Under the pieces are notes generated by a model that was given only the letters and a program-made list of their open reading frames with translations, did not search any database and was not told the DNA's origin. The position numbers were made by a program, and so were the translations under genes. Shown piece by piece: positions 1 to 43,321 of a stretch of 43,321 bases of DNA; the first letter of the stretch is position 1; the number at the start of each line of letters is the position of its first letter. Source of the DNA: Planctomycetaceae bacterium (lineage in GTDB: Bacteria; Planctomycetota; Planctomycetia; Planctomycetales; Planctomycetaceae); contig JAKFVC010000117.1 of the NCBI GenBank assembly GCA_021732415.1, positions 1 through 43,321 of the forward strand, given 5' to 3'.

Positions 1-7
1 GGCCCCT

Positions 8-47
8 CTCCCCGCCCGGTTCGTTTTTCCGGCCAGGGCGAGGGGAG
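8..47. repeat. GC-rich imperfect inverted repeat at the window edge
   Basis: Bases 8-17 (CTCCCCGCCC) can pair with 36-47 (GGGCGAGGGGAG) allowing a two-base bulge, around an 18-base loop. It lies about 95 bases before the TadC-like gene. It may be the remnant of an intergenic palindrome or the terminator of a gene outside the window; there is no T-tract on the plus strand after it. Confidence 0.35.
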
Positions 48-140
48 CTAAAAAATCGCTACACTCGCATCAATCGAAACTGACGACTTAACGACGCCCG
101 GGTTATCCCCCGGCCGTTGCCTTGAAGAGCAAACCTTACG

Positions 141-1163
141 ATGACATTTATAGATCTGGTAACCGTCGGTGCGTTCTTCGTGCTCGCCATGCTGGTCTTT
201 TTGATCGGCGACTTCGTGGCGGGTGGACGACGTACGGCCCGGAAACTGGCCGGCGTTAAAGACGATCTGACCGGCCTGTTGAGCGAACCGGGTAAGAAGG
301 CCAGTACCTTCGTGCAGACGATGGCGGCCGTCGTACCGCAGTTGAGCTCCGAAGTCGATGTGATCCGTCGGAACCTGATGCGGGCCGGCTATTACGGTAC
401 GCACGCTCTGCAAGAATACTTGGCGACTCGTAACACTCTGGTTATTGCGTGCATGTGCGGGACCCTCGCATTCGCCACGCTGGCCGACCCTGGTTCGCAC
501 ATGCCGCGGACCATTTTGATTGCGGGAGCTGTCGCGACAGCCTGCGGTTACGGTCTGCCGCGCATGCTGCTGGCAGTGCAGGCCAAATCGCGTGTCGATC
601 GCATCCAGACCGGATTGCCGGATGCGTTGGACATCATCACGATGTGCCTGACCGGCGGTTTGCCTCTGCGAGACGCATTGCAGCGAGTGGCCGATGAAAT
701 CAAGTTTACGAACCGTGACGTGGCGATCGAATTCGAGATCATTCGCCGTCATGCCGATGCCGATACGATGGCCAACGCCCTGCGACACTTCGCGTCACGT
801 ATCGACACGCCCGACATCAACGCCCTGGCCACACTGGTCTCGCAGACGCATCGGATGGGCTCGCATATCGCGACGGCCGTGTGCGATTACGCCGACAGCG
901 TGCGACGAACTCGGCGGCAGCGCGCCGAGGAAGAGGCCAGCAAGACGAGCATCCGGATGTTGTTCCCCGTGCTGCTGTGCCTGGCTCCGCCGATCTACAT
1001 TCTGCTGATGGGGCCGCCAGTCCTGCAATTGCGGAATTTTGTTATTAAGGAACATCAACCGGGCGGCGCCCTGGAACCTGACGTCCCCGGCATGGCCGCA
1101 ACGCGACCAACGAGCCGCCAGAGTAACCGCCAGCCAACGGTGGCCACGGTGGGGCAACCTTAA
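141..1163 (+). CDS. tadC: TadC-like type II secretion system F family protein
   Basis: This is an inner-membrane platform protein of the Tad/Flp pilus type. The 340 residues show an N-terminal membrane segment (about 5-25), a central hydrophobic pair (about 95-135), a cytoplasmic T2SSF-type helical domain (about 150-280, with LPDALDIITMCLTGGLPLRDAL, quoted in part: PDALDIITMCLTGG) and a last membrane segment near 275-300 (LFPVLLCLAPPIYILLMG). The PDALD.....GL..G layout before a helical bundle is typical of TadB/TadC. TadC is favoured over TadB by analogy, because TadC usually closes the gene pair; the preceding tad genes would lie left of the window. The start ATG has only a weak GAAGAG at 124-129. 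The proline- and arginine-rich tail after about residue 300 is probably disordered. A long palindrome follows the stop. Confidence 0.85.
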   Translation: MTFIDLVTVGAFFVLAMLVFLIGDFVAGGRRTARKLAGVKDDLTGLLSEPGKKASTFVQTMAAVVPQLSSEVDVIRRNLMRAGYYGTHALQEYLATRNTLVIACMCGTLAFATLADPGSHMPRTILIAGAVATACGYGLPRMLLAVQAKSRVDRIQTGLPDALDIITMCLTGGLPLRDALQRVADEIKFTNRDVAIEFEIIRRHADADTMANALRHFASRIDTPDINALATLVSQTHRMGSHIATAVCDYADSVRRTRRQRAEEEASKTSIRMLFPVLLCLAPPIYILLMGPPVLQLRNFVIKEHQPGGALEPDVPGMAATRPTSRQSNRQPTVATVGQP

Positions 1164-1167
1164 GTAA

Positions 1168-1335
1168 AAGCCCCAACGGGGCGTACTAGGCCAGCCCAGG
1201 GCATCGCCCTGGGTTTAAGACCAAATACACGAATTAAGCCCTGAAGGGGCGCGCCCCTTCAGGGCTTAATTTTTATAAATGGCCTTCGTCCCAGGGCGTT
1301 GCCCTGGGCTGGCCTAGTACGCCCCGTTGGGGCTT
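1168..1335. repeat. Nested palindromic element, family A copy 1
   Basis: Outer arms 1168-1213 and 1290-1335 (46 nt each) are reverse complements with one mismatch. Each arm is itself made of two short palindromes (AGCCCCAACGGGGC and CCCAGGGCATCGCCCTGGG). Between them sits a perfect 36-bp palindrome at 1234-1269 (half-site TTAAGCCCTGAAGGGGCG). Close copies are found at 24483-24678 and 31147-31333. The element separates the convergent TadC-like and enolase-superfamily genes. Confidence 0.9.
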
Positions 1336-1356
1336 AATACATCCTAAAGACACCCA

Positions 1357-2478
1357 CTACTTCGATTCCGAAATCAGGTGGGCCTTCACAAAGTCTTCGT
1401 TCAAGGTCACGCCCAAACCGGGACCGTCCGGCACACTGATGTAGCCGTCGACTGCCTGGACCTTTTCGTGGGTCAGTTCGTGCCGCAGCGGCGAATCTTC
1501 CACGCAGTCCTCGAACAAGAAGGCGTCGCGGCAGGTGCTCAGCCAATGCAGGCTGGCGGCGGCCGTCAGCGGGCTCGTGTAGCAGTGATTGCACAGCCGG
1601 GCCCCGATTTCTTCAACGCGGTTGCGGATGTAGGCGGACTCGGTGAAGCCGTTGCGCGACAAGTCAACCTGGTACACATCCAATGCATTGCGATCGATGA
1701 ATGGGCGGAACGATTCGCGGCCACACTCCCCTTCACCTGACGCGATGGGCACCGGCGACCGGTTACGGAGCCAGACGTAGCCTTCGACATCGTCCTCACG
1801 CAGCGGTTCTTCGAGCCAGCCGATGTTGTAGTCTTTGAATTTCTCGGCTCGTTGCAGGGCCGTACGAGCATCCCAGACGCAGCCGGCGTCAATGAGCAGC
1901 GTGCTGCTGTCCCCTAGTCCCGCGCGGGCACCACGGACGAGATCGAGATCCACCGCTTCGCTCTGGCCCATGGGTTCCCAGCCAAATTTGACCGCTTTAT
2001 AGCCTTCGCCAACCCACTTCTGAGCAATCTCCTTCGTCGCGGCTCCGTCTTTGCCAAACAAAATCGACGCGTAGGCCTTGATCGACGAGTGCTGCTTGCC
2101 ACCCAGCAGGCAGTGGATCGGCTGCTTGAAGAATTTTCCCTTGAGGTCCCACAGGGCCATATCAACGGCGGCCATGGCGGTAATGCCGACACCCGTCCGT
2201 CCGAAGTACATCGTCCGGCGATACATCTTCTGCCACAGGCGTTCGGTTTCGAGCGGGTTTTCGCCGACGAGGAGTAACCTGAGTCCGCAGGCAATGTTGT
2301 GACTAAACGGCGCATCCACAATTGCCTTAACGACTTCTGGCGAGGAGTCAGCCTCACCGACGCCTTCCAGTCCGTTATCGGTCCGAATGCGGACAATCAC
2401 AGAATCCTGGCTGCTGGCGGTCTTGGCGATGACCGACTTGATGCGAATGATCTGGCAGACGACTTCTGTGATTTTCAT
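1357..2478 (-). CDS. Mandelate racemase/muconate lactonizing enzyme family protein
   Basis: A 373-residue enolase-superfamily enzyme expected to abstract a proton alpha to a carboxylate of a sugar acid or similar acid, using a divalent metal. The N-terminal capping domain spans roughly 1-115 and the barrel follows. Visible catalytic features are Lys161 and Lys164 (YKAVKFGW), metal ligands Asp197 (LLIDAG), Glu223/224 (WLEEP) and Glu249/251 (IASGEGE), Asp272 (QVDLSR) and His298 (CNHCY), which would give the Asp/His dyad of the mandelate racemase subgroup. The substrate cannot be read from sequence; acid-sugar dehydratase is as likely as racemase. The ATG at 2476-2478 has no obvious Shine-Dalgarno sequence. 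It stands alone between repeat elements, so no pathway context is available. Confidence 0.9.
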   Translation of the reverse strand: MKITEVVCQIIRIKSVIAKTASSQDSVIVRIRTDNGLEGVGEADSSPEVVKAIVDAPFSHNIACGLRLLLVGENPLETERLWQKMYRRTMYFGRTGVGITAMAAVDMALWDLKGKFFKQPIHCLLGGKQHSSIKAYASILFGKDGAATKEIAQKWVGEGYKAVKFGWEPMGQSEAVDLDLVRGARAGLGDSSTLLIDAGCVWDARTALQRAEKFKDYNIGWLEEPLREDDVEGYVWLRNRSPVPIASGEGECGRESFRPFIDRNALDVYQVDLSRNGFTESAYIRNRVEEIGARLCNHCYTSPLTAAASLHWLSTCRDAFLFEDCVEDSPLRHELTHEKVQAVDGYISVPDGPGLGVTLNEDFVKAHLISESK

Positions 2479-2610
2479 AAGTAAATGCTTGTGTTGGGGG
2501 GTGCCAAGGCTTTTTGTAGGTTGACGGCGTAGCGCAAGAGAAATTCATACCAACCAGCCGGACAGATTTCCAGCCGGATACTGTAGATTGTCGACAATCG
2601 CTGATGATAC

Positions 2611-2912
2611 CGTGGGACGGGTCTCCCGGCCCGTCCGTCCTGTTGCATTTACCGCACTGTGTAAGCGTGCGGAGTGTGAGGGTACTCGAGTGTGAGAGTG
2701 CGAGAGTGCCAGAGTGTGAGAGCTAGGACGGGCGCATGGAAACGCATCGATTTCTGACGCTGTTATGACTCCGTGACTCTCATACCCTCATACCCTCATA
2801 CTCTCACACCCTCATACCCTCATACCCTCATACTCTCACACCCTCGCTGCATCCGGACTTACCGCGACGCGCGAATTCAGGGGGACGGACGGGCCTGGAG
2901 ACCCGTCCCACG
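2611..2912. repeat. Nested inverted repeat: family B arms around family C low-complexity core
   Basis: The gap 2479-2924 holds no gene. Arms 2611-2640 and 2883-2912 (30 nt, one mismatch; core GTGGGACGGGTCTCCCGGCC) enclose about 240 bp. Inside, 2670-2730 is rich in GAGTGTGAG/GAGAGTGCGAG units and 2775-2845 in the complementary CTCATACCCTCAT/CTCTCACACC units, so the core can also fold back on itself. Family B arms recur at 21267, 22530, 22962 and 25998; family C cores recur at 20553-20655 and 42012-42112. Confidence 0.85.
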
Positions 2913-2924
2913 ATACGTTCTGCC

Positions 2925-5900
2925 CTAATTAGATGGGTACTCCAATCGCAACCGTTGTTGCTCACCGTGAATGTCGAGCGAATGTTGTTCGAGGTTGATT
3001 TCCACCGTAAACGCCGGAGACAGGTTGGCCGACTGTTCGCGGTAGACATCCTCACCGGTGCGGCGGTCGATCACATGCAGCACGCCTTCCATTTCACCTG
3101 GGACCGGTGGCTTCGACGGCTCCGTGATTCCCGTGGCCAGAGTGCGATAATTCAGCAGGAAAATGGGGGCCCCGTGGGGTTGCTCGAGCGGAAAGATGAC
3201 ATCCTCGAGTGCCCGTTTCCAGGTAACTGCACCCGATCGGCGGTCGATGGCATGCAGCGTTCCGTGGACGCGATGTTGCCGGTAGCCGTCGCGAATCTGT
3301 GGCACTCGTCCGGAACCTCGATAAGGAGGGATGCCACTCGGCAGGATGTAGAATCGGTTCTGATCCTGCCACGCGTGGACTCGCGAAACATCAGACGGGA
3401 CATCCAGGACCGCCCGGCCCTCGTGCTTTCCGCTGCGCAGATCGAACCATACCAACGCGTGGTCCTGCTGCAGTAGCCCCAAGGTTTGCGAATCAAGCAG
3501 CATCCGATGCGAGATTTTCCCCAACTGATGCTCGGCCAAAACCTGCAGATCGCGGAGCCTCACCCAGCGCAAATGCACGGTCTGGTTGTCGGTTTCGGAG
3601 ACGATGGCCACACCGCTCTGAAACAGGGGACGAGTCTCCAGAGTATGGGGCCACGGGACCCGGCGTTCGGTCGAACCATCCACAATTCGCAGCGTTTCCA
3701 GCGTTTTGTCCTGCGAATGGAGCAAATACAGCGACTGACTATCACCCGCAATCTGCAATCCGGGAGGTTGATTCCGACGCCGCCAGAGAACTCTTCCCGT
3801 GGCAGTCTCGACGACCACAAGTTCCCCCCGATGCCGGTAGCAAAAATATCCGGGCTGCATCACGCAAATCTGGCCGACTTCGCGACCGTAATCGTCAAAA
3901 ATCACGACTTCCGCTTCACCGAGCCCCTGCCGATTCTGCACCTGCCCCACTTCAAACCGGCCGGTCAGATCGTCGGCCAGATCGAAGGTCCACACGACCC
4001 GGCCGTTGGGTTCACCCGTGTTATCAAGCAAGCTGACGCCGTAAAGTTGCGTTCCCAGACGCACCACCAGCAATTGCCCGAGACCCCAGCCGTGATAGGT
4101 CTGAATGAGTTCCCGCAGGGGCGAACGCGATTTCGGCAGCGGAATTTCCCAATACCCGGGATACCAATCCCCCTGGCACAACAACCGGCTGGCGTTGAGA
4201 TCCACGGTGACGTTGATGCGGTCCAATAGACTGCCGGGAACCGAGTCGATGGGAATCGGCATCAGGAACGGTTCTCGTGGCTTGCCCTTGGGTTTCGAGA
4301 CGGCGGGTTTTGTCGCAGGCCAGGGATCGACGGGGCCCGCTTTCAATTGCGTCGCCAGCAGCGACATGGCGGGCAGCTCGGCAATGACCTGCGAGACCGT
4401 ATGCGACGGGTCCAGACGCACGTCGGGGAACTGATCGCGTAAGGTCGCATAGTAGCGAATGGCATCTTGCCGGAAGCTGCGTTGAGTCATCTCCTGGGCT
4501 AATTTCAGAAACGCCGAAGCAGCAGTGACTTGATCCGCGCCGTCGGCGAGATCCAGCAGACTCAATTCCTGACGGAAGGCGGGCCAGCCGATTCCGACCT
4601 TCGTGTGATCACTAATTCTTGCCTGCTGTCCCCACCGCAGATGACTGAACTGCAACGCGAACCGCTGCAAGGCAAACGGGTCGCTGCTATCACGTGCGGC
4701 CTGCAAGGTCTCGTCGAGGATTTTTTCCAGAGCCGGCCGCGTATCCTCCGGGGTCTGCTGCAGGAGTTGGAGCATCACTCCCTGCAATGCCCGGTCGCTG
4801 CGCACGACAGTTTGCTTATCAATACCGGGTTCAAATTCCTCCATCGAAGCCTGCGCGGCAAGCTTAATTGCAGCACGCAAGGCAGCCGGCCTGTCCCCCA
4901 TGATCACACTGACTTGAATTCGGCAGCGTAACTCGTCCGCCGAATCGCCTAAAGCGCTGACGAGAGGCGTCATTTCCTGGAACACATCGGCTTTCAGCTC
5001 AGGCCGGGTCGCGACGAGTTCCAGCAACGTGCGAACGAGTTGCACTCGCAGTGTGGGCTGAGGTTGCTGGCGGTATAACTCGCGCAGCAGGGTCGCAACC
5101 TGCGCGACGTCGCCGCCACGTCGCATCTGACTATAAAGCTGTCCCAGCAGATCGGGATCATCCGGCTTGCGCATCAAGCGAGTCAACAGTTCCTGATGCT
5201 CGGTCTCCCATGCGCCGTAGACTTCCAGACGTTGCGGAGTCAATGAAACCAGGACCCCGGAACTGGCGACCAGGTTACCCAAAGGAGCTTGACTTCCCTG
5301 GGCACCACGCAAGGTTTTACCAGTCGTCACGTCCACTAATAATACCGAGCCCGAACTGAGCGGCAGGAGATACTCGTTCCCACGGACCATGCCGATGCCG
5401 CTGGGGCGATCGATCTCCCGCTGCCAAACAATGTTGCCGGTCTCAGGATCCAGACCTTTTAACGCGCGGTCACCCACAATCAGCAGCTTTCCACTGATCA
5501 ATCCTCCCAGATACAGACCATCCACACGCGGTTGCTCCCACGCCAGTTGACCTGTCAGGGCATCGAGCGCCTGAATGGAATCACTTTCGGGAGTGACGAA
5601 GTAGACTCGACGAGCATCACGTGCGAGACCAATCCGCTGCCAGCCGCCCAGCGGGACGACCTTTGCGGGTTCGGCGAACGCACCGAAGCGTCCAGAGGCC
5701 TTGGGGACAACTTCGCGATTGACGTAGCGATAGGCCCATTCATAGTTCCGCGTGACGGTGTCGATCGACAGAATGCAACCGCTGCCGGTCGGGCAGACCA
5801 ACCAGCCGTCCTGCCAGAGCACGGGCAACTGCCGCAGCTTGCGGCCGGGATGGAGCAGCAGATCTTGCTTGATGGAGGCGAGGGGCAATTGCCATTCGAG

Positions 5901-7274
5901 CCGGCCGTCGGCACATTTCAGCACCACCAGTTTTAGCTGGGATTCGGTTTCTCCCAGCAGATAGAGCCGCCCGCCGTGAATGATGGGTTGGCTGAGGAAG
6001 TAGATATCCGACAGTTCTGGCTGCAGCCACGATTGCCAGGTGATCGTCCCGTCCAACAAGCGGCAGGCCACCAGTTGATTGCGTGGCCGGGGGTATTGCT
6101 GGTCGTCGGTGATGATGACTCGTTGTTTCTCGCCGATAAAATAGGCCTGCTGCCGGTCGGCGACAGAGCTTCCGGTCACCTGATTCTGCACGAGATACCG
6201 CAGCAACTCCTGCCCCTTGAAGTCGCGAAAGCCCGCATTTTCCAAGGATTGCGTCCGCTGACGGGGCTCGGCGCTGTCGGACAGGGCGGAACATTCCCAG
6301 ACCGGTTTTCCCGATTGCAGGTCAAACGCGGCGAGGCTGGAATAGGTCCGCAGGAGCACCAGGCTCTCGGTCACGCAGGGAATGGCCGCGGGCAGCGCCG
6401 GCATCCCCGAGTTCCTCAGGTCCTGGTTCGCGACATCGAACAGTTCGTTCCACGTCTTGTCATTCAGCACCGAAACCGACCAGCGCGGCACGACTCCTGG
6501 GAAAGTCAGTTCAGCAGACTTTTCCAGTTGTCGATCCTCACGAGCATTGCTGAAGGACGCCAACGCCACAGCGATCCGTACCTCGGCATTCGCAGCATTT
6601 TTCGCATCAAACAACCGCGAGTAAAGTTGCAAACCGGCCCGCGCACGCAGCCGATCACCGGCTCGCCAACGAGCCGCCGCATTGTGCAAGATCACCGGCA
6701 AATCAGCGGCATTCGCGGCATCAGGCTCCGGGAGACTGCGAGCTGAGATGGTCGCGGCGGCGGCATAGTCACCGCGATCAAAGCATTGCAGTGCAGCCCG
6801 TCGCAAGGCCTGCCGGCCCGGTTCCGAATCAGGATAACGGGCGGCGATCCGGAGTAAGGCGTCGACATCGCGATTCTGCAGGGCCGACTGGAGATCGGGT
6901 TCGGCTCGGGTAGAAATATCTGTCGCGTAGAGTTCTCGCAGATTCGCCGGCCAGGCCGCGAGTTGCCGAAACAATTCGCGGCGAATCCCGCGGCGGTAAG
7001 TGCCGGTTCCAGACCAGCGATCTTCGGGCAATTCGACCAGCCACCGGACGAGTTCACCGGCGCGGACGAAATCCCCCTTCTCCAAAGCCTGGGTCGCCGC
7101 CTGAAACCGCTGCTGGCTGGTGCGATCCTGCGTGAGATCGGGCGAAGGGAGAGCCGAATTGGAAAGGGGATCGGTGGTCGGTACCGAGGTTTGAGCCGCA
7201 AGTGGATCGATAGCGAGAAACAAGCCCAGCCAGGTGGCGCAGAGGACCCAACAATTTGGCACAACCACTCGCAT
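2925..7274 (-). CDS. Exported PQQ-like twin beta-propeller protein
   Basis: A 1449-residue protein of unknown function. The start is taken at ATG 7272-7274 rather than the TTG two codons earlier, because AAGG lies about six bases before it and a signal peptide follows at once (MRVVVPNCWVLC, cleavage near LAAQ about residue 27). After the leader come a helical, TPR-like region (about 45-230), a first propeller (about 290-690) with PQQ-type blades (FDLQSGKPVWE, LDALTGQLAWEQP, LDPETGNIVWQREI), a long helical linker (about 690-1000), and a second propeller (about 1020 to the end; VETATGRVLWRRR, IDRRSGAVTWKR, IDRRTGEDVY). No dehydrogenase active site was seen, so these are probably structural or binding blades. 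Exported large propeller proteins of this build are common in planctomycetes; a cell-envelope scaffold or binding role is inference. Nothing adjacent forms an operon with it. Confidence 0.88.
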   Translation of the reverse strand: MRVVVPNCWVLCATWLGLFLAIDPLAAQTSVPTTDPLSNSALPSPDLTQDRTSQQRFQAATQALEKGDFVRAGELVRWLVELPEDRWSGTGTYRRGIRRELFRQLAAWPANLRELYATDISTRAEPDLQSALQNRDVDALLRIAARYPDSEPGRQALRRAALQCFDRGDYAAAATISARSLPEPDAANAADLPVILHNAAARWRAGDRLRARAGLQLYSRLFDAKNAANAEVRIAVALASFSNAREDRQLEKSAELTFPGVVPRWSVSVLNDKTWNELFDVANQDLRNSGMPALPAAIPCVTESLVLLRTYSSLAAFDLQSGKPVWECSALSDSAEPRQRTQSLENAGFRDFKGQELLRYLVQNQVTGSSVADRQQAYFIGEKQRVIITDDQQYPRPRNQLVACRLLDGTITWQSWLQPELSDIYFLSQPIIHGGRLYLLGETESQLKLVVLKCADGRLEWQLPLASIKQDLLLHPGRKLRQLPVLWQDGWLVCPTGSGCILSIDTVTRNYEWAYRYVNREVVPKASGRFGAFAEPAKVVPLGGWQRIGLARDARRVYFVTPESDSIQALDALTGQLAWEQPRVDGLYLGGLISGKLLIVGDRALKGLDPETGNIVWQREIDRPSGIGMVRGNEYLLPLSSGSVLLVDVTTGKTLRGAQGSQAPLGNLVASSGVLVSLTPQRLEVYGAWETEHQELLTRLMRKPDDPDLLGQLYSQMRRGGDVAQVATLLRELYRQQPQPTLRVQLVRTLLELVATRPELKADVFQEMTPLVSALGDSADELRCRIQVSVIMGDRPAALRAAIKLAAQASMEEFEPGIDKQTVVRSDRALQGVMLQLLQQTPEDTRPALEKILDETLQAARDSSDPFALQRFALQFSHLRWGQQARISDHTKVGIGWPAFRQELSLLDLADGADQVTAASAFLKLAQEMTQRSFRQDAIRYYATLRDQFPDVRLDPSHTVSQVIAELPAMSLLATQLKAGPVDPWPATKPAVSKPKGKPREPFLMPIPIDSVPGSLLDRINVTVDLNASRLLCQGDWYPGYWEIPLPKSRSPLRELIQTYHGWGLGQLLVVRLGTQLYGVSLLDNTGEPNGRVVWTFDLADDLTGRFEVGQVQNRQGLGEAEVVIFDDYGREVGQICVMQPGYFCYRHRGELVVVETATGRVLWRRRNQPPGLQIAGDSQSLYLLHSQDKTLETLRIVDGSTERRVPWPHTLETRPLFQSGVAIVSETDNQTVHLRWVRLRDLQVLAEHQLGKISHRMLLDSQTLGLLQQDHALVWFDLRSGKHEGRAVLDVPSDVSRVHAWQDQNRFYILPSGIPPYRGSGRVPQIRDGYRQHRVHGTLHAIDRRSGAVTWKRALEDVIFPLEQPHGAPIFLLNYRTLATGITEPSKPPVPGEMEGVLHVIDRRTGEDVYREQSANLSPAFTVEINLEQHSLDIHGEQQRLRLEYPSN

Positions 7275-7381
7275 GAACAACCTTATCGCACCCAGACGAT
7301 CTCAACGGGGACACTCATAATAACAGCTTGATGGGTCAGCCGAAACGCAAAGATCGTCGTGTTTACTCCGCGATCAGAACA

Positions 7382-7460
7382 TCCTCTCCGTGCTCTCCGT
7401 GTCTCCGTGGTGCCATGAATCAAAACATTCACCACGGAGACACGGAGAACACGGAGAGGA
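7382..7460. repeat. Long hairpin, CACGGAGACACGGAG family
   Basis: The gap 7275-7675 has no gene. Arms 7382-7412 and 7430-7460 (31 nt) are reverse complements with one mismatch around a 17-base loop. Each arm is built of near-repeats of CACGGAGA. It sits between two divergent genes, so it is not placed as a terminator. Confidence 0.9.
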
Positions 7461-7600
7461 AATGAAGGGAATTTGAGAGTCTACTGACGACTAAGCCTGC
7501 ACACTGCTTCAGGCTCGTCCAGCACCCTCGCCGCGGTAGCGGAACGAACAACGACTATCATCGATCGTTTTCGCCTGCTAGGATACCCCGCGACTGGATT

Positions 7601-7630
7601 AACCGGCGAATACCTGCGTTTTCGCCGGTT
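7601..7630 (+). promoter_or_regulatory. 10-bp perfect stem-loop in the leader of the M16 peptidase gene
   Basis: AACCGGCGAA at 7601-7610 pairs perfectly with 7621-7630 around a 10-base loop, ending 45 bases before the M16 start codon. There is no T-tract long enough for a terminator. It could be a 5' UTR structure or a protein binding palindrome; function is not known. Confidence 0.35.
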
Positions 7631-7675
7631 TGTGTTCCGTTTCGTTTCCACCATCACAGGGAAGCTCAACCAAGG

Positions 7676-10429
7676 ATGAGTACACCGATGAGACGTATTT
7701 GTTTCCGTTGGACTGCTGTGGTTTGTTCGCTTGCACTTAGCTTACAGGCACTCTGCACTATGGCCGCTACCCCCGCCCCGAAGAAGATCGTCACGATCGA
7801 AGGCATTACCGAATATGTCCTCGACAATGGCCTGAAAATCCTGCTGGTGCCGGATGATTCGCGTCCAACAGTGACAGTCAACCTGACCGTGTTCGTCGGT
7901 TCGCGACAAGAAGGCTACGGCGAGGCCGGAATGGCTCACTTGCTGGAACACATGGTGTTTAAGGGTACCCCGACCCATCCCAAGGTCCCGGCCGCACTGC
8001 AGGCTCGTGGGGCCGAGTTCAACGGAACCACCTGGGTCGATCGCACGAACTACTACGAGACCATGCCCGCGACCGGCGATAACCTGGAATTCGCCATTCG
8101 CCTGGAAGCCGACCGTATGGTCAACAGCTACATCAAAGGCGAAGACCTGGCCTCAGAAATGACTGTCGTTCGCAATGAATTCGAACGGGGCGAGAATTCT
8201 CCCAGCCGGGTCCTGAGCCAGCGGATGATGGCGACGGCGTTCGAATGGCACAACTACGGCAAGTCGACGATTGGTAATCGAAGCGACATCGAACGCGTGC
8301 CCGTCGAAAAGCTGCAGGATTTCTACCGCAAACACTATCAGCCCGATAACGCGATGCTGATCGTCGCCGGCAAGTTTGAGGAAGCTCCGGCATTGGAGAT
8401 GATTCAAAAGTATTTTGGAGCACTCAAGCGTCCCGACCGGAAGCTCGACCTGACCTATACAGAAGAACCCGCCCAGGACGGCGAGCGAACCGTGACCCTG
8501 CGACGCGTGGGTGATGTGGCTCTCGCCGCGGTGCTGTACCACGTTCCTGCCGGTCCCAGCCCCGAATTCGCTGCGGTTGAAGTCCTGGAGAACCTGTTGA
8601 CAAGTGTCCCGTCGGGACTGCTCTACAAGGCTCTCGTGGAGAGTAAGAAGGCGGCCAGCATCTCGGGGCATGCTTTCGCTTTGCACGATCCGGGTGCGAT
8701 GCAGATCACGGCCCAGGTCAACGTCGGCAACGACCCGCAAGTCGTCCTCGACACGATGACCGATGTCATCGAAAAGGTTGTCAAGGACGGTGTGAGCGAG
8801 AAGGACGTCGAACGGTCGAAAGTCCAATTGCTGAAGCATCGCGAGCTGGAAGCCGCCGATACCAGCGGTATTGCCGTGGGGCTGAGCGACTGGGCCGCCT
8901 TGGGTGATTGGCGGCTGTACTTCCTGCATCGTGATCGCGTGGAAAAGGTCACCGCAGCGGATGTCAAAGCGGCCGCTCAGAAGTATCTGCTACGCAACAA
9001 CATGACGATCGGCCTGTTTATCCCGACCGATAAGGCACAGCGGATCGAAGTCACTCCCACGCCGGCGCTGCCGGAAATGCTCGCCAACTACAAGGGCCGG
9101 GCCGACCAGTCGCAGGGAGAAGCGTTTGCCGTCTCTCCGGCGAACATTGAATCTCGCACCAAGCGCGTGAAGCTGGCACCGGGTGTCGATGCGGCGTTGC
9201 TCTCCAAGAAGACGCGCGGTGAGGTTGTGGAATTGCGGCTCGCAGTGCGTTACGGGAACGCGGCCTCGCTGGCCAAGCTCAGCACCGCGTGCGAGTTTCT
9301 ACCCGAACTGATGGCTCGCGGGACGAAGAAACTCAGCCGTGCCGAACTACAGGACGAACTCGACCTGAACCGGGCCACGCTGAGCGCTGCCGGCATGGCC
9401 GGAGTCAGCATCTTCACGATTCAAACCAAGCGGTCGAATTTCGCCGCGGTCATCGACATCTTGAAACAAGTGCTGCGTGAGCCCAAGCTGGATGCCTCGG
9501 AGTTGGATGTCTTGAAGAATCGTCACCTGGCAACCTTGGAAGGCCAACGCAACGATCCGCAAGCCCTCGCGTCACGGACCATGCAGCGGATGTATTCCCC
9601 CTACCCGCCGACTGACGTCCGGTATGTGGCGACCGTCCCTGAGGAAATCGACCGGGTGAAGGCCCTGGACGCGGCCACTCTCCAAAAACTGTACGCCGAC
9701 TTCTTAAGCGGCCAAGCCGTGCAGATGTCGGTCGTGGGTGACTTCGATGAGGCAGTGATCACACCGAAGCTGAAGGAATTGTTCGCCGATTGGAAGGCAC
9801 CACAGTCTTATGCCCGCATTGAACGTTCCGCACCCGAAAAATGGGTCTCCGGGACCATTGCGATCGAGACCCCCGACAAGGCCAACGCGGTCTATTACTC
9901 GGGCTTGTCACTCCCCATGAAGGACGACAATCCGGATTACCCGGCACTCGTGATTGGCGATTACATCCTGGGAGCCGGTGCTCTCTCGTCACGCCTGGGC
10001 GATCGCATTCGCCAACGCGAGGGTTTGAGCTACGGTGTTCGTTCCAGCTTTACGGCCGATGCGATGGATCCCCGGGCTTCGATCTCGGTGATGGCCATCT
10101 GCAATCCGGCCAACATCGGCAAGGTGGAGACCGCCGTCCGGGAAGAGATTGAACTGTTGCTGAAAGCGGGTCCGACCGCAGAAGAATTGACGAAGGCCAA
10201 GGCCGGATATCTGCAGCGTGCCGAAGTCAGCCGGACTGATGATTCGACACTGGCTCAGCAGTTGAATACGACGCTGTTTACGGGCCGCACGATGGCCTTC
10301 CAGAGTGATATCGAAAAGAAGATTGCCGAACTGACCCCCGAGCAGGTCGTGGCGGCCCTCCGCAAGTATGTCGATGTCAAGAAGCTGTATGTGGTGACCG
10401 CGGGCGATTTCGCCAAGCAGAAGAAGTAG
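7676..10429 (+). CDS. Exported M16 (insulinase/pitrilysin) family metallopeptidase
   Basis: A 917-residue zinc peptidase with two M16 halves in one chain. An N-terminal leader (RRICFRWTAVVCSLALSLQ, cleavage about residue 31) sends it out of the cytoplasm. The first half holds the inverted zinc motif His88-Leu-Leu-Glu91-His92 and the distal Glu168 (VRNEFERGE). The second half, from about residue 510, has the M16 fold pattern (AVRYGNAASLAKL, LGDRIRQREGLSYGVRS) but no HxxEH, as expected for the non-catalytic half that closes over the substrate. The start ATG 7676 has AGGGAAG at 7658-7664; ATG 7688 is an alternative that gives a shorter leader. A rho-independent terminator follows directly, so it is likely monocistronic. 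Substrates are probably small peptides or unfolded protein in the periplasm (inference). Confidence 0.93.
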   Translation: MSTPMRRICFRWTAVVCSLALSLQALCTMAATPAPKKIVTIEGITEYVLDNGLKILLVPDDSRPTVTVNLTVFVGSRQEGYGEAGMAHLLEHMVFKGTPTHPKVPAALQARGAEFNGTTWVDRTNYYETMPATGDNLEFAIRLEADRMVNSYIKGEDLASEMTVVRNEFERGENSPSRVLSQRMMATAFEWHNYGKSTIGNRSDIERVPVEKLQDFYRKHYQPDNAMLIVAGKFEEAPALEMIQKYFGALKRPDRKLDLTYTEEPAQDGERTVTLRRVGDVALAAVLYHVPAGPSPEFAAVEVLENLLTSVPSGLLYKALVESKKAASISGHAFALHDPGAMQITAQVNVGNDPQVVLDTMTDVIEKVVKDGVSEKDVERSKVQLLKHRELEAADTSGIAVGLSDWAALGDWRLYFLHRDRVEKVTAADVKAAAQKYLLRNNMTIGLFIPTDKAQRIEVTPTPALPEMLANYKGRADQSQGEAFAVSPANIESRTKRVKLAPGVDAALLSKKTRGEVVELRLAVRYGNAASLAKLSTACEFLPELMARGTKKLSRAELQDELDLNRATLSAAGMAGVSIFTIQTKRSNFAAVIDILKQVLREPKLDASELDVLKNRHLATLEGQRNDPQALASRTMQRMYSPYPPTDVRYVATVPEEIDRVKALDAATLQKLYADFLSGQAVQMSVVGDFDEAVITPKLKELFADWKAPQSYARIERSAPEKWVSGTIAIETPDKANAVYYSGLSLPMKDDNPDYPALVIGDYILGAGALSSRLGDRIRQREGLSYGVRSSFTADAMDPRASISVMAICNPANIGKVETAVREEIELLLKAGPTAEELTKAKAGYLQRAEVSRTDDSTLAQQLNTTLFTGRTMAFQSDIEKKIAELTPEQVVAALRKYVDVKKLYVVTAGDFAKQKK

Positions 10430-10447
10430 TTTGACCGGTAGTCCGCC

Positions 10448-10483
10448 AGCCCGGCTGCCCAAATGGGTAGCCGGGCTGTTTTT
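10448..10483 (+). terminator. Rho-independent terminator of the M16 peptidase gene
   Basis: AGCCCGGCTGCCC (10448-10460) pairs with 10465-10477 around an AAAT loop, followed by GTTTTT. It begins 18 bases after the M16 stop codon. Confidence 0.9.
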
Positions 10484-10601
10484 ATGCGCTGGCGTGCATG
10501 CCAATCCCATAGTTCCCATTGAAGCGATCAGAGGAATGGTACTTATGGGATCGTAGAAGATGCCACAAGCGCGGCGCAGCTTTAGCGGGGGGCAGCCGTT
10601 A

Positions 10602-10837
10602 CGCCCCCGTTGGGCTTGCCCCAACGGAGCGCTGACTGGTCAGCTACCCCACAGTGAGTTTGGCAGAATTCTCAACCTTTACGTCTCCGATGCCCCCTGC
10701 CGCCATTCAGTCGCTGCTATTACGACGGTTCGCTCACGGCGGCAGGGGGCATCGGAGACCACGCGTTGAGGGTCAAGAACGTTGCTCTCTAGTAGCTGGC
10801 CAGTCAGCGCTCCGTTGGGACAAGCCCAACGGGGGCG
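10602..10837. repeat. Nested inverted repeat, 44-nt outer and 22-nt inner arms
   Basis: Part of the 648-base gap 10430-11077. The outer arms 10602-10645 and 10794-10837 are reverse complements with two mismatches in 44. Inside, 10683-10704 and 10738-10759 (22 nt, GTCTCCGATGCCCCCTGCC core) are a perfect inverted repeat. The outer arm contains CCCGTTGGGCTTGCCCCAACGG, itself a small palindrome that recalls family A. Bases 10838-11077 hold nothing recognised. Confidence 0.88.
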
Positions 10838-11077
10838 ACAACACACGGCAATTCTGCGTTCTACTGTTGCGTAGCGGGGAACGTCAAATGCATTGACGCT
10901 GCCTACCCGTTTCCGGACACCTGCGGGTTCTACACTGGGGCTCTGGCCTGTGGGACGTCGAAGAGGGACGTTAAGAAGGCCACCAAACCCATTTCCAGCG
11001 TGCCCCACCTGAATCTGGCACGTCTGGACCGGAACCACCGCAGCTCACTGATTTACGGGTAAATCTTTAGAGGCAAA

Positions 11078-11350
11078 TTAGCGGGCGACGTCAATCGAAT
11101 TCTCAATCGAAGCATCGGGCATCAGATCGAGCACCGCGTGTGTCGCCAATTGCTTGACGTAGTACGATTCGCTACGACCACGCAGGATCACCCGTCCGGC
11201 TTCGTGCAAAACGTGCAGGTCATGCACCTGTCGGAAGGTCTTGCTGTCGATGCGCCGAGTGAGTTCGGAATCGTGTGTCCGGTCAGTGGTCGAGGGGGTC
11301 GTGAGGGCTACCATGCTTGCAGTTCCATCCATTGTAAAAGTCGTACTCAT
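11078..11350 (-). CDS. Small BON-like domain protein
   Basis: A 90-residue protein with start ATG 11348-11350, which has GGAG about 11 bases upstream and gives the MSTTFTMDG N-terminus; an in-frame extension to 11515 is possible but looks non-coding. The C-terminal half (VHDLHVLHEAGRVILRGRSE, then SYYVKQLATHAVLDLMPDA and a final I.NSIDV) follows the BON pattern: a short beta strand, V.L.G.. turn, an amphipathic helix with Y.K..A, then a V.N.I.V strand. BON domains bind phospholipids or act as small adaptor modules; short single-BON proteins are frequent in planctomycetes. The first 35 residues are Ser/Thr-rich and probably disordered. No neighbour suggests a partner. Confidence 0.7.
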   Translation of the reverse strand: MSTTFTMDGTASMVALTTPSTTDRTHDSELTRRIDSKTFRQVHDLHVLHEAGRVILRGRSESYYVKQLATHAVLDLMPDASIENSIDVAR

Positions 11351-12058
11351 ATTCAGTCTGGGCTCCGTCTGGTGCGGTTGCGACATAGGTCTAAACCGAC
11401 CAGATCTCACCGCGAGCGAACGTCCTCTTGATTCAAATTGGACCCGAAAAGTATGAATTGCTTGTGAATCACTGACCAACTTTTCGCTTATCGAGAAGAC
11501 AGAGTTCTCGACCAAACGGTTCAGTCACGACACCCGCTATTCACCCTTTCAATTGCGTTCAATCGCTCGTAGATGACGACCGGGCAGCGCTTCCTACGCT
11601 GTCATAGTAATTATCTAGCGAATCGCGTGCCCGAATGTGTTAGAGGTGTATAAAGCCTCAAATTACCGCACATTGATGGGGTCACCCAGCAAGTTGCGGA
11701 TGTTGGGGTGGAAAACTTGAGCCGAAAAAACCTCAAAGCAAACCACCACTGCACAGATTGAACGCACACCCCGCCGTCTAATTCAGCATCTCGGCAGTGA
11801 ATCTGATTTGTCTCGAAACGACCCAGATTTCGGCATTGCAGGCCAGGAATTGTTCATGCAGTCTTGAGCAACCACCCCGGTTGTGGAATGGTCATTCCTA
11901 CAATTTCATTGAAGGCCGCATTGAATGATCCTGCAACCCAAGCATAGGCCAGATTCCCTGTCTTGCCGGGACGATGTTGTAAAAAAGCAACATTTTGGGA
12001 AATCTGGGCAACCGACGGGCACGAAGCCGTGGCGTGTCATCTAACAATTCAGGAGAAG
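11351..12058. other. Non-coding gap, nothing recognised
   Basis: About 700 bases upstream of the BON-like gene. No gene, RNA gene or long inverted repeat was found. Short open frames here lack ribosome binding sites and family features. Any promoter of the BON-like gene should lie in the first 200 bases, but no convincing -35/-10 pair was seen. Confidence 0.5.
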
Positions 12059-12124
12059 ATCTCACGCAAAGGCGCAAAGAACGAAGAGATGAATTCTTTG
12101 CGCCTTGGCGCCTTTGCGTGAGAT
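12059..12124. repeat. Inverted repeat, CTCACGCAAAGGCGC family copy 1
   Basis: Arms 12059-12074 and 12109-12124 (ATCTCACGCAAAGGCG) are perfect reverse complements; the pairing can extend through CAAAGA/TCTTTGCG with a seven-base asymmetry. A second, more symmetrical copy with 22-nt arms is at 32259-32324, and both are followed by the same AATTCTTCTT. Downstream, 12240-12262 holds a single arm of the GGCGGGAGCCTCGCCCTCCC repeat seen at 17254-17283. Confidence 0.85.
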
Positions 12125-12294
12125 AATTCTTCTTGAAAACGCCGATTCGGCGCGACTGATAGATAGTCAATGGGTCCTATATGGAAGAACTCCTTGGAAG
12201 CCGCTGAGTCTGGCGAGGCCCCGAGAGAGACTCGCGGTTCGGCGGGAGCCTCACCCTCCCGTGACGCCGAGACGTCCCTCCGGGTGACGGAGCG

Positions 12295-12347
12295 CAGCAA
12301 AACAAAAACACACCGGGAACAGAGTCAAACTCCGCTCCCGGTGTGTT
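12295..12347 (-). terminator. Rho-independent terminator of the acidic 98-residue protein gene
   Basis: Read on the minus strand, AACACACCGGGA (complement of 12336-12347) pairs perfectly with the complement of 12307-12318, a 12-bp stem, and runs into TTTTTGTTTT. It lies 62 bases past the stop codon of the minus-strand gene that ends at 12409. Confidence 0.88.
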
Positions 12348-12408
12348 CAATTTGATGGACTCGACCTTGGCAGATCGAGTGACTCAGGGATTAGCGCCCC
12401 GCCTGAAA

Positions 12409-12705
12409 CTAGCGTCTCAGGTCTGCGGTCCCCATGAGTTCGAGTTCGCGCGGGCCATGCTCGTAACAGTCTTCATTGTGCCACAATGGCAGTCCTGCGG
12501 CATACCGCGCGGACAGCATTAAGACTTTGGCCTCAGAACCGGGCTTCGCCCTGGTTGGTCTGTACGGGTCAATGCCGAGCGCGGCAAAATCCTCGGGTTC
12601 GAATTCGACGAGTTCCCCGTCTTCATCAAACACTTCCTCGCCCAGAACATCAGTGCCCAGGTCGAACTCGTCCTCGAGGGTATCTTCCTCGAAATACTTC
12701 GACAT
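12409..12705 (-). CDS. Acidic hypothetical protein
   Basis: A 98-residue protein of no recognised family. The first 45 residues are strongly acidic (MSKYFEEDTLEDEFDLG start; many Asp/Glu), followed by a more ordered C-terminal half with IDPYRPTR and LPLWHNEDCYEHGPRELE. The start is well supported: GGAG lies six bases before ATG 12703-12705. The presence of a good ribosome binding site and a strong terminator at 12295-12347 shows this is a real single-gene unit. The WHNEDCYEHG stretch with two His and one Cys might bind metal, but this is a guess. Confidence 0.82.
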   Translation of the reverse strand: MSKYFEEDTLEDEFDLGTDVLGEEVFDEDGELVEFEPEDFAALGIDPYRPTRAKPGSEAKVLMLSARYAAGLPLWHNEDCYEHGPRELELMGTADLRR

Positions 12706-13487
12706 CGTCCACTCCGGCTAAAACAGGCCACAGAAACAACAATTTCCACGTGATACACGCCGAAAATGACCACAAACGAACCTACGTGCTGCATAGGTCG
12801 AGTGCAGTAACATGATCAAACCACGTGGTGATCAGCAAAGCAGGCTGCCAACACAAAAAACCATCGGCAGCAACTTCGAGCCCCAGTACCTCAACAACTC
12901 AGTACCAAAAACCCAGTACCTCAAAACCTCAGTACTTCGGAAATTAGACTTCGGCACTAGCGACCCGTTCGTCAGGCACGCTTAACAGGTGGGAAAGCGA
13001 CCCGCGATCTACCCATTCTTAAAAAATTGGGCTGAAAGTCAATCAAAAAACTTACAATCGGACACGTTTTGGAGAATTTCCTCTAAATGGTTATAGTTTC
13101 GGTGGTTACAGCCACCCCAGAATGCCGAAAAGCGGCGAATTCTGCCGATCAAAACACCCTCTGCAAGCAGTTCTCGGAATCGATCGCGGGAATGTAATCG
13201 GGAATGGTATTTCGGGGCGGTGGTGCAGTCAGGAAGTTCCAGTTATGTCGGTCACGCCGGATAACTGGGACTTGATCGGCTGGTAGGACCTCAAGCAGGA
13301 CGGACAACCCTGCCCGTCTTTCCTCTCTTCACAAGCCGGATCAGGTTTGTCCGGCCTACTCACGCTATATTAACACTTGGCTGACCGCTGTCGACCTGAG
13401 GTTTTCGACCATCGGAATCTTAATCTTTACGGATAACAAACCACGACGAGAGTGCGTCTCTACATTCGGGTTGATCGTCAGAGTTTG
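12706..13487. other. Non-coding gap with a short direct-repeat array and one hairpin
   Basis: No gene is seen in the gap 12706-13668. It holds four spaced CAGTAC units starting at 12884, 12900, 12914 and 12930 (described separately) and a 13-bp stem-loop, 13234-13246 with 13261-13273 (AAGTTCCAGTTAT, one mismatch, 14-base loop). The promoter of the minus-strand acidic protein gene should lie just right of 12715. Confidence 0.5.
12884..12942. repeat. Four short direct repeats, CAGTACC(T)C
   Basis: CAGTAC units start at 12884, 12900, 12914 and 12930, spaced 16, 14 and 16 bases, separated by A/C-rich sequence (TCAACAACT, AAAAACC, TCAAAACCT). It could be a decayed tandem repeat or a multi-site operator; units and spacers are too short for CRISPR. 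Confidence 0.6.
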
Positions 13488-13608
13488 AACCACGAATCAC
13501 ACAAATGACACGAATCTAAAGCCCTAAAAATGGCATTTAAAGAACAAGGGCCCATCGTCAGGGTGAATCCTCTTTTCCTCTTTCGTGTTATTCGAGTCAT
13601 TCGTGGTT
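13488..13608. repeat. Inverted repeat, CCACGAATCACACAAATGACACGAA family (D), diverged copy
   Basis: Arm 13488-13514 pairs with 13582-13608 with several mismatches in 27. Better conserved family D pairs are at 15917-15990 and 22743-22842, and a lone arm is at 41657-41683. Confidence 0.75.
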
Positions 13609-13668
13609 AAAAAGTGTGTCCTCGCTCCGTCGGTGACGGACAGACTTCCCACGCGTATTCACCCAGGC

Positions 13669-15681
13669 TCACTTCTTTGGCCGTTCGGCCTGATAACGCT
13701 TCAGCTTCCGATCCAGGGTCGATCGCTCGATCCCCAGGATCTGGGCCGCTTGCGATTTGTTCCAGTTGGTCTGCTCCAGCGTGGCCATAATGTATTCTTG
13801 CTCGAGCACATCCAGCGTCAATTCGCGGAACGAACGCTGTTGAGCCGGATCGGGGATGGAATCGAACTGCGGCCCCCCCAACGATGACAATTGAATGTCC
13901 TGCACTCCCACGAGTTCACCGCCACATAAAATGACCGCTCGCTCGACCACATGCTGCAGTTCCCGGACGTTGCCGGGCCAGTTGTACTTGGTTAGCAATT
14001 CCAATGCCGTCGCGGAAAACCCACGCACGACTCGACCAGATTTCCTGGCAAAACGCTCTAAAAAATGATTCGCGAGCACCGGGACGTCATCACGATGTTC
14101 ACGTAATGGTGGGACGACAATTTCTACAACGTGCAGACGAAAATACAAATCCTTGCGGAACTCGCCCGCCGACACGGCCGACTCTAAATCGCGATTCGTC
14201 GCGGCCACGACGCGGACATCCACTTCCACCGGCGAACCGCCCCCCACGCGTTCGTAGGGATGGCCTTCCAGCACGCGGAGGAACTTGGCCTGAATGGCCA
14301 GGCTCATCTCGCCCACTTCGTCGAGCATCAACGTGCCCCCGTGGGCCTGCTCGAACTTGCCCGCCTTACGGGCGACAGCGCCTGTGAAAGAACCTTTCTC
14401 GTGACCAAACAATTCGCTTTCCAACAGGCTTTCGCTCAAGGCCGCACAGTTCAGACACACGAACGGACCGTTCCGCCGGCGGCTGCTGAAATGGATGGCG
14501 CGGGCGACCAGTTCTTTCCCCACGCCACTCTCACCCCGCACCAGCACGGTGGCATCGGTTGGGGCAATGCGGCCAATCTTGCGATTGATCTCTTCCATCG
14601 GCGGACTGTTGCCGAGAAGTTCACTTTCGATCCCCAGTTGCTCGCGCAGGGTATGCAGGTCATCCTGCATGCGGGCCAGTCCGGCGGCCAGTGATTCCTG
14701 CCGCCTTAACCCATCCAGCGCGACCCCACATTGATCGGCGACCGCCAGAGCAAACTCGACATCGTCCGGGCCCAACGGATTGATCGGGTTCGTCGAATAC
14801 AGATGCACCAGACCGTAAAGTTTCTCATCCACGCGCAATGGGGCGCAGATGACGGTTTGTGCCTGTATTCGCCCCAGGCTGTCGCGTTCTCTTAAGGCCG
14901 GATCGTCCGAAACACATTTCGCTCGAACGGCCTCATGAGTCTGCAGGACAGTTCGCGAAAGATGCTCAGACAGCTTCTCGTAAGGCTGCTGATTGCGCGA
15001 TTTGTAAACCAGCAGCGTCAGCTTACTGGGATCAACAGGTGATGATACATCGGGGGGGAGCAGCAGGATCGCACCGATGTCGCTCGGCGTGCTCTCGAAC
15101 AACCCATTGAGCACGATTTCCGCCAGGCGCTTGGGATCGTTGGCCGTCCCCATTTCCATCGCCAGCTTATAGAGCTTGGCCAGCTCCTGGCTCGTCCGAT
15201 CGCGATTGAGCTCAAGATTCGCCCCACCCTCTTCAAAACGGGTGCTCCGCTTGCGTTCAATGATTTCCGGCACGGGCACGGGTTTGGGCGTGTCGAGCGG
15301 CGACTTCTTGACTCCGCTATGCGTATCCCCGTCCAGTCCGCCGGTGTTTCTTTCTTTTTCTTCGAGCTTCGGGAGCGTCTCCTGCAGATCGTAGGTAAAG
15401 GCGAGCAACGTATCGCCGATTTGAATGACCTGCCCCGATTCCAGCCCCATGTCTCCAATCACGGGCTTTCCATTAACCAGGGTTCCGTTGCGACTGTCGA
15501 GGTCGCGCAACGTCCACAGCAGGCCGCTTTGAAAAATCTCGCAGTGGTGACGACTGGCGATCTCATCACGCAGCACCACGCGATTGGCCGGGGCGCGTCC
15601 AATGGACATCACTTGCCCCGGAGTCAACCGATGCACATCACGCCATTTGTTGCCTTCACGCACCACTAAGTACGCTATCAT
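13669..15681 (-). CDS. FHA-GAF sigma-54-dependent Fis-type transcriptional activator
   Basis: A 670-residue bacterial enhancer-binding protein. Domains in order: FHA phosphothreonine-binding (about 22-95; IGRAPANRVVLRDE, SRHH, DSRNGTLVNG), a linker, GAF sensor (about 165-325), AAA+ sigma-54 interaction domain (about 350-590) and a C-terminal Fis-type helix-turn-helix (about 625-668; NKSQAAQILGIERSTLDRKL). Walker A is GESGVGKE at 383-390, Walker B LMLDEVGE near 451-458, and the sigma-54 contact loop reads GSFTGA (430-435) instead of the usual GAFTGA. There is no receiver domain, so input is probably Ser/Thr phosphorylation read by FHA plus a ligand at GAF. Target promoters are unknown; no clear -24/-12 site was recognised in the window. 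The ATG at 15679-15681 starts just before the FHA strand. Confidence 0.95.
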   Translation of the reverse strand: MIAYLVVREGNKWRDVHRLTPGQVMSIGRAPANRVVLRDEIASRHHCEIFQSGLLWTLRDLDSRNGTLVNGKPVIGDMGLESGQVIQIGDTLLAFTYDLQETLPKLEEKERNTGGLDGDTHSGVKKSPLDTPKPVPVPEIIERKRSTRFEEGGANLELNRDRTSQELAKLYKLAMEMGTANDPKRLAEIVLNGLFESTPSDIGAILLLPPDVSSPVDPSKLTLLVYKSRNQQPYEKLSEHLSRTVLQTHEAVRAKCVSDDPALRERDSLGRIQAQTVICAPLRVDEKLYGLVHLYSTNPINPLGPDDVEFALAVADQCGVALDGLRRQESLAAGLARMQDDLHTLREQLGIESELLGNSPPMEEINRKIGRIAPTDATVLVRGESGVGKELVARAIHFSSRRRNGPFVCLNCAALSESLLESELFGHEKGSFTGAVARKAGKFEQAHGGTLMLDEVGEMSLAIQAKFLRVLEGHPYERVGGGSPVEVDVRVVAATNRDLESAVSAGEFRKDLYFRLHVVEIVVPPLREHRDDVPVLANHFLERFARKSGRVVRGFSATALELLTKYNWPGNVRELQHVVERAVILCGGELVGVQDIQLSSLGGPQFDSIPDPAQQRSFRELTLDVLEQEYIMATLEQTNWNKSQAAQILGIERSTLDRKLKRYQAERPKK

Positions 15682-15779
15682 CGTGAACCGATTTGTTTGG
15701 AGTTCTGCGGGAAACTGCTAAGGCTTTAAGGATACCCTTGTTCCTTCAAGTGTAGCAAGTTCGAACACCCGGTGCAGAA

Positions 15780-16118
15780 AATGACGAATGACGAAATCCG
15801 AATGTCGAAAAAATGACCAATGACGAATGTCGAATTTTGCTGCGATTTTTAAGAATCGCAGCAAAACCACCCAAAAATCGATCGGTTGCGAAGGCACAAG
15901 GTTCACCAAGGACTCATTCGTGTCATTGGTGTGGTTCGTGGTCAAAAACGTCTAATGGGGATGGACCACGAATCACACCAATGACACGAATAGGAATTGA
16001 GAAATCGCGCAATAGCCGATTTTGCGAAGGGACCCTTAAGTGCTTTCGCCGTTTCGCTGCATTTGGTCATTGGGAAATCGGTCATTCTTTCGTCATTCGG
16101 ATTTCGTCATTCGTCATT
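15780..16118. repeat. Composite of three nested inverted repeats (families G, hairpin, D)
   Basis: The 532-base gap 15682-16213 has no gene. Outer family G arms 15780-15804 and 16094-16118 (25 nt) are perfect reverse complements. Inside are a 13-bp perfect stem-loop at 15835-15866 (TTTTGCTGCGATT, six-base loop) and a family D pair at 15917-15943/15964-15990 (27 nt, one mismatch). The same family G arms enclose another spacer at 39461-39613. Confidence 0.88.
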
Positions 16119-16213
16119 CTCCCCACCGGTTCGAAATTGTCAGACGTCTCCGCGCAAGTTAGATTAGAAGTTCCTATCAGTGGGCCTCGTTCCAGTAGTC
16201 AAAGGTTCCAGAA

Positions 16214-16639
16214 ATGCCAGAATGGCCCGGTGGCCCCTGCCCTGCATGTGGGGAGGATACGCCTGCGCGAGTGGTGCATTGCCGCAACTGCCGAACGCTG
16301 CTCAATACTGACCTGGAAGAGGACAGCGTCGAGATCCCGCAGTTCATCCCCATGCAGGAGCTGGATTGCAAGGCAGAAATGTCCCCGCGCGGTATGTATT
16401 TGTTCTGTCCGCATTGCCAGCAAGAGCTGCGCATCAATAACAAGTACATCGGTGAGACCGTCAGCTGCAAGCACTGCGAAGGCAACTTTGTGGTGGATCT
16501 CGCCAGCCCGAAAACCGTGCTCAACGGCTACTACGGCGACTGCCCGCATTGCAGCAAAGAACTGCGGATCGGAATGAAGTACACCAACATCGAAGTCGCC
16601 TGCAAATTCTGCAGCGGCAAACTGAAATTGATCCCCTGA
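16214..16639 (+). CDS. Small multi-zinc-ribbon protein
   Basis: A 141-residue hypothetical with three Cys4-type ribbons: CPACG with CRNCR (residues about 9-27), CPHCQ with CKHCE (about 69-95) and CPHCS with CKFCS (about 113-137). The last two are near-repeats of each other (LRINNKYIGETVSCKHC and LRIGMKYTNIEVACKFC), so the protein carries an internal duplication. The protein has no other domain, and a structural or adaptor role is the most that can be said. ATG 16214 has AAAGG at 16201-16205, spacing eight. It is followed by a rhodanese gene after a long palindrome, so co-transcription is uncertain. Confidence 0.82.
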   Translation: MPEWPGGPCPACGEDTPARVVHCRNCRTLLNTDLEEDSVEIPQFIPMQELDCKAEMSPRGMYLFCPHCQQELRINNKYIGETVSCKHCEGNFVVDLASPKTVLNGYYGDCPHCSKELRIGMKYTNIEVACKFCSGKLKLIP

Positions 16640-16642
16640 ATC

Positions 16643-16786
16643 AGGCGAGCGTCCGGCGTGAGCCGGATGGTTGTTAGCGACTTTCTGAAACCCTCGACTC
16701 AATTTGTCCAGCGGCTTGCGAAAATCAACATCTCTGGTCGTCGCAACGTGCAAGACAACCATCCGGCTTGCGCCGGACGCTCGCCT
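16643..16786. repeat. Inverted repeat, GCGAGCGTCCGGCGT family (H)
   Basis: Arms 16643-16674 and 16755-16786 (32 nt, two mismatches) flank an 80-base centre between the zinc-ribbon and rhodanese genes. Each arm also contains a CCGGCG..AGCCGG short palindrome. A lone arm is found at 34709-34736. Confidence 0.88.
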
Positions 16787-16808
16787 AAGTCATTAAGAAA
16801 CGGCCCTT

Positions 16809-17144
16809 ATGAGTTCTCTCCCCCTCGAAATTGACTGCCGCAGCGTCAAAGTCAAACTTGATGCGAAAGCCGACTTCCTGTTGCTCGATTGTCGCGAAAA
16901 AACGGAATATGACACCGTACACATCCCCGGTGCCATGCTGTTACCGATGAGCGAAATGCAGGCGCGCGTGGCCGAGCTCGAGCCCCAAAAGCAGAAAGAA
17001 ATCGTCGTTCATTGCCATCACGGCGGACGCAGCCTGCGAGTTACCAACTGGTTACGTCAACAGGGGTTCGCCAACGTGAAAAGCATGGCCGGCGGCATCG
17101 ACGAATGGGCCACGCAGATCGATACCAGCTTGCCACGCTACTGA
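16809..17144 (+). CDS. Rhodanese-like domain protein
   Basis: A 111-residue single-domain sulfurtransferase-type protein. The CH2A motif is seen as DCREKTEYDTVHIPGA (about 27-42), and the active-site loop is CHHGGRS with the persulfide-forming Cys69. The C-terminal MAGGIDEWA is the usual end of the fold. Small cytoplasmic rhodaneses of this GlpE-like size carry sulfur between proteins; the acceptor is not known. The 6-residue loop starting at Cys69 fits a sulfurtransferase rather than a Cdc25-like phosphatase. No clear Shine-Dalgarno sequence is present. The palindrome at 17149-17283 starts right after the stop and may end transcription. Confidence 0.92.
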   Translation: MSSLPLEIDCRSVKVKLDAKADFLLLDCREKTEYDTVHIPGAMLLPMSEMQARVAELEPQKQKEIVVHCHHGGRSLRVTNWLRQQGFANVKSMAGGIDEWATQIDTSLPRY

Positions 17145-17148
17145 GCTA

Positions 17149-17283
17149 ATGGGAGGGCGAGGCTCCCGCCGAGCCTAATACGACCGCAGGTCGGCGTCCG
17201 CCGGAGGCCAGGGAGTTGAAATGCCTCCGGCGGACGCCGAGCTAAAGCTCGTGTTAGGCTCGGCGGGAGCCTCGCCCTCCCAT
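17149..17283. repeat. Nested perfect inverted repeats, family I
   Basis: Outer arms 17149-17178 and 17254-17283 (30 nt) and inner arms 17191-17208 and 17223-17240 (18 nt) are both perfect reverse complements. Arm core: GGGAGGGCGAGGCTCCCGCC. It starts five bases after the rhodanese stop. Related single arms are at 12240-12262 and near 31040. Confidence 0.92.
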
Positions 17284-17382
17284 CACCCATTAACCGAAAA
17301 CGAAACGATCCGTCGCATTGGGTCAAGGGTTAGATAGAATAACGTGTGGCGCAAATCGCAGGGGACTGGCAAGGAACGATTC

Positions 17383-18156
17383 ATGCTTCGGAATAAGTCA
17401 CGGATTTCCTATTGGGTAATGTTGGCGGTCGCGGTAACTCCGGCCTGGTTGGCCCTGGCCACCGCCGAGGAACCCGCCGCCAAACCCCTCACCCCCGCGT
17501 CAAAAGCGGCCTCCCAGCAGGCGCTCGAGGAATTCAACGGCCTGATCGGCGGCTGGCGCGGTTCGGCTCAGCCGGTCCGCAATTCCACCAAAGGGGCGTG
17601 GATGGAGAAGGCCGAATGGGTCTGGGACATCAAGAAGGATGCCGTCGCTCTGCAATATAAGATCAAAGACGGTCAGGCCTTACAGACAGGTCGGCTGACC
17701 TTCGATCCCGACAAGAAGATCTACCATCTCACCGCCACCCTGCCGGACAAGACCACTCGCGAATACACCGGCAAGCTGGAAGAGAAGAAACTGGTCCTCG
17801 ACTCCGAACCTGACGCGACAGACTATGTCCATCGGATTACCGTCACGCAGCTCAACGAAAAACGGACCCTGGTGTTGTTCGAAAAACGACCGGCCGGCGG
17901 CGAACGTTATTCTCGCGTCGTCGAGGTCGGCTACACACGCGAAGGGACGAATCTGGCCATCGAAGGCGCCGGTGAGCCCGTCTGCATCGTTTCCGGCGGC
18001 AAGGGAACGATGAAGGTCTCCCACAAGGGAAAAGATTACTGGGTCTGTTGCACAGGCTGCCGCGACGCCTTCTATGACGATCCCGAAGGGGTGATCGCCG
18101 AAGCCGCCGAACGGGCCGAGGCCAAGAAAAAGAAAGCCGCGACACCGGGCACGTAA
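17383..18156 (+). CDS. Exported YHS-domain protein
   Basis: A 257-residue protein. The ATG at 17383 is preferred over the GTG at 17344 because AAGGA lies eight bases before it and a signal peptide follows (MLRNKSRISYWVMLAVAV..., cleavage about residue 28). Residues about 45-190 form a beta-rich domain of lipocalin-like look (LIGGWRGS start, then LTFDPDKKIYHLTATL and KRTLVLFEKR strands) without a named family. The last 65 residues resemble a YHS/TRASH metal-binding module: a Cys (CIVSGGKG), VSHKGKDYWVCCTGCRDAF, then DPEGVI. A Cys..CC..C set of this kind usually binds Cu, Zn or another soft metal. The tail is Lys/Ala-rich. Periplasmic metal binding is inference; there is no metal transport gene nearby. 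Confidence 0.82.
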   Translation: MLRNKSRISYWVMLAVAVTPAWLALATAEEPAAKPLTPASKAASQQALEEFNGLIGGWRGSAQPVRNSTKGAWMEKAEWVWDIKKDAVALQYKIKDGQALQTGRLTFDPDKKIYHLTATLPDKTTREYTGKLEEKKLVLDSEPDATDYVHRITVTQLNEKRTLVLFEKRPAGGERYSRVVEVGYTREGTNLAIEGAGEPVCIVSGGKGTMKVSHKGKDYWVCCTGCRDAFYDDPEGVIAEAAERAEAKKKKAATPGT

Positions 18157-18205
18157 GCCTCAATGGGCTCAGACAATACACAGGGTTGAATTCACGAAGA
18201 ATTTG

Positions 18206-18286
18206 AGCCACAGAAGGACACGGAAGAAACACAGAATTGAGGAGATAAACTCTTCCTTCTGGTTTCTTCCGTGTCCTTCTGTGGCT
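18206..18286. repeat. Hairpin, GCCACAGAAGGACACGGAAG family (E) copy 1
   Basis: Arms 18206-18230 and 18262-18286 (25 nt) are perfect reverse complements around a 31-base centre. A relative with 29-nt perfect arms is at 21447-21532. It lies between the YHS gene and hisD, both on the plus strand. Confidence 0.9.
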
Positions 18287-18401
18287 AATTCTCTTTTCTC
18301 AATGCCTCTTCAATAATGTTGAGTAGAATCCGATCAATTGCGAAGGCGTGGGCAACCTGCCAAGATGCTGGATTGACCCGCAAATACATAGAAACAAAGT
18401 C

Positions 18402-19772
18402 ATGACCCAGCCACTTCGCATTCCGACCATCGATTGCCGTCAAGACAGCGCCGAAGCCGAACGACTGCTCACTGAACTCCGCCACAAGCTCAGCCCGCGC
18501 GGCGACATCGTCTCTCCCGCCGGACGCCAGCGAACCATCGACCTCTTCGGCGAGCCACTCTCGCCGCAAGCGGTCGTCGAACGCATCTGCGGCGATGTCC
18601 AGAAAAACGGACTGACCGCAGTCCTCCACTACACCGAAAAGCTCGACCGCAAAACCCTCTCTCCCGAGACCATCCGCGTCTCGGCAGAAGAACTGGGAGC
18701 AGCCCACGACCGAGCCTCCGCCGACTACCTCGCGACGCTGCGCCGCATCATTCGCAACATACGAAACTTCCAGGAAAGCATCCTCGTCAACAGCGTCAGC
18801 AACCGCTTTGCACTGGGCACCGGCGAGGTCCAACTGCGACAACGTTACCTGCCGCTCAAACGCGTGGGGATCTGTATCCCGGGCGGTGCCGCAGCCTATC
18901 CGTCGACGCTGACGATGACGGCCGTACCAGCCCAGGTGGCCGGAGTCCAGGACATCGTCGTCGTCGCTCCACCGACTCCCTTCGGCAGCTACAACACCGA
19001 TTTGCTGGCAGCGTGCCATGAGTTGGGCATCACTGAAGTCTACCGTTTAGGTGGAGCCCAAGCCGTCGCCGCGATGGCCTACGGCGTCGAGGGCCTGCCA
19101 CGCGTCGACAAGATTGTCGGACCGGGTAATCTGTTTGTGGCACTCGCCAAGCGACACGTATATGGCGAAGTCGACATCGACAGCATCGCCGGCCCCAGTG
19201 AAGTCGTCGTCTTGGCCGACGAATCCGCGCGCCCCGATTTCATCGCCAGCGACCTGATTTCTCAAGCCGAGCACAGCCCGGGCTCAGGCGTCTTAATCAC
19301 TTGGCACGAACCGCTGATAGCCCAAGTCCAAGCCGCACTGACCGAGCAACTCAGCCGCCTCGAACGCGGAGATCTCGCCCGCGACAGTCTCGAACAGTAC
19401 GGCGCACTCGTTCTGGTCCGTGATGCCGTGGAAGGCGCCCGTCTCAGCGATCTGCTGGCTCCCGAACACTTGCATATCTCCACATCGAATCCCGAAGACA
19501 TGCTCAAGAGAGTGCAAAACGCCGGGGCCATCTTCATGGGTCATTACACCCCGGTCGCAGTCGGTGACTACTACGCGGGCCCGTCACACGTCCTGCCCAC
19601 CGGCGGAACGGCGCGGTTTGCCAACGGCCTGTGTGCCAACGATTTTCTGAAACGCTCATCCGTGATCAGCTACGATGCGAACGCCCTCCAGTCCGCTGCG
19701 GCTGACATCTGCCTGATGGCCGACAAGGAAGGTCTGACAGCCCACGGGGCAAGCGTGCAGATTCGGTTATAG
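18402..19772 (+). CDS. hisD: Histidinol dehydrogenase
   Basis: HisD catalyses the last two steps of histidine synthesis, oxidising L-histidinol to L-histidine with two NAD. The 456-residue protein starts at ATG 18402 (MTQPLRIPTID); the longer frame from 18348 adds residues with no family match. The zinc ligands and catalytic pair of the enterobacterial enzyme (Gln259, His262, Asp360, His419; Glu326, His327) all appear at a constant offset of 29: Gln288, His291, Asp389, His448, Glu355 and His356. Family signatures KIVGPGNLFVALAKR and DSIAGPSEVVVLAD are present. No other his gene is adjacent, so the pathway genes are dispersed here. It converges with the HD gene, with 13 bases between stops and no visible terminator. 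Confidence 0.97.
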   Translation: MTQPLRIPTIDCRQDSAEAERLLTELRHKLSPRGDIVSPAGRQRTIDLFGEPLSPQAVVERICGDVQKNGLTAVLHYTEKLDRKTLSPETIRVSAEELGAAHDRASADYLATLRRIIRNIRNFQESILVNSVSNRFALGTGEVQLRQRYLPLKRVGICIPGGAAAYPSTLTMTAVPAQVAGVQDIVVVAPPTPFGSYNTDLLAACHELGITEVYRLGGAQAVAAMAYGVEGLPRVDKIVGPGNLFVALAKRHVYGEVDIDSIAGPSEVVVLADESARPDFIASDLISQAEHSPGSGVLITWHEPLIAQVQAALTEQLSRLERGDLARDSLEQYGALVLVRDAVEGARLSDLLAPEHLHISTSNPEDMLKRVQNAGAIFMGHYTPVAVGDYYAGPSHVLPTGGTARFANGLCANDFLKRSSVISYDANALQSAAADICLMADKEGLTAHGASVQIRL

Positions 19773-19785
19773 AGTGACCCTTCGT

Positions 19786-20439
19786 CTATCGCATGCCTTC
19801 CCACTCCGCGTGGAACTCGGCCAGATAGCCCTCCATGTACTCATGCCGTTGAGCCGCCAATTCCCGGCCGGTCGCCGTCTGCATGCGGTCTTTCAACAGC
19901 AACAGCTTCTCGTGAAAGTGATTGATTGTCGCCCCGCGGCTGTTGCGATAGGCTTGGGCCGACGCATGCATTTCCGGCGGATCATCGGGATTGTACAGCA
20001 TCCGGCCGTCGTGCCCGCCATAAGCGAAAGCGCGAGCAATTCCGATCGCCCCGATTGCATCCAGCCGGTCAGCGTCCTGGACGACTCGACCTTCGAGAGT
20101 GGGCATGTCGGTCGCGACCCCGGCACCTTTGTACGACAACTGTCCGATGATCCCGCAAACATGGTCGATCGTCGCGGCATCGACAGATTGTGACTCCAAC
20201 CATAGCCGCGCCGCTCGGGGGCCGGCAGTCAGGTCACCGTCATGAAACTTCCAATCCGCGATATCGTGCAGCAATGCCGCCAATTGGACGACGAACAGAT
20301 CGGCTTTCTCACCTTCGCCGAGGCGCACTGCCATGCGCCAGACGCGATAGATATGCCACCAGTCGTGGCCCGAACTGTCGCCTTTTAAAACGTCTTGGAT
20401 GTGGCCGACTGCGGCGTCGATGACCGATTGTTGATTCAC
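19786..20439 (-). CDS. HD-domain phosphohydrolase, YedJ/YpgQ type
   Basis: A metal-dependent phosphohydrolase of about 217 residues. From a GTG start at 20437-20439, with AGGA about 13 bases upstream, the protein begins VNQQSVIDAA and matches the usual length of the family. The longest frame starts at a TTG at 20532 and adds 31 residues with no support. The HD residues are His29 (WWHIYRVW), His58-Asp59 (LLHDIADWKF) and Asp122/124 (VQDADRLDAIGAIG); the last block and the later RGATINHFHEKLLLLKDRM are typical of the YedJ group, whose physiological substrate is not settled but which includes nucleotide hydrolases. A GTG start is the least certain point. Confidence 0.85.
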   Translation of the reverse strand: MNQQSVIDAAVGHIQDVLKGDSSGHDWWHIYRVWRMAVRLGEGEKADLFVVQLAALLHDIADWKFHDGDLTAGPRAARLWLESQSVDAATIDHVCGIIGQLSYKGAGVATDMPTLEGRVVQDADRLDAIGAIGIARAFAYGGHDGRMLYNPDDPPEMHASAQAYRNSRGATINHFHEKLLLLKDRMQTATGRELAAQRHEYMEGYLAEFHAEWEGMR

Positions 20440-20552
20440 GCGACGAGGATCCTGATTCCCAATGAAGTTTGACAGCGAATTAATACAGGCAGCGAATGAG
20501 TGCCTCTGTGCCCGGAGATATCGCTTCAACAATGGGTGTGCTGAGACTGGAG

Positions 20553-20655
20553 GTATGAGAGTACCAGTGTGTGAGGGTATGAGAGTGAAGGACAGTCCAG
20601 TCGAATCCGAGCTCCCCTCATGCTCCGTTACTCTCGCACCCTCATGCTCTCAAAT
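20553..20655. repeat. Low-complexity inverted repeat, family C
   Basis: GTGTGTGAGGGTATGAGAGTG-like sequence at about 20565-20590 faces the complementary GTTACTCTCGCACCCTCATG at about 20628-20650. It is the same seven-to-eight-base unit set as at 2670-2845 and 42012-42112. It fills the upstream region of the HD gene. Confidence 0.75.
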
Positions 20656-20701
20656 GCACGAGGCCGCATTCACTGCCAATGATGACATTCGCGACACTCT
20701 C

Positions 20702-21124
20702 TTAGATACCGCCCATGAAGCCTTCTTCTTCCTCGACGACCTTCACGATGGCCAGCCGTTGCCGCGGTCCATCGAATTCGCAGAAGTAAATGCCCTGCCA
20801 CGTCCCGAGCACCAGTTCTCCATCTTCCACGATGACCTGGCAACTGGATCCCATCATCGACGCTTTGACGTGCGAATCGCTGTTACGTTCGGCATGACGG
20901 AAACCGGGTGAGTCTTGCGGAACCAGGCGTTGCAGCGTCAGCAACATGTCATGCACGACGTCCGGGTCGGCATTTTCATTGATCGTTATTCCCGCCGTAG
21001 TATGGGGTGAAAACACCATCACCACCCCGTTCCGCACCTGAGATCTTTCCACGATTTTGCGGACCCGGTCCGTGATCTCAACGAATTGATCACGTTGCTC
21101 AGTGGCGATATGCATCTTGAACAT
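20702..21124 (-). CDS. YjbQ family protein (UPF0047)
   Basis: A 140-residue protein of the YjbQ family, small beta proteins that in E. coli have weak thiamine-phosphate synthase activity; the main role is not established. The family core is clear: SPHTTAGITINENADPDVV (about 39-57), the spaced histidines His41, His58, His77 and His85 (HAERNSDSHVKASMMGSS), and LGTWQGIYFCEFDGPR. The conserved His/Glu set lines a metal-binding pocket in family structures. ATG 21122-21124 is used; MHIATEQRDQ three codons later is an alternative, and neither has a strong ribosome binding site. It is on the same strand as the HD gene, but a repeat-filled gap of about 260 bases separates them. Confidence 0.93.
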   Translation of the reverse strand: MFKMHIATEQRDQFVEITDRVRKIVERSQVRNGVVMVFSPHTTAGITINENADPDVVHDMLLTLQRLVPQDSPGFRHAERNSDSHVKASMMGSSCQVIVEDGELVLGTWQGIYFCEFDGPRQRLAIVKVVEEEEGFMGGI

Positions 21125-21266
21125 GGAAATCAGCTTCTCTGAAGGAGCGAGGGAGGACAGCCAATCCGTTCAGCGCAGCGGCCCCTGAGCTGACGAGGAA
21201 CCATTCTACTACGCTGCGGCGAAAGAATCATCGCAAGATGTCAGGGCACGCGATTGCACGGCATTC

Positions 21267-21362
21267 CGTAGGACGGGTCTCCCGGCCCGGCCGAGCCTGT
21301 AATCAGCGGCTTGATGAACGATTGCCCCGCGCGATCTTCACGGAGTGCCGACTCAAATCAAT
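21267..21362. repeat. Lone arm of the family B composite element
   Basis: The gap 21125-21612 has no gene. Bases 21267-21362 match the 95-nt arm of the element at 22530-22998: first TAGGACGGGTCTCCCGGCCC and GAGCCTGTAA, then CGGAGTGCCGACTCAAATCA about 60 bases later. No opposing arm was found nearby, so this is a solo arm. Confidence 0.75.
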
Positions 21363-21446
21363 CAATACGGCCAATTTCCGCACCAAATCCAAGAAATCGG
21401 TGCCAGTGGCACCGGAGAACTCAGAGATTTAGTAGGAGGGAGTTTT

Positions 21447-21532
21447 GCCACAGAATGACACAGAAGAAACACAGAAAATAGGAAAAAGAATTCACTTTCT
21501 GATTCTGTGTTTCTTCTGTGTCATTCTGTGGC
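21447..21532. repeat. Hairpin, family E copy 2
   Basis: Arms 21447-21475 and 21504-21532 (29 nt, GCCACAGAATGACACAGAAG start) are perfect reverse complements with a 28-base centre. Confidence 0.92.
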
Positions 21533-21612
21533 TCAAAAAGCTCTTATGAAATGATTTCTCAGCGGTAAGTGATCCCTTGGATTGGATGGGTCATTCATTC
21601 ACCAAACACGGC

Positions 21613-22347
21613 CTATGGCACGCTGCGGATGCGATTGATCGTCAGATTCCAGAACAACGTCACCCAGATCTCTTCTTCGGGGGCGATCACGTCGTTCTGA
21701 TTCAGTTTCCGCAGACCTTCGCAGATGTCATGGACGACATAACCGAACAGAAAGACCGCGATGGAACGCGCCCAGTCGGCCGTCATGTAGATAATGGCCG
21801 CGGCCTGCTTATCGTCGAAGACGCTCGCGGACGGGAACAGCTTGTGGTCCGCCAGGAAATGATCTCGATCCCAATGCGTCGACCGCAGGTAGGTTCTCGC
21901 CAGCAAAGTTGCGGCATTGCGATTGGAATCATCGATAAACGGCAGTGCCGCAAACACTTGATCCAGGTCCGAGATAAACATCAACCGGATAATCTGCGTC
22001 CGCTCTTCGACGACCTGGCCGGTATGCGGCGAACGGAAGACACCGTCGACCTCGTACATCGTGTAGCCGTACAGCAGATCTGGGAATTTCTTGATAAAAG
22101 TCTCGTTAAGAAACTGGTCGGGCGAGGGACTGTTTTTCCCCGCGATTTCCCAGTACTGTGCGGCCCCGCCAAGATAAGCCTGAATCTGCTTCCGCTTGCC
22201 TCGCAGGTGCTTCCGCACGTTCTCGACATCGAAGCCATTCGTCAGGGTTTCGTACAACAGCCCCTGATAATGGGCTTTTTTGGGCAGATATAACTCCGCA
22301 AAGACACCCGACTCAAGAGGCATCATTTCATAGCGAAGCTGGGACAT
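21613..22347 (-). CDS. Hypothetical protein
   Basis: A 244-residue protein that I do not recognise. It is soluble in appearance, with no leader and one moderately hydrophobic stretch (ARSIAVFLFGYVVHDI, about 207-222). Notable blocks are the start MSQLRYEMMPLESGVFAEL, an aromatic-rich middle (YLGGAAQYWEIAG, LLYGYTMYEVDGVF) and LRSTHWDRDHFLADHKLFP, in which an HWDRDHF with several His and Asp residues could be a metal site. Codon use is like the neighbours'. ATG 22345-22347 lacks a clear Shine-Dalgarno sequence. The gene is flanked on both sides by repeat elements and so is probably a unit of its own. Confidence 0.8.
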   Translation of the reverse strand: MSQLRYEMMPLESGVFAELYLPKKAHYQGLLYETLTNGFDVENVRKHLRGKRKQIQAYLGGAAQYWEIAGKNSPSPDQFLNETFIKKFPDLLYGYTMYEVDGVFRSPHTGQVVEERTQIIRLMFISDLDQVFAALPFIDDSNRNAATLLARTYLRSTHWDRDHFLADHKLFPSASVFDDKQAAAIIYMTADWARSIAVFLFGYVVHDICEGLRKLNQNDVIAPEEEIWVTLFWNLTINRIRSVP

Positions 22348-22529
22348 GGTGGGGAATGTCGAATATCTAAATCCCGGTGTCTAGAAAGGGCAAGGTGGTG
22401 GATTGGGACACGATTGCCGAGAGCAATTCGCCACAATGTGTGGCCAATCGTCCATTGAAATTCACTCGAACAGTGATCGAGCAATCGCTCATTGTAGCAG
22501 AATTCTTCAGACTTGCAGCCCCGTGAGTC

Positions 22530-22998
22530 GTGGGATGGGTCTCCAGGCCCGTCCGAGCCTGTAACATTCGAATTGGTACGGATTGGTCCTTCAAGAACTT
22601 CGCGGAGCGCCGACTCACATCAAACGATACGTTCGAATGCCCCAGCCAACCCAGGAATCATGAGCCCGCCGAAAGCTCTGGAACGCCTATCAAAAGCAAG
22701 AACCCATGCCTGATGGACATGGAACGGGAGTAGGTTCTTTTTAACCACGAATAACTCGGACGACACGAATTTGGGGGTAGATTGTTAACTCTGGCGGCAG
22801 CTTGTAGGATTTCGATTCGTGTCATTTGTGTGATTCGTGGTTCACACTTTTACGAGCAGTTGGGGCCTCGTTGGCCGTTCTAAAGCTATTTCAAGCCTAT
22901 TGATTGATGTGGGTCGGCGCTCCGCGAAGATCGCGAGGGATTTCCCTTTATCGAGCCGAGGGTTACAGGCTCGGACGGGTCTGGAGACCCGTCCTACG
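22530..22998. repeat. 469-bp composite nested inverted repeat (B outer, D inner)
   Basis: The 652-base gap 22348-22999 has no gene. The arms 22530-22624 and 22904-22998 are 95 nt each and contain two conserved blocks in reverse order: 22530-22566 with 22962-22998 (37 nt, three mismatches) and 22599-22624 with 22904-22929 (26 nt, one mismatch). The 32 bases between blocks keep their length but not their sequence. In the middle sits a family D pair, 22743-22770 with 22815-22842. Confidence 0.88.
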
Positions 22999-22999
22999 G

Positions 23000-24442
23000 T
23001 CAATGAGCCGGCGGGGGGCTGTTCTGGAACGCCCGGTTGCGATACAGGAAGTCGATGATGTTCCCCTCATGCGGCTGTAACCAGTTGAGTCCCACCGTCC
23101 TCACCGCACCGATATTTAACCGGTCGATGTTGGTCGCATCCAGCAATTCCTGAGAGAACTTCGGATCCTTCGTGATGGCCGTGCAGACCAGCGTCGACCC
23201 AATCCGCTTGATCATATCCTTCTGCGGGCAATCAACGACCACGACGAAGGGATACATGTACTCAGCCTTCGAGATCTCCGGATCGGGCGACGTACTATGC
23301 AGCACCGTGGGACGCAGATAGTCGCACCGTTCGTGTTGGATCAGACGAGGCCCCCCGCGATACTTCTCGGTGACTTCCGTAACGGCTCCGCCCGCACTGG
23401 TGATCCCCTCGTCGATCTGATTATTCACCGATTCGGCGACACCGGGAATGGTAAACGCAGCGAGCATGGCATTCGGATCGGTCATCGGCAACGGAGCAAT
23501 CGGCCCCAGGCGACGAGCGATCGCATCCGCAATTTCCCGACCATGCCGCGGGGCCCAGATCGCCGAGGCATTGATACACCCGCGGCCACTATTCTTCACC
23601 ACGCTGTCGACCATCAGGTCGATGTGCTGCTCCCAGTTATCGACTTCATCCTCACCAAAGAGGATTTTTGAGAAGCCGGGACCATGGACCTGAACCTTGG
23701 GATTTCCCGCATATTTGTCGATGGTCGCCTGGCTGCCGAAAATCATCGACCGCTGGCAATGCTCCATCACCGCACCGCCGACATCGGTCTTGCCGGGATA
23801 CAACGAGATCGATTCGCGAGGAATGCCGGCCTGGAAGAAGGCTTCCGTCATGCGATACGGAGTCCACGGCTCGGACGAACCGGGCTTCATGACCAGCCCC
23901 ACCTGCAGTGGAATCACCGGCATCCACAGGGTATGCACACCGGGCGAATTCGACGGCAGCACCAACCCGATGACGGGGCTGTTGGCCTGGTAGCTCAGCA
24001 TGACGCCGCGGCTCTCAGTCCCGTAACCCTTGGACAAAATGTCGAACGGCAAACCGCGAGTCAGGGCCTCCAACACTTCGCGCATATGAGTTAGCACGAA
24101 GTAGTTCTTCGACATGTTGGCCTTGCACATGTGCTCGGGCAAACCGGTGGTCGCCGACTGCATGCGGCAGAATTCGGCAGGCGACTGAGTCCCTCCACCG
24201 ATCGGCAGCGTGCCATTCAAGTAGAGTTCAGCGGCCTTCTTCGTGATCTCTATCAATTGATCGATTGAAAACTGCCGGAGGGAATCGCGAGCCCGCTTCG
24301 CCTGCCGCATGTCCATTGCCACTTGACCAGCATTTGCCTGGTGAATCTTCGCGACTTGCTCGCCCGTTTCGAAATGGACAACGTCCGCTTTTTCGATGCT
24401 CTCGTAAACTTTACCCCACCGATAAACAGGCAGCTCGATCAT
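23000..24442 (-). CDS. LuxC-like acyl-CoA reductase / aldehyde dehydrogenase-fold protein
   Basis: A 480-residue aldehyde dehydrogenase-superfamily protein. The ATG at 24440-24442 is chosen because AAGGA lies eight bases before it; the 16 residues further upstream have no support. Cys289 sits in NSGRGCINAS, the usual place of the catalytic thiol, and MIFGSQATID resembles the GS.A nucleotide-binding turn. The usual E.GGK glutamate block is replaced by HGPGFSKI, as expected for acyl-reductases that do not hydrolyse the thioester. Length and the Cys position match LuxC (fatty acyl reductase, about 480 residues, acylated on Cys286 in Vibrio harveyi). The likely reaction is reduction of an activated acyl group to an aldehyde with NAD(P)H. 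The LuxE-like gene precedes it on the same strand. A standard CoA-acylating dehydrogenase is the alternative. Confidence 0.78.
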   Translation of the reverse strand: MIELPVYRWGKVYESIEKADVVHFETGEQVAKIHQANAGQVAMDMRQAKRARDSLRQFSIDQLIEITKKAAELYLNGTLPIGGGTQSPAEFCRMQSATTGLPEHMCKANMSKNYFVLTHMREVLEALTRGLPFDILSKGYGTESRGVMLSYQANSPVIGLVLPSNSPGVHTLWMPVIPLQVGLVMKPGSSEPWTPYRMTEAFFQAGIPRESISLYPGKTDVGGAVMEHCQRSMIFGSQATIDKYAGNPKVQVHGPGFSKILFGEDEVDNWEQHIDLMVDSVVKNSGRGCINASAIWAPRHGREIADAIARRLGPIAPLPMTDPNAMLAAFTIPGVAESVNNQIDEGITSAGGAVTEVTEKYRGGPRLIQHERCDYLRPTVLHSTSPDPEISKAEYMYPFVVVVDCPQKDMIKRIGSTLVCTAITKDPKFSQELLDATNIDRLNIGAVRTVGLNWLQPHEGNIIDFLYRNRAFQNSPPPAH

Positions 24443-24482
24443 GATTGGTCCTTGGTCCGTTGTTACGAATTGGGAATTCCTC

Positions 24483-24678
24483 AGCCCCAACGGGGCGTAC
24501 TAGGCCAGCCCAGGGCATCGCCCTGGGATTCGGCCCCCAATTCAGACCAAGCCCTGAAGGGGCGAACTAGACGACTCTACGAAAACATCCTAGTTCGCCC
24601 CTTCAGGGCTTGAAATTCGTTTCATCTCGATAACCCAGGGCGATGCCCTGGGCTGGCCTAGCGCGCCCCGTTGGGGCT
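24483..24678. repeat. Nested palindromic element, family A copy 2
   Basis: Outer arms 24483-24527 and 24634-24678 (45 nt, two mismatches) and inner arms 24549-24570 and 24590-24611 (22 nt, perfect; AAGCCCTGAAGGGGCGAACT core). It lies in the 334-base gap between the LuxE-like and LuxC-like genes, which run in the same direction. A weak family B fragment follows near 24745-24770. Confidence 0.92.
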
Positions 24679-24776
24679 TAAGACCGGCATCCTCAACACA
24701 ATGCCTAACCCCGCCCTTACGTCGCAACGTGCAGTCCGCAGACGGAAGGGTCAGAGACCCGTCCCACAGTCGACTA

Positions 24777-25886
24777 CTAGTAGACTCCTACAGTCGTCGT
24801 CTTTGCAAACACGTGGAACGGTCGCGTCCCACTGATGCCGTCCCACGGGTACTTCTCGTGAGGTAGTTCGCGCTCGCCTTCATCACGTTCCATGAAGCCT
24901 GGTACGAACAGTTCCTTGGTCAATGTCGTCAGCTTAACGCGACCTGTTTCGCCGTAGCCGACCAGTTTGTTGTAATCGTCGAACGTCACCACTTCGATCA
25001 CGGCCCGCGGTTGGGGGGCAAAGTACGTAATCTTGTAATTGTCCGCCGGATCGAACGGCTTGCCGCAGGCCAAGCCCATCAGCGTGTTGCCGTAGGTCGG
25101 GGTGATGTAAACATCGGGCCCCAGCAGTTCCTCGCAGCAGAAGCGGTACCACTGCGGGGTGAACTCGGTGCCGCCGGCGAAAATGCCGGTGATGCCGACT
25201 TCAGCGATGCTCGTCCCGTTGTCCATCAGCTTGAGGGCCAACGCTTCCAGCAGCTTGGGGGTGGCAAACGCACACTTGATGTCGTGGCCAGCGGTGAGGA
25301 TCGTCACAGCCTGATCGATCACGTGATCCGCGTACGCCTTCGCTCCGGCGACGTCGCCTTTCTTGAGGAGCTTCACGACCCAGCGGGGGTCCAGATCGAC
25401 GCAGAAACAGATACCGCCGCGGTATTGGGCCAGATGCTCGACAGCCAGACGCAGGCGACGGGGACCGGACGGCCCCAGCATCAACCAGTTGGAACCGCGG
25501 GGAAACGCTTCATCGGGTAGCGTGTCGCTGAAGTTTTCGTAATCAATCCAATGGTCTTCAACCACCAGGCGGCTCTTCGGAATACCCGTTGTACCGCCGG
25601 TTTCGAACACGTAGGCCGGTTTGCCTTTCAACCCCTTCGGCAGCCAGCGGGTCACCGGGCCGCCGCGGAGCCATTCGTCTTCGAATTCCGGGAATTTCTT
25701 CAGATCTTGAAAATTTTTGACCTCGGTCAGCGGGTCGAACTTCAATTCCTTCTTCTTTTCCAGCCAGAAGGGACAACCGGTGGATTCACTGAAATGCCAC
25801 TGAATGGTCTCGTAGACGTGAGCGTCGAGTTGATCTTGGGCTTGCTTCACTTTGGAGGCGAGATCGCCAGTAAACTTCGTAAGCAC
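24777..25886 (-). CDS. LuxE/PaaK-like acyl-adenylating enzyme
   Basis: A 369-residue adenylate-forming enzyme that would activate a carboxylic acid as acyl-AMP. A GTG start at 25884-25886 with GGAG ten bases upstream is chosen; the longest frame runs to 26048 through a family B repeat (translated as RTGRETRPT) and is not credible. The ATP-binding P-loop is TGGTTGIPK at 96-104. PTYGNTLMGL and GYGETGRVKLTTLTKELF correspond to the later adenylation motifs. The protein stops where phenylacetate-CoA ligase would begin its mobile C-terminal domain, and so has the size of LuxE acyl-protein synthetase (about 370-380). The C-terminal acyl-accepting Cys of Vibrio LuxE has no counterpart: there is no Cys in the last 80 residues. 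Transfer to the LuxC-like partner downstream is inference. Confidence 0.78.
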   Translation of the reverse strand: MLTKFTGDLASKVKQAQDQLDAHVYETIQWHFSESTGCPFWLEKKKELKFDPLTEVKNFQDLKKFPEFEDEWLRGGPVTRWLPKGLKGKPAYVFETGGTTGIPKSRLVVEDHWIDYENFSDTLPDEAFPRGSNWLMLGPSGPRRLRLAVEHLAQYRGGICFCVDLDPRWVVKLLKKGDVAGAKAYADHVIDQAVTILTAGHDIKCAFATPKLLEALALKLMDNGTSIAEVGITGIFAGGTEFTPQWYRFCCEELLGPDVYITPTYGNTLMGLACGKPFDPADNYKITYFAPQPRAVIEVVTFDDYNKLVGYGETGRVKLTTLTKELFVPGFMERDEGERELPHEKYPWDGISGTRPFHVFAKTTTVGVY

Positions 25887-25997
25887 GGGGGCAGGTCTCC
25901 AGCAGGCGAGAAAAAATCGGCAGGCCGCCTCGCGGACTACAACCGGTTGGCAGCATTTCATCATAGACAATTGAGGTTGGATTTCAACGCAGTGAAC

Positions 25998-26297
25998 CGT
26001 GGGACGGGTCTCCCGGCCCGTCCGTGTCTTTGTAGAATCACTACCCAAATCCCAAGCTTCCCTCGCAAATCCAGCTTACCGCGACTTGAGACACTTGAGA
26101 TTTCAAGCGTGCAACTTGCGGTCCGTATGGGCCCGGCAACAACGTAGCCTGACTCTCCAGAGTCGGGCGAATCTGGACTGCGGGCTGTCATCCGCGCCGG
26201 GGTCGGGGCCACGATTTTTGGAAATTGGCCGAGTGAAGTCGGCAGCGAGGCGATGAAGTGAACTCGGCCAATTTCGAAAAATCGTAGACCCGACCCC
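25998..26297. repeat. Cluster of repeat arms and one 36-nt inverted repeat
   Basis: The gap 25887-26403 has no gene. It holds a lone family B arm (25998-26027, GTGGGACGGGTCTCCCGGCC), a small AGCCTGACTCTCCAGAGTCG palindrome at about 26146-26166, and an inverted repeat with arms 26199-26234 and 26262-26297 (36 nt, three mismatches; CGATTTTTGGAAATTGGCCG core). Confidence 0.82.
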
Positions 26298-26403
26298 TCG
26301 ATCGACGTGGTTGTGTTAACGCGTTGCCTTGGCATAGAATCATCAACCTTCGTTGATTGGTTCACCGCATCTTGAGTCGACACGCTTTGCAGGGGAGAAA
26401 CTC

Positions 26404-28728
26404 ATGAGATTTGGCTGCTGTCTTGCCGCATTGGCGTGTCTGTCGATTCTGGCTCCTGCCGTGCGTGGCGCAGGTCCGTTGCCCAACACTCAACCCCTGA
26501 CCGTTGCAGAACCCCTCGATCAATTCATGATCAATGGGATCAACAAGTTTGCCCTTCGCGAGATCGAAGAATCGGTCGCCAAACGCGAGCAATATTGGAA
26601 GCGAGATTATTCCAGTACCGAAGCCTACGAAAAGAGTGTCGCCCCCAATCGCGCACGATTTCTGGAATGCATCGGTGCCGTTGATGCCCGCATTCCTGCC
26701 GAGGGACTGGAACTCATCACCACGACGTCTCAGGCATCCCTCGTGGGCCGCGCCGAAAAATTCACCATTCACGGAGTCCGCTGGAAGGTCCTTAATGGCA
26801 TCACCGCTGAGGGCCTGCTGTTGCAACCGAATGGCGCTGTGATCGGCCGCATGGTCGCCCTGCCTGATGCCGACACTACTCCTGAAGCCTTCAGTGGTTT
26901 GACCACCGCAGTGCAACCTCAGGCCCAATTGGCCCGACGGTTGGCCGAGCATGGTTATCAAGTCCTCGTTCCCATGTTGATCAGCCGCGAAGATACCTAC
27001 TCGGGCAGTCCGTATGTCCGCTACACCAATCAACCGCACCGCGAATTCCTGTATCGCCAGGCGTTTGAAATGGGCCGGCACATCATCGGTTATGAAGTGC
27101 AAAAAGTCCTCGCGGCCGTTGATCAATTCGAGTTTCTCAACAAGCAAGACGGCAAGCCGCTCCCGATCGGTGTCGCCGGTGTGGGTGAAGGGGGATTGCT
27201 GGCCTTGTACAGCGCAGCGGCCGATACGCGCATCAAATCGGCATACGTCTGCGGCTATTTTCAGGCCCGCGAAGGGGTGTGGGAAGAACCGATCTATCGC
27301 AACGTGTGGAACCTGCTCCGCGAGTTTGGTGATGCCGGGATCGCGAGCCTGATTGCTCCCCGTGCGTTGATCATCGAAGCCACCAGCGTCCCGGAAATCG
27401 CCGGACCTCCGGCTCCTCACGATGGCCGCGGTCCCGGTGCCGCACCCGGCAAGATCACAACCAATGTGCTGGCCTCGGTCCGCAAGGAATATGACCGAGC
27501 CCTGCCCCACTTCGAGAAGCTAAAAGTCCCGACGCAAATCGTCCTCGTCTCCAGTGGCGAAGGTGATGGCCAGCCCGGCAGCGCCAAAGCGTTCGCCGCC
27601 GCCCTGCAGACTCTGGCCGGTCCGAAGGAAGTGGCCGCCGACAGTGCGGCCCCGACTCTGGTGAAAGCCGCCTGGGGGACGGAAACACGGCAAAAGCGAC
27701 AGTTCGACGAGATGAATGAATTCACCCAAGTGCTTCTGCGACGTTCTGCTCGTGTGCGAGATACGCTGTGGTCGAAGGTCGACCGCAAGAACCAGGAAAC
27801 GTGGGCCAAGACGGCCCCCGCCATGCGCGAACATGTCTGGCAAGAGTTGTTCGGTAAACTGCCCGATTCCACGATGCCGCTCAATCCCCGTTCACGCCAG
27901 GTGCTCGACGAACCCGGCTATGTGGGCTACGAAGTGATGCTGGACGTTTATCCCGACGTCGTCGCCTCCGGAATTCTGCTGCTGCCAAAGGATCTCAAGC
28001 CGGGAGAAAAACGTCCGGTCGTCGTCTGTCAGCACGGCCTGGAAGGGGTACCCATCGACACGATCAGTCGGACCGTCGAGGGCTTCAACTACTACAGTGC
28101 GTTCGCCCACGAACTGGCCAATCGCGGCTTCATCACTTATGCACCGCAGAACCCCTATCGCGGCCGCGACAATTTCCGCACCATTCAACGCAAGTCGAAT
28201 CCGATGAAGCGGTCGCTCTTCAGCTACATCATTCCGCAGCATGCCCGCACGCTGGAATGGTTGTCGGGTTTGCCGAACGTCGATCCCGAACGCATTGCGT
28301 TCTACGGTCTCTCGTACGGCGGCAAGACGGCCGTGCGTGTGCCGACCATGCTCGATAAATACTGCCTCTCGATCTGTTCGGCCGACTATAATGAATGGGT
28401 CGTGAAGAACACGACAACGGAAGCCCCCTACAGCTACGTCTTCACCAACGAATACGAAATCTTCGAATGGAACATGGGGCACGTGGCCAACTACGCCGAG
28501 CTCTCCAACTTGATGACCCCGCGCCCTTTCATGGTCGAACGCGGTCACTTTGACGGCGTCGCCCCTGACGAGTGGGTCGCCTGGGAATACTCCAAAGTCC
28601 GCCGCCACTACGATCTATTGGGCCTCGGCGACAAGACCGAAATGGAAACCTTCACCGGCCCCCACAAGATCAATGGCGTCGGGACCTACGACTTCCTGCA
28701 CAAGCATTTGAAGTGGCCGAAACGCTAA
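26404..28728 (+). CDS. Exported tandem alpha/beta-hydrolase (acetyl xylan esterase/dienelactone hydrolase-like)
   Basis: A 774-residue protein with ATG 26404, a GGGGAG ribosome site just before it and a leader (MRFGCCLAALACLSILAPA, cleavage about residue 22). It holds two alpha/beta-hydrolase copies. The C-terminal copy (about 490-774) is complete: RPVVVCQHGLEGVP oxyanion strand, nucleophile Ser637 in FYGLSYGGKT, an acid near Asp717 or Asp722 and His754 (TGPHKI). The N-terminal copy (about 105-405) keeps the strand order, but its nucleophile elbow reads GVAGVGEGGLL, with Gly261 where Ser should be, so it is probably inactive. Related planctomycete proteins are often annotated as acetyl xylan esterases acting on plant or algal polysaccharide esters; the substrate here is inferred only. 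It converges on the TPR gene across a perfect hairpin. Confidence 0.87.
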   Translation: MRFGCCLAALACLSILAPAVRGAGPLPNTQPLTVAEPLDQFMINGINKFALREIEESVAKREQYWKRDYSSTEAYEKSVAPNRARFLECIGAVDARIPAEGLELITTTSQASLVGRAEKFTIHGVRWKVLNGITAEGLLLQPNGAVIGRMVALPDADTTPEAFSGLTTAVQPQAQLARRLAEHGYQVLVPMLISREDTYSGSPYVRYTNQPHREFLYRQAFEMGRHIIGYEVQKVLAAVDQFEFLNKQDGKPLPIGVAGVGEGGLLALYSAAADTRIKSAYVCGYFQAREGVWEEPIYRNVWNLLREFGDAGIASLIAPRALIIEATSVPEIAGPPAPHDGRGPGAAPGKITTNVLASVRKEYDRALPHFEKLKVPTQIVLVSSGEGDGQPGSAKAFAAALQTLAGPKEVAADSAAPTLVKAAWGTETRQKRQFDEMNEFTQVLLRRSARVRDTLWSKVDRKNQETWAKTAPAMREHVWQELFGKLPDSTMPLNPRSRQVLDEPGYVGYEVMLDVYPDVVASGILLLPKDLKPGEKRPVVVCQHGLEGVPIDTISRTVEGFNYYSAFAHELANRGFITYAPQNPYRGRDNFRTIQRKSNPMKRSLFSYIIPQHARTLEWLSGLPNVDPERIAFYGLSYGGKTAVRVPTMLDKYCLSICSADYNEWVVKNTTTEAPYSYVFTNEYEIFEWNMGHVANYAELSNLMTPRPFMVERGHFDGVAPDEWVAWEYSKVRRHYDLLGLGDKTEMETFTGPHKINGVGTYDFLHKHLKWPKR

Positions 28729-28745
28729 AGGAGCCCAGGGTTGGG

Positions 28746-28840
28746 CCCCGTGGCAGACGCTGCCAGCGTCTGTCTCATCCTCATTCACAATGGAGCGTCA
28801 CACCAGATTGTCACAGACGCTGGCAGCGTCTGCCACGGGG
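28746..28840. repeat. Perfect 28-nt inverted repeat between convergent genes
   Basis: Arms 28746-28773 and 28813-28840 are perfect reverse complements (GTGGCAGACGCTGCCAGCG core), and each arm contains the palindrome CAGACGCTGCCAGCGTCTG. It occupies most of the 133-base space between two stop codons and may act as a bidirectional terminator, though no T-tract is seen. Confidence 0.92.
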
Positions 28841-28861
28841 GCTCACCTTTGCCGACGTTGT

Positions 28862-30919
28862 CTACGCTACCGGTTGCGAGTAGTCGCGATAAGATTTTTC
28901 TTCCACCAACCGCGAGCCCAGCAGTTGATTGATCTGCCGCTTCAACGCCGCGCGCTTATCGTTCTGGTGGTAAACCGATCGCGCCAGTGCGACAAATTTT
29001 GTGCTGAAATCCTGTTCGCGTTCGCAATCACGAATGTCGTCTTCGATCACCCAGAGGGCTTCATTCACCGATTTCAACTGAGCAATCAAATCGGCCAATC
29101 GCGTTGCGGCCTGACCGGTGGCTGCCTCGCGGACGGGCGCGAAGGCTGTAGTCAGAGTCTCCAGTTCTTGCCGCACGTTCGCCAACTTGGCACGATCTTC
29201 TATCCGAGCTGACTTGATCTCCAGGATCGTGATCTTGTCGACGAGTTCGCCGATTGACGTCTCCACGAAGACGGAACTCGTTCCGGCCGCCGCATTGGGA
29301 ATTGCACGTTCGGCCCGAGATGCCGACAGAAGCTGCGTTCCCTCTGTCTGACGTGCCGCCAGTTCGTGTTTGAGTTCCTCGGCGATGCGTTCGAAGAGTC
29401 CATCCCAATCACCGATTCGCTCCTGACGGAACAGCCGCAGGTTGGGATACCAGGCGGTCGTTTTGAAATCTCCAAACCACCGCCAGTCAGGAATAAATGG
29501 AACCGCCACCCACACCGGAACGCCCAAGCCGCCAGCCAGATGTCCGATCGAGGTATCCGCCGTGATCACCAGATCGAGGTTCCGCATCACGGCCGCTGTG
29601 TCCATAAAGGGCCCGGTCTCGGTATCCAGCCGGCCTTTGAAATCATCAATCTGCAATTGCCCCTGCATCTCGGCGATTTGTTCAATCCCCTGGCCACATT
29701 GCAGGCTATAGAGCTGAATGCCGTCGACCTTGCCCAGCGGGGCAAAGTGTTTCAAGGCAATGGAACGCCCGATTCCTCCTTTATTGGACATGCTCCCCTG
29801 CCAGACGATGCCGATCTTGAAGGCGGCAGTCCGACTCAGCTTCGCCTTCCACGTCGCAACCAGTTCCGGATCCGCAAACAGATACGGGACCTCCGCAGGA
29901 ATCGTATCCAGCGTGGTCCCCAGGATTCCCGGCAGACTGAGGAGCGGCGAATAGACGTCGAACGGTGGCAGATCGCCACCCGGCACGGGGACAAATTCGT
30001 CGATGCCAGCACAGCGACTCAAGATCGGCAGTAACGTCTTATTACAAGCCACGACCACACGACCACCACGCGCCTTCACCAGCGGCGCATACCGCATGAA
30101 CTGCAGCTTGTCTCCGAAGCCTTGCTCACCATAGAGCACGATCGTCCGCCCATTCAGCGGCGAACCGTCCCAGCGCGGCTTATGAAACTCCGGCAATTCC
30201 GGCCGGCCGCAGACAAACCGCCATTCATATTCGGCCCAGCCCTCTTTCAGATTTCCCGTCAGCAGCAAGGCGGTCGCCAGGCTCAAATGGGCCTCGGCAT
30301 AGTCTGGCTTCAGACGTATCGCCTGCCGGTACGAAGCAATCGAATCTTCGATCCGCCCGAGGTCGTTGAGCACATTCGCCAGATTGTTATGAGCGTCCGC
30401 AAAGTTGGGATTCAACTGCAATGCACGGCGATAACTGTCGACAGCAGCATCGAGATTTCTCTGCTCGCGGTAGATCACTCCCAAGTGATTATGGGCGATC
30501 GGATTGTCTGGCTGCAGACGGAGTGCCTGTTGAAAACTGGCGAGGGCCAATTCCAGTTGCCCTTGATCCTTGAACGCAATCCCCAGGTTCAGACGGGCTT
30601 CTACAAAATCGGGCTTGAGCTGCAGCGCCTGCTGGTACGCGTTGACGGCATCCGCAATCTGACCCAACGACGTATAGACATTTCCCAAATTGCCGTAGAA
30701 GACAGCCGCCTTGGGATTCAACTTGATCGCGCGGTTGATGCAGTCCGCCGCCACCGCATGCCGGCCCGCCTGCGATGAGGCCACCCCGAGCAAGTGCCAG
30801 GCGTCAATATGGTTGGGGTCGGTCTGGAGGATCTGCCGGTATAATTGCTCGGCCTGATCCAAGCGACCAGCTTGATGATGTTGAACGGCCGACGCCAGAA
30901 TTTGAGAGGTGGTTGCCAT
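28862..30919 (-). CDS. TPR - GT-B glycosyltransferase-like - DUF6165 fusion protein
   Basis: A 685-residue cytoplasmic-looking protein. The ATG at 30917-30919 starts the first TPR helix; a GTG ten codons earlier is possible but lies inside the promoter. Residues about 6-240 are seven TPR repeats (for example NPNFADAHNNLANVLNDLG). Residues about 255-520 form the C-terminal GT-B-like domain found in TPR-type planctomycete and proteobacterial proteins: YGEQGFGDKLQFMRYAPLVK, KIGIVWQGS, ITADTSIGHLAGGLGVPVWV with His460, and PDWRWFGD. Residues about 549-685 match DUF6165 (ETSIGELVDKITILEIKSAR, then coiled helices). DUF6165 is usually a separate small protein near glycosyltransferases, so the fusion suggests it helps a sugar transfer step. 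Donor and acceptor are unknown. Confidence 0.88.
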   Translation of the reverse strand: MATTSQILASAVQHHQAGRLDQAEQLYRQILQTDPNHIDAWHLLGVASSQAGRHAVAADCINRAIKLNPKAAVFYGNLGNVYTSLGQIADAVNAYQQALQLKPDFVEARLNLGIAFKDQGQLELALASFQQALRLQPDNPIAHNHLGVIYREQRNLDAAVDSYRRALQLNPNFADAHNNLANVLNDLGRIEDSIASYRQAIRLKPDYAEAHLSLATALLLTGNLKEGWAEYEWRFVCGRPELPEFHKPRWDGSPLNGRTIVLYGEQGFGDKLQFMRYAPLVKARGGRVVVACNKTLLPILSRCAGIDEFVPVPGGDLPPFDVYSPLLSLPGILGTTLDTIPAEVPYLFADPELVATWKAKLSRTAAFKIGIVWQGSMSNKGGIGRSIALKHFAPLGKVDGIQLYSLQCGQGIEQIAEMQGQLQIDDFKGRLDTETGPFMDTAAVMRNLDLVITADTSIGHLAGGLGVPVWVAVPFIPDWRWFGDFKTTAWYPNLRLFRQERIGDWDGLFERIAEELKHELAARQTEGTQLLSASRAERAIPNAAAGTSSVFVETSIGELVDKITILEIKSARIEDRAKLANVRQELETLTTAFAPVREAATGQAATRLADLIAQLKSVNEALWVIEDDIRDCEREQDFSTKFVALARSVYHQNDKRAALKRQINQLLGSRLVEEKSYRDYSQPVA

Positions 30920-30926
30920 GCGGCCG

Positions 30927-30954
30927 ATTATACAACCCCGCTGAAACACGACAA
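30927..30954 (-). promoter_or_regulatory. Near-consensus sigma-70 promoter of the TPR-GT-DUF6165 gene
   Basis: On the minus strand, TTGTCG (30949-30954) and a perfect TATAAT (30927-30932) are separated by 16 bases. Only seven bases (30920-30926) lie between the -10 box and the ATG, so transcription should start at or within one or two bases of the start codon. No Shine-Dalgarno sequence precedes the ATG, which fits a leaderless message. Confidence 0.65.
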
Positions 30955-31146
30955 GCAGAAGTCGCGACGCTGGTCGAGCTTGTATTATCTATGCAGTGAC
31001 TACGGTGTTGTCCAAGCTTGGTCTACGGCTCGAGCGCGATGGGAGGGCGAGGGCCCAACAGGGTGGGCTGGCGAAAACTGAGTCTTGACAGCGAAAAAGG
31101 AGTCAGACATTTTCGCCAGTTTTACGTCGCGAACTAGTGGCCACCT

Positions 31147-31333
31147 AAGCCCCAACGGGGCAAACTAGGCCAGCCGAGGGCATCGCCCTGGGTTACAGGT
31201 CAAATTATTGAATAAGAGCCCTGAAGGGGCGTACTACGCCTATGCGAGTACGCCCCTTCAGGGCTTTGAATCCTCTCTTGCGACTTTACCCAGGGCGATG
31301 CCCTGGGCTGGCCTAGTTCGCCCCTTTGGGGCT
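31147..31333. repeat. Nested palindromic element, family A copy 3
   Basis: Outer arms 31147-31192 and 31289-31333 show the family A plan with a few more changes (GGCAAACTAGGCCAGCCGAG in the left arm). The inner pair is about 31217-31232 (AGCCCTGAAGGGGCGT) and 31249-31266. It fills most of the 538-base gap upstream of the TPR gene and downstream of the PhyH gene; 30955-31146 holds only one weak family I arm near 31040. Confidence 0.88.
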
Positions 31334-31457
31334 GAAAACCACCGATCATTGCGCAACAAAAATCGGAAGAACATCAAACCCTGTCAATGCCCAATTTTCG
31401 TCAGCTAACCCAGAGGGTACCCCCCCTCACATCGCGCTCGCGCCTCCACGCACTACA

Positions 31458-32156
31458 TCACTCACTCCATTCCAACCCCTCCGGCAGTCGCACTGCCGTA
31501 TATTCGAAATGCAATACACGACGCCGGCACGGCTGTGTCGCCGCCGCCGAACTGTGCAACAGGAGTGGTCGCAAAAACAACGCGTCCCCCGCTTGAGCAA
31601 TACAGGTCACCGTGGGCACCGTCGTTCGCCAGCGTTCGACATCGGCATCAGCCAATCGTCCCTGCGCGTGACTGCCGGGGATCACTTTCAGCGCCCCATT
31701 CTCTGCCGGGCAATCATCCAGATGCACGCGTACTGCAAGGATCTGTTCCATGACGTCAGCCGGCGGTTGAACATGCGGCACGCCGTCCTTGTCGGACCAG
31801 GCGTCGTAGCCCGGAACCGATCGACGTTCCCGCACGGCAATCGTGATATCCTGATGCCACGGCACGGCCCAATTAGCCTGCTCGGTCTTGTCGAACAAGA
31901 TCCCCTTGACCGGTTTCGCGGCCGGGCCGAGGATTTCTCTCACGCGGTCCAGGATGATCGGGGCTGACGCTAACTCGCGCGCGGCCGGCATCATCTGCAA
32001 CAGATTTCGCAGGCCATAGGCGCTGCCGCGGCGCGACCGAGCCTGCGGATTCTGCACCGCCAGATCGGCTGCTGTGCGCAACGATTCCAGGTCGGCCGGA
32101 TCGATCAATCCAGGGACCAGCGACCAACCGAATTCGCGGATTTCGTCACAGAGCAT
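31458..32156 (-). CDS. Phytanoyl-CoA dioxygenase (PhyH) family protein
   Basis: A 232-residue Fe(II)/2-oxoglutarate-dependent oxygenase. ATG 32154-32156 gives MLCDEIREFGWSLVPGLI, the usual family N-terminus; a TTG at 32204 would add 16 residues. The iron triad is His101 and Asp103 (VPWHQDIT) and His201 (LLLHSSAAA), with Arg211-213 placed to bind 2-oxoglutarate. The core LKVIPGSHAQGRL block is also typical. The family hydroxylates many small molecules, and the substrate cannot be assigned. No neighbour is functionally linked. The start codon has no strong ribosome binding site in either version. Confidence 0.92.
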   Translation of the reverse strand: MLCDEIREFGWSLVPGLIDPADLESLRTAADLAVQNPQARSRRGSAYGLRNLLQMMPAARELASAPIILDRVREILGPAAKPVKGILFDKTEQANWAVPWHQDITIAVRERRSVPGYDAWSDKDGVPHVQPPADVMEQILAVRVHLDDCPAENGALKVIPGSHAQGRLADADVERWRTTVPTVTCIAQAGDALFLRPLLLHSSAAATQPCRRRVLHFEYTAVRLPEGLEWSE

Positions 32157-32258
32157 GAGCGGTGGAAGAAGAACAATGGGAAATAACGCCGTCAGAAACG
32201 GCAACCATCGAGGAAAATCGCGGAGTCCTGAGCATCATTCAACAATAAAAAGGACAAG

Positions 32259-32324
32259 ATCTCACGCAAAGGCGCCAAGAATTCATCTATTTGTTCTTTG
32301 CGTCTTGGCGCCTTTGCGTGAGAT
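32259..32324. repeat. Inverted repeat, CTCACGCAAAGGCGC family copy 2
   Basis: Arms 32259-32280 and 32303-32324 (22 nt, ATCTCACGCAAAGGCGCCAA core) are perfect reverse complements. It is followed by AATTCTTCTT as in the copy at 12059-12124, and lies between the PhyH gene and the stop of the Mo-subunit gene. Confidence 0.92.
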
Positions 32325-32398
32325 AATTCTTCTTAAGAGCGCGGACGCGCCTCGAATCATAGGTCAATCCGTTCCTTGAGTCGGGCTACGGCAATACT

Positions 32399-34666
32399 CT
32401 ACTTCTTCGCCAGGATCTCATGCAACACGCGCGGGGGAGACATCGGCAACTGCGTCATACGAACTCCCACTGCGTTGTAAATCGCATTGGCGAGGGCCGC
32501 CGGCGGTGGCACGATGGGGACTTCGCCGACGCCACGGACGCCGTAGGGGTGACCGGGGTTCGGGACTTCGACGATGATCGCTTCAATCATCGGCAGGTCG
32601 AGGCACGTCGGCATGCGATAGTCCAGGAACGTCGAGTTTCGCATCACGCCGCTCTGGTCGTAGAAATACTCTTCGTTCAAACCCCAGCCGATACCCTGCA
32701 CGGCCCCGCCCTGAATCTGTCCTTCGACATACGCGGGGTGAATCGCCGTCCCCACATCCTGCGACGCGGTGTAACGCAGCACGGTCACCTTGCCGGTATC
32801 CGGATCGACTTCCACGTCCACACAGTGAGTCGCAAACGCACCACCCGGGCACTGCGGATCGGCCGACCCACGACCAACGATTGGTTCGCCGTGTTTGCAG
32901 GTCTGAACTACCAGGTCCTTGAAGCTAATCTGCTTACCACCTGGCCCGCTGACTCCGCCGTTTTCATACTTCACTTGATCGGCAGGGACCTCCCACAGGG
33001 TCGCCGCGCGTTGACACATCTGGCGAGCAATATCGAGTCCGGCTTCATACGCAGCCCAACCGGTCGCGAAGGTCACGCGACTGCCGCCGGTGACGTCGGT
33101 GTAGCCCACGCTGTCGGTGTCGCCCACGCTCGGCATGACTTGATCGACGGGGATGCCCAGCGTTTCGGCGAACTGCATCGCAATGCCGGTCCGCGAGCCA
33201 CCAATGTCAGTCGAACCTTCCACCAACCCCACGCTGCCATCGAAATTAACCGTCGCGGTGACGGCCGATTTGAGACCACAATTGAACCAGAAACCTGTCG
33301 CTATCCCGCGGCCCCGATTCTTGCCCGTCAGCGGCGTCTTCCAGTGATCGCTATTCTTAATCGCTTCGACTGATTCAATCATGCCAATCCGCGGATAGAC
33401 GGGCCCATCAATGCGACGAGTTCCCTCAACTGCGGCGTTCTTCAGGCGGAACTCCATCGAACACATTTTGAGCTGTTCGCAGATTTCGTCGATGACTGTT
33501 TCCGTCGCCATTGCGGCATTTGTCGCGCCTGGCGCCCGATATGCGTTGGTATGCGGCTTGTTGACGCAAACGTCAAAGCCATCGACCTTGCCGTTGGGCA
33601 CGTCGTAGCAGGCAAACACGCACATCGCGCCGGCACCGATCGGCGAGCCCGGATAGCCACCCGCTTCATACGCCATGTAGGCTTCCGCAGCGGTAATCTT
33701 GCCGTTGGCATCGGCACCCATCTTAACGCGAATATAGGAACCGGGCGTCGGGCCCGTCCCTTCGAAACAGTCAGCCCGATTCATGATGATCTTGACCGGC
33801 CGGCCCGTCTTCTTCGACAGTATGGCCGCGACCGGTTCCAGGTACACCGAGACCTTGCCGCCGAAGCCGCCGCCGATTTCCATCGGAATGACTTTGACGT
33901 TGCCGACCGGGATATGACACAGTTCCGCCACTTGCTGGCGGGCGGTGAATGACCCCTGAGTGCTGCACCAGACTGTCACCTTGCCGTCAGAATTCCACAT
34001 CGCCGTGCCGTTGTGGGGCTCGATGTATCCCTGATGAACGGTCGCCGTGTTGAACTCGCGTTCGACGATCACCTTGGCCGCTTTGAAGCCCGCTTCGAGA
34101 TCCCCTTTTTCGAATCGGAAGTGCTTCGCGACATTGCTGAGCTGCTTCGTTTCTTCACCCAGCGAATTCGTGTAAACGTTGTTGTGCAGCAAGGGAGCAT
34201 CGGGCTTCATCGCTTCGGGGGCGGTGAGCACCGGCTTCAAAACTTCGTACTCAACCTTGATCAGCTTGCACGCGTCTTCGGCGATATTCACCGTATCGGC
34301 CGCCACCGCCGCCACCGCATGGCCGCGATACAGGGCCTTGGGCCCGGCGAGCACATTGTGCCGCAAGTGCTGCAGGTTGATGGCCCCTTCGCCGAGTTCC
34401 GCGATCTTGTTTTCCGCATCGGGAAAATCATCCACGGTCACCACAGCATGCACGCCGGGCAATGCCAGCGCGGCGGAATAATCAATCGACTTGATGTTCG
34501 CATGCGCGTGCGGGCTGCGGAGCATCACGCCGAACAACATGCCGGTCAGCCGAATGTCGCCGCCGTACTTGGCCCTACCGGTAACTTTATCCACGCCATC
34601 GTGGCGGATCGGGCGAGTCCCAATGACGGTGTATTTCTTGCCGGGGTTGGCTTCGGTTGTCGACAT
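32399..34666 (-). CDS. Molybdenum hydroxylase large subunit (xanthine dehydrogenase family)
   Basis: A 755-residue molybdopterin-cytosine or -guanine dinucleotide-binding subunit of a xanthine-oxidase-type hydroxylase. The N-terminal ald_Xan domain (DKVTGRAKYGGDIRLTGML) is followed by the Mo-binding halves: GGFGGKVSVYLEPVAAILSK, NAYRAPGATNAA and a C-terminal GVRGVGEVPIVPPPAALANA with the catalytic Glu in VGE. The active loop AYRAPG is the xanthine-oxidase type and differs from the AYRCSFR of form I CO dehydrogenase, so CO oxidation is unlikely. The likely job is hydroxylation of a heterocycle, purine or aldehyde; the substrate is unknown. It is the last gene of the FAD - 2Fe-2S - Mo operon; the 215-base gap upstream holds repeats. 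Confidence 0.95.
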   Translation of the reverse strand: MSTTEANPGKKYTVIGTRPIRHDGVDKVTGRAKYGGDIRLTGMLFGVMLRSPHAHANIKSIDYSAALALPGVHAVVTVDDFPDAENKIAELGEGAINLQHLRHNVLAGPKALYRGHAVAAVAADTVNIAEDACKLIKVEYEVLKPVLTAPEAMKPDAPLLHNNVYTNSLGEETKQLSNVAKHFRFEKGDLEAGFKAAKVIVEREFNTATVHQGYIEPHNGTAMWNSDGKVTVWCSTQGSFTARQQVAELCHIPVGNVKVIPMEIGGGFGGKVSVYLEPVAAILSKKTGRPVKIIMNRADCFEGTGPTPGSYIRVKMGADANGKITAAEAYMAYEAGGYPGSPIGAGAMCVFACYDVPNGKVDGFDVCVNKPHTNAYRAPGATNAAMATETVIDEICEQLKMCSMEFRLKNAAVEGTRRIDGPVYPRIGMIESVEAIKNSDHWKTPLTGKNRGRGIATGFWFNCGLKSAVTATVNFDGSVGLVEGSTDIGGSRTGIAMQFAETLGIPVDQVMPSVGDTDSVGYTDVTGGSRVTFATGWAAYEAGLDIARQMCQRAATLWEVPADQVKYENGGVSGPGGKQISFKDLVVQTCKHGEPIVGRGSADPQCPGGAFATHCVDVEVDPDTGKVTVLRYTASQDVGTAIHPAYVEGQIQGGAVQGIGWGLNEEYFYDQSGVMRNSTFLDYRMPTCLDLPMIEAIIVEVPNPGHPYGVRGVGEVPIVPPPAALANAIYNAVGVRMTQLPMSPPRVLHEILAKK

Positions 34667-34708
34667 ATTGGTGTTCTCGCGGAACGGGTGTCAGTTGTAA
34701 TTCTCAGG

Positions 34709-34855
34709 CGAGCGTCCGGCGTAAGCCGGATGGTTTTTATACAGTTTCGAACATCTTGAAATGCGTAACCAAACCAAGCATGCTACACAAAAAACTTTGT
34801 CTTCCTTCGCGCCCTTCGTGACCTTCTGTTCAAATCCTTATAAACAGAAGGTCAC
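34709..34855. repeat. Lone family H arm and a 13-bp hairpin inside the hydroxylase operon
   Basis: Bases 34709-34736 match the left arm of the 16643-16786 element (GGCGAGCGTCCGGCGTAAGC core) without a partner. A stem of 13 bp, 34818-34830 with 34843-34855 (GTGACCTTCTGTT), follows, with weaker pairing outside it. Both lie between the 2Fe-2S and Mo subunit genes. Confidence 0.78.
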
Positions 34856-34881
34856 AAAGAACACGAAGAGATTTTTGTTAA

Positions 34882-35379
34882 TCAAACTTTTGCTTCGCTG
34901 CAGCAGCCACTCATCTTGCCGGCCGCATCTTGGACTGCTCGGACGATCTTGTCGTAGCCCGTGCAGCGACAAAGATTACCTGCCAGATAGAAGCGGATGT
35001 CGTGTTCGCTGGGATTGGGATTCTCGGCGAGCAGCGACTTGGCCTGCATGATGAAGCCCGGGGTGCAAATTCCGCATTGCAGAGCGGCATTGTTCAGAAA
35101 GGAATCCTGCAGCGGGTGCAGTTGGCCGTTGCAAGCGACCCCTTCAATGGTCTCCACCGTGGCCCCGTCGGCTTCCACCGCGAGCACCAGGCAACTGACC
35201 ACCGGCCGGCCATCGAGATGCACCGTGCAGGCGCCGCAGTTGCCGTTCGAGCAACCTTCCTTCGTACCCGTCATATCGAGACTGTCACGCAGAACTTCCA
35301 GCAGCGTTTGACGCGGCTCACACAGAAAATCTTTCTGCGTGCCGTTGATCGTAGTGCTGACGATGCGTTTCTTGGCCAT
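34882..35379 (-). CDS. Molybdenum hydroxylase 2Fe-2S subunit
   Basis: A 165-residue iron-sulfur subunit that passes electrons from the Mo centre to FAD. The plant-ferredoxin-type cluster is bound by CSNGNCGACTVHLDG and a following Cys (VVSCLVLA); the second cluster domain has CGICTPGFIM and LCRCTGYDKIV. All eight Cys expected for the family are present. ATG 35377-35379 has AGGA nine bases upstream. It sits between the FAD and Mo subunit genes on the same strand, in the order seen in CoxM-S-L type operons. The final CCSEAKV tail has an extra Cys pair whose role is unclear. Confidence 0.96.
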   Translation of the reverse strand: MAKKRIVSTTINGTQKDFLCEPRQTLLEVLRDSLDMTGTKEGCSNGNCGACTVHLDGRPVVSCLVLAVEADGATVETIEGVACNGQLHPLQDSFLNNAALQCGICTPGFIMQAKSLLAENPNPSEHDIRFYLAGNLCRCTGYDKIVRAVQDAAGKMSGCCSEAKV

Positions 35380-35410
35380 GGGATGATTTCCTGAAAAACT
35401 CAGCGTGATC

Positions 35411-35472
35411 GTAGCCCGACTCTCTAAGTCGGAAGAATTAACGCGCGAACCCGACTCAAAGAGTCGGGCTAC
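35411..35472. repeat. Inverted repeat that supplies the stop codon of the FAD subunit gene
   Basis: Arms 35411-35432 and 35451-35472 (22 nt, two mismatches; GTAGCCCGACTCTCTAAGTC). The right arm overlaps 35469-35471, the TAG stop of the FAD subunit gene. The related lone palindrome is at about 26146-26166. Confidence 0.87.
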
Positions 35473-36341
35473 GTCGCGCGAGCCCGTTCGACCGCCTGTT
35501 GGATGACGCGAGCTGTCAGGACTCCGGTGACATGCTTCCGGAATTCGATCGTCCCGCGCATATCATCAATCGGTGTCGCAATAGCCCGAGCGGCCTCTGC
35601 CGCCTTCTGAATGGTCGCTTCCGAGACTGCCTGACCAATCAATGCCTTCGCAGCGGCGTCTGCGACCAACGGCTTGGCGGCCACAGCCCCTAACGCAATC
35701 TTCGCCGCCACAAAATTCTGGCCAGCGGCGTCGAGCGTCACCGACACCCCCACGCCGACAACCGCGATGTCCATTTCGTTGCGCGGGATGAATCGCTGAT
35801 AAGCCGATCCACTGTGGGCAGCTCGAGCGGGCAGCTTGATCTCCACGACGAACTCACCCCGTTCGAGGATGTTTTTGCCGGGCCCCGTACAAAAAGTATC
35901 GACCGAGACTTCACGCGTTCCTTTCGGACCAGCAATCACCACAATCGCGCCAAGAGCGATCAGCGAGGGAGTCGAATCAGCGGCGGGACCCGAGTTACAC
36001 AGGTTGCCCCCGACACTCGCCCGGCTTTGGATTTGAATGCCGCCGATGATCGTCGCGCTGTCGGTCAATGCGGAATAGGCAGCGGTGATTTGCGCATCGT
36101 GATACAGGCGATAACACGGGACCGCCGCACCGATTCGCAAGCCTGTGGTGGAAAAATCGATCGCGGTCAATTCCGGGATCTTTTTAATATCGACCACCAA
36201 ATCCGGGGTCAGACGGCCGACTCGGACCTGATCAATGAGGTCCGTTCCCCCCGCCATCGGCCGGGCCGCACCATTGTGCGATTGCAGCAACTGGACCGCC
36301 TCCGCGACCGTAGTCGGCGCGGCGTAGTCAAAATCACGCAT
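35469..36341 (-). CDS. Molybdenum hydroxylase FAD-binding subunit
   Basis: A 290-residue CoxM/XdhB-type flavoprotein subunit that takes electrons from the 2Fe-2S subunit to the final acceptor. The FAD motifs are PMAGGTDLIDQVRVG (about 31-45) and GGNLCNSGPAADSTPSLIALGA (in part: NLCNSGPAADSTP, about 115-127), and the C-terminal CO dehydrogenase flavoprotein domain (VGVSVTLDAAGQNFVAAKIA onwards) is complete. ATG 36339-36341 has AAAGG ten bases before it. It is the first gene of the three-gene unit. Its stop codon lies in a repeat arm, so the natural end may have been set by an insertion of the repeat (inference). Confidence 0.95.
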   Translation of the reverse strand: MRDFDYAAPTTVAEAVQLLQSHNGAARPMAGGTDLIDQVRVGRLTPDLVVDIKKIPELTAIDFSTTGLRIGAAVPCYRLYHDAQITAAYSALTDSATIIGGIQIQSRASVGGNLCNSGPAADSTPSLIALGAIVVIAGPKGTREVSVDTFCTGPGKNILERGEFVVEIKLPARAAHSGSAYQRFIPRNEMDIAVVGVGVSVTLDAAGQNFVAAKIALGAVAAKPLVADAAAKALIGQAVSEATIQKAAEAARAIATPIDDMRGTIEFRKHVTGVLTARVIQQAVERARAT

Positions 36342-36536
36342 CTGAAGACAAACCTTTCGGCCAATAATCCAGCCGGATCGGAAGGAGATAATACCAGCGG
36401 CGCAGCTTAGTTAGGTTACCGTGACCCGGAAAACTAGCAAGCAACAGAGCGGTCATTTTCGATGAGCGACACGATCGTGGAGCGACGACACGATTGTGCC
36501 ACCCCGTATTGGCGAATCCCTCGCAATTTCCGCAGC

Positions 36537-38252
36537 TCAGCGTTCATCCGGCTTCGGAATCCGTCGAGAGGGGTAGCAGCTTCCGAGACAGAACAGGATA
36601 TCGCGGAACGTGCGATCGCCCTGGAACTTTGGTTCGCCGGTCTGATGATCGAGGTGATCAGCGCCCACGCTATAGACCATCGCGCCCCCCTCACCTTCAC
36701 GCAGATAGCGCAGCGGCTGACTGTCAAACGGATCGATTGGTACCTGGGCGAGATACATCGGTACCAATTGCGCCAGCGATTCGGGATATTTCTTCTCGGC
36801 CTGACGATACTGCTCAACCTGGAGGGCCGTCTTGTTGATCAGCTCGCGAGCGTCCTCAATCCACAATCTACAGCACGCCACGGAGAACGTGGGATACGCA
36901 CTGAGAGCCAATTTCGTCAGACCGACCCGTTTCTCTTCGGGCATCCCGTAGCCAAAACCGTCGAATTCGCTGGCCGGAACCAGGAATCGATGGCGATTCT
37001 TCTCGAACGGGGCTGGCGTCAACAACAGATTGTCGGCTCCCAGAAAAACGCGATCCAGGAACCTGGTGGAATCTGTTGCCGATTGGGACGCGCGCTGGAT
37101 GACCCTCATCCGGGGATCATTTTTGTTTTGAGGTTTGCTGCTAATCAGCATATGAGCATGCTCGTAAAGCAGTATCCCCTCCAACCGACGTACCATGCTT
37201 TCACGATGCGACGCGAAAGCGGTCCCTTTCAAGGGTTCAATCCGGGCCACGAGCGGACTGGCAGGCGTGCTTTCAAACAACCACCGTTCTAACAACGCGG
37301 ACCGCGTATCGGCGAATTCGCTACTCACGATCAGACACTCCGCGTCCGAATAGACGCGGAGTTGATCGCTGCAGAGGGCCAGGGTATTGAGGTAGCGAAT
37401 CGCTCGTTCGTGATCGCGCTCTTCAATGGCAATGATTGTTGCCAGTCGCGCGGCGTTCAGGATTTTCCCGAATCCCGTCAGCTCGTGGCGATCCCAAGTC
37501 AGCAGATCATTGTTGGCCGGCCGGAAGGGCGTCTTTCTCAGCATCGCTTCGGCGGCTTCGACATAGACCCGAGAGATCTTGTTGGCGTCCTCGATGGCCT
37601 TTCGAATCAGAGCCTGGGACAACGGCTTGTACGGCGAGTGACTGATTTGAAAAGCGGGATTCTTCGACGTGGACACCTCATCGAGAATGGCGATGTATTG
37701 GGGAGGCTGAGTTGCGTCCTGGGGTTCGGCGCTCGCCCCTGGCGGCATCCTCCAGCCCTTCGCGTCGGCGACAACCTGCTGAATTGTCTGCCGGGCGACG
37801 CCGCAGACGATCCAGCTTTGGAGCATCAGCGTCAACAACACACAACCCAGGCTTCCCAGCAACCACAGCGAGAGGCGTTTCAACGACCACTGCCGAGCAG
37901 CCGGTGCCATACCTTGAGTGCGCCACAATCCACAATAAGAGAGAACGATCGTGGCTGCCAAATGAGTCAGAACGGCTCCCACGATCACCGTCACACCCGT
38001 GGCGGAGCCCAGATCCGTCGTTCCTAAAATAAATAGGATGGCTCTGGCATTTTGGAATTCGAACGGCGCTCCGCAAAAAATATCCACGACCACTACGATG
38101 AACACAAACACGAAGGGGCCGGCAAACATCGGCAAGAACCACTGCGACACCTTCCAGCGAAAGCGCGAGACGAGGGCAATGATCAGAGCCCAGACGATTA
38201 CGATCGGCACGGCACAAGCCAGCGCCAGCCAGATCCGCAGTGCCAGACTCAT
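36537..38252 (-). CDS. Membrane protein of unknown function
   Basis: A 571-residue protein that I do not recognise. The N-terminal 165 residues hold four hydrophobic segments (about 5-29, 38-60, 83-112 and 130-150), and the remaining 400 residues are soluble, mostly helical, and most likely outside the membrane on one side. The C-terminal part, YRQAEKKYPESLAQLVPMYL with IDPFDSQPLRYLREGEGGAM and VYSVGADHLDHQTG, resembles the module found at the end of many planctomycete hypotheticals and pseudopilin-like proteins. ATG 38250-38252 has GGAAGG at good distance. The gap to the FAD gene start (195 bases) makes a joint operon with the hydroxylase genes unlikely, since that operon begins downstream on the same strand. 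Confidence 0.82.
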   Translation of the reverse strand: MSLALRIWLALACAVPIVIVWALIIALVSRFRWKVSQWFLPMFAGPFVFVFIVVVVDIFCGAPFEFQNARAILFILGTTDLGSATGVTVIVGAVLTHLAATIVLSYCGLWRTQGMAPAARQWSLKRLSLWLLGSLGCVLLTLMLQSWIVCGVARQTIQQVVADAKGWRMPPGASAEPQDATQPPQYIAILDEVSTSKNPAFQISHSPYKPLSQALIRKAIEDANKISRVYVEAAEAMLRKTPFRPANNDLLTWDRHELTGFGKILNAARLATIIAIEERDHERAIRYLNTLALCSDQLRVYSDAECLIVSSEFADTRSALLERWLFESTPASPLVARIEPLKGTAFASHRESMVRRLEGILLYEHAHMLISSKPQNKNDPRMRVIQRASQSATDSTRFLDRVFLGADNLLLTPAPFEKNRHRFLVPASEFDGFGYGMPEEKRVGLTKLALSAYPTFSVACCRLWIEDARELINKTALQVEQYRQAEKKYPESLAQLVPMYLAQVPIDPFDSQPLRYLREGEGGAMVYSVGADHLDHQTGEPKFQGDRTFRDILFCLGSCYPSRRIPKPDER

Positions 38253-38323
38253 GGCAGGCCTTCCGCGTTAAAGCGTTGCAAGAGATCGTTTGTCGCGCGA
38301 GTTTCGAGACGGACATTCAGTTT

Positions 38324-38405
38324 GTGAGCGGCATGGCGCTAGCCACCGGTTCTTCAGCGCAACGTCCATTCTGAAAGAACCGGCGGCTAGCGCCGTACCG
38401 CTCAC
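38324..38405. repeat. Inverted repeat before the TIM-barrel gene stop
   Basis: Arms 38324-38354 and 38375-38405 (31 nt, three mismatches; GGCGCTAGCCACCGGTTCTT core) lie between the stop of the TIM-barrel gene and the start of the membrane protein gene. It could end transcription of the TIM-barrel gene. Confidence 0.88.
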
Positions 38406-38420
38406 GAGGGCAATAAAGTT

Positions 38421-39359
38421 TTATGCCTTCTTGATCTGCAGAATCTTATCCATCCGCGTGGAAATATCGGTCAGCCGTTCCTTGCCGCCACCTTGAACTT
38501 CGGCGGTGCCCCAGACGTCGGTGATTCCGACTTCTCCCAGGGCCTTCAGCACGGCGGGCCAGTCGCTGTCACCTTCGCCCAGCGGGGCCGTAAAGCCGGC
38601 GTAGGGGCCCTTTTTGTCGCGCAGGCTGCGACTGTAGTCTTTAATGTCGACCTTCAGGATCCGCTTGCCGAGCGTTTTGATCCATTGCTCGGGCCAGCCG
38701 TAATTGACGACGTTGCCGACATCAAAATAGGCGCCGACCTGCGGACTCTGGAAGTCGTCGATGTAGCGGGCGAATTCGAGGGGACTCAGCAGGAACATGT
38801 TCCAGACGTTTTCGAAGGCAATCTTGATCCCCAGCTCGGTCGCCAGGGTGAGGGCCTTCTTAATTTCTGCCTGAGTTCGCGTGTAGCAATCGGCGTACGA
38901 GATTTCCTTGTTGACGATGCCCACCACCAGCAACACGGTCGTCCCGCCATAGGCCTTGCAATCCTTAATGGCCTGCAGCAAGCCGTTCAAGCCGTTTTCG
39001 CGCACCTTGGGGTCGGGATGTGACAACGGCTGCGACCAGTGAGTGTGCGTCACGACGCCGTGGATCGTGAGTCCCGTTTCATCGCGCGCTTTCAGGACTT
39101 CCTCATGTTTGAGCGGCGGACCATCCACATCGATTCCGTGGAAGCCACATTCCTTGACCAATTTGAATTTGTCGAGGACCGTCGCCCCTTCCACCATGCT
39201 CAGCTTGACCGCTTTTTTGAAGGTGACCACCGGGGCCGCCGCTTCTTGAGCCAACGCAGAGCTGGCGGCCCCACTGACGGCTGCCACAGCCAGCGCTGAA
39301 GCCGCCAGGGCGACTCCTGATTCCTGCAGGAATTCACGGCGATTGACGGGCTGAATCAT
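38421..39359 (-). CDS. Tat-exported sugar phosphate isomerase/epimerase-like TIM-barrel protein
   Basis: A 312-residue xylose-isomerase-like barrel protein. ATG 39357-39359 is well supported by AGGAG eight bases upstream; the longest frame starts at 39530 and translates a family G repeat. The N-terminus is a Tat signal (NRREFLQESGVALAASALAV), so a folded, probably metal-containing protein is exported. Barrel features are GFHGIDVDGPPLKHEEV, HGVVTHTHWSQPL, IAFENVWNMFL (metal-binding Glu), VGAYFDVGNVVNYG (Asp) and LKVDIKDYSR (Asp/His region). The family interconverts sugars or inositol derivatives; planctomycetes encode dozens, most with unknown substrates. No operon partner is present. Confidence 0.92.
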   Translation of the reverse strand: MIQPVNRREFLQESGVALAASALAVAAVSGAASSALAQEAAAPVVTFKKAVKLSMVEGATVLDKFKLVKECGFHGIDVDGPPLKHEEVLKARDETGLTIHGVVTHTHWSQPLSHPDPKVRENGLNGLLQAIKDCKAYGGTTVLLVVGIVNKEISYADCYTRTQAEIKKALTLATELGIKIAFENVWNMFLLSPLEFARYIDDFQSPQVGAYFDVGNVVNYGWPEQWIKTLGKRILKVDIKDYSRSLRDKKGPYAGFTAPLGEGDSDWPAVLKALGEVGITDVWGTAEVQGGGKERLTDISTRMDKILQIKKA

Positions 39360-39460
39360 TTGAAAATCTCCTCGGCGAAGTTCATCAAGAAGGATGTGTG
39401 AAGAAGCGAGTATATCGTGGGACGTGGGGTGGCGCGTAGCGTGTGGACGGGGGAGGCGGA

Positions 39461-39613
39461 AATGACGAATGACGAAATCCGAATGTCGAATCAATGACCA
39501 ATGCCCCAATGACGAATGAGCTGAATTCACTGGCTAAGACGTATAAACCACTTGGACATTCGGGCTTCGTCATTCGACATTCTTTCGTCATTCGGATTTC
39601 GTCATTCGTCATT
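39461..39613. repeat. Inverted repeat, family G copy 2
   Basis: The gap 39360-39776 has no gene. Arms 39461-39485 and 39589-39613 are perfect reverse complements (25 nt) and identical to the arms at 15780-15804/16094-16118. More copies of the ATGACGAATG unit lie inside. The remaining 163 bases before the DnaJ-like gene hold nothing recognised. Confidence 0.92.
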
Positions 39614-39776
39614 CTTGTTCCACGGTTTGGCACGCCTTCTGCAATATCATCGATGTAAAAGCATTCCAATCCCCGGAATGCGGCAAATTTGGCAGATTCC
39701 TGCCTCGCGGCGTGCTGCCGATTTGACATCCCCATAGAATTCACCACAATCCACGCTGTTACAGCTCCGTCAAACC

Positions 39777-40736
39777 ATGCCAACTACTATGCCCGAAACC
39801 AATTTGTATCAAGTTCTGGGTGTCGCCAAGACCGCGACCCAGGATGAAATAAAGAAGGCCTATCGCAAGCTGACCCGGAAATACCATCCGGACGTCAACC
39901 CGGATAATCCGTCGGCTGAGGCGAAGTTCAAAGAGGTCCAGAACGCGTTTGATACGCTCAGCGAACCCGAAAAACGCAAGCAGTACGACACGTTCGGCCG
40001 GACGATGCCCGGCGGAAGTCCCTTTCCGGGTGGGGCCGGCGGCCAACAGTTCAACTGGGGCCAGGGGGGACAAGCGGGCCCGATTGATCTCGGCAGCCTG
40101 TTTGGCGGCCAGGTCGATTTCGCCGATCTGTTCGGAGGGGGCGGAGGCGGTCCTGGCCAGGGTGCCAGCGGTCGTTCACGCCGTGGCCGGGCCGGCCAGG
40201 ACGTCCAATTGGAAGTCGACATCCCGTTCCGCATCGCGGTCGAAGGGGGCCAGTACGAGCTGCAGTTCGAACGTGGCGGACAGCACGAGCGGCTGATGGT
40301 CAAGATTCCGGCCGGCGTCGATACGGGCTCAGTCGTGCGTCTGGGAGGCCAGGGCGAACCAGGCACAAGCGGCGGACCACCCGGCGATTTGCTGGTGAAA
40401 ATGAACGTCGCCCCCGACCCTGTCTTTCGACGCGACGGACAGAATCTGCTGGTCGACCTGCCGCTGACGATCTCCGAGGCCGTCCTGGGCACAAAGGTTG
40501 AAGTCCCCACGATCCACGAAGGCCTGGTCACCCTGACCGTCCCGCCGGGCACCTCCAGCGGCGCCAAACTGCGTCTGCGAGGCAAAGGGGTTCCCGACCG
40601 CCAGACGGGCAACCGTGGCGATCAGCACGTGGTCATCAAGATCGTGGTCCCCAAAAAGATCGACGAAGCGGCCGAAAAAGCCCTGCAACAATTCGACAGC
40701 CTGACGCCCCTGAATCCGCGCAAAGGCCTGTGGTAA
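39777..40736 (+). CDS. DnaJ-like co-chaperone without zinc finger (CbpA type)
   Basis: A 319-residue class II Hsp40. The J domain (about 8-72) has the HPD motif at 37-39 and stimulates DnaK ATPase. A Gly/Phe-rich linker follows (about 75-140), then the two C-terminal substrate-binding beta domains (from about 145; VDIPFRIAVEGG, VKIPAGVDTGSVVRLGGQGE and VTLTVPPGTSSGAKLRLRGKG). No CxxCxGxG zinc repeats are present, so it is the CbpA/DnaJ-B type. ATG 39777 and ATG 39789 are both possible starts. It is followed by a membrane protein, rnpA and yidD on the same strand, so it could be the first gene of that unit. Confidence 0.95.
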   Translation: MPTTMPETNLYQVLGVAKTATQDEIKKAYRKLTRKYHPDVNPDNPSAEAKFKEVQNAFDTLSEPEKRKQYDTFGRTMPGGSPFPGGAGGQQFNWGQGGQAGPIDLGSLFGGQVDFADLFGGGGGGPGQGASGRSRRGRAGQDVQLEVDIPFRIAVEGGQYELQFERGGQHERLMVKIPAGVDTGSVVRLGGQGEPGTSGGPPGDLLVKMNVAPDPVFRRDGQNLLVDLPLTISEAVLGTKVEVPTIHEGLVTLTVPPGTSSGAKLRLRGKGVPDRQTGNRGDQHVVIKIVVPKKIDEAAEKALQQFDSLTPLNPRKGLW

Positions 40737-40771
40737 CCAGCGCTAGTGTCGGGCGTTACGAAGGACAACCC

Positions 40772-41212
40772 ATGCTTGAGCCCCCCGCTGCCCTGAATGT
40801 GACGACCCGTGGCGGGCATTCTCTGAACCAGCGGGCTCTCGCGTGGGTCTGGATGTTAGGCTTGCTGTGGCCCGTCTGCCTGATCGCCGCAGACCCGCCT
40901 GCCGCGCAGGTTCCGCGCGGCGAACAACCCGTGGTCACAGACGCCAGACCCGTCAAGCCGCCTCCCACGCAGGAGCAAAAACGCAAAGTCGTGGTGTTGA
41001 CGTCGCTGGTGATTGCCGGGATTCTGACAGTCTTGCTGATGTTGTTATTGTGGATTGTCTGGTGGAGTCGGAGGACACATCGACTGTTACGGGCCCCCTT
41101 GCCCGCGGCCAACCGGGGAGACGAATTGTGGTATCTGAAAGCGAAACGCCCCCCGAACCCGACTGCCGACCCACCGTCGCCGGAGAGTCCCTCGCCCCCT
41201 CCACCAACGTGA
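40772..41212 (+). CDS. Small membrane protein upstream of rnpA
   Basis: A 146-residue protein of no known family. The ATG at 40772 is chosen because AAGGA lies six bases upstream; a GTG at 40730 would overlap the DnaJ-like gene. An N-terminal hydrophobic segment (ALAWVWMLGLLWPVCLIAA, about 22-40) is a leader or anchor, and a strong second membrane segment (VVVLTSLVIAGILTVLLMLL, about 71-94) follows a charged stretch. The tail is basic and then Pro/Ser-rich (PPSPESPSPPPP). The rnpA start codon lies inside it and the two frames overlap by 85 or 4 bases, depending on the rnpA start. Translational coupling with rnpA is probable. Confidence 0.78.
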   Translation: MLEPPAALNVTTRGGHSLNQRALAWVWMLGLLWPVCLIAADPPAAQVPRGEQPVVTDARPVKPPPTQEQKRKVVVLTSLVIAGILTVLLMLLLWIVWWSRRTHRLLRAPLPAANRGDELWYLKAKRPPNPTADPPSPESPSPPPPT

Positions 41213-41574
41213 CCGACCTGCGATTTCGAGCCGCCCAGCATCTGCGACGCGGGGCCGATTTCGAACGGATTTACGCTCGGCAGGTTCGCGGCAGCGATCA
41301 GCATCTGTTGATTTTCGCCGATGTGAACCAACTGTCGTGTACGCGGATCGGACTGAGTGTTTCCAAGAAACACGGCGGTGCCGTCCGCCGCAACCGCCTG
41401 AAACGACTATTGCGCGAGGCCTTCCGCCTCAGCCAGCACGAGTTGCCGACGGGGCTCGATCTGATCCTGATCCCCCGGCAAGGGATGGCCAGTACGCTGG
41501 ATGACTATCGACAATCGATCGGACGATCGGTGAAATACATTAGCCGGAAGCTATCGATTCGATCTCCCAACTGA
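41128..41574 (+). CDS. rnpA: Ribonuclease P protein component
   Basis: RnpA binds the catalytic RNase P RNA and helps it cleave 5' leaders from pre-tRNA. The family core is intact: a basic RRGADFERIYA start, RIGLSVSKKHGGAVRRNRLK with the RNR motif (RRNRLKRLLREAFR) and LILIPRQGMA. The start is uncertain. GTG 41128 has an excellent GGGGAG seven bases upstream and gives 148 residues; GTG 41209 gives 121 residues, the usual family length, and would form a GTGA overlap with the stop of the membrane protein but lacks a ribosome site. The gene lies outside its classic rpmH-rnpA order: no rpmH is seen upstream. Confidence 0.93.
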   Translation: MVSESETPPEPDCRPTVAGESLAPSTNVTDLRFRAAQHLRRGADFERIYARQVRGSDQHLLIFADVNQLSCTRIGLSVSKKHGGAVRRNRLKRLLREAFRLSQHELPTGLDLILIPRQGMASTLDDYRQSIGRSVKYISRKLSIRSPN

Positions 41575-41656
41575 AGAAGACGGCATCATTTGGAATCGTT
41601 CACAAAATCACAAAACAATCATTTATTAACCAAAGCTTGACTTGCGCCAGGAATTA

Positions 41657-41683
41657 TTCGTGTCATTTGTGTGATTCGTGGTC
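41657..41683. repeat. Lone family D arm
   Basis: TTCGTGTCATTTGTGTGATT and the next seven bases match the right arm of the family D pairs at 15917-15990 and 22743-22842. No opposing arm is present in the 142-base gap between rnpA and yidD. Confidence 0.82.
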
Positions 41684-41716
41684 ACAAACAATCAAAAATA
41701 GACCTAGCTTCGAAAA

Positions 41717-41956
41717 ATGAAAACTGTGTTGCACTGGCTGTGGTTTTTGCCGGCGAATCTGGCGATTGGCATGGTGCGGGTCTATCAATGGACCCTCAGC
41801 CCCATCATTGGCCGGCAATGCCGTTTCCAGCCGACGTGCAGCAATTACTACATCGAGGCTGTGAACAAATACGGAGTCGTTTCGGGATCATTCCGAGGTG
41901 CCATGCGGATTTGCCGGTGCCATCCGTTTCATCCGGGGGGATTCGATCCACCGTAA
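41717..41956 (+). CDS. yidD: Membrane protein insertion efficiency factor YidD
   Basis: A 79-residue membrane-associated protein that helps YidC insert proteins into the inner membrane. The family pattern is full: an N-terminal amphipathic helix, YQWTLSPIIGRQCRFQPTCS with both conserved Cys residues, YYIEAVNKYG, then CRCHPFHPGGFDPP at the end. In most bacteria yidD lies between rnpA and yidC; here the downstream gene is an unrelated membrane protein and no yidC is seen. The ATG at 41717 has no strong ribosome site. Transcription is probably shared with rnpA. Confidence 0.96.
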   Translation: MKTVLHWLWFLPANLAIGMVRVYQWTLSPIIGRQCRFQPTCSNYYIEAVNKYGVVSGSFRGAMRICRCHPFHPGGFDPP

Positions 41957-42161
41957 CGTAGGATAGGCATCGTACCTGTCCGGAATTCCTCAGGCCGTTA
42001 TCGGATCAGTTTGAGAGTATGAGTGTGTGAGAGTGACGGAGAACGAAGCGATTTGAGTCTGGTTGCGGTCCGTCTTCACCCTTTCACACTCATACCCTCA
42101 CACTCTCGCACTCCGAATCCATTAGAGCCCCAAGACGGACAGGCAGGATGCCTATCCTACG
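41957..42161. repeat. Nested inverted repeat: GTAGGATAGGCATC arms around a family C core
   Basis: Arms 41957-41982 and 42136-42161 (26 nt, two mismatches; CGTAGGATAGGCATC start) flank a family C core in which GAGAGTATGAGTGTGTGAG (about 42012-42035) faces CTCATACCCTCACACTCTCG (about 42088-42112). The left arm starts directly after the yidD stop codon. Confidence 0.88.
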
Positions 42162-42237
42162 TCACCACTCGACAGTCGGCCCTTCACGCGCGACAATAGA
42201 TGAACGCTGGCTCCCAGGCTTATCACGAGAACTCATC

Positions 42238-43185
42238 ATGTCGGCTGGATCGTTCACTTTGCCCTCGCGGATCTTGATTTGCGGTTTGCTCTGTCTGGTG
42301 ATATCGCCTCTCTGGGCACAGGGCTTCGTGATGGATGCCCAGAATGTCGATCTGGAGCCCGGCCGTGCTCCGGCACGCAAAAAGAACAAGGCGGCTGACG
42401 AACGTCCCATTCTGCCGACCGATGTGGATGTCGATCCGTTCTGGCTGGGAACGATCAAACATCGCTCGCTGGGTGTCCGGGATGTGGAAAGTGATGCCTA
42501 CTACAAGGTTCTGGATCACGCCCGCAAGACTCAGTACGTGCTGCAAAAGAAGGTCGCCGCGGACAACATCGCGCGGCACGAGAAGCACTTCCGCGAACAG
42601 CCCGAGACGGCTCGCAAGAAGTTTTCGCTGTTCGCGGATGTGTTCACTCATCCGGAAGAATACACGGGGGAACTGCTGACGCTGAACGGCTATGTCCGCA
42701 AGAATCTCAAGCATCCGGCCGATGCGGATGATCCCCACCAGATCCCCACCTACGAGGCGTGGCTCTACACGCCCGATTCCCAGCACAATCCGGTCGTCGT
42801 CGTATATACCGATCTCCCCAAAGGGATGCCGATGGGAGGGAGCCTGGTCGAAACCGTGCAAGTCACTGGTTACTTCTTCAAGGTCTACGGCTACCGAGCC
42901 CAGGACGGTCTGCGAGCCGCACCGATGCTGCTGGCCAAAACGCTCGACTGGACGCCCAAAGTGGTCCGCGACACGACTGCCGAACGGGTCGTTTACTTTC
43001 TGATCACGGGTGCGTTGGTCTGCGGCCTGATTTTTGTGTTCTGGAAAATGAACCAACGCCAGCACGCCAAACTCTCAAGAATGGCAGCGGAACCCGAAGA
43101 CTTCGATCCCCGCGACTTGCAGAGGCTTGATCTGGAGTCACTCGCGGCGGACAAGCCAGGCAACCAGTCGGAATCGGCAGTCTAG
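42238..43185 (+). CDS. Membrane protein of unknown function with two TM segments
   Basis: A 315-residue protein of no recognised family. The start is ATG 42238 (MSAGSFTLPSRILICGLL); the longest frame begins at 42148 inside a repeat arm and is not credible. A leader or membrane segment (about 10-30, LICGLLCLVISPLWAQG) is followed by a long soluble part, VFTHPEEYTGELLTLNGYVR (about 140-160), VVYTDLPKGMPMGGSLVETVQVTGYFFK (in part: DLPKGMPMGGSLVETVQV) and a C-terminal membrane segment (VVYFLITGALVCGLIFVFW, about 263-281). The HPEEYTGELLTLNGYV...V.V.GYFFKVYGY layout resembles an OB-fold-like module, but this is only a visual match. The last 35 residues are acidic and cytoplasmic. A terminator-like hairpin follows. 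Confidence 0.83.
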   Translation: MSAGSFTLPSRILICGLLCLVISPLWAQGFVMDAQNVDLEPGRAPARKKNKAADERPILPTDVDVDPFWLGTIKHRSLGVRDVESDAYYKVLDHARKTQYVLQKKVAADNIARHEKHFREQPETARKKFSLFADVFTHPEEYTGELLTLNGYVRKNLKHPADADDPHQIPTYEAWLYTPDSQHNPVVVVYTDLPKGMPMGGSLVETVQVTGYFFKVYGYRAQDGLRAAPMLLAKTLDWTPKVVRDTTAERVVYFLITGALVCGLIFVFWKMNQRQHAKLSRMAAEPEDFDPRDLQRLDLESLAADKPGNQSESAV

Positions 43186-43198
43186 ATCGGCGACCTAG

Positions 43199-43240
43199 TA
43201 CCCCATCAATCGTCGATTGACGGGTATTGTTTCTTTAATT
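43199..43240 (+). terminator. Likely rho-independent terminator of the last membrane protein gene
   Basis: TACCCCATCAATCG (43199-43212) pairs with CGATTGACGGGTA (43214-43226) with one bulged C, followed by TTGTTTCTTT. It lies 14 bases after the stop codon. Confidence 0.7.
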
Positions 43241-43321
43241 TGACTCGGGCCGCTGCGATGGTGAATGTCCAATGAATGCAACGACGTTCTTTATTTCGAG
43301 TGTTTTCCCAAGCCTTAATCT

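Follow-up and report, generated by a model that had tools for sequence, protein, structure and literature searches.

What do two neighbouring planctomycete genes encode whose products have the lengths of the LuxE and LuxC proteins of bacterial bioluminescence? They lie in a 43,321-nucleotide stretch of Planctomycetaceae DNA (contig JAKFVC010000117.1; hereafter the window), and a first-pass annotation described them as a LuxE-like/LuxC-like pair without luxAB or luxD. Both open reading frames were recovered on the minus strand at the claimed 369 and 480 aa. The first encodes a putative EhpF-like adenylating protein, a stand-alone ANL N-terminal domain (24777..25886). It stops at 24777, and GTG at 25886 is its inferred start, upstream of which the frame remains open. 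The second encodes a putative EhpG-like reductase of the aldehyde dehydrogenase (ALDH) fold (23000..24442, ATG at 24442, stop at 23000). The 334-nt gap between them (24443..24776) contains a palindromic repeat element (24507-24654). Relatives at E≤1e-60 were found in 239 (EhpF-like) and 242 (ALDH) of 297 genomes of the class, the matches listed being free of inner stops, and both frames are therefore far beyond chance.

The Pfam scan of the window covered 26 ORFs, i.e. 25 of the 56 listed ORFs of at least 150 aa and one of 140 aa. None of these matched luciferase or LuxD (E≤1 or E≤1e-5), in agreement with the annotation, and none belonged to a phz-type family.

The putative adenylating protein

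The 369-aa protein carries an ATP P-loop motif, FETGGTTGIPK (residues 94-104; 25575..25607, minus strand), in which residues 94-101, 103 and 104 are invariant across the 34 planctomycete rows of alignment A4. A search of PDB sequences, with the query extended to 25967, returned EhpF as the sole strong match (2e-43; next match 0.18). The predicted model (pLDDT 87) also found EhpF best in Foldseek (6e-29). In the VIA comparison it matched EhpF (3hgv) with Z 31.5, rmsd 3.5 and 31% identity over 330 aligned residues, against Z 26.8 and 14% identity for PaaK1. By sequence and by predicted structure, EhpF is the nearest solved relative of this protein, followed by PaaK-type ligases. The ligase structures near the model include PaaK, NatL2 and ClxA, which by their titles bind aryl or arylacetic acids; other neighbours are BT_0428, which is uncharacterised, and HCL, whose substrate is 2-hydroxyisobutyrate.

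The C-terminal domain of ANL enzymes is missing, the protein being 369 aa long and its model aligning up to EhpF residue 354. The CoA-binding C-terminal domain of PaaK and the CoA ligases is thus not found in it: PF14535 gave no match at E≤1, while a PaaK-type protein from a neighbourhood (locus L059) matched it at 1e-15. Among Pfam profiles the AMP-binding superfamily was best, below cut-off, and among NCBIfam profiles F390 synthetase (30 bits against a cut-off of 459). A phage search with the protein gave no match.

The proposed LuxE identity was not supported. PF04443 gave no match at E≤1, and the nearest structures are those of EhpF and then PaaK-type ligases. LuxE has no entry among the PDB structure matches listed, which is not counted as evidence since the listing does not exclude it. 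The cysteines are at positions 38, 160, 162, 205, 250, 251 and 274; the last is far from the C-terminus, and the annotation was right that the acyl-accepting C-terminal Cys is absent.

The ALDH-fold partner

The 480-aa protein matched PF00171 (Aldedh) at 9e-20, above cut-off. Its predicted acyl-accepting nucleophile, Cys289 (codon 23576..23578, minus strand), was correctly recognised by the annotation and is invariant in 14/14 aligned sequences, the window's own included. The ALDH motif Glu394 (23261..23263, minus strand), which we take from other ALDHs to bind the cofactor, is likewise invariant in all 14 rows. The site of the general-base Glu of ordinary ALDHs (ELGGKSP) is occupied by HGPGFSK (residues 253-259; 23666..23686, minus strand). 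His253 stands in place of the Glu, which is found at this position in 0/14 rows when the motifs are aligned by eye.

In blastp the window ALDH scored 107-147 bits against five EhpG-type partners, but 56 and 47 bits against two ordinary ALDHs encoded in its own genome; by sequence it is nearer to the former. The annotation had named PaaK and ordinary CoA-acylating ALDHs as competing identities. PaaK is absent from the named-family matches of the adenylating protein at E≤1; the best matches of both proteins are to superfamilies, and the top named family of the ALDH is a CoA-acylating one, MMSDH, far below its cut-off (3.6e-11, 42 bits against 448).

The LuxC identity fared no better than that of LuxE: neither the window ALDH nor two other planctomycete ALDHs scanned matched PF05893 at E≤1. 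Weak matches below cut-off were obtained for EhpG (1e-3), a haloarchaeal partner (6e-3) and a Streptomyces partner (0.026), suggesting a distant likeness between LuxC and the ALDHs of this group.

Pairing and distribution

Pairing of the two genes is conserved in other genomes, as the gene neighbourhoods of relatives show. Among the 80 best-scoring of 580 GTDB loci, the ALDH lies close downstream (≤2.5 kb) of the EhpF-like gene in 69. It starts within the same distance downstream in 33 of the 47 planctomycete relatives that have both genes, and is not close in the other 14, some of whose assemblies are fragmented. On plasmids, where 28 records matched, the ALDH gene follows the EhpF-like gene in 5/6 neighbourhoods examined (Pantoea, E. 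coli, Burkholderia, Streptomyces ADI95-16 and Halalkalicoccus); one has no adjacent ALDH. Outside the window's family adjacency was seen in 25/27 loci, not an unbiased sample because 20 of the 27 (L060-L079) were hand-picked for family spread, many at ALDH places. The counts 33/47 and 69/80 are independent of this selection.

Both genes occur in 239/297 genomes of the class and the ALDH alone in 3. The pair is therefore near-core in the class, mostly single-copy and found in some 80% of the genomes sampled. Of the 58 genomes without an EhpF-like match 20 were listed, and the family placement of absences covers those.

Partner genes

Three further genes largely follow the pair in their presence, and in some families they are clustered with it. 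They code for an iron-containing alcohol dehydrogenase (Fe-ADH), a HemN-like radical-SAM protein and a product with the chorismate-lyase fold. Among 59 genomes the EhpF-like gene is present in 50, the ALDH in 47, Fe-ADH in 48, HemN-like in 48 and the chorismate-lyase-like gene in 50. The same eight genomes lack all five, and five genomes have all of them together within 12-20 kb. In one further genome (G011) Fe-ADH and the lyase-like gene are retained, and the EhpF-like, ALDH and HemN-like genes are missing. The joint absences are confined to two families (f2 and f7) and may therefore go back to as few as two or three losses. Fe-ADH adjoins the ALDH in many relatives; it is the next named gene after it in 19/27 loci outside the window's family (20 of these 27 being hand-picked). 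The three partners in the window's own genome are encoded on another contig, at a second locus (L080).

Genes for an SHC-like cyclase and a DUF116-polyprenyl-synthase are present in 46/59 and 49/59 genomes, and in some loci of families f3 and f5 they form one run with the Fe-ADH, HemN-like and lyase-like genes. They were at first assumed to belong to the same pathway and were then set apart, because three genomes break the co-occurrence: both are present in G045 (f7), which lacks all five genes, and both are missing from G016 and G027, which possess the EhpF-like and ALDH genes.

Other genes recur nearby. Lipoyl/GcvH-like, ferredoxin-like and second radical-SAM genes lie downstream in some families; upstream, certain loci of families f3 and f8 carry genes for a PaaK-type ligase and a PQQ-propeller protein. 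Neither group was used in predicting the substrate because few loci have them.

A protein with a chorismate-lyase fold

Phmmer and Pfam searches with the single lyase-like protein of the window's genome (L080:4678-5220) gave nothing useful. PF01947 was detected in 1/19 family members, at 16.6 bits and under the cut-off of 22, and a profile search reached the DUF98 protein 2nwi at 0.0098. The predicted model (pLDDT 92) is closest to the same protein (Z 17.2) and matches E. coli chorismate lyase with Z 11.4 and rmsd 2.9 over 142 aligned residues. The model thus settles the fold as that of chorismate lyase, the activity being only predicted. Arg76 and Glu174, which may be equivalent to the catalytic residues of UbiC, are invariant in 19/19 rows. 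However, UTRA ligand-binding domains share this fold and, with Z up to 13.0, score higher than the E. coli enzyme, so the protein could bind rather than cleave.

Proposed reaction and alternatives

The pair appears to reduce a carboxylic acid, which is probably aromatic, to an aldehyde. The EhpF-like protein would adenylate the carboxylate with ATP. As it has the ATP-binding motif and lacks both the C-terminal domain and the C-terminal Cys, it should release or hand over the acyl-AMP without CoA. Acyl transfer from AMP to Cys289 of its partner would then give a thioester, from which reduction by NAD(P)H would release the aldehyde. The absence of the general-base Glu is in keeping with a reductase, for which thioester hydrolysis is not required. 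Finally, Fe-ADH would reduce the aldehyde to an alcohol. The co-occurring gene for the chorismate-lyase-fold protein points to a chorismate-derived aromatic acid, not a fatty acid, and the acid is most likely a hydroxybenzoate produced by that protein, which would give the chain chorismate, hydroxybenzoate, hydroxybenzaldehyde, hydroxybenzyl alcohol.

Taken as a whole, a two-component acid reductase comparable to EhpF/EhpG and GriC/GriD, with an Fe-ADH step and a chorismate-derived hydroxybenzoate, is held with moderate confidence. It builds on the observed genes, family relationships, pairing, shared distribution and predicted folds; from these we infer the catalysis, its direction, the cofactors and the hydroxybenzoate substrate. 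The annotation's suggestion of a free-standing fatty-acid reductase survives in part: a stand-alone two-protein acid reductase is consistent with our analysis, whereas fatty acids as its substrate found no support. Its suggestion of direct acyl transfer from acyl-AMP to Cys289 is likewise favoured. This logic, reportedly proposed for EhpF/EhpG, is described for GriC/GriD: the AMP-binding GriC makes acyl-AMP and GriD reduces it to the aldehyde (PMC10179220).

The same kind of reductase might act on something other than hydroxybenzoate, such as an isoprenoid or polyketide acid tied to the SHC-like and DUF116-polyprenyl-synthase genes. This is unlikely, if worth keeping in mind: those genes are frequent and share a run with the partner genes in some f3 and f5 loci, but their distribution is looser, as the three exceptional genomes illustrate, and several of the nearest ligase structures, not all, bind aryl acids. 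A conventional CoA route, in which the ligase makes acyl-CoA and a CoA-acylating ALDH reduces it, would agree with the MMSDH profile match, itself far below cut-off. The C-terminal domain of ANL enzymes takes part in thioester formation, and its absence here, set against its presence in the PaaK-type neighbour, makes this route improbable.

That the ALDH oxidises aldehydes and merely adjoins an unrelated ligase is the idea we credit least. Its fold, Cys and Glu394 are those of such enzymes and the two genes are apart in 14/47 relatives, yet their distributions follow each other closely, they are also paired in Gammaproteobacteria, Burkholderia, Streptomyces and a haloarchaeon, and the general-base Glu is absent from all 14 rows. 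A LuxE/LuxC-type reductase supplying fatty aldehydes for lipids or alkanes without luciferase is very improbable. Comparable lengths, the central ALDH cysteine and the weak LuxC matches of EhpG and two related partners speak for it; against it stand the missing PF04443 and PF05893 matches, the missing C-terminal Cys, the clear margin by which EhpF is the nearest structure, and a scan of neighbourhood proteins that found no lux family. The LuxE/LuxC assignment was rejected on these grounds.

Comparison with known systems

The acid reductase favoured here is closest to EhpF/EhpG of D-alanylgriseoluteic acid (phenazine) biosynthesis in Pantoea agglomerans. EhpF is about 30% identical to the planctomycete protein and is also a stand-alone adenylating domain without the C-terminal domain, and in Pantoea an ALDH gene lies directly downstream. 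Reduction by transfer of acyl-AMP to the ALDH was reportedly proposed for this pair by Bera et al. in 2010. Unlike the Pantoea genes, which belong to a plasmid phenazine cluster, the planctomycete pair is spread through most of its class and is partnered by Fe-ADH, a HemN-like radical-SAM protein and a chorismate-lyase-like protein. GriC/GriD, the 3-amino-4-hydroxybenzoate reductase of the grixazone pathway (Streptomyces griseus), is known from a pigment/antibiotic pathway and acts on an aryl acid; the likeness drawn here is to its described reaction. LuxE/LuxC(/LuxD) shares the two-protein logic of adenylation and ALDH-fold reduction, but differs in its profiles and acyl-Cys and in its luxAB and luxD, which have no counterpart in the scanned ORFs. 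Single-chain carboxylic acid reductases (CAR, A-T-R) perform the same overall conversion of acid to aldehyde. They use ATP and NADPH, and their reductase has the SDR fold. In contrast, the planctomycete proteins are separate, have no reported carrier domain, and the reductase has the ALDH fold.

Biological significance

Reductases of the EhpF/EhpG and GriC/GriD type are familiar from gene clusters for antibiotics and pigments, and planctomycetes are a phylum with unusual cell biology and lipids. Among the listings of PMC literature no description of the planctomycete pair or of a corresponding aromatic metabolite was found. With the proposed chain, the substrates and products to be tested are few. 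One speculative and rather doubtful extension is a core pathway of most Planctomycetia in which the lyase, the acid reductase and Fe-ADH would convert chorismate to hydroxybenzaldehyde or hydroxybenzyl alcohol. After modification by the HemN-like enzyme this compound would be coupled to a terpenoid from the linked SHC-like cyclase and DUF116-polyprenyl synthase, giving a meroterpenoid lipid, quinone or pigment found across the class. The pair appears to be part of a conserved pathway and resembles an enzyme pair of antibiotic biosynthesis, not the enzymes of bioluminescence. Its presence in about 80% of the class genomes sampled, together with consistent partner genes, suggests that an aromatic metabolite is widespread among planctomycetes.

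The EhpF-like ligase and its ALDH partner

The first-pass annotation had read two window genes as a LuxE-like/LuxC-like pair. The two-gene observation was right: both ORFs were found, one for a 369 aa protein (24777-25886, minus strand, GTG start inferred) and one for a 480 aa protein (23000-24442, minus strand, ATG start), and Cys289 of the latter was confirmed, within NSGRGCINAS. The lux label was wrong. Pfam gives no LuxE match at E≤1 for the 369 aa protein, only a weak AMP-binding match under the cut-off (9e-4), and its nearest structure is EhpF. A PDB phmmer search finds EhpF at 2e-43 and the next best entry at 0.18 (Pfam and phmmer queries were slightly longer frames, 24780-25967 and 23003-24490). 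In line with the annotation, a scan of 26 window ORFs (25 from the set of 56 with ≥150 aa) turned up no luciferase or LuxD-type family.

The model of the EhpF-like protein (pLDDT 87.2, built on 34 planctomycete sequences) has EhpF entries as its top structural matches (Foldseek 6e-29; VIA Z 31.5, rmsd 3.5, 330 aligned, 31% identity). PaaK-type and related ligases rank second (Z 26.8 to 24.0, 13-18% identity), followed, at Z 17.9 or less, by GH3 and by enzymes that adenylate aryl acids. The protein is a stand-alone N-terminal ANL domain with a P-loop, FETGGTTGIPK. The last of its seven cysteines is residue 274 of 369, and the C-terminal acyl-accepting Cys is absent, as had been noted. The C-terminal VGVY is invariant in 34/34 planctomycete rows. 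In a wider alignment of 14 rows, 13 end in GVY; the remaining row was truncated by the coordinates chosen.

The partner matches PF00171 (Pfam, 9e-20). In blastp it scores 107-147 bits (E 1e-28 to 1e-42) against the ALDHs paired with five EhpF-like proteins, and 56 and 47 bits against two ordinary ALDHs found by searching its own genome; judged by these scores, it is nearer to the EhpF-linked ALDHs than to the ordinary two. Cys289 and Glu394 are invariant in all 14 aligned partner sequences, and Cys289 is the sole invariant Cys. The Glu that ordinary ALDHs carry in ELGGKSP, as in locus L039, is replaced in all 14 partners, aligned by eye at this motif: nine show His, two Gln, and one each Leu, Arg and Tyr.

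The two genes are 334 nt apart, with a palindromic repeat element inside the gap. This intergenic element (~120-150 nt) has three copies in the window, at 1193-1310, 24507-24654 (the copy between the pair) and 31172-31309; its arms, CCCAGGGCGATGCCCTGGGCT and TTCGCCCCTTCAGGGCTT, have six and seven matches against 0 and 0.03 expected. Divergent from the pair is a gene for a 791 aa protein with two DLH (alpha/beta-hydrolase) stretches in Pfam (26353-28728, plus). A long TPR protein gene (28862-30949, minus) has a C-terminal stretch matching DUF6165 just under the cut-off, and a three-gene molybdenum hydroxylase set of the xanthine dehydrogenase/CO dehydrogenase type (32399-36341, minus) comprises MoCoBD large, [2Fe-2S] and FAD subunits.

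Distribution of the pair

Pairing proved to be conserved in other genomes. Six neighbourhoods were examined out of 28 plasmid records matching the EhpF-like protein, and in five (Pantoea, E. coli, Burkholderia, Streptomyces ADI95-16 and Halalkalicoccus) an ALDH gene follows. We take the Pantoea neighbourhood to be the ehpFG locus; the E. coli plasmid also bears phenazine genes. In the sixth, Streptomyces NBC_00316, the match is named arylcarboxylate reductase and a polyketide synthase adjoins instead of an ALDH. The corresponding neighbour genes in Proteus are annotated ehpF and ehpG in an excerpt of PMC11278526.

Among planctomycete relatives having both genes, the ALDH starts ≤2.5 kb downstream of the EhpF-like gene in 33/47 by coordinates (this includes G003, where the match is partial and sits at the end of a contig); in the remaining 14 it is further away or on another contig. 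At fetched loci the two are adjacent in 8/13 of the window's family and in 25/27 of other families, the latter partly picked by ALDH places. Pairing was seen in 69 of the best-scoring 80 of 580 GTDB loci, and two of the 11 without it had <600 nt of sequence remaining.

The nearest named relatives come from Schlesneria and from further MAGs of Planctomycetaceae or Planctomycetota; the EhpF-like gene also occurs in Gimesia, Rhodopirellula, Pirellula and Botrimarina records, and on this basis we take the class to be Planctomycetia. Across 297 genomes of the class (E≤1e-60), 239 have the EhpF-like gene and 242 the ALDH, these being the same 239 plus three with the ALDH only (G170, G233, G291). Of the 58 without an EhpF-like match, all 20 listed belong to genome families f2 and f7. 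Phylum-wide, 60/199 genomes match at E≤1e-20, some distantly (29-39% identity). A contig titled 'Gammaproteobacteria bacterium' (locus L175), probably planctomycete and mis-binned, has an EhpF-like gene that shares 71% identity with the one in the window.

Partner genes

Past the ALDH, the next named gene is an iron alcohol dehydrogenase (Fe-ADH) in 19/27 loci from families other than the window's; behind it there is often a gene for a BamB-like propeller and one for a HemN/HutW-like radical-SAM protein (families assigned on the L053 copies). Many genomes of the window's family have Fe-ADH and its companions at a separate, second locus. Contig C266 of the window's genome carries on one strand Fe-ADH, propeller, HemN-like, a 181 aa protein and a 4HBT thioesterase. 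The family of the 181 aa protein has no clear Pfam match; the model of the protein (pLDDT 92) has a chorismate-lyase fold, matching the DUF98 protein 2nwi (Z 17.2), UTRA domains (Z up to 13.0) and E. coli chorismate lyase (Z 11.4, rmsd 2.9, 142 aligned, 20% identity). Arg76, a PLG motif and Glu174 are conserved in this lyase-like family; around the Arg and the PLG motif the family can be aligned with 2nwi.

At six fetched f3 and f8 loci (L056, L057, L059, L061, L062, L078), the ~9.5 kb upstream of the EhpF-like gene hold PQQ-propeller genes and a member of a PaaK-type CoA ligase cluster (family checked at L059 only). Of 20 loci examined around the lyase-like gene, 7 (L081, L082, L087-L090, L098) have a gene of the CmlS/QhpG-like FAD monooxygenase or halogenase type nearby (family checked at L081 only).

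In 59 genomes, the window's own included, the EhpF-like gene was found in 50 (E≤1e-10), the ALDH in 47 (1e-30), Fe-ADH in 48 (1e-60), HemN-like in 48 (1e-60) and lyase-like in 50 (1e-10). All five are missing from the same eight genomes, seven of f2 and one of f7; as the absences are confined to two families, they represent few independent events. Besides these, the search did not find the ALDH in G017, G019 and G022 (in G019 its first residues are visible at the contig end of locus L032), Fe-ADH in G003, G013 and G015, HemN-like in G011, G013 and G019, or lyase-like in G014. G011 has Fe-ADH and the lyase-like gene and is without the pair. All five lie within 12-20 kb of one contig in G049, G051, G053, G056 and G057.

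In several f3 and f5 loci the run of partner genes also includes those for an SHC-like cyclase and for a fusion of DUF116 and polyprenyl synthase, and the two adjoin in the window's genome (L200 103-4191, contig C243). They occur in 46/59 and 49/59 genomes, respectively. G045 has both genes without the five, and G016 and G027 have the pair with neither. They are possibly linked to the five-gene set and were kept outside the explanation. The class II cyclase at L200 and at L202 (f7; 7873-13084) has a PDADDT motif and lies beside the fusion; at L202, whose genome lacks the five-gene set, a radical-SAM gene is beside both.

Proposed pathway

The EhpF-like ligase would adenylate a carboxylate, with acyl-AMP as the probable product because it is without a C-terminal domain and a C-terminal acyl-Cys. 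Cys289 of the ALDH partner would then take the acyl group. Loss of the general base would disfavour hydrolysis, so that the acyl group would be reduced to an aldehyde by hydride from NAD(P)H; Fe-ADH may convert this aldehyde to an alcohol. We infer this order of steps from EhpF/EhpG and GriC/GriD; in the latter, according to part of PMC10179220, acyl-AMP is made and 3-amino-4-hydroxybenzoate is then reduced to the aldehyde. The earlier suggestion of acyl-AMP passing straight to Cys289 is reasonable and follows the GriC/GriD logic. The substrate is most likely a hydroxybenzoate, given the lyase-like neighbour and the aryl acids bound in several of the closest ligase structures.

By itself, the pair is a divergent representative of an enzyme type already known. 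Its unusual features are that it is near-core in the class and that its partners are conserved; these features point to an aromatic pathway.
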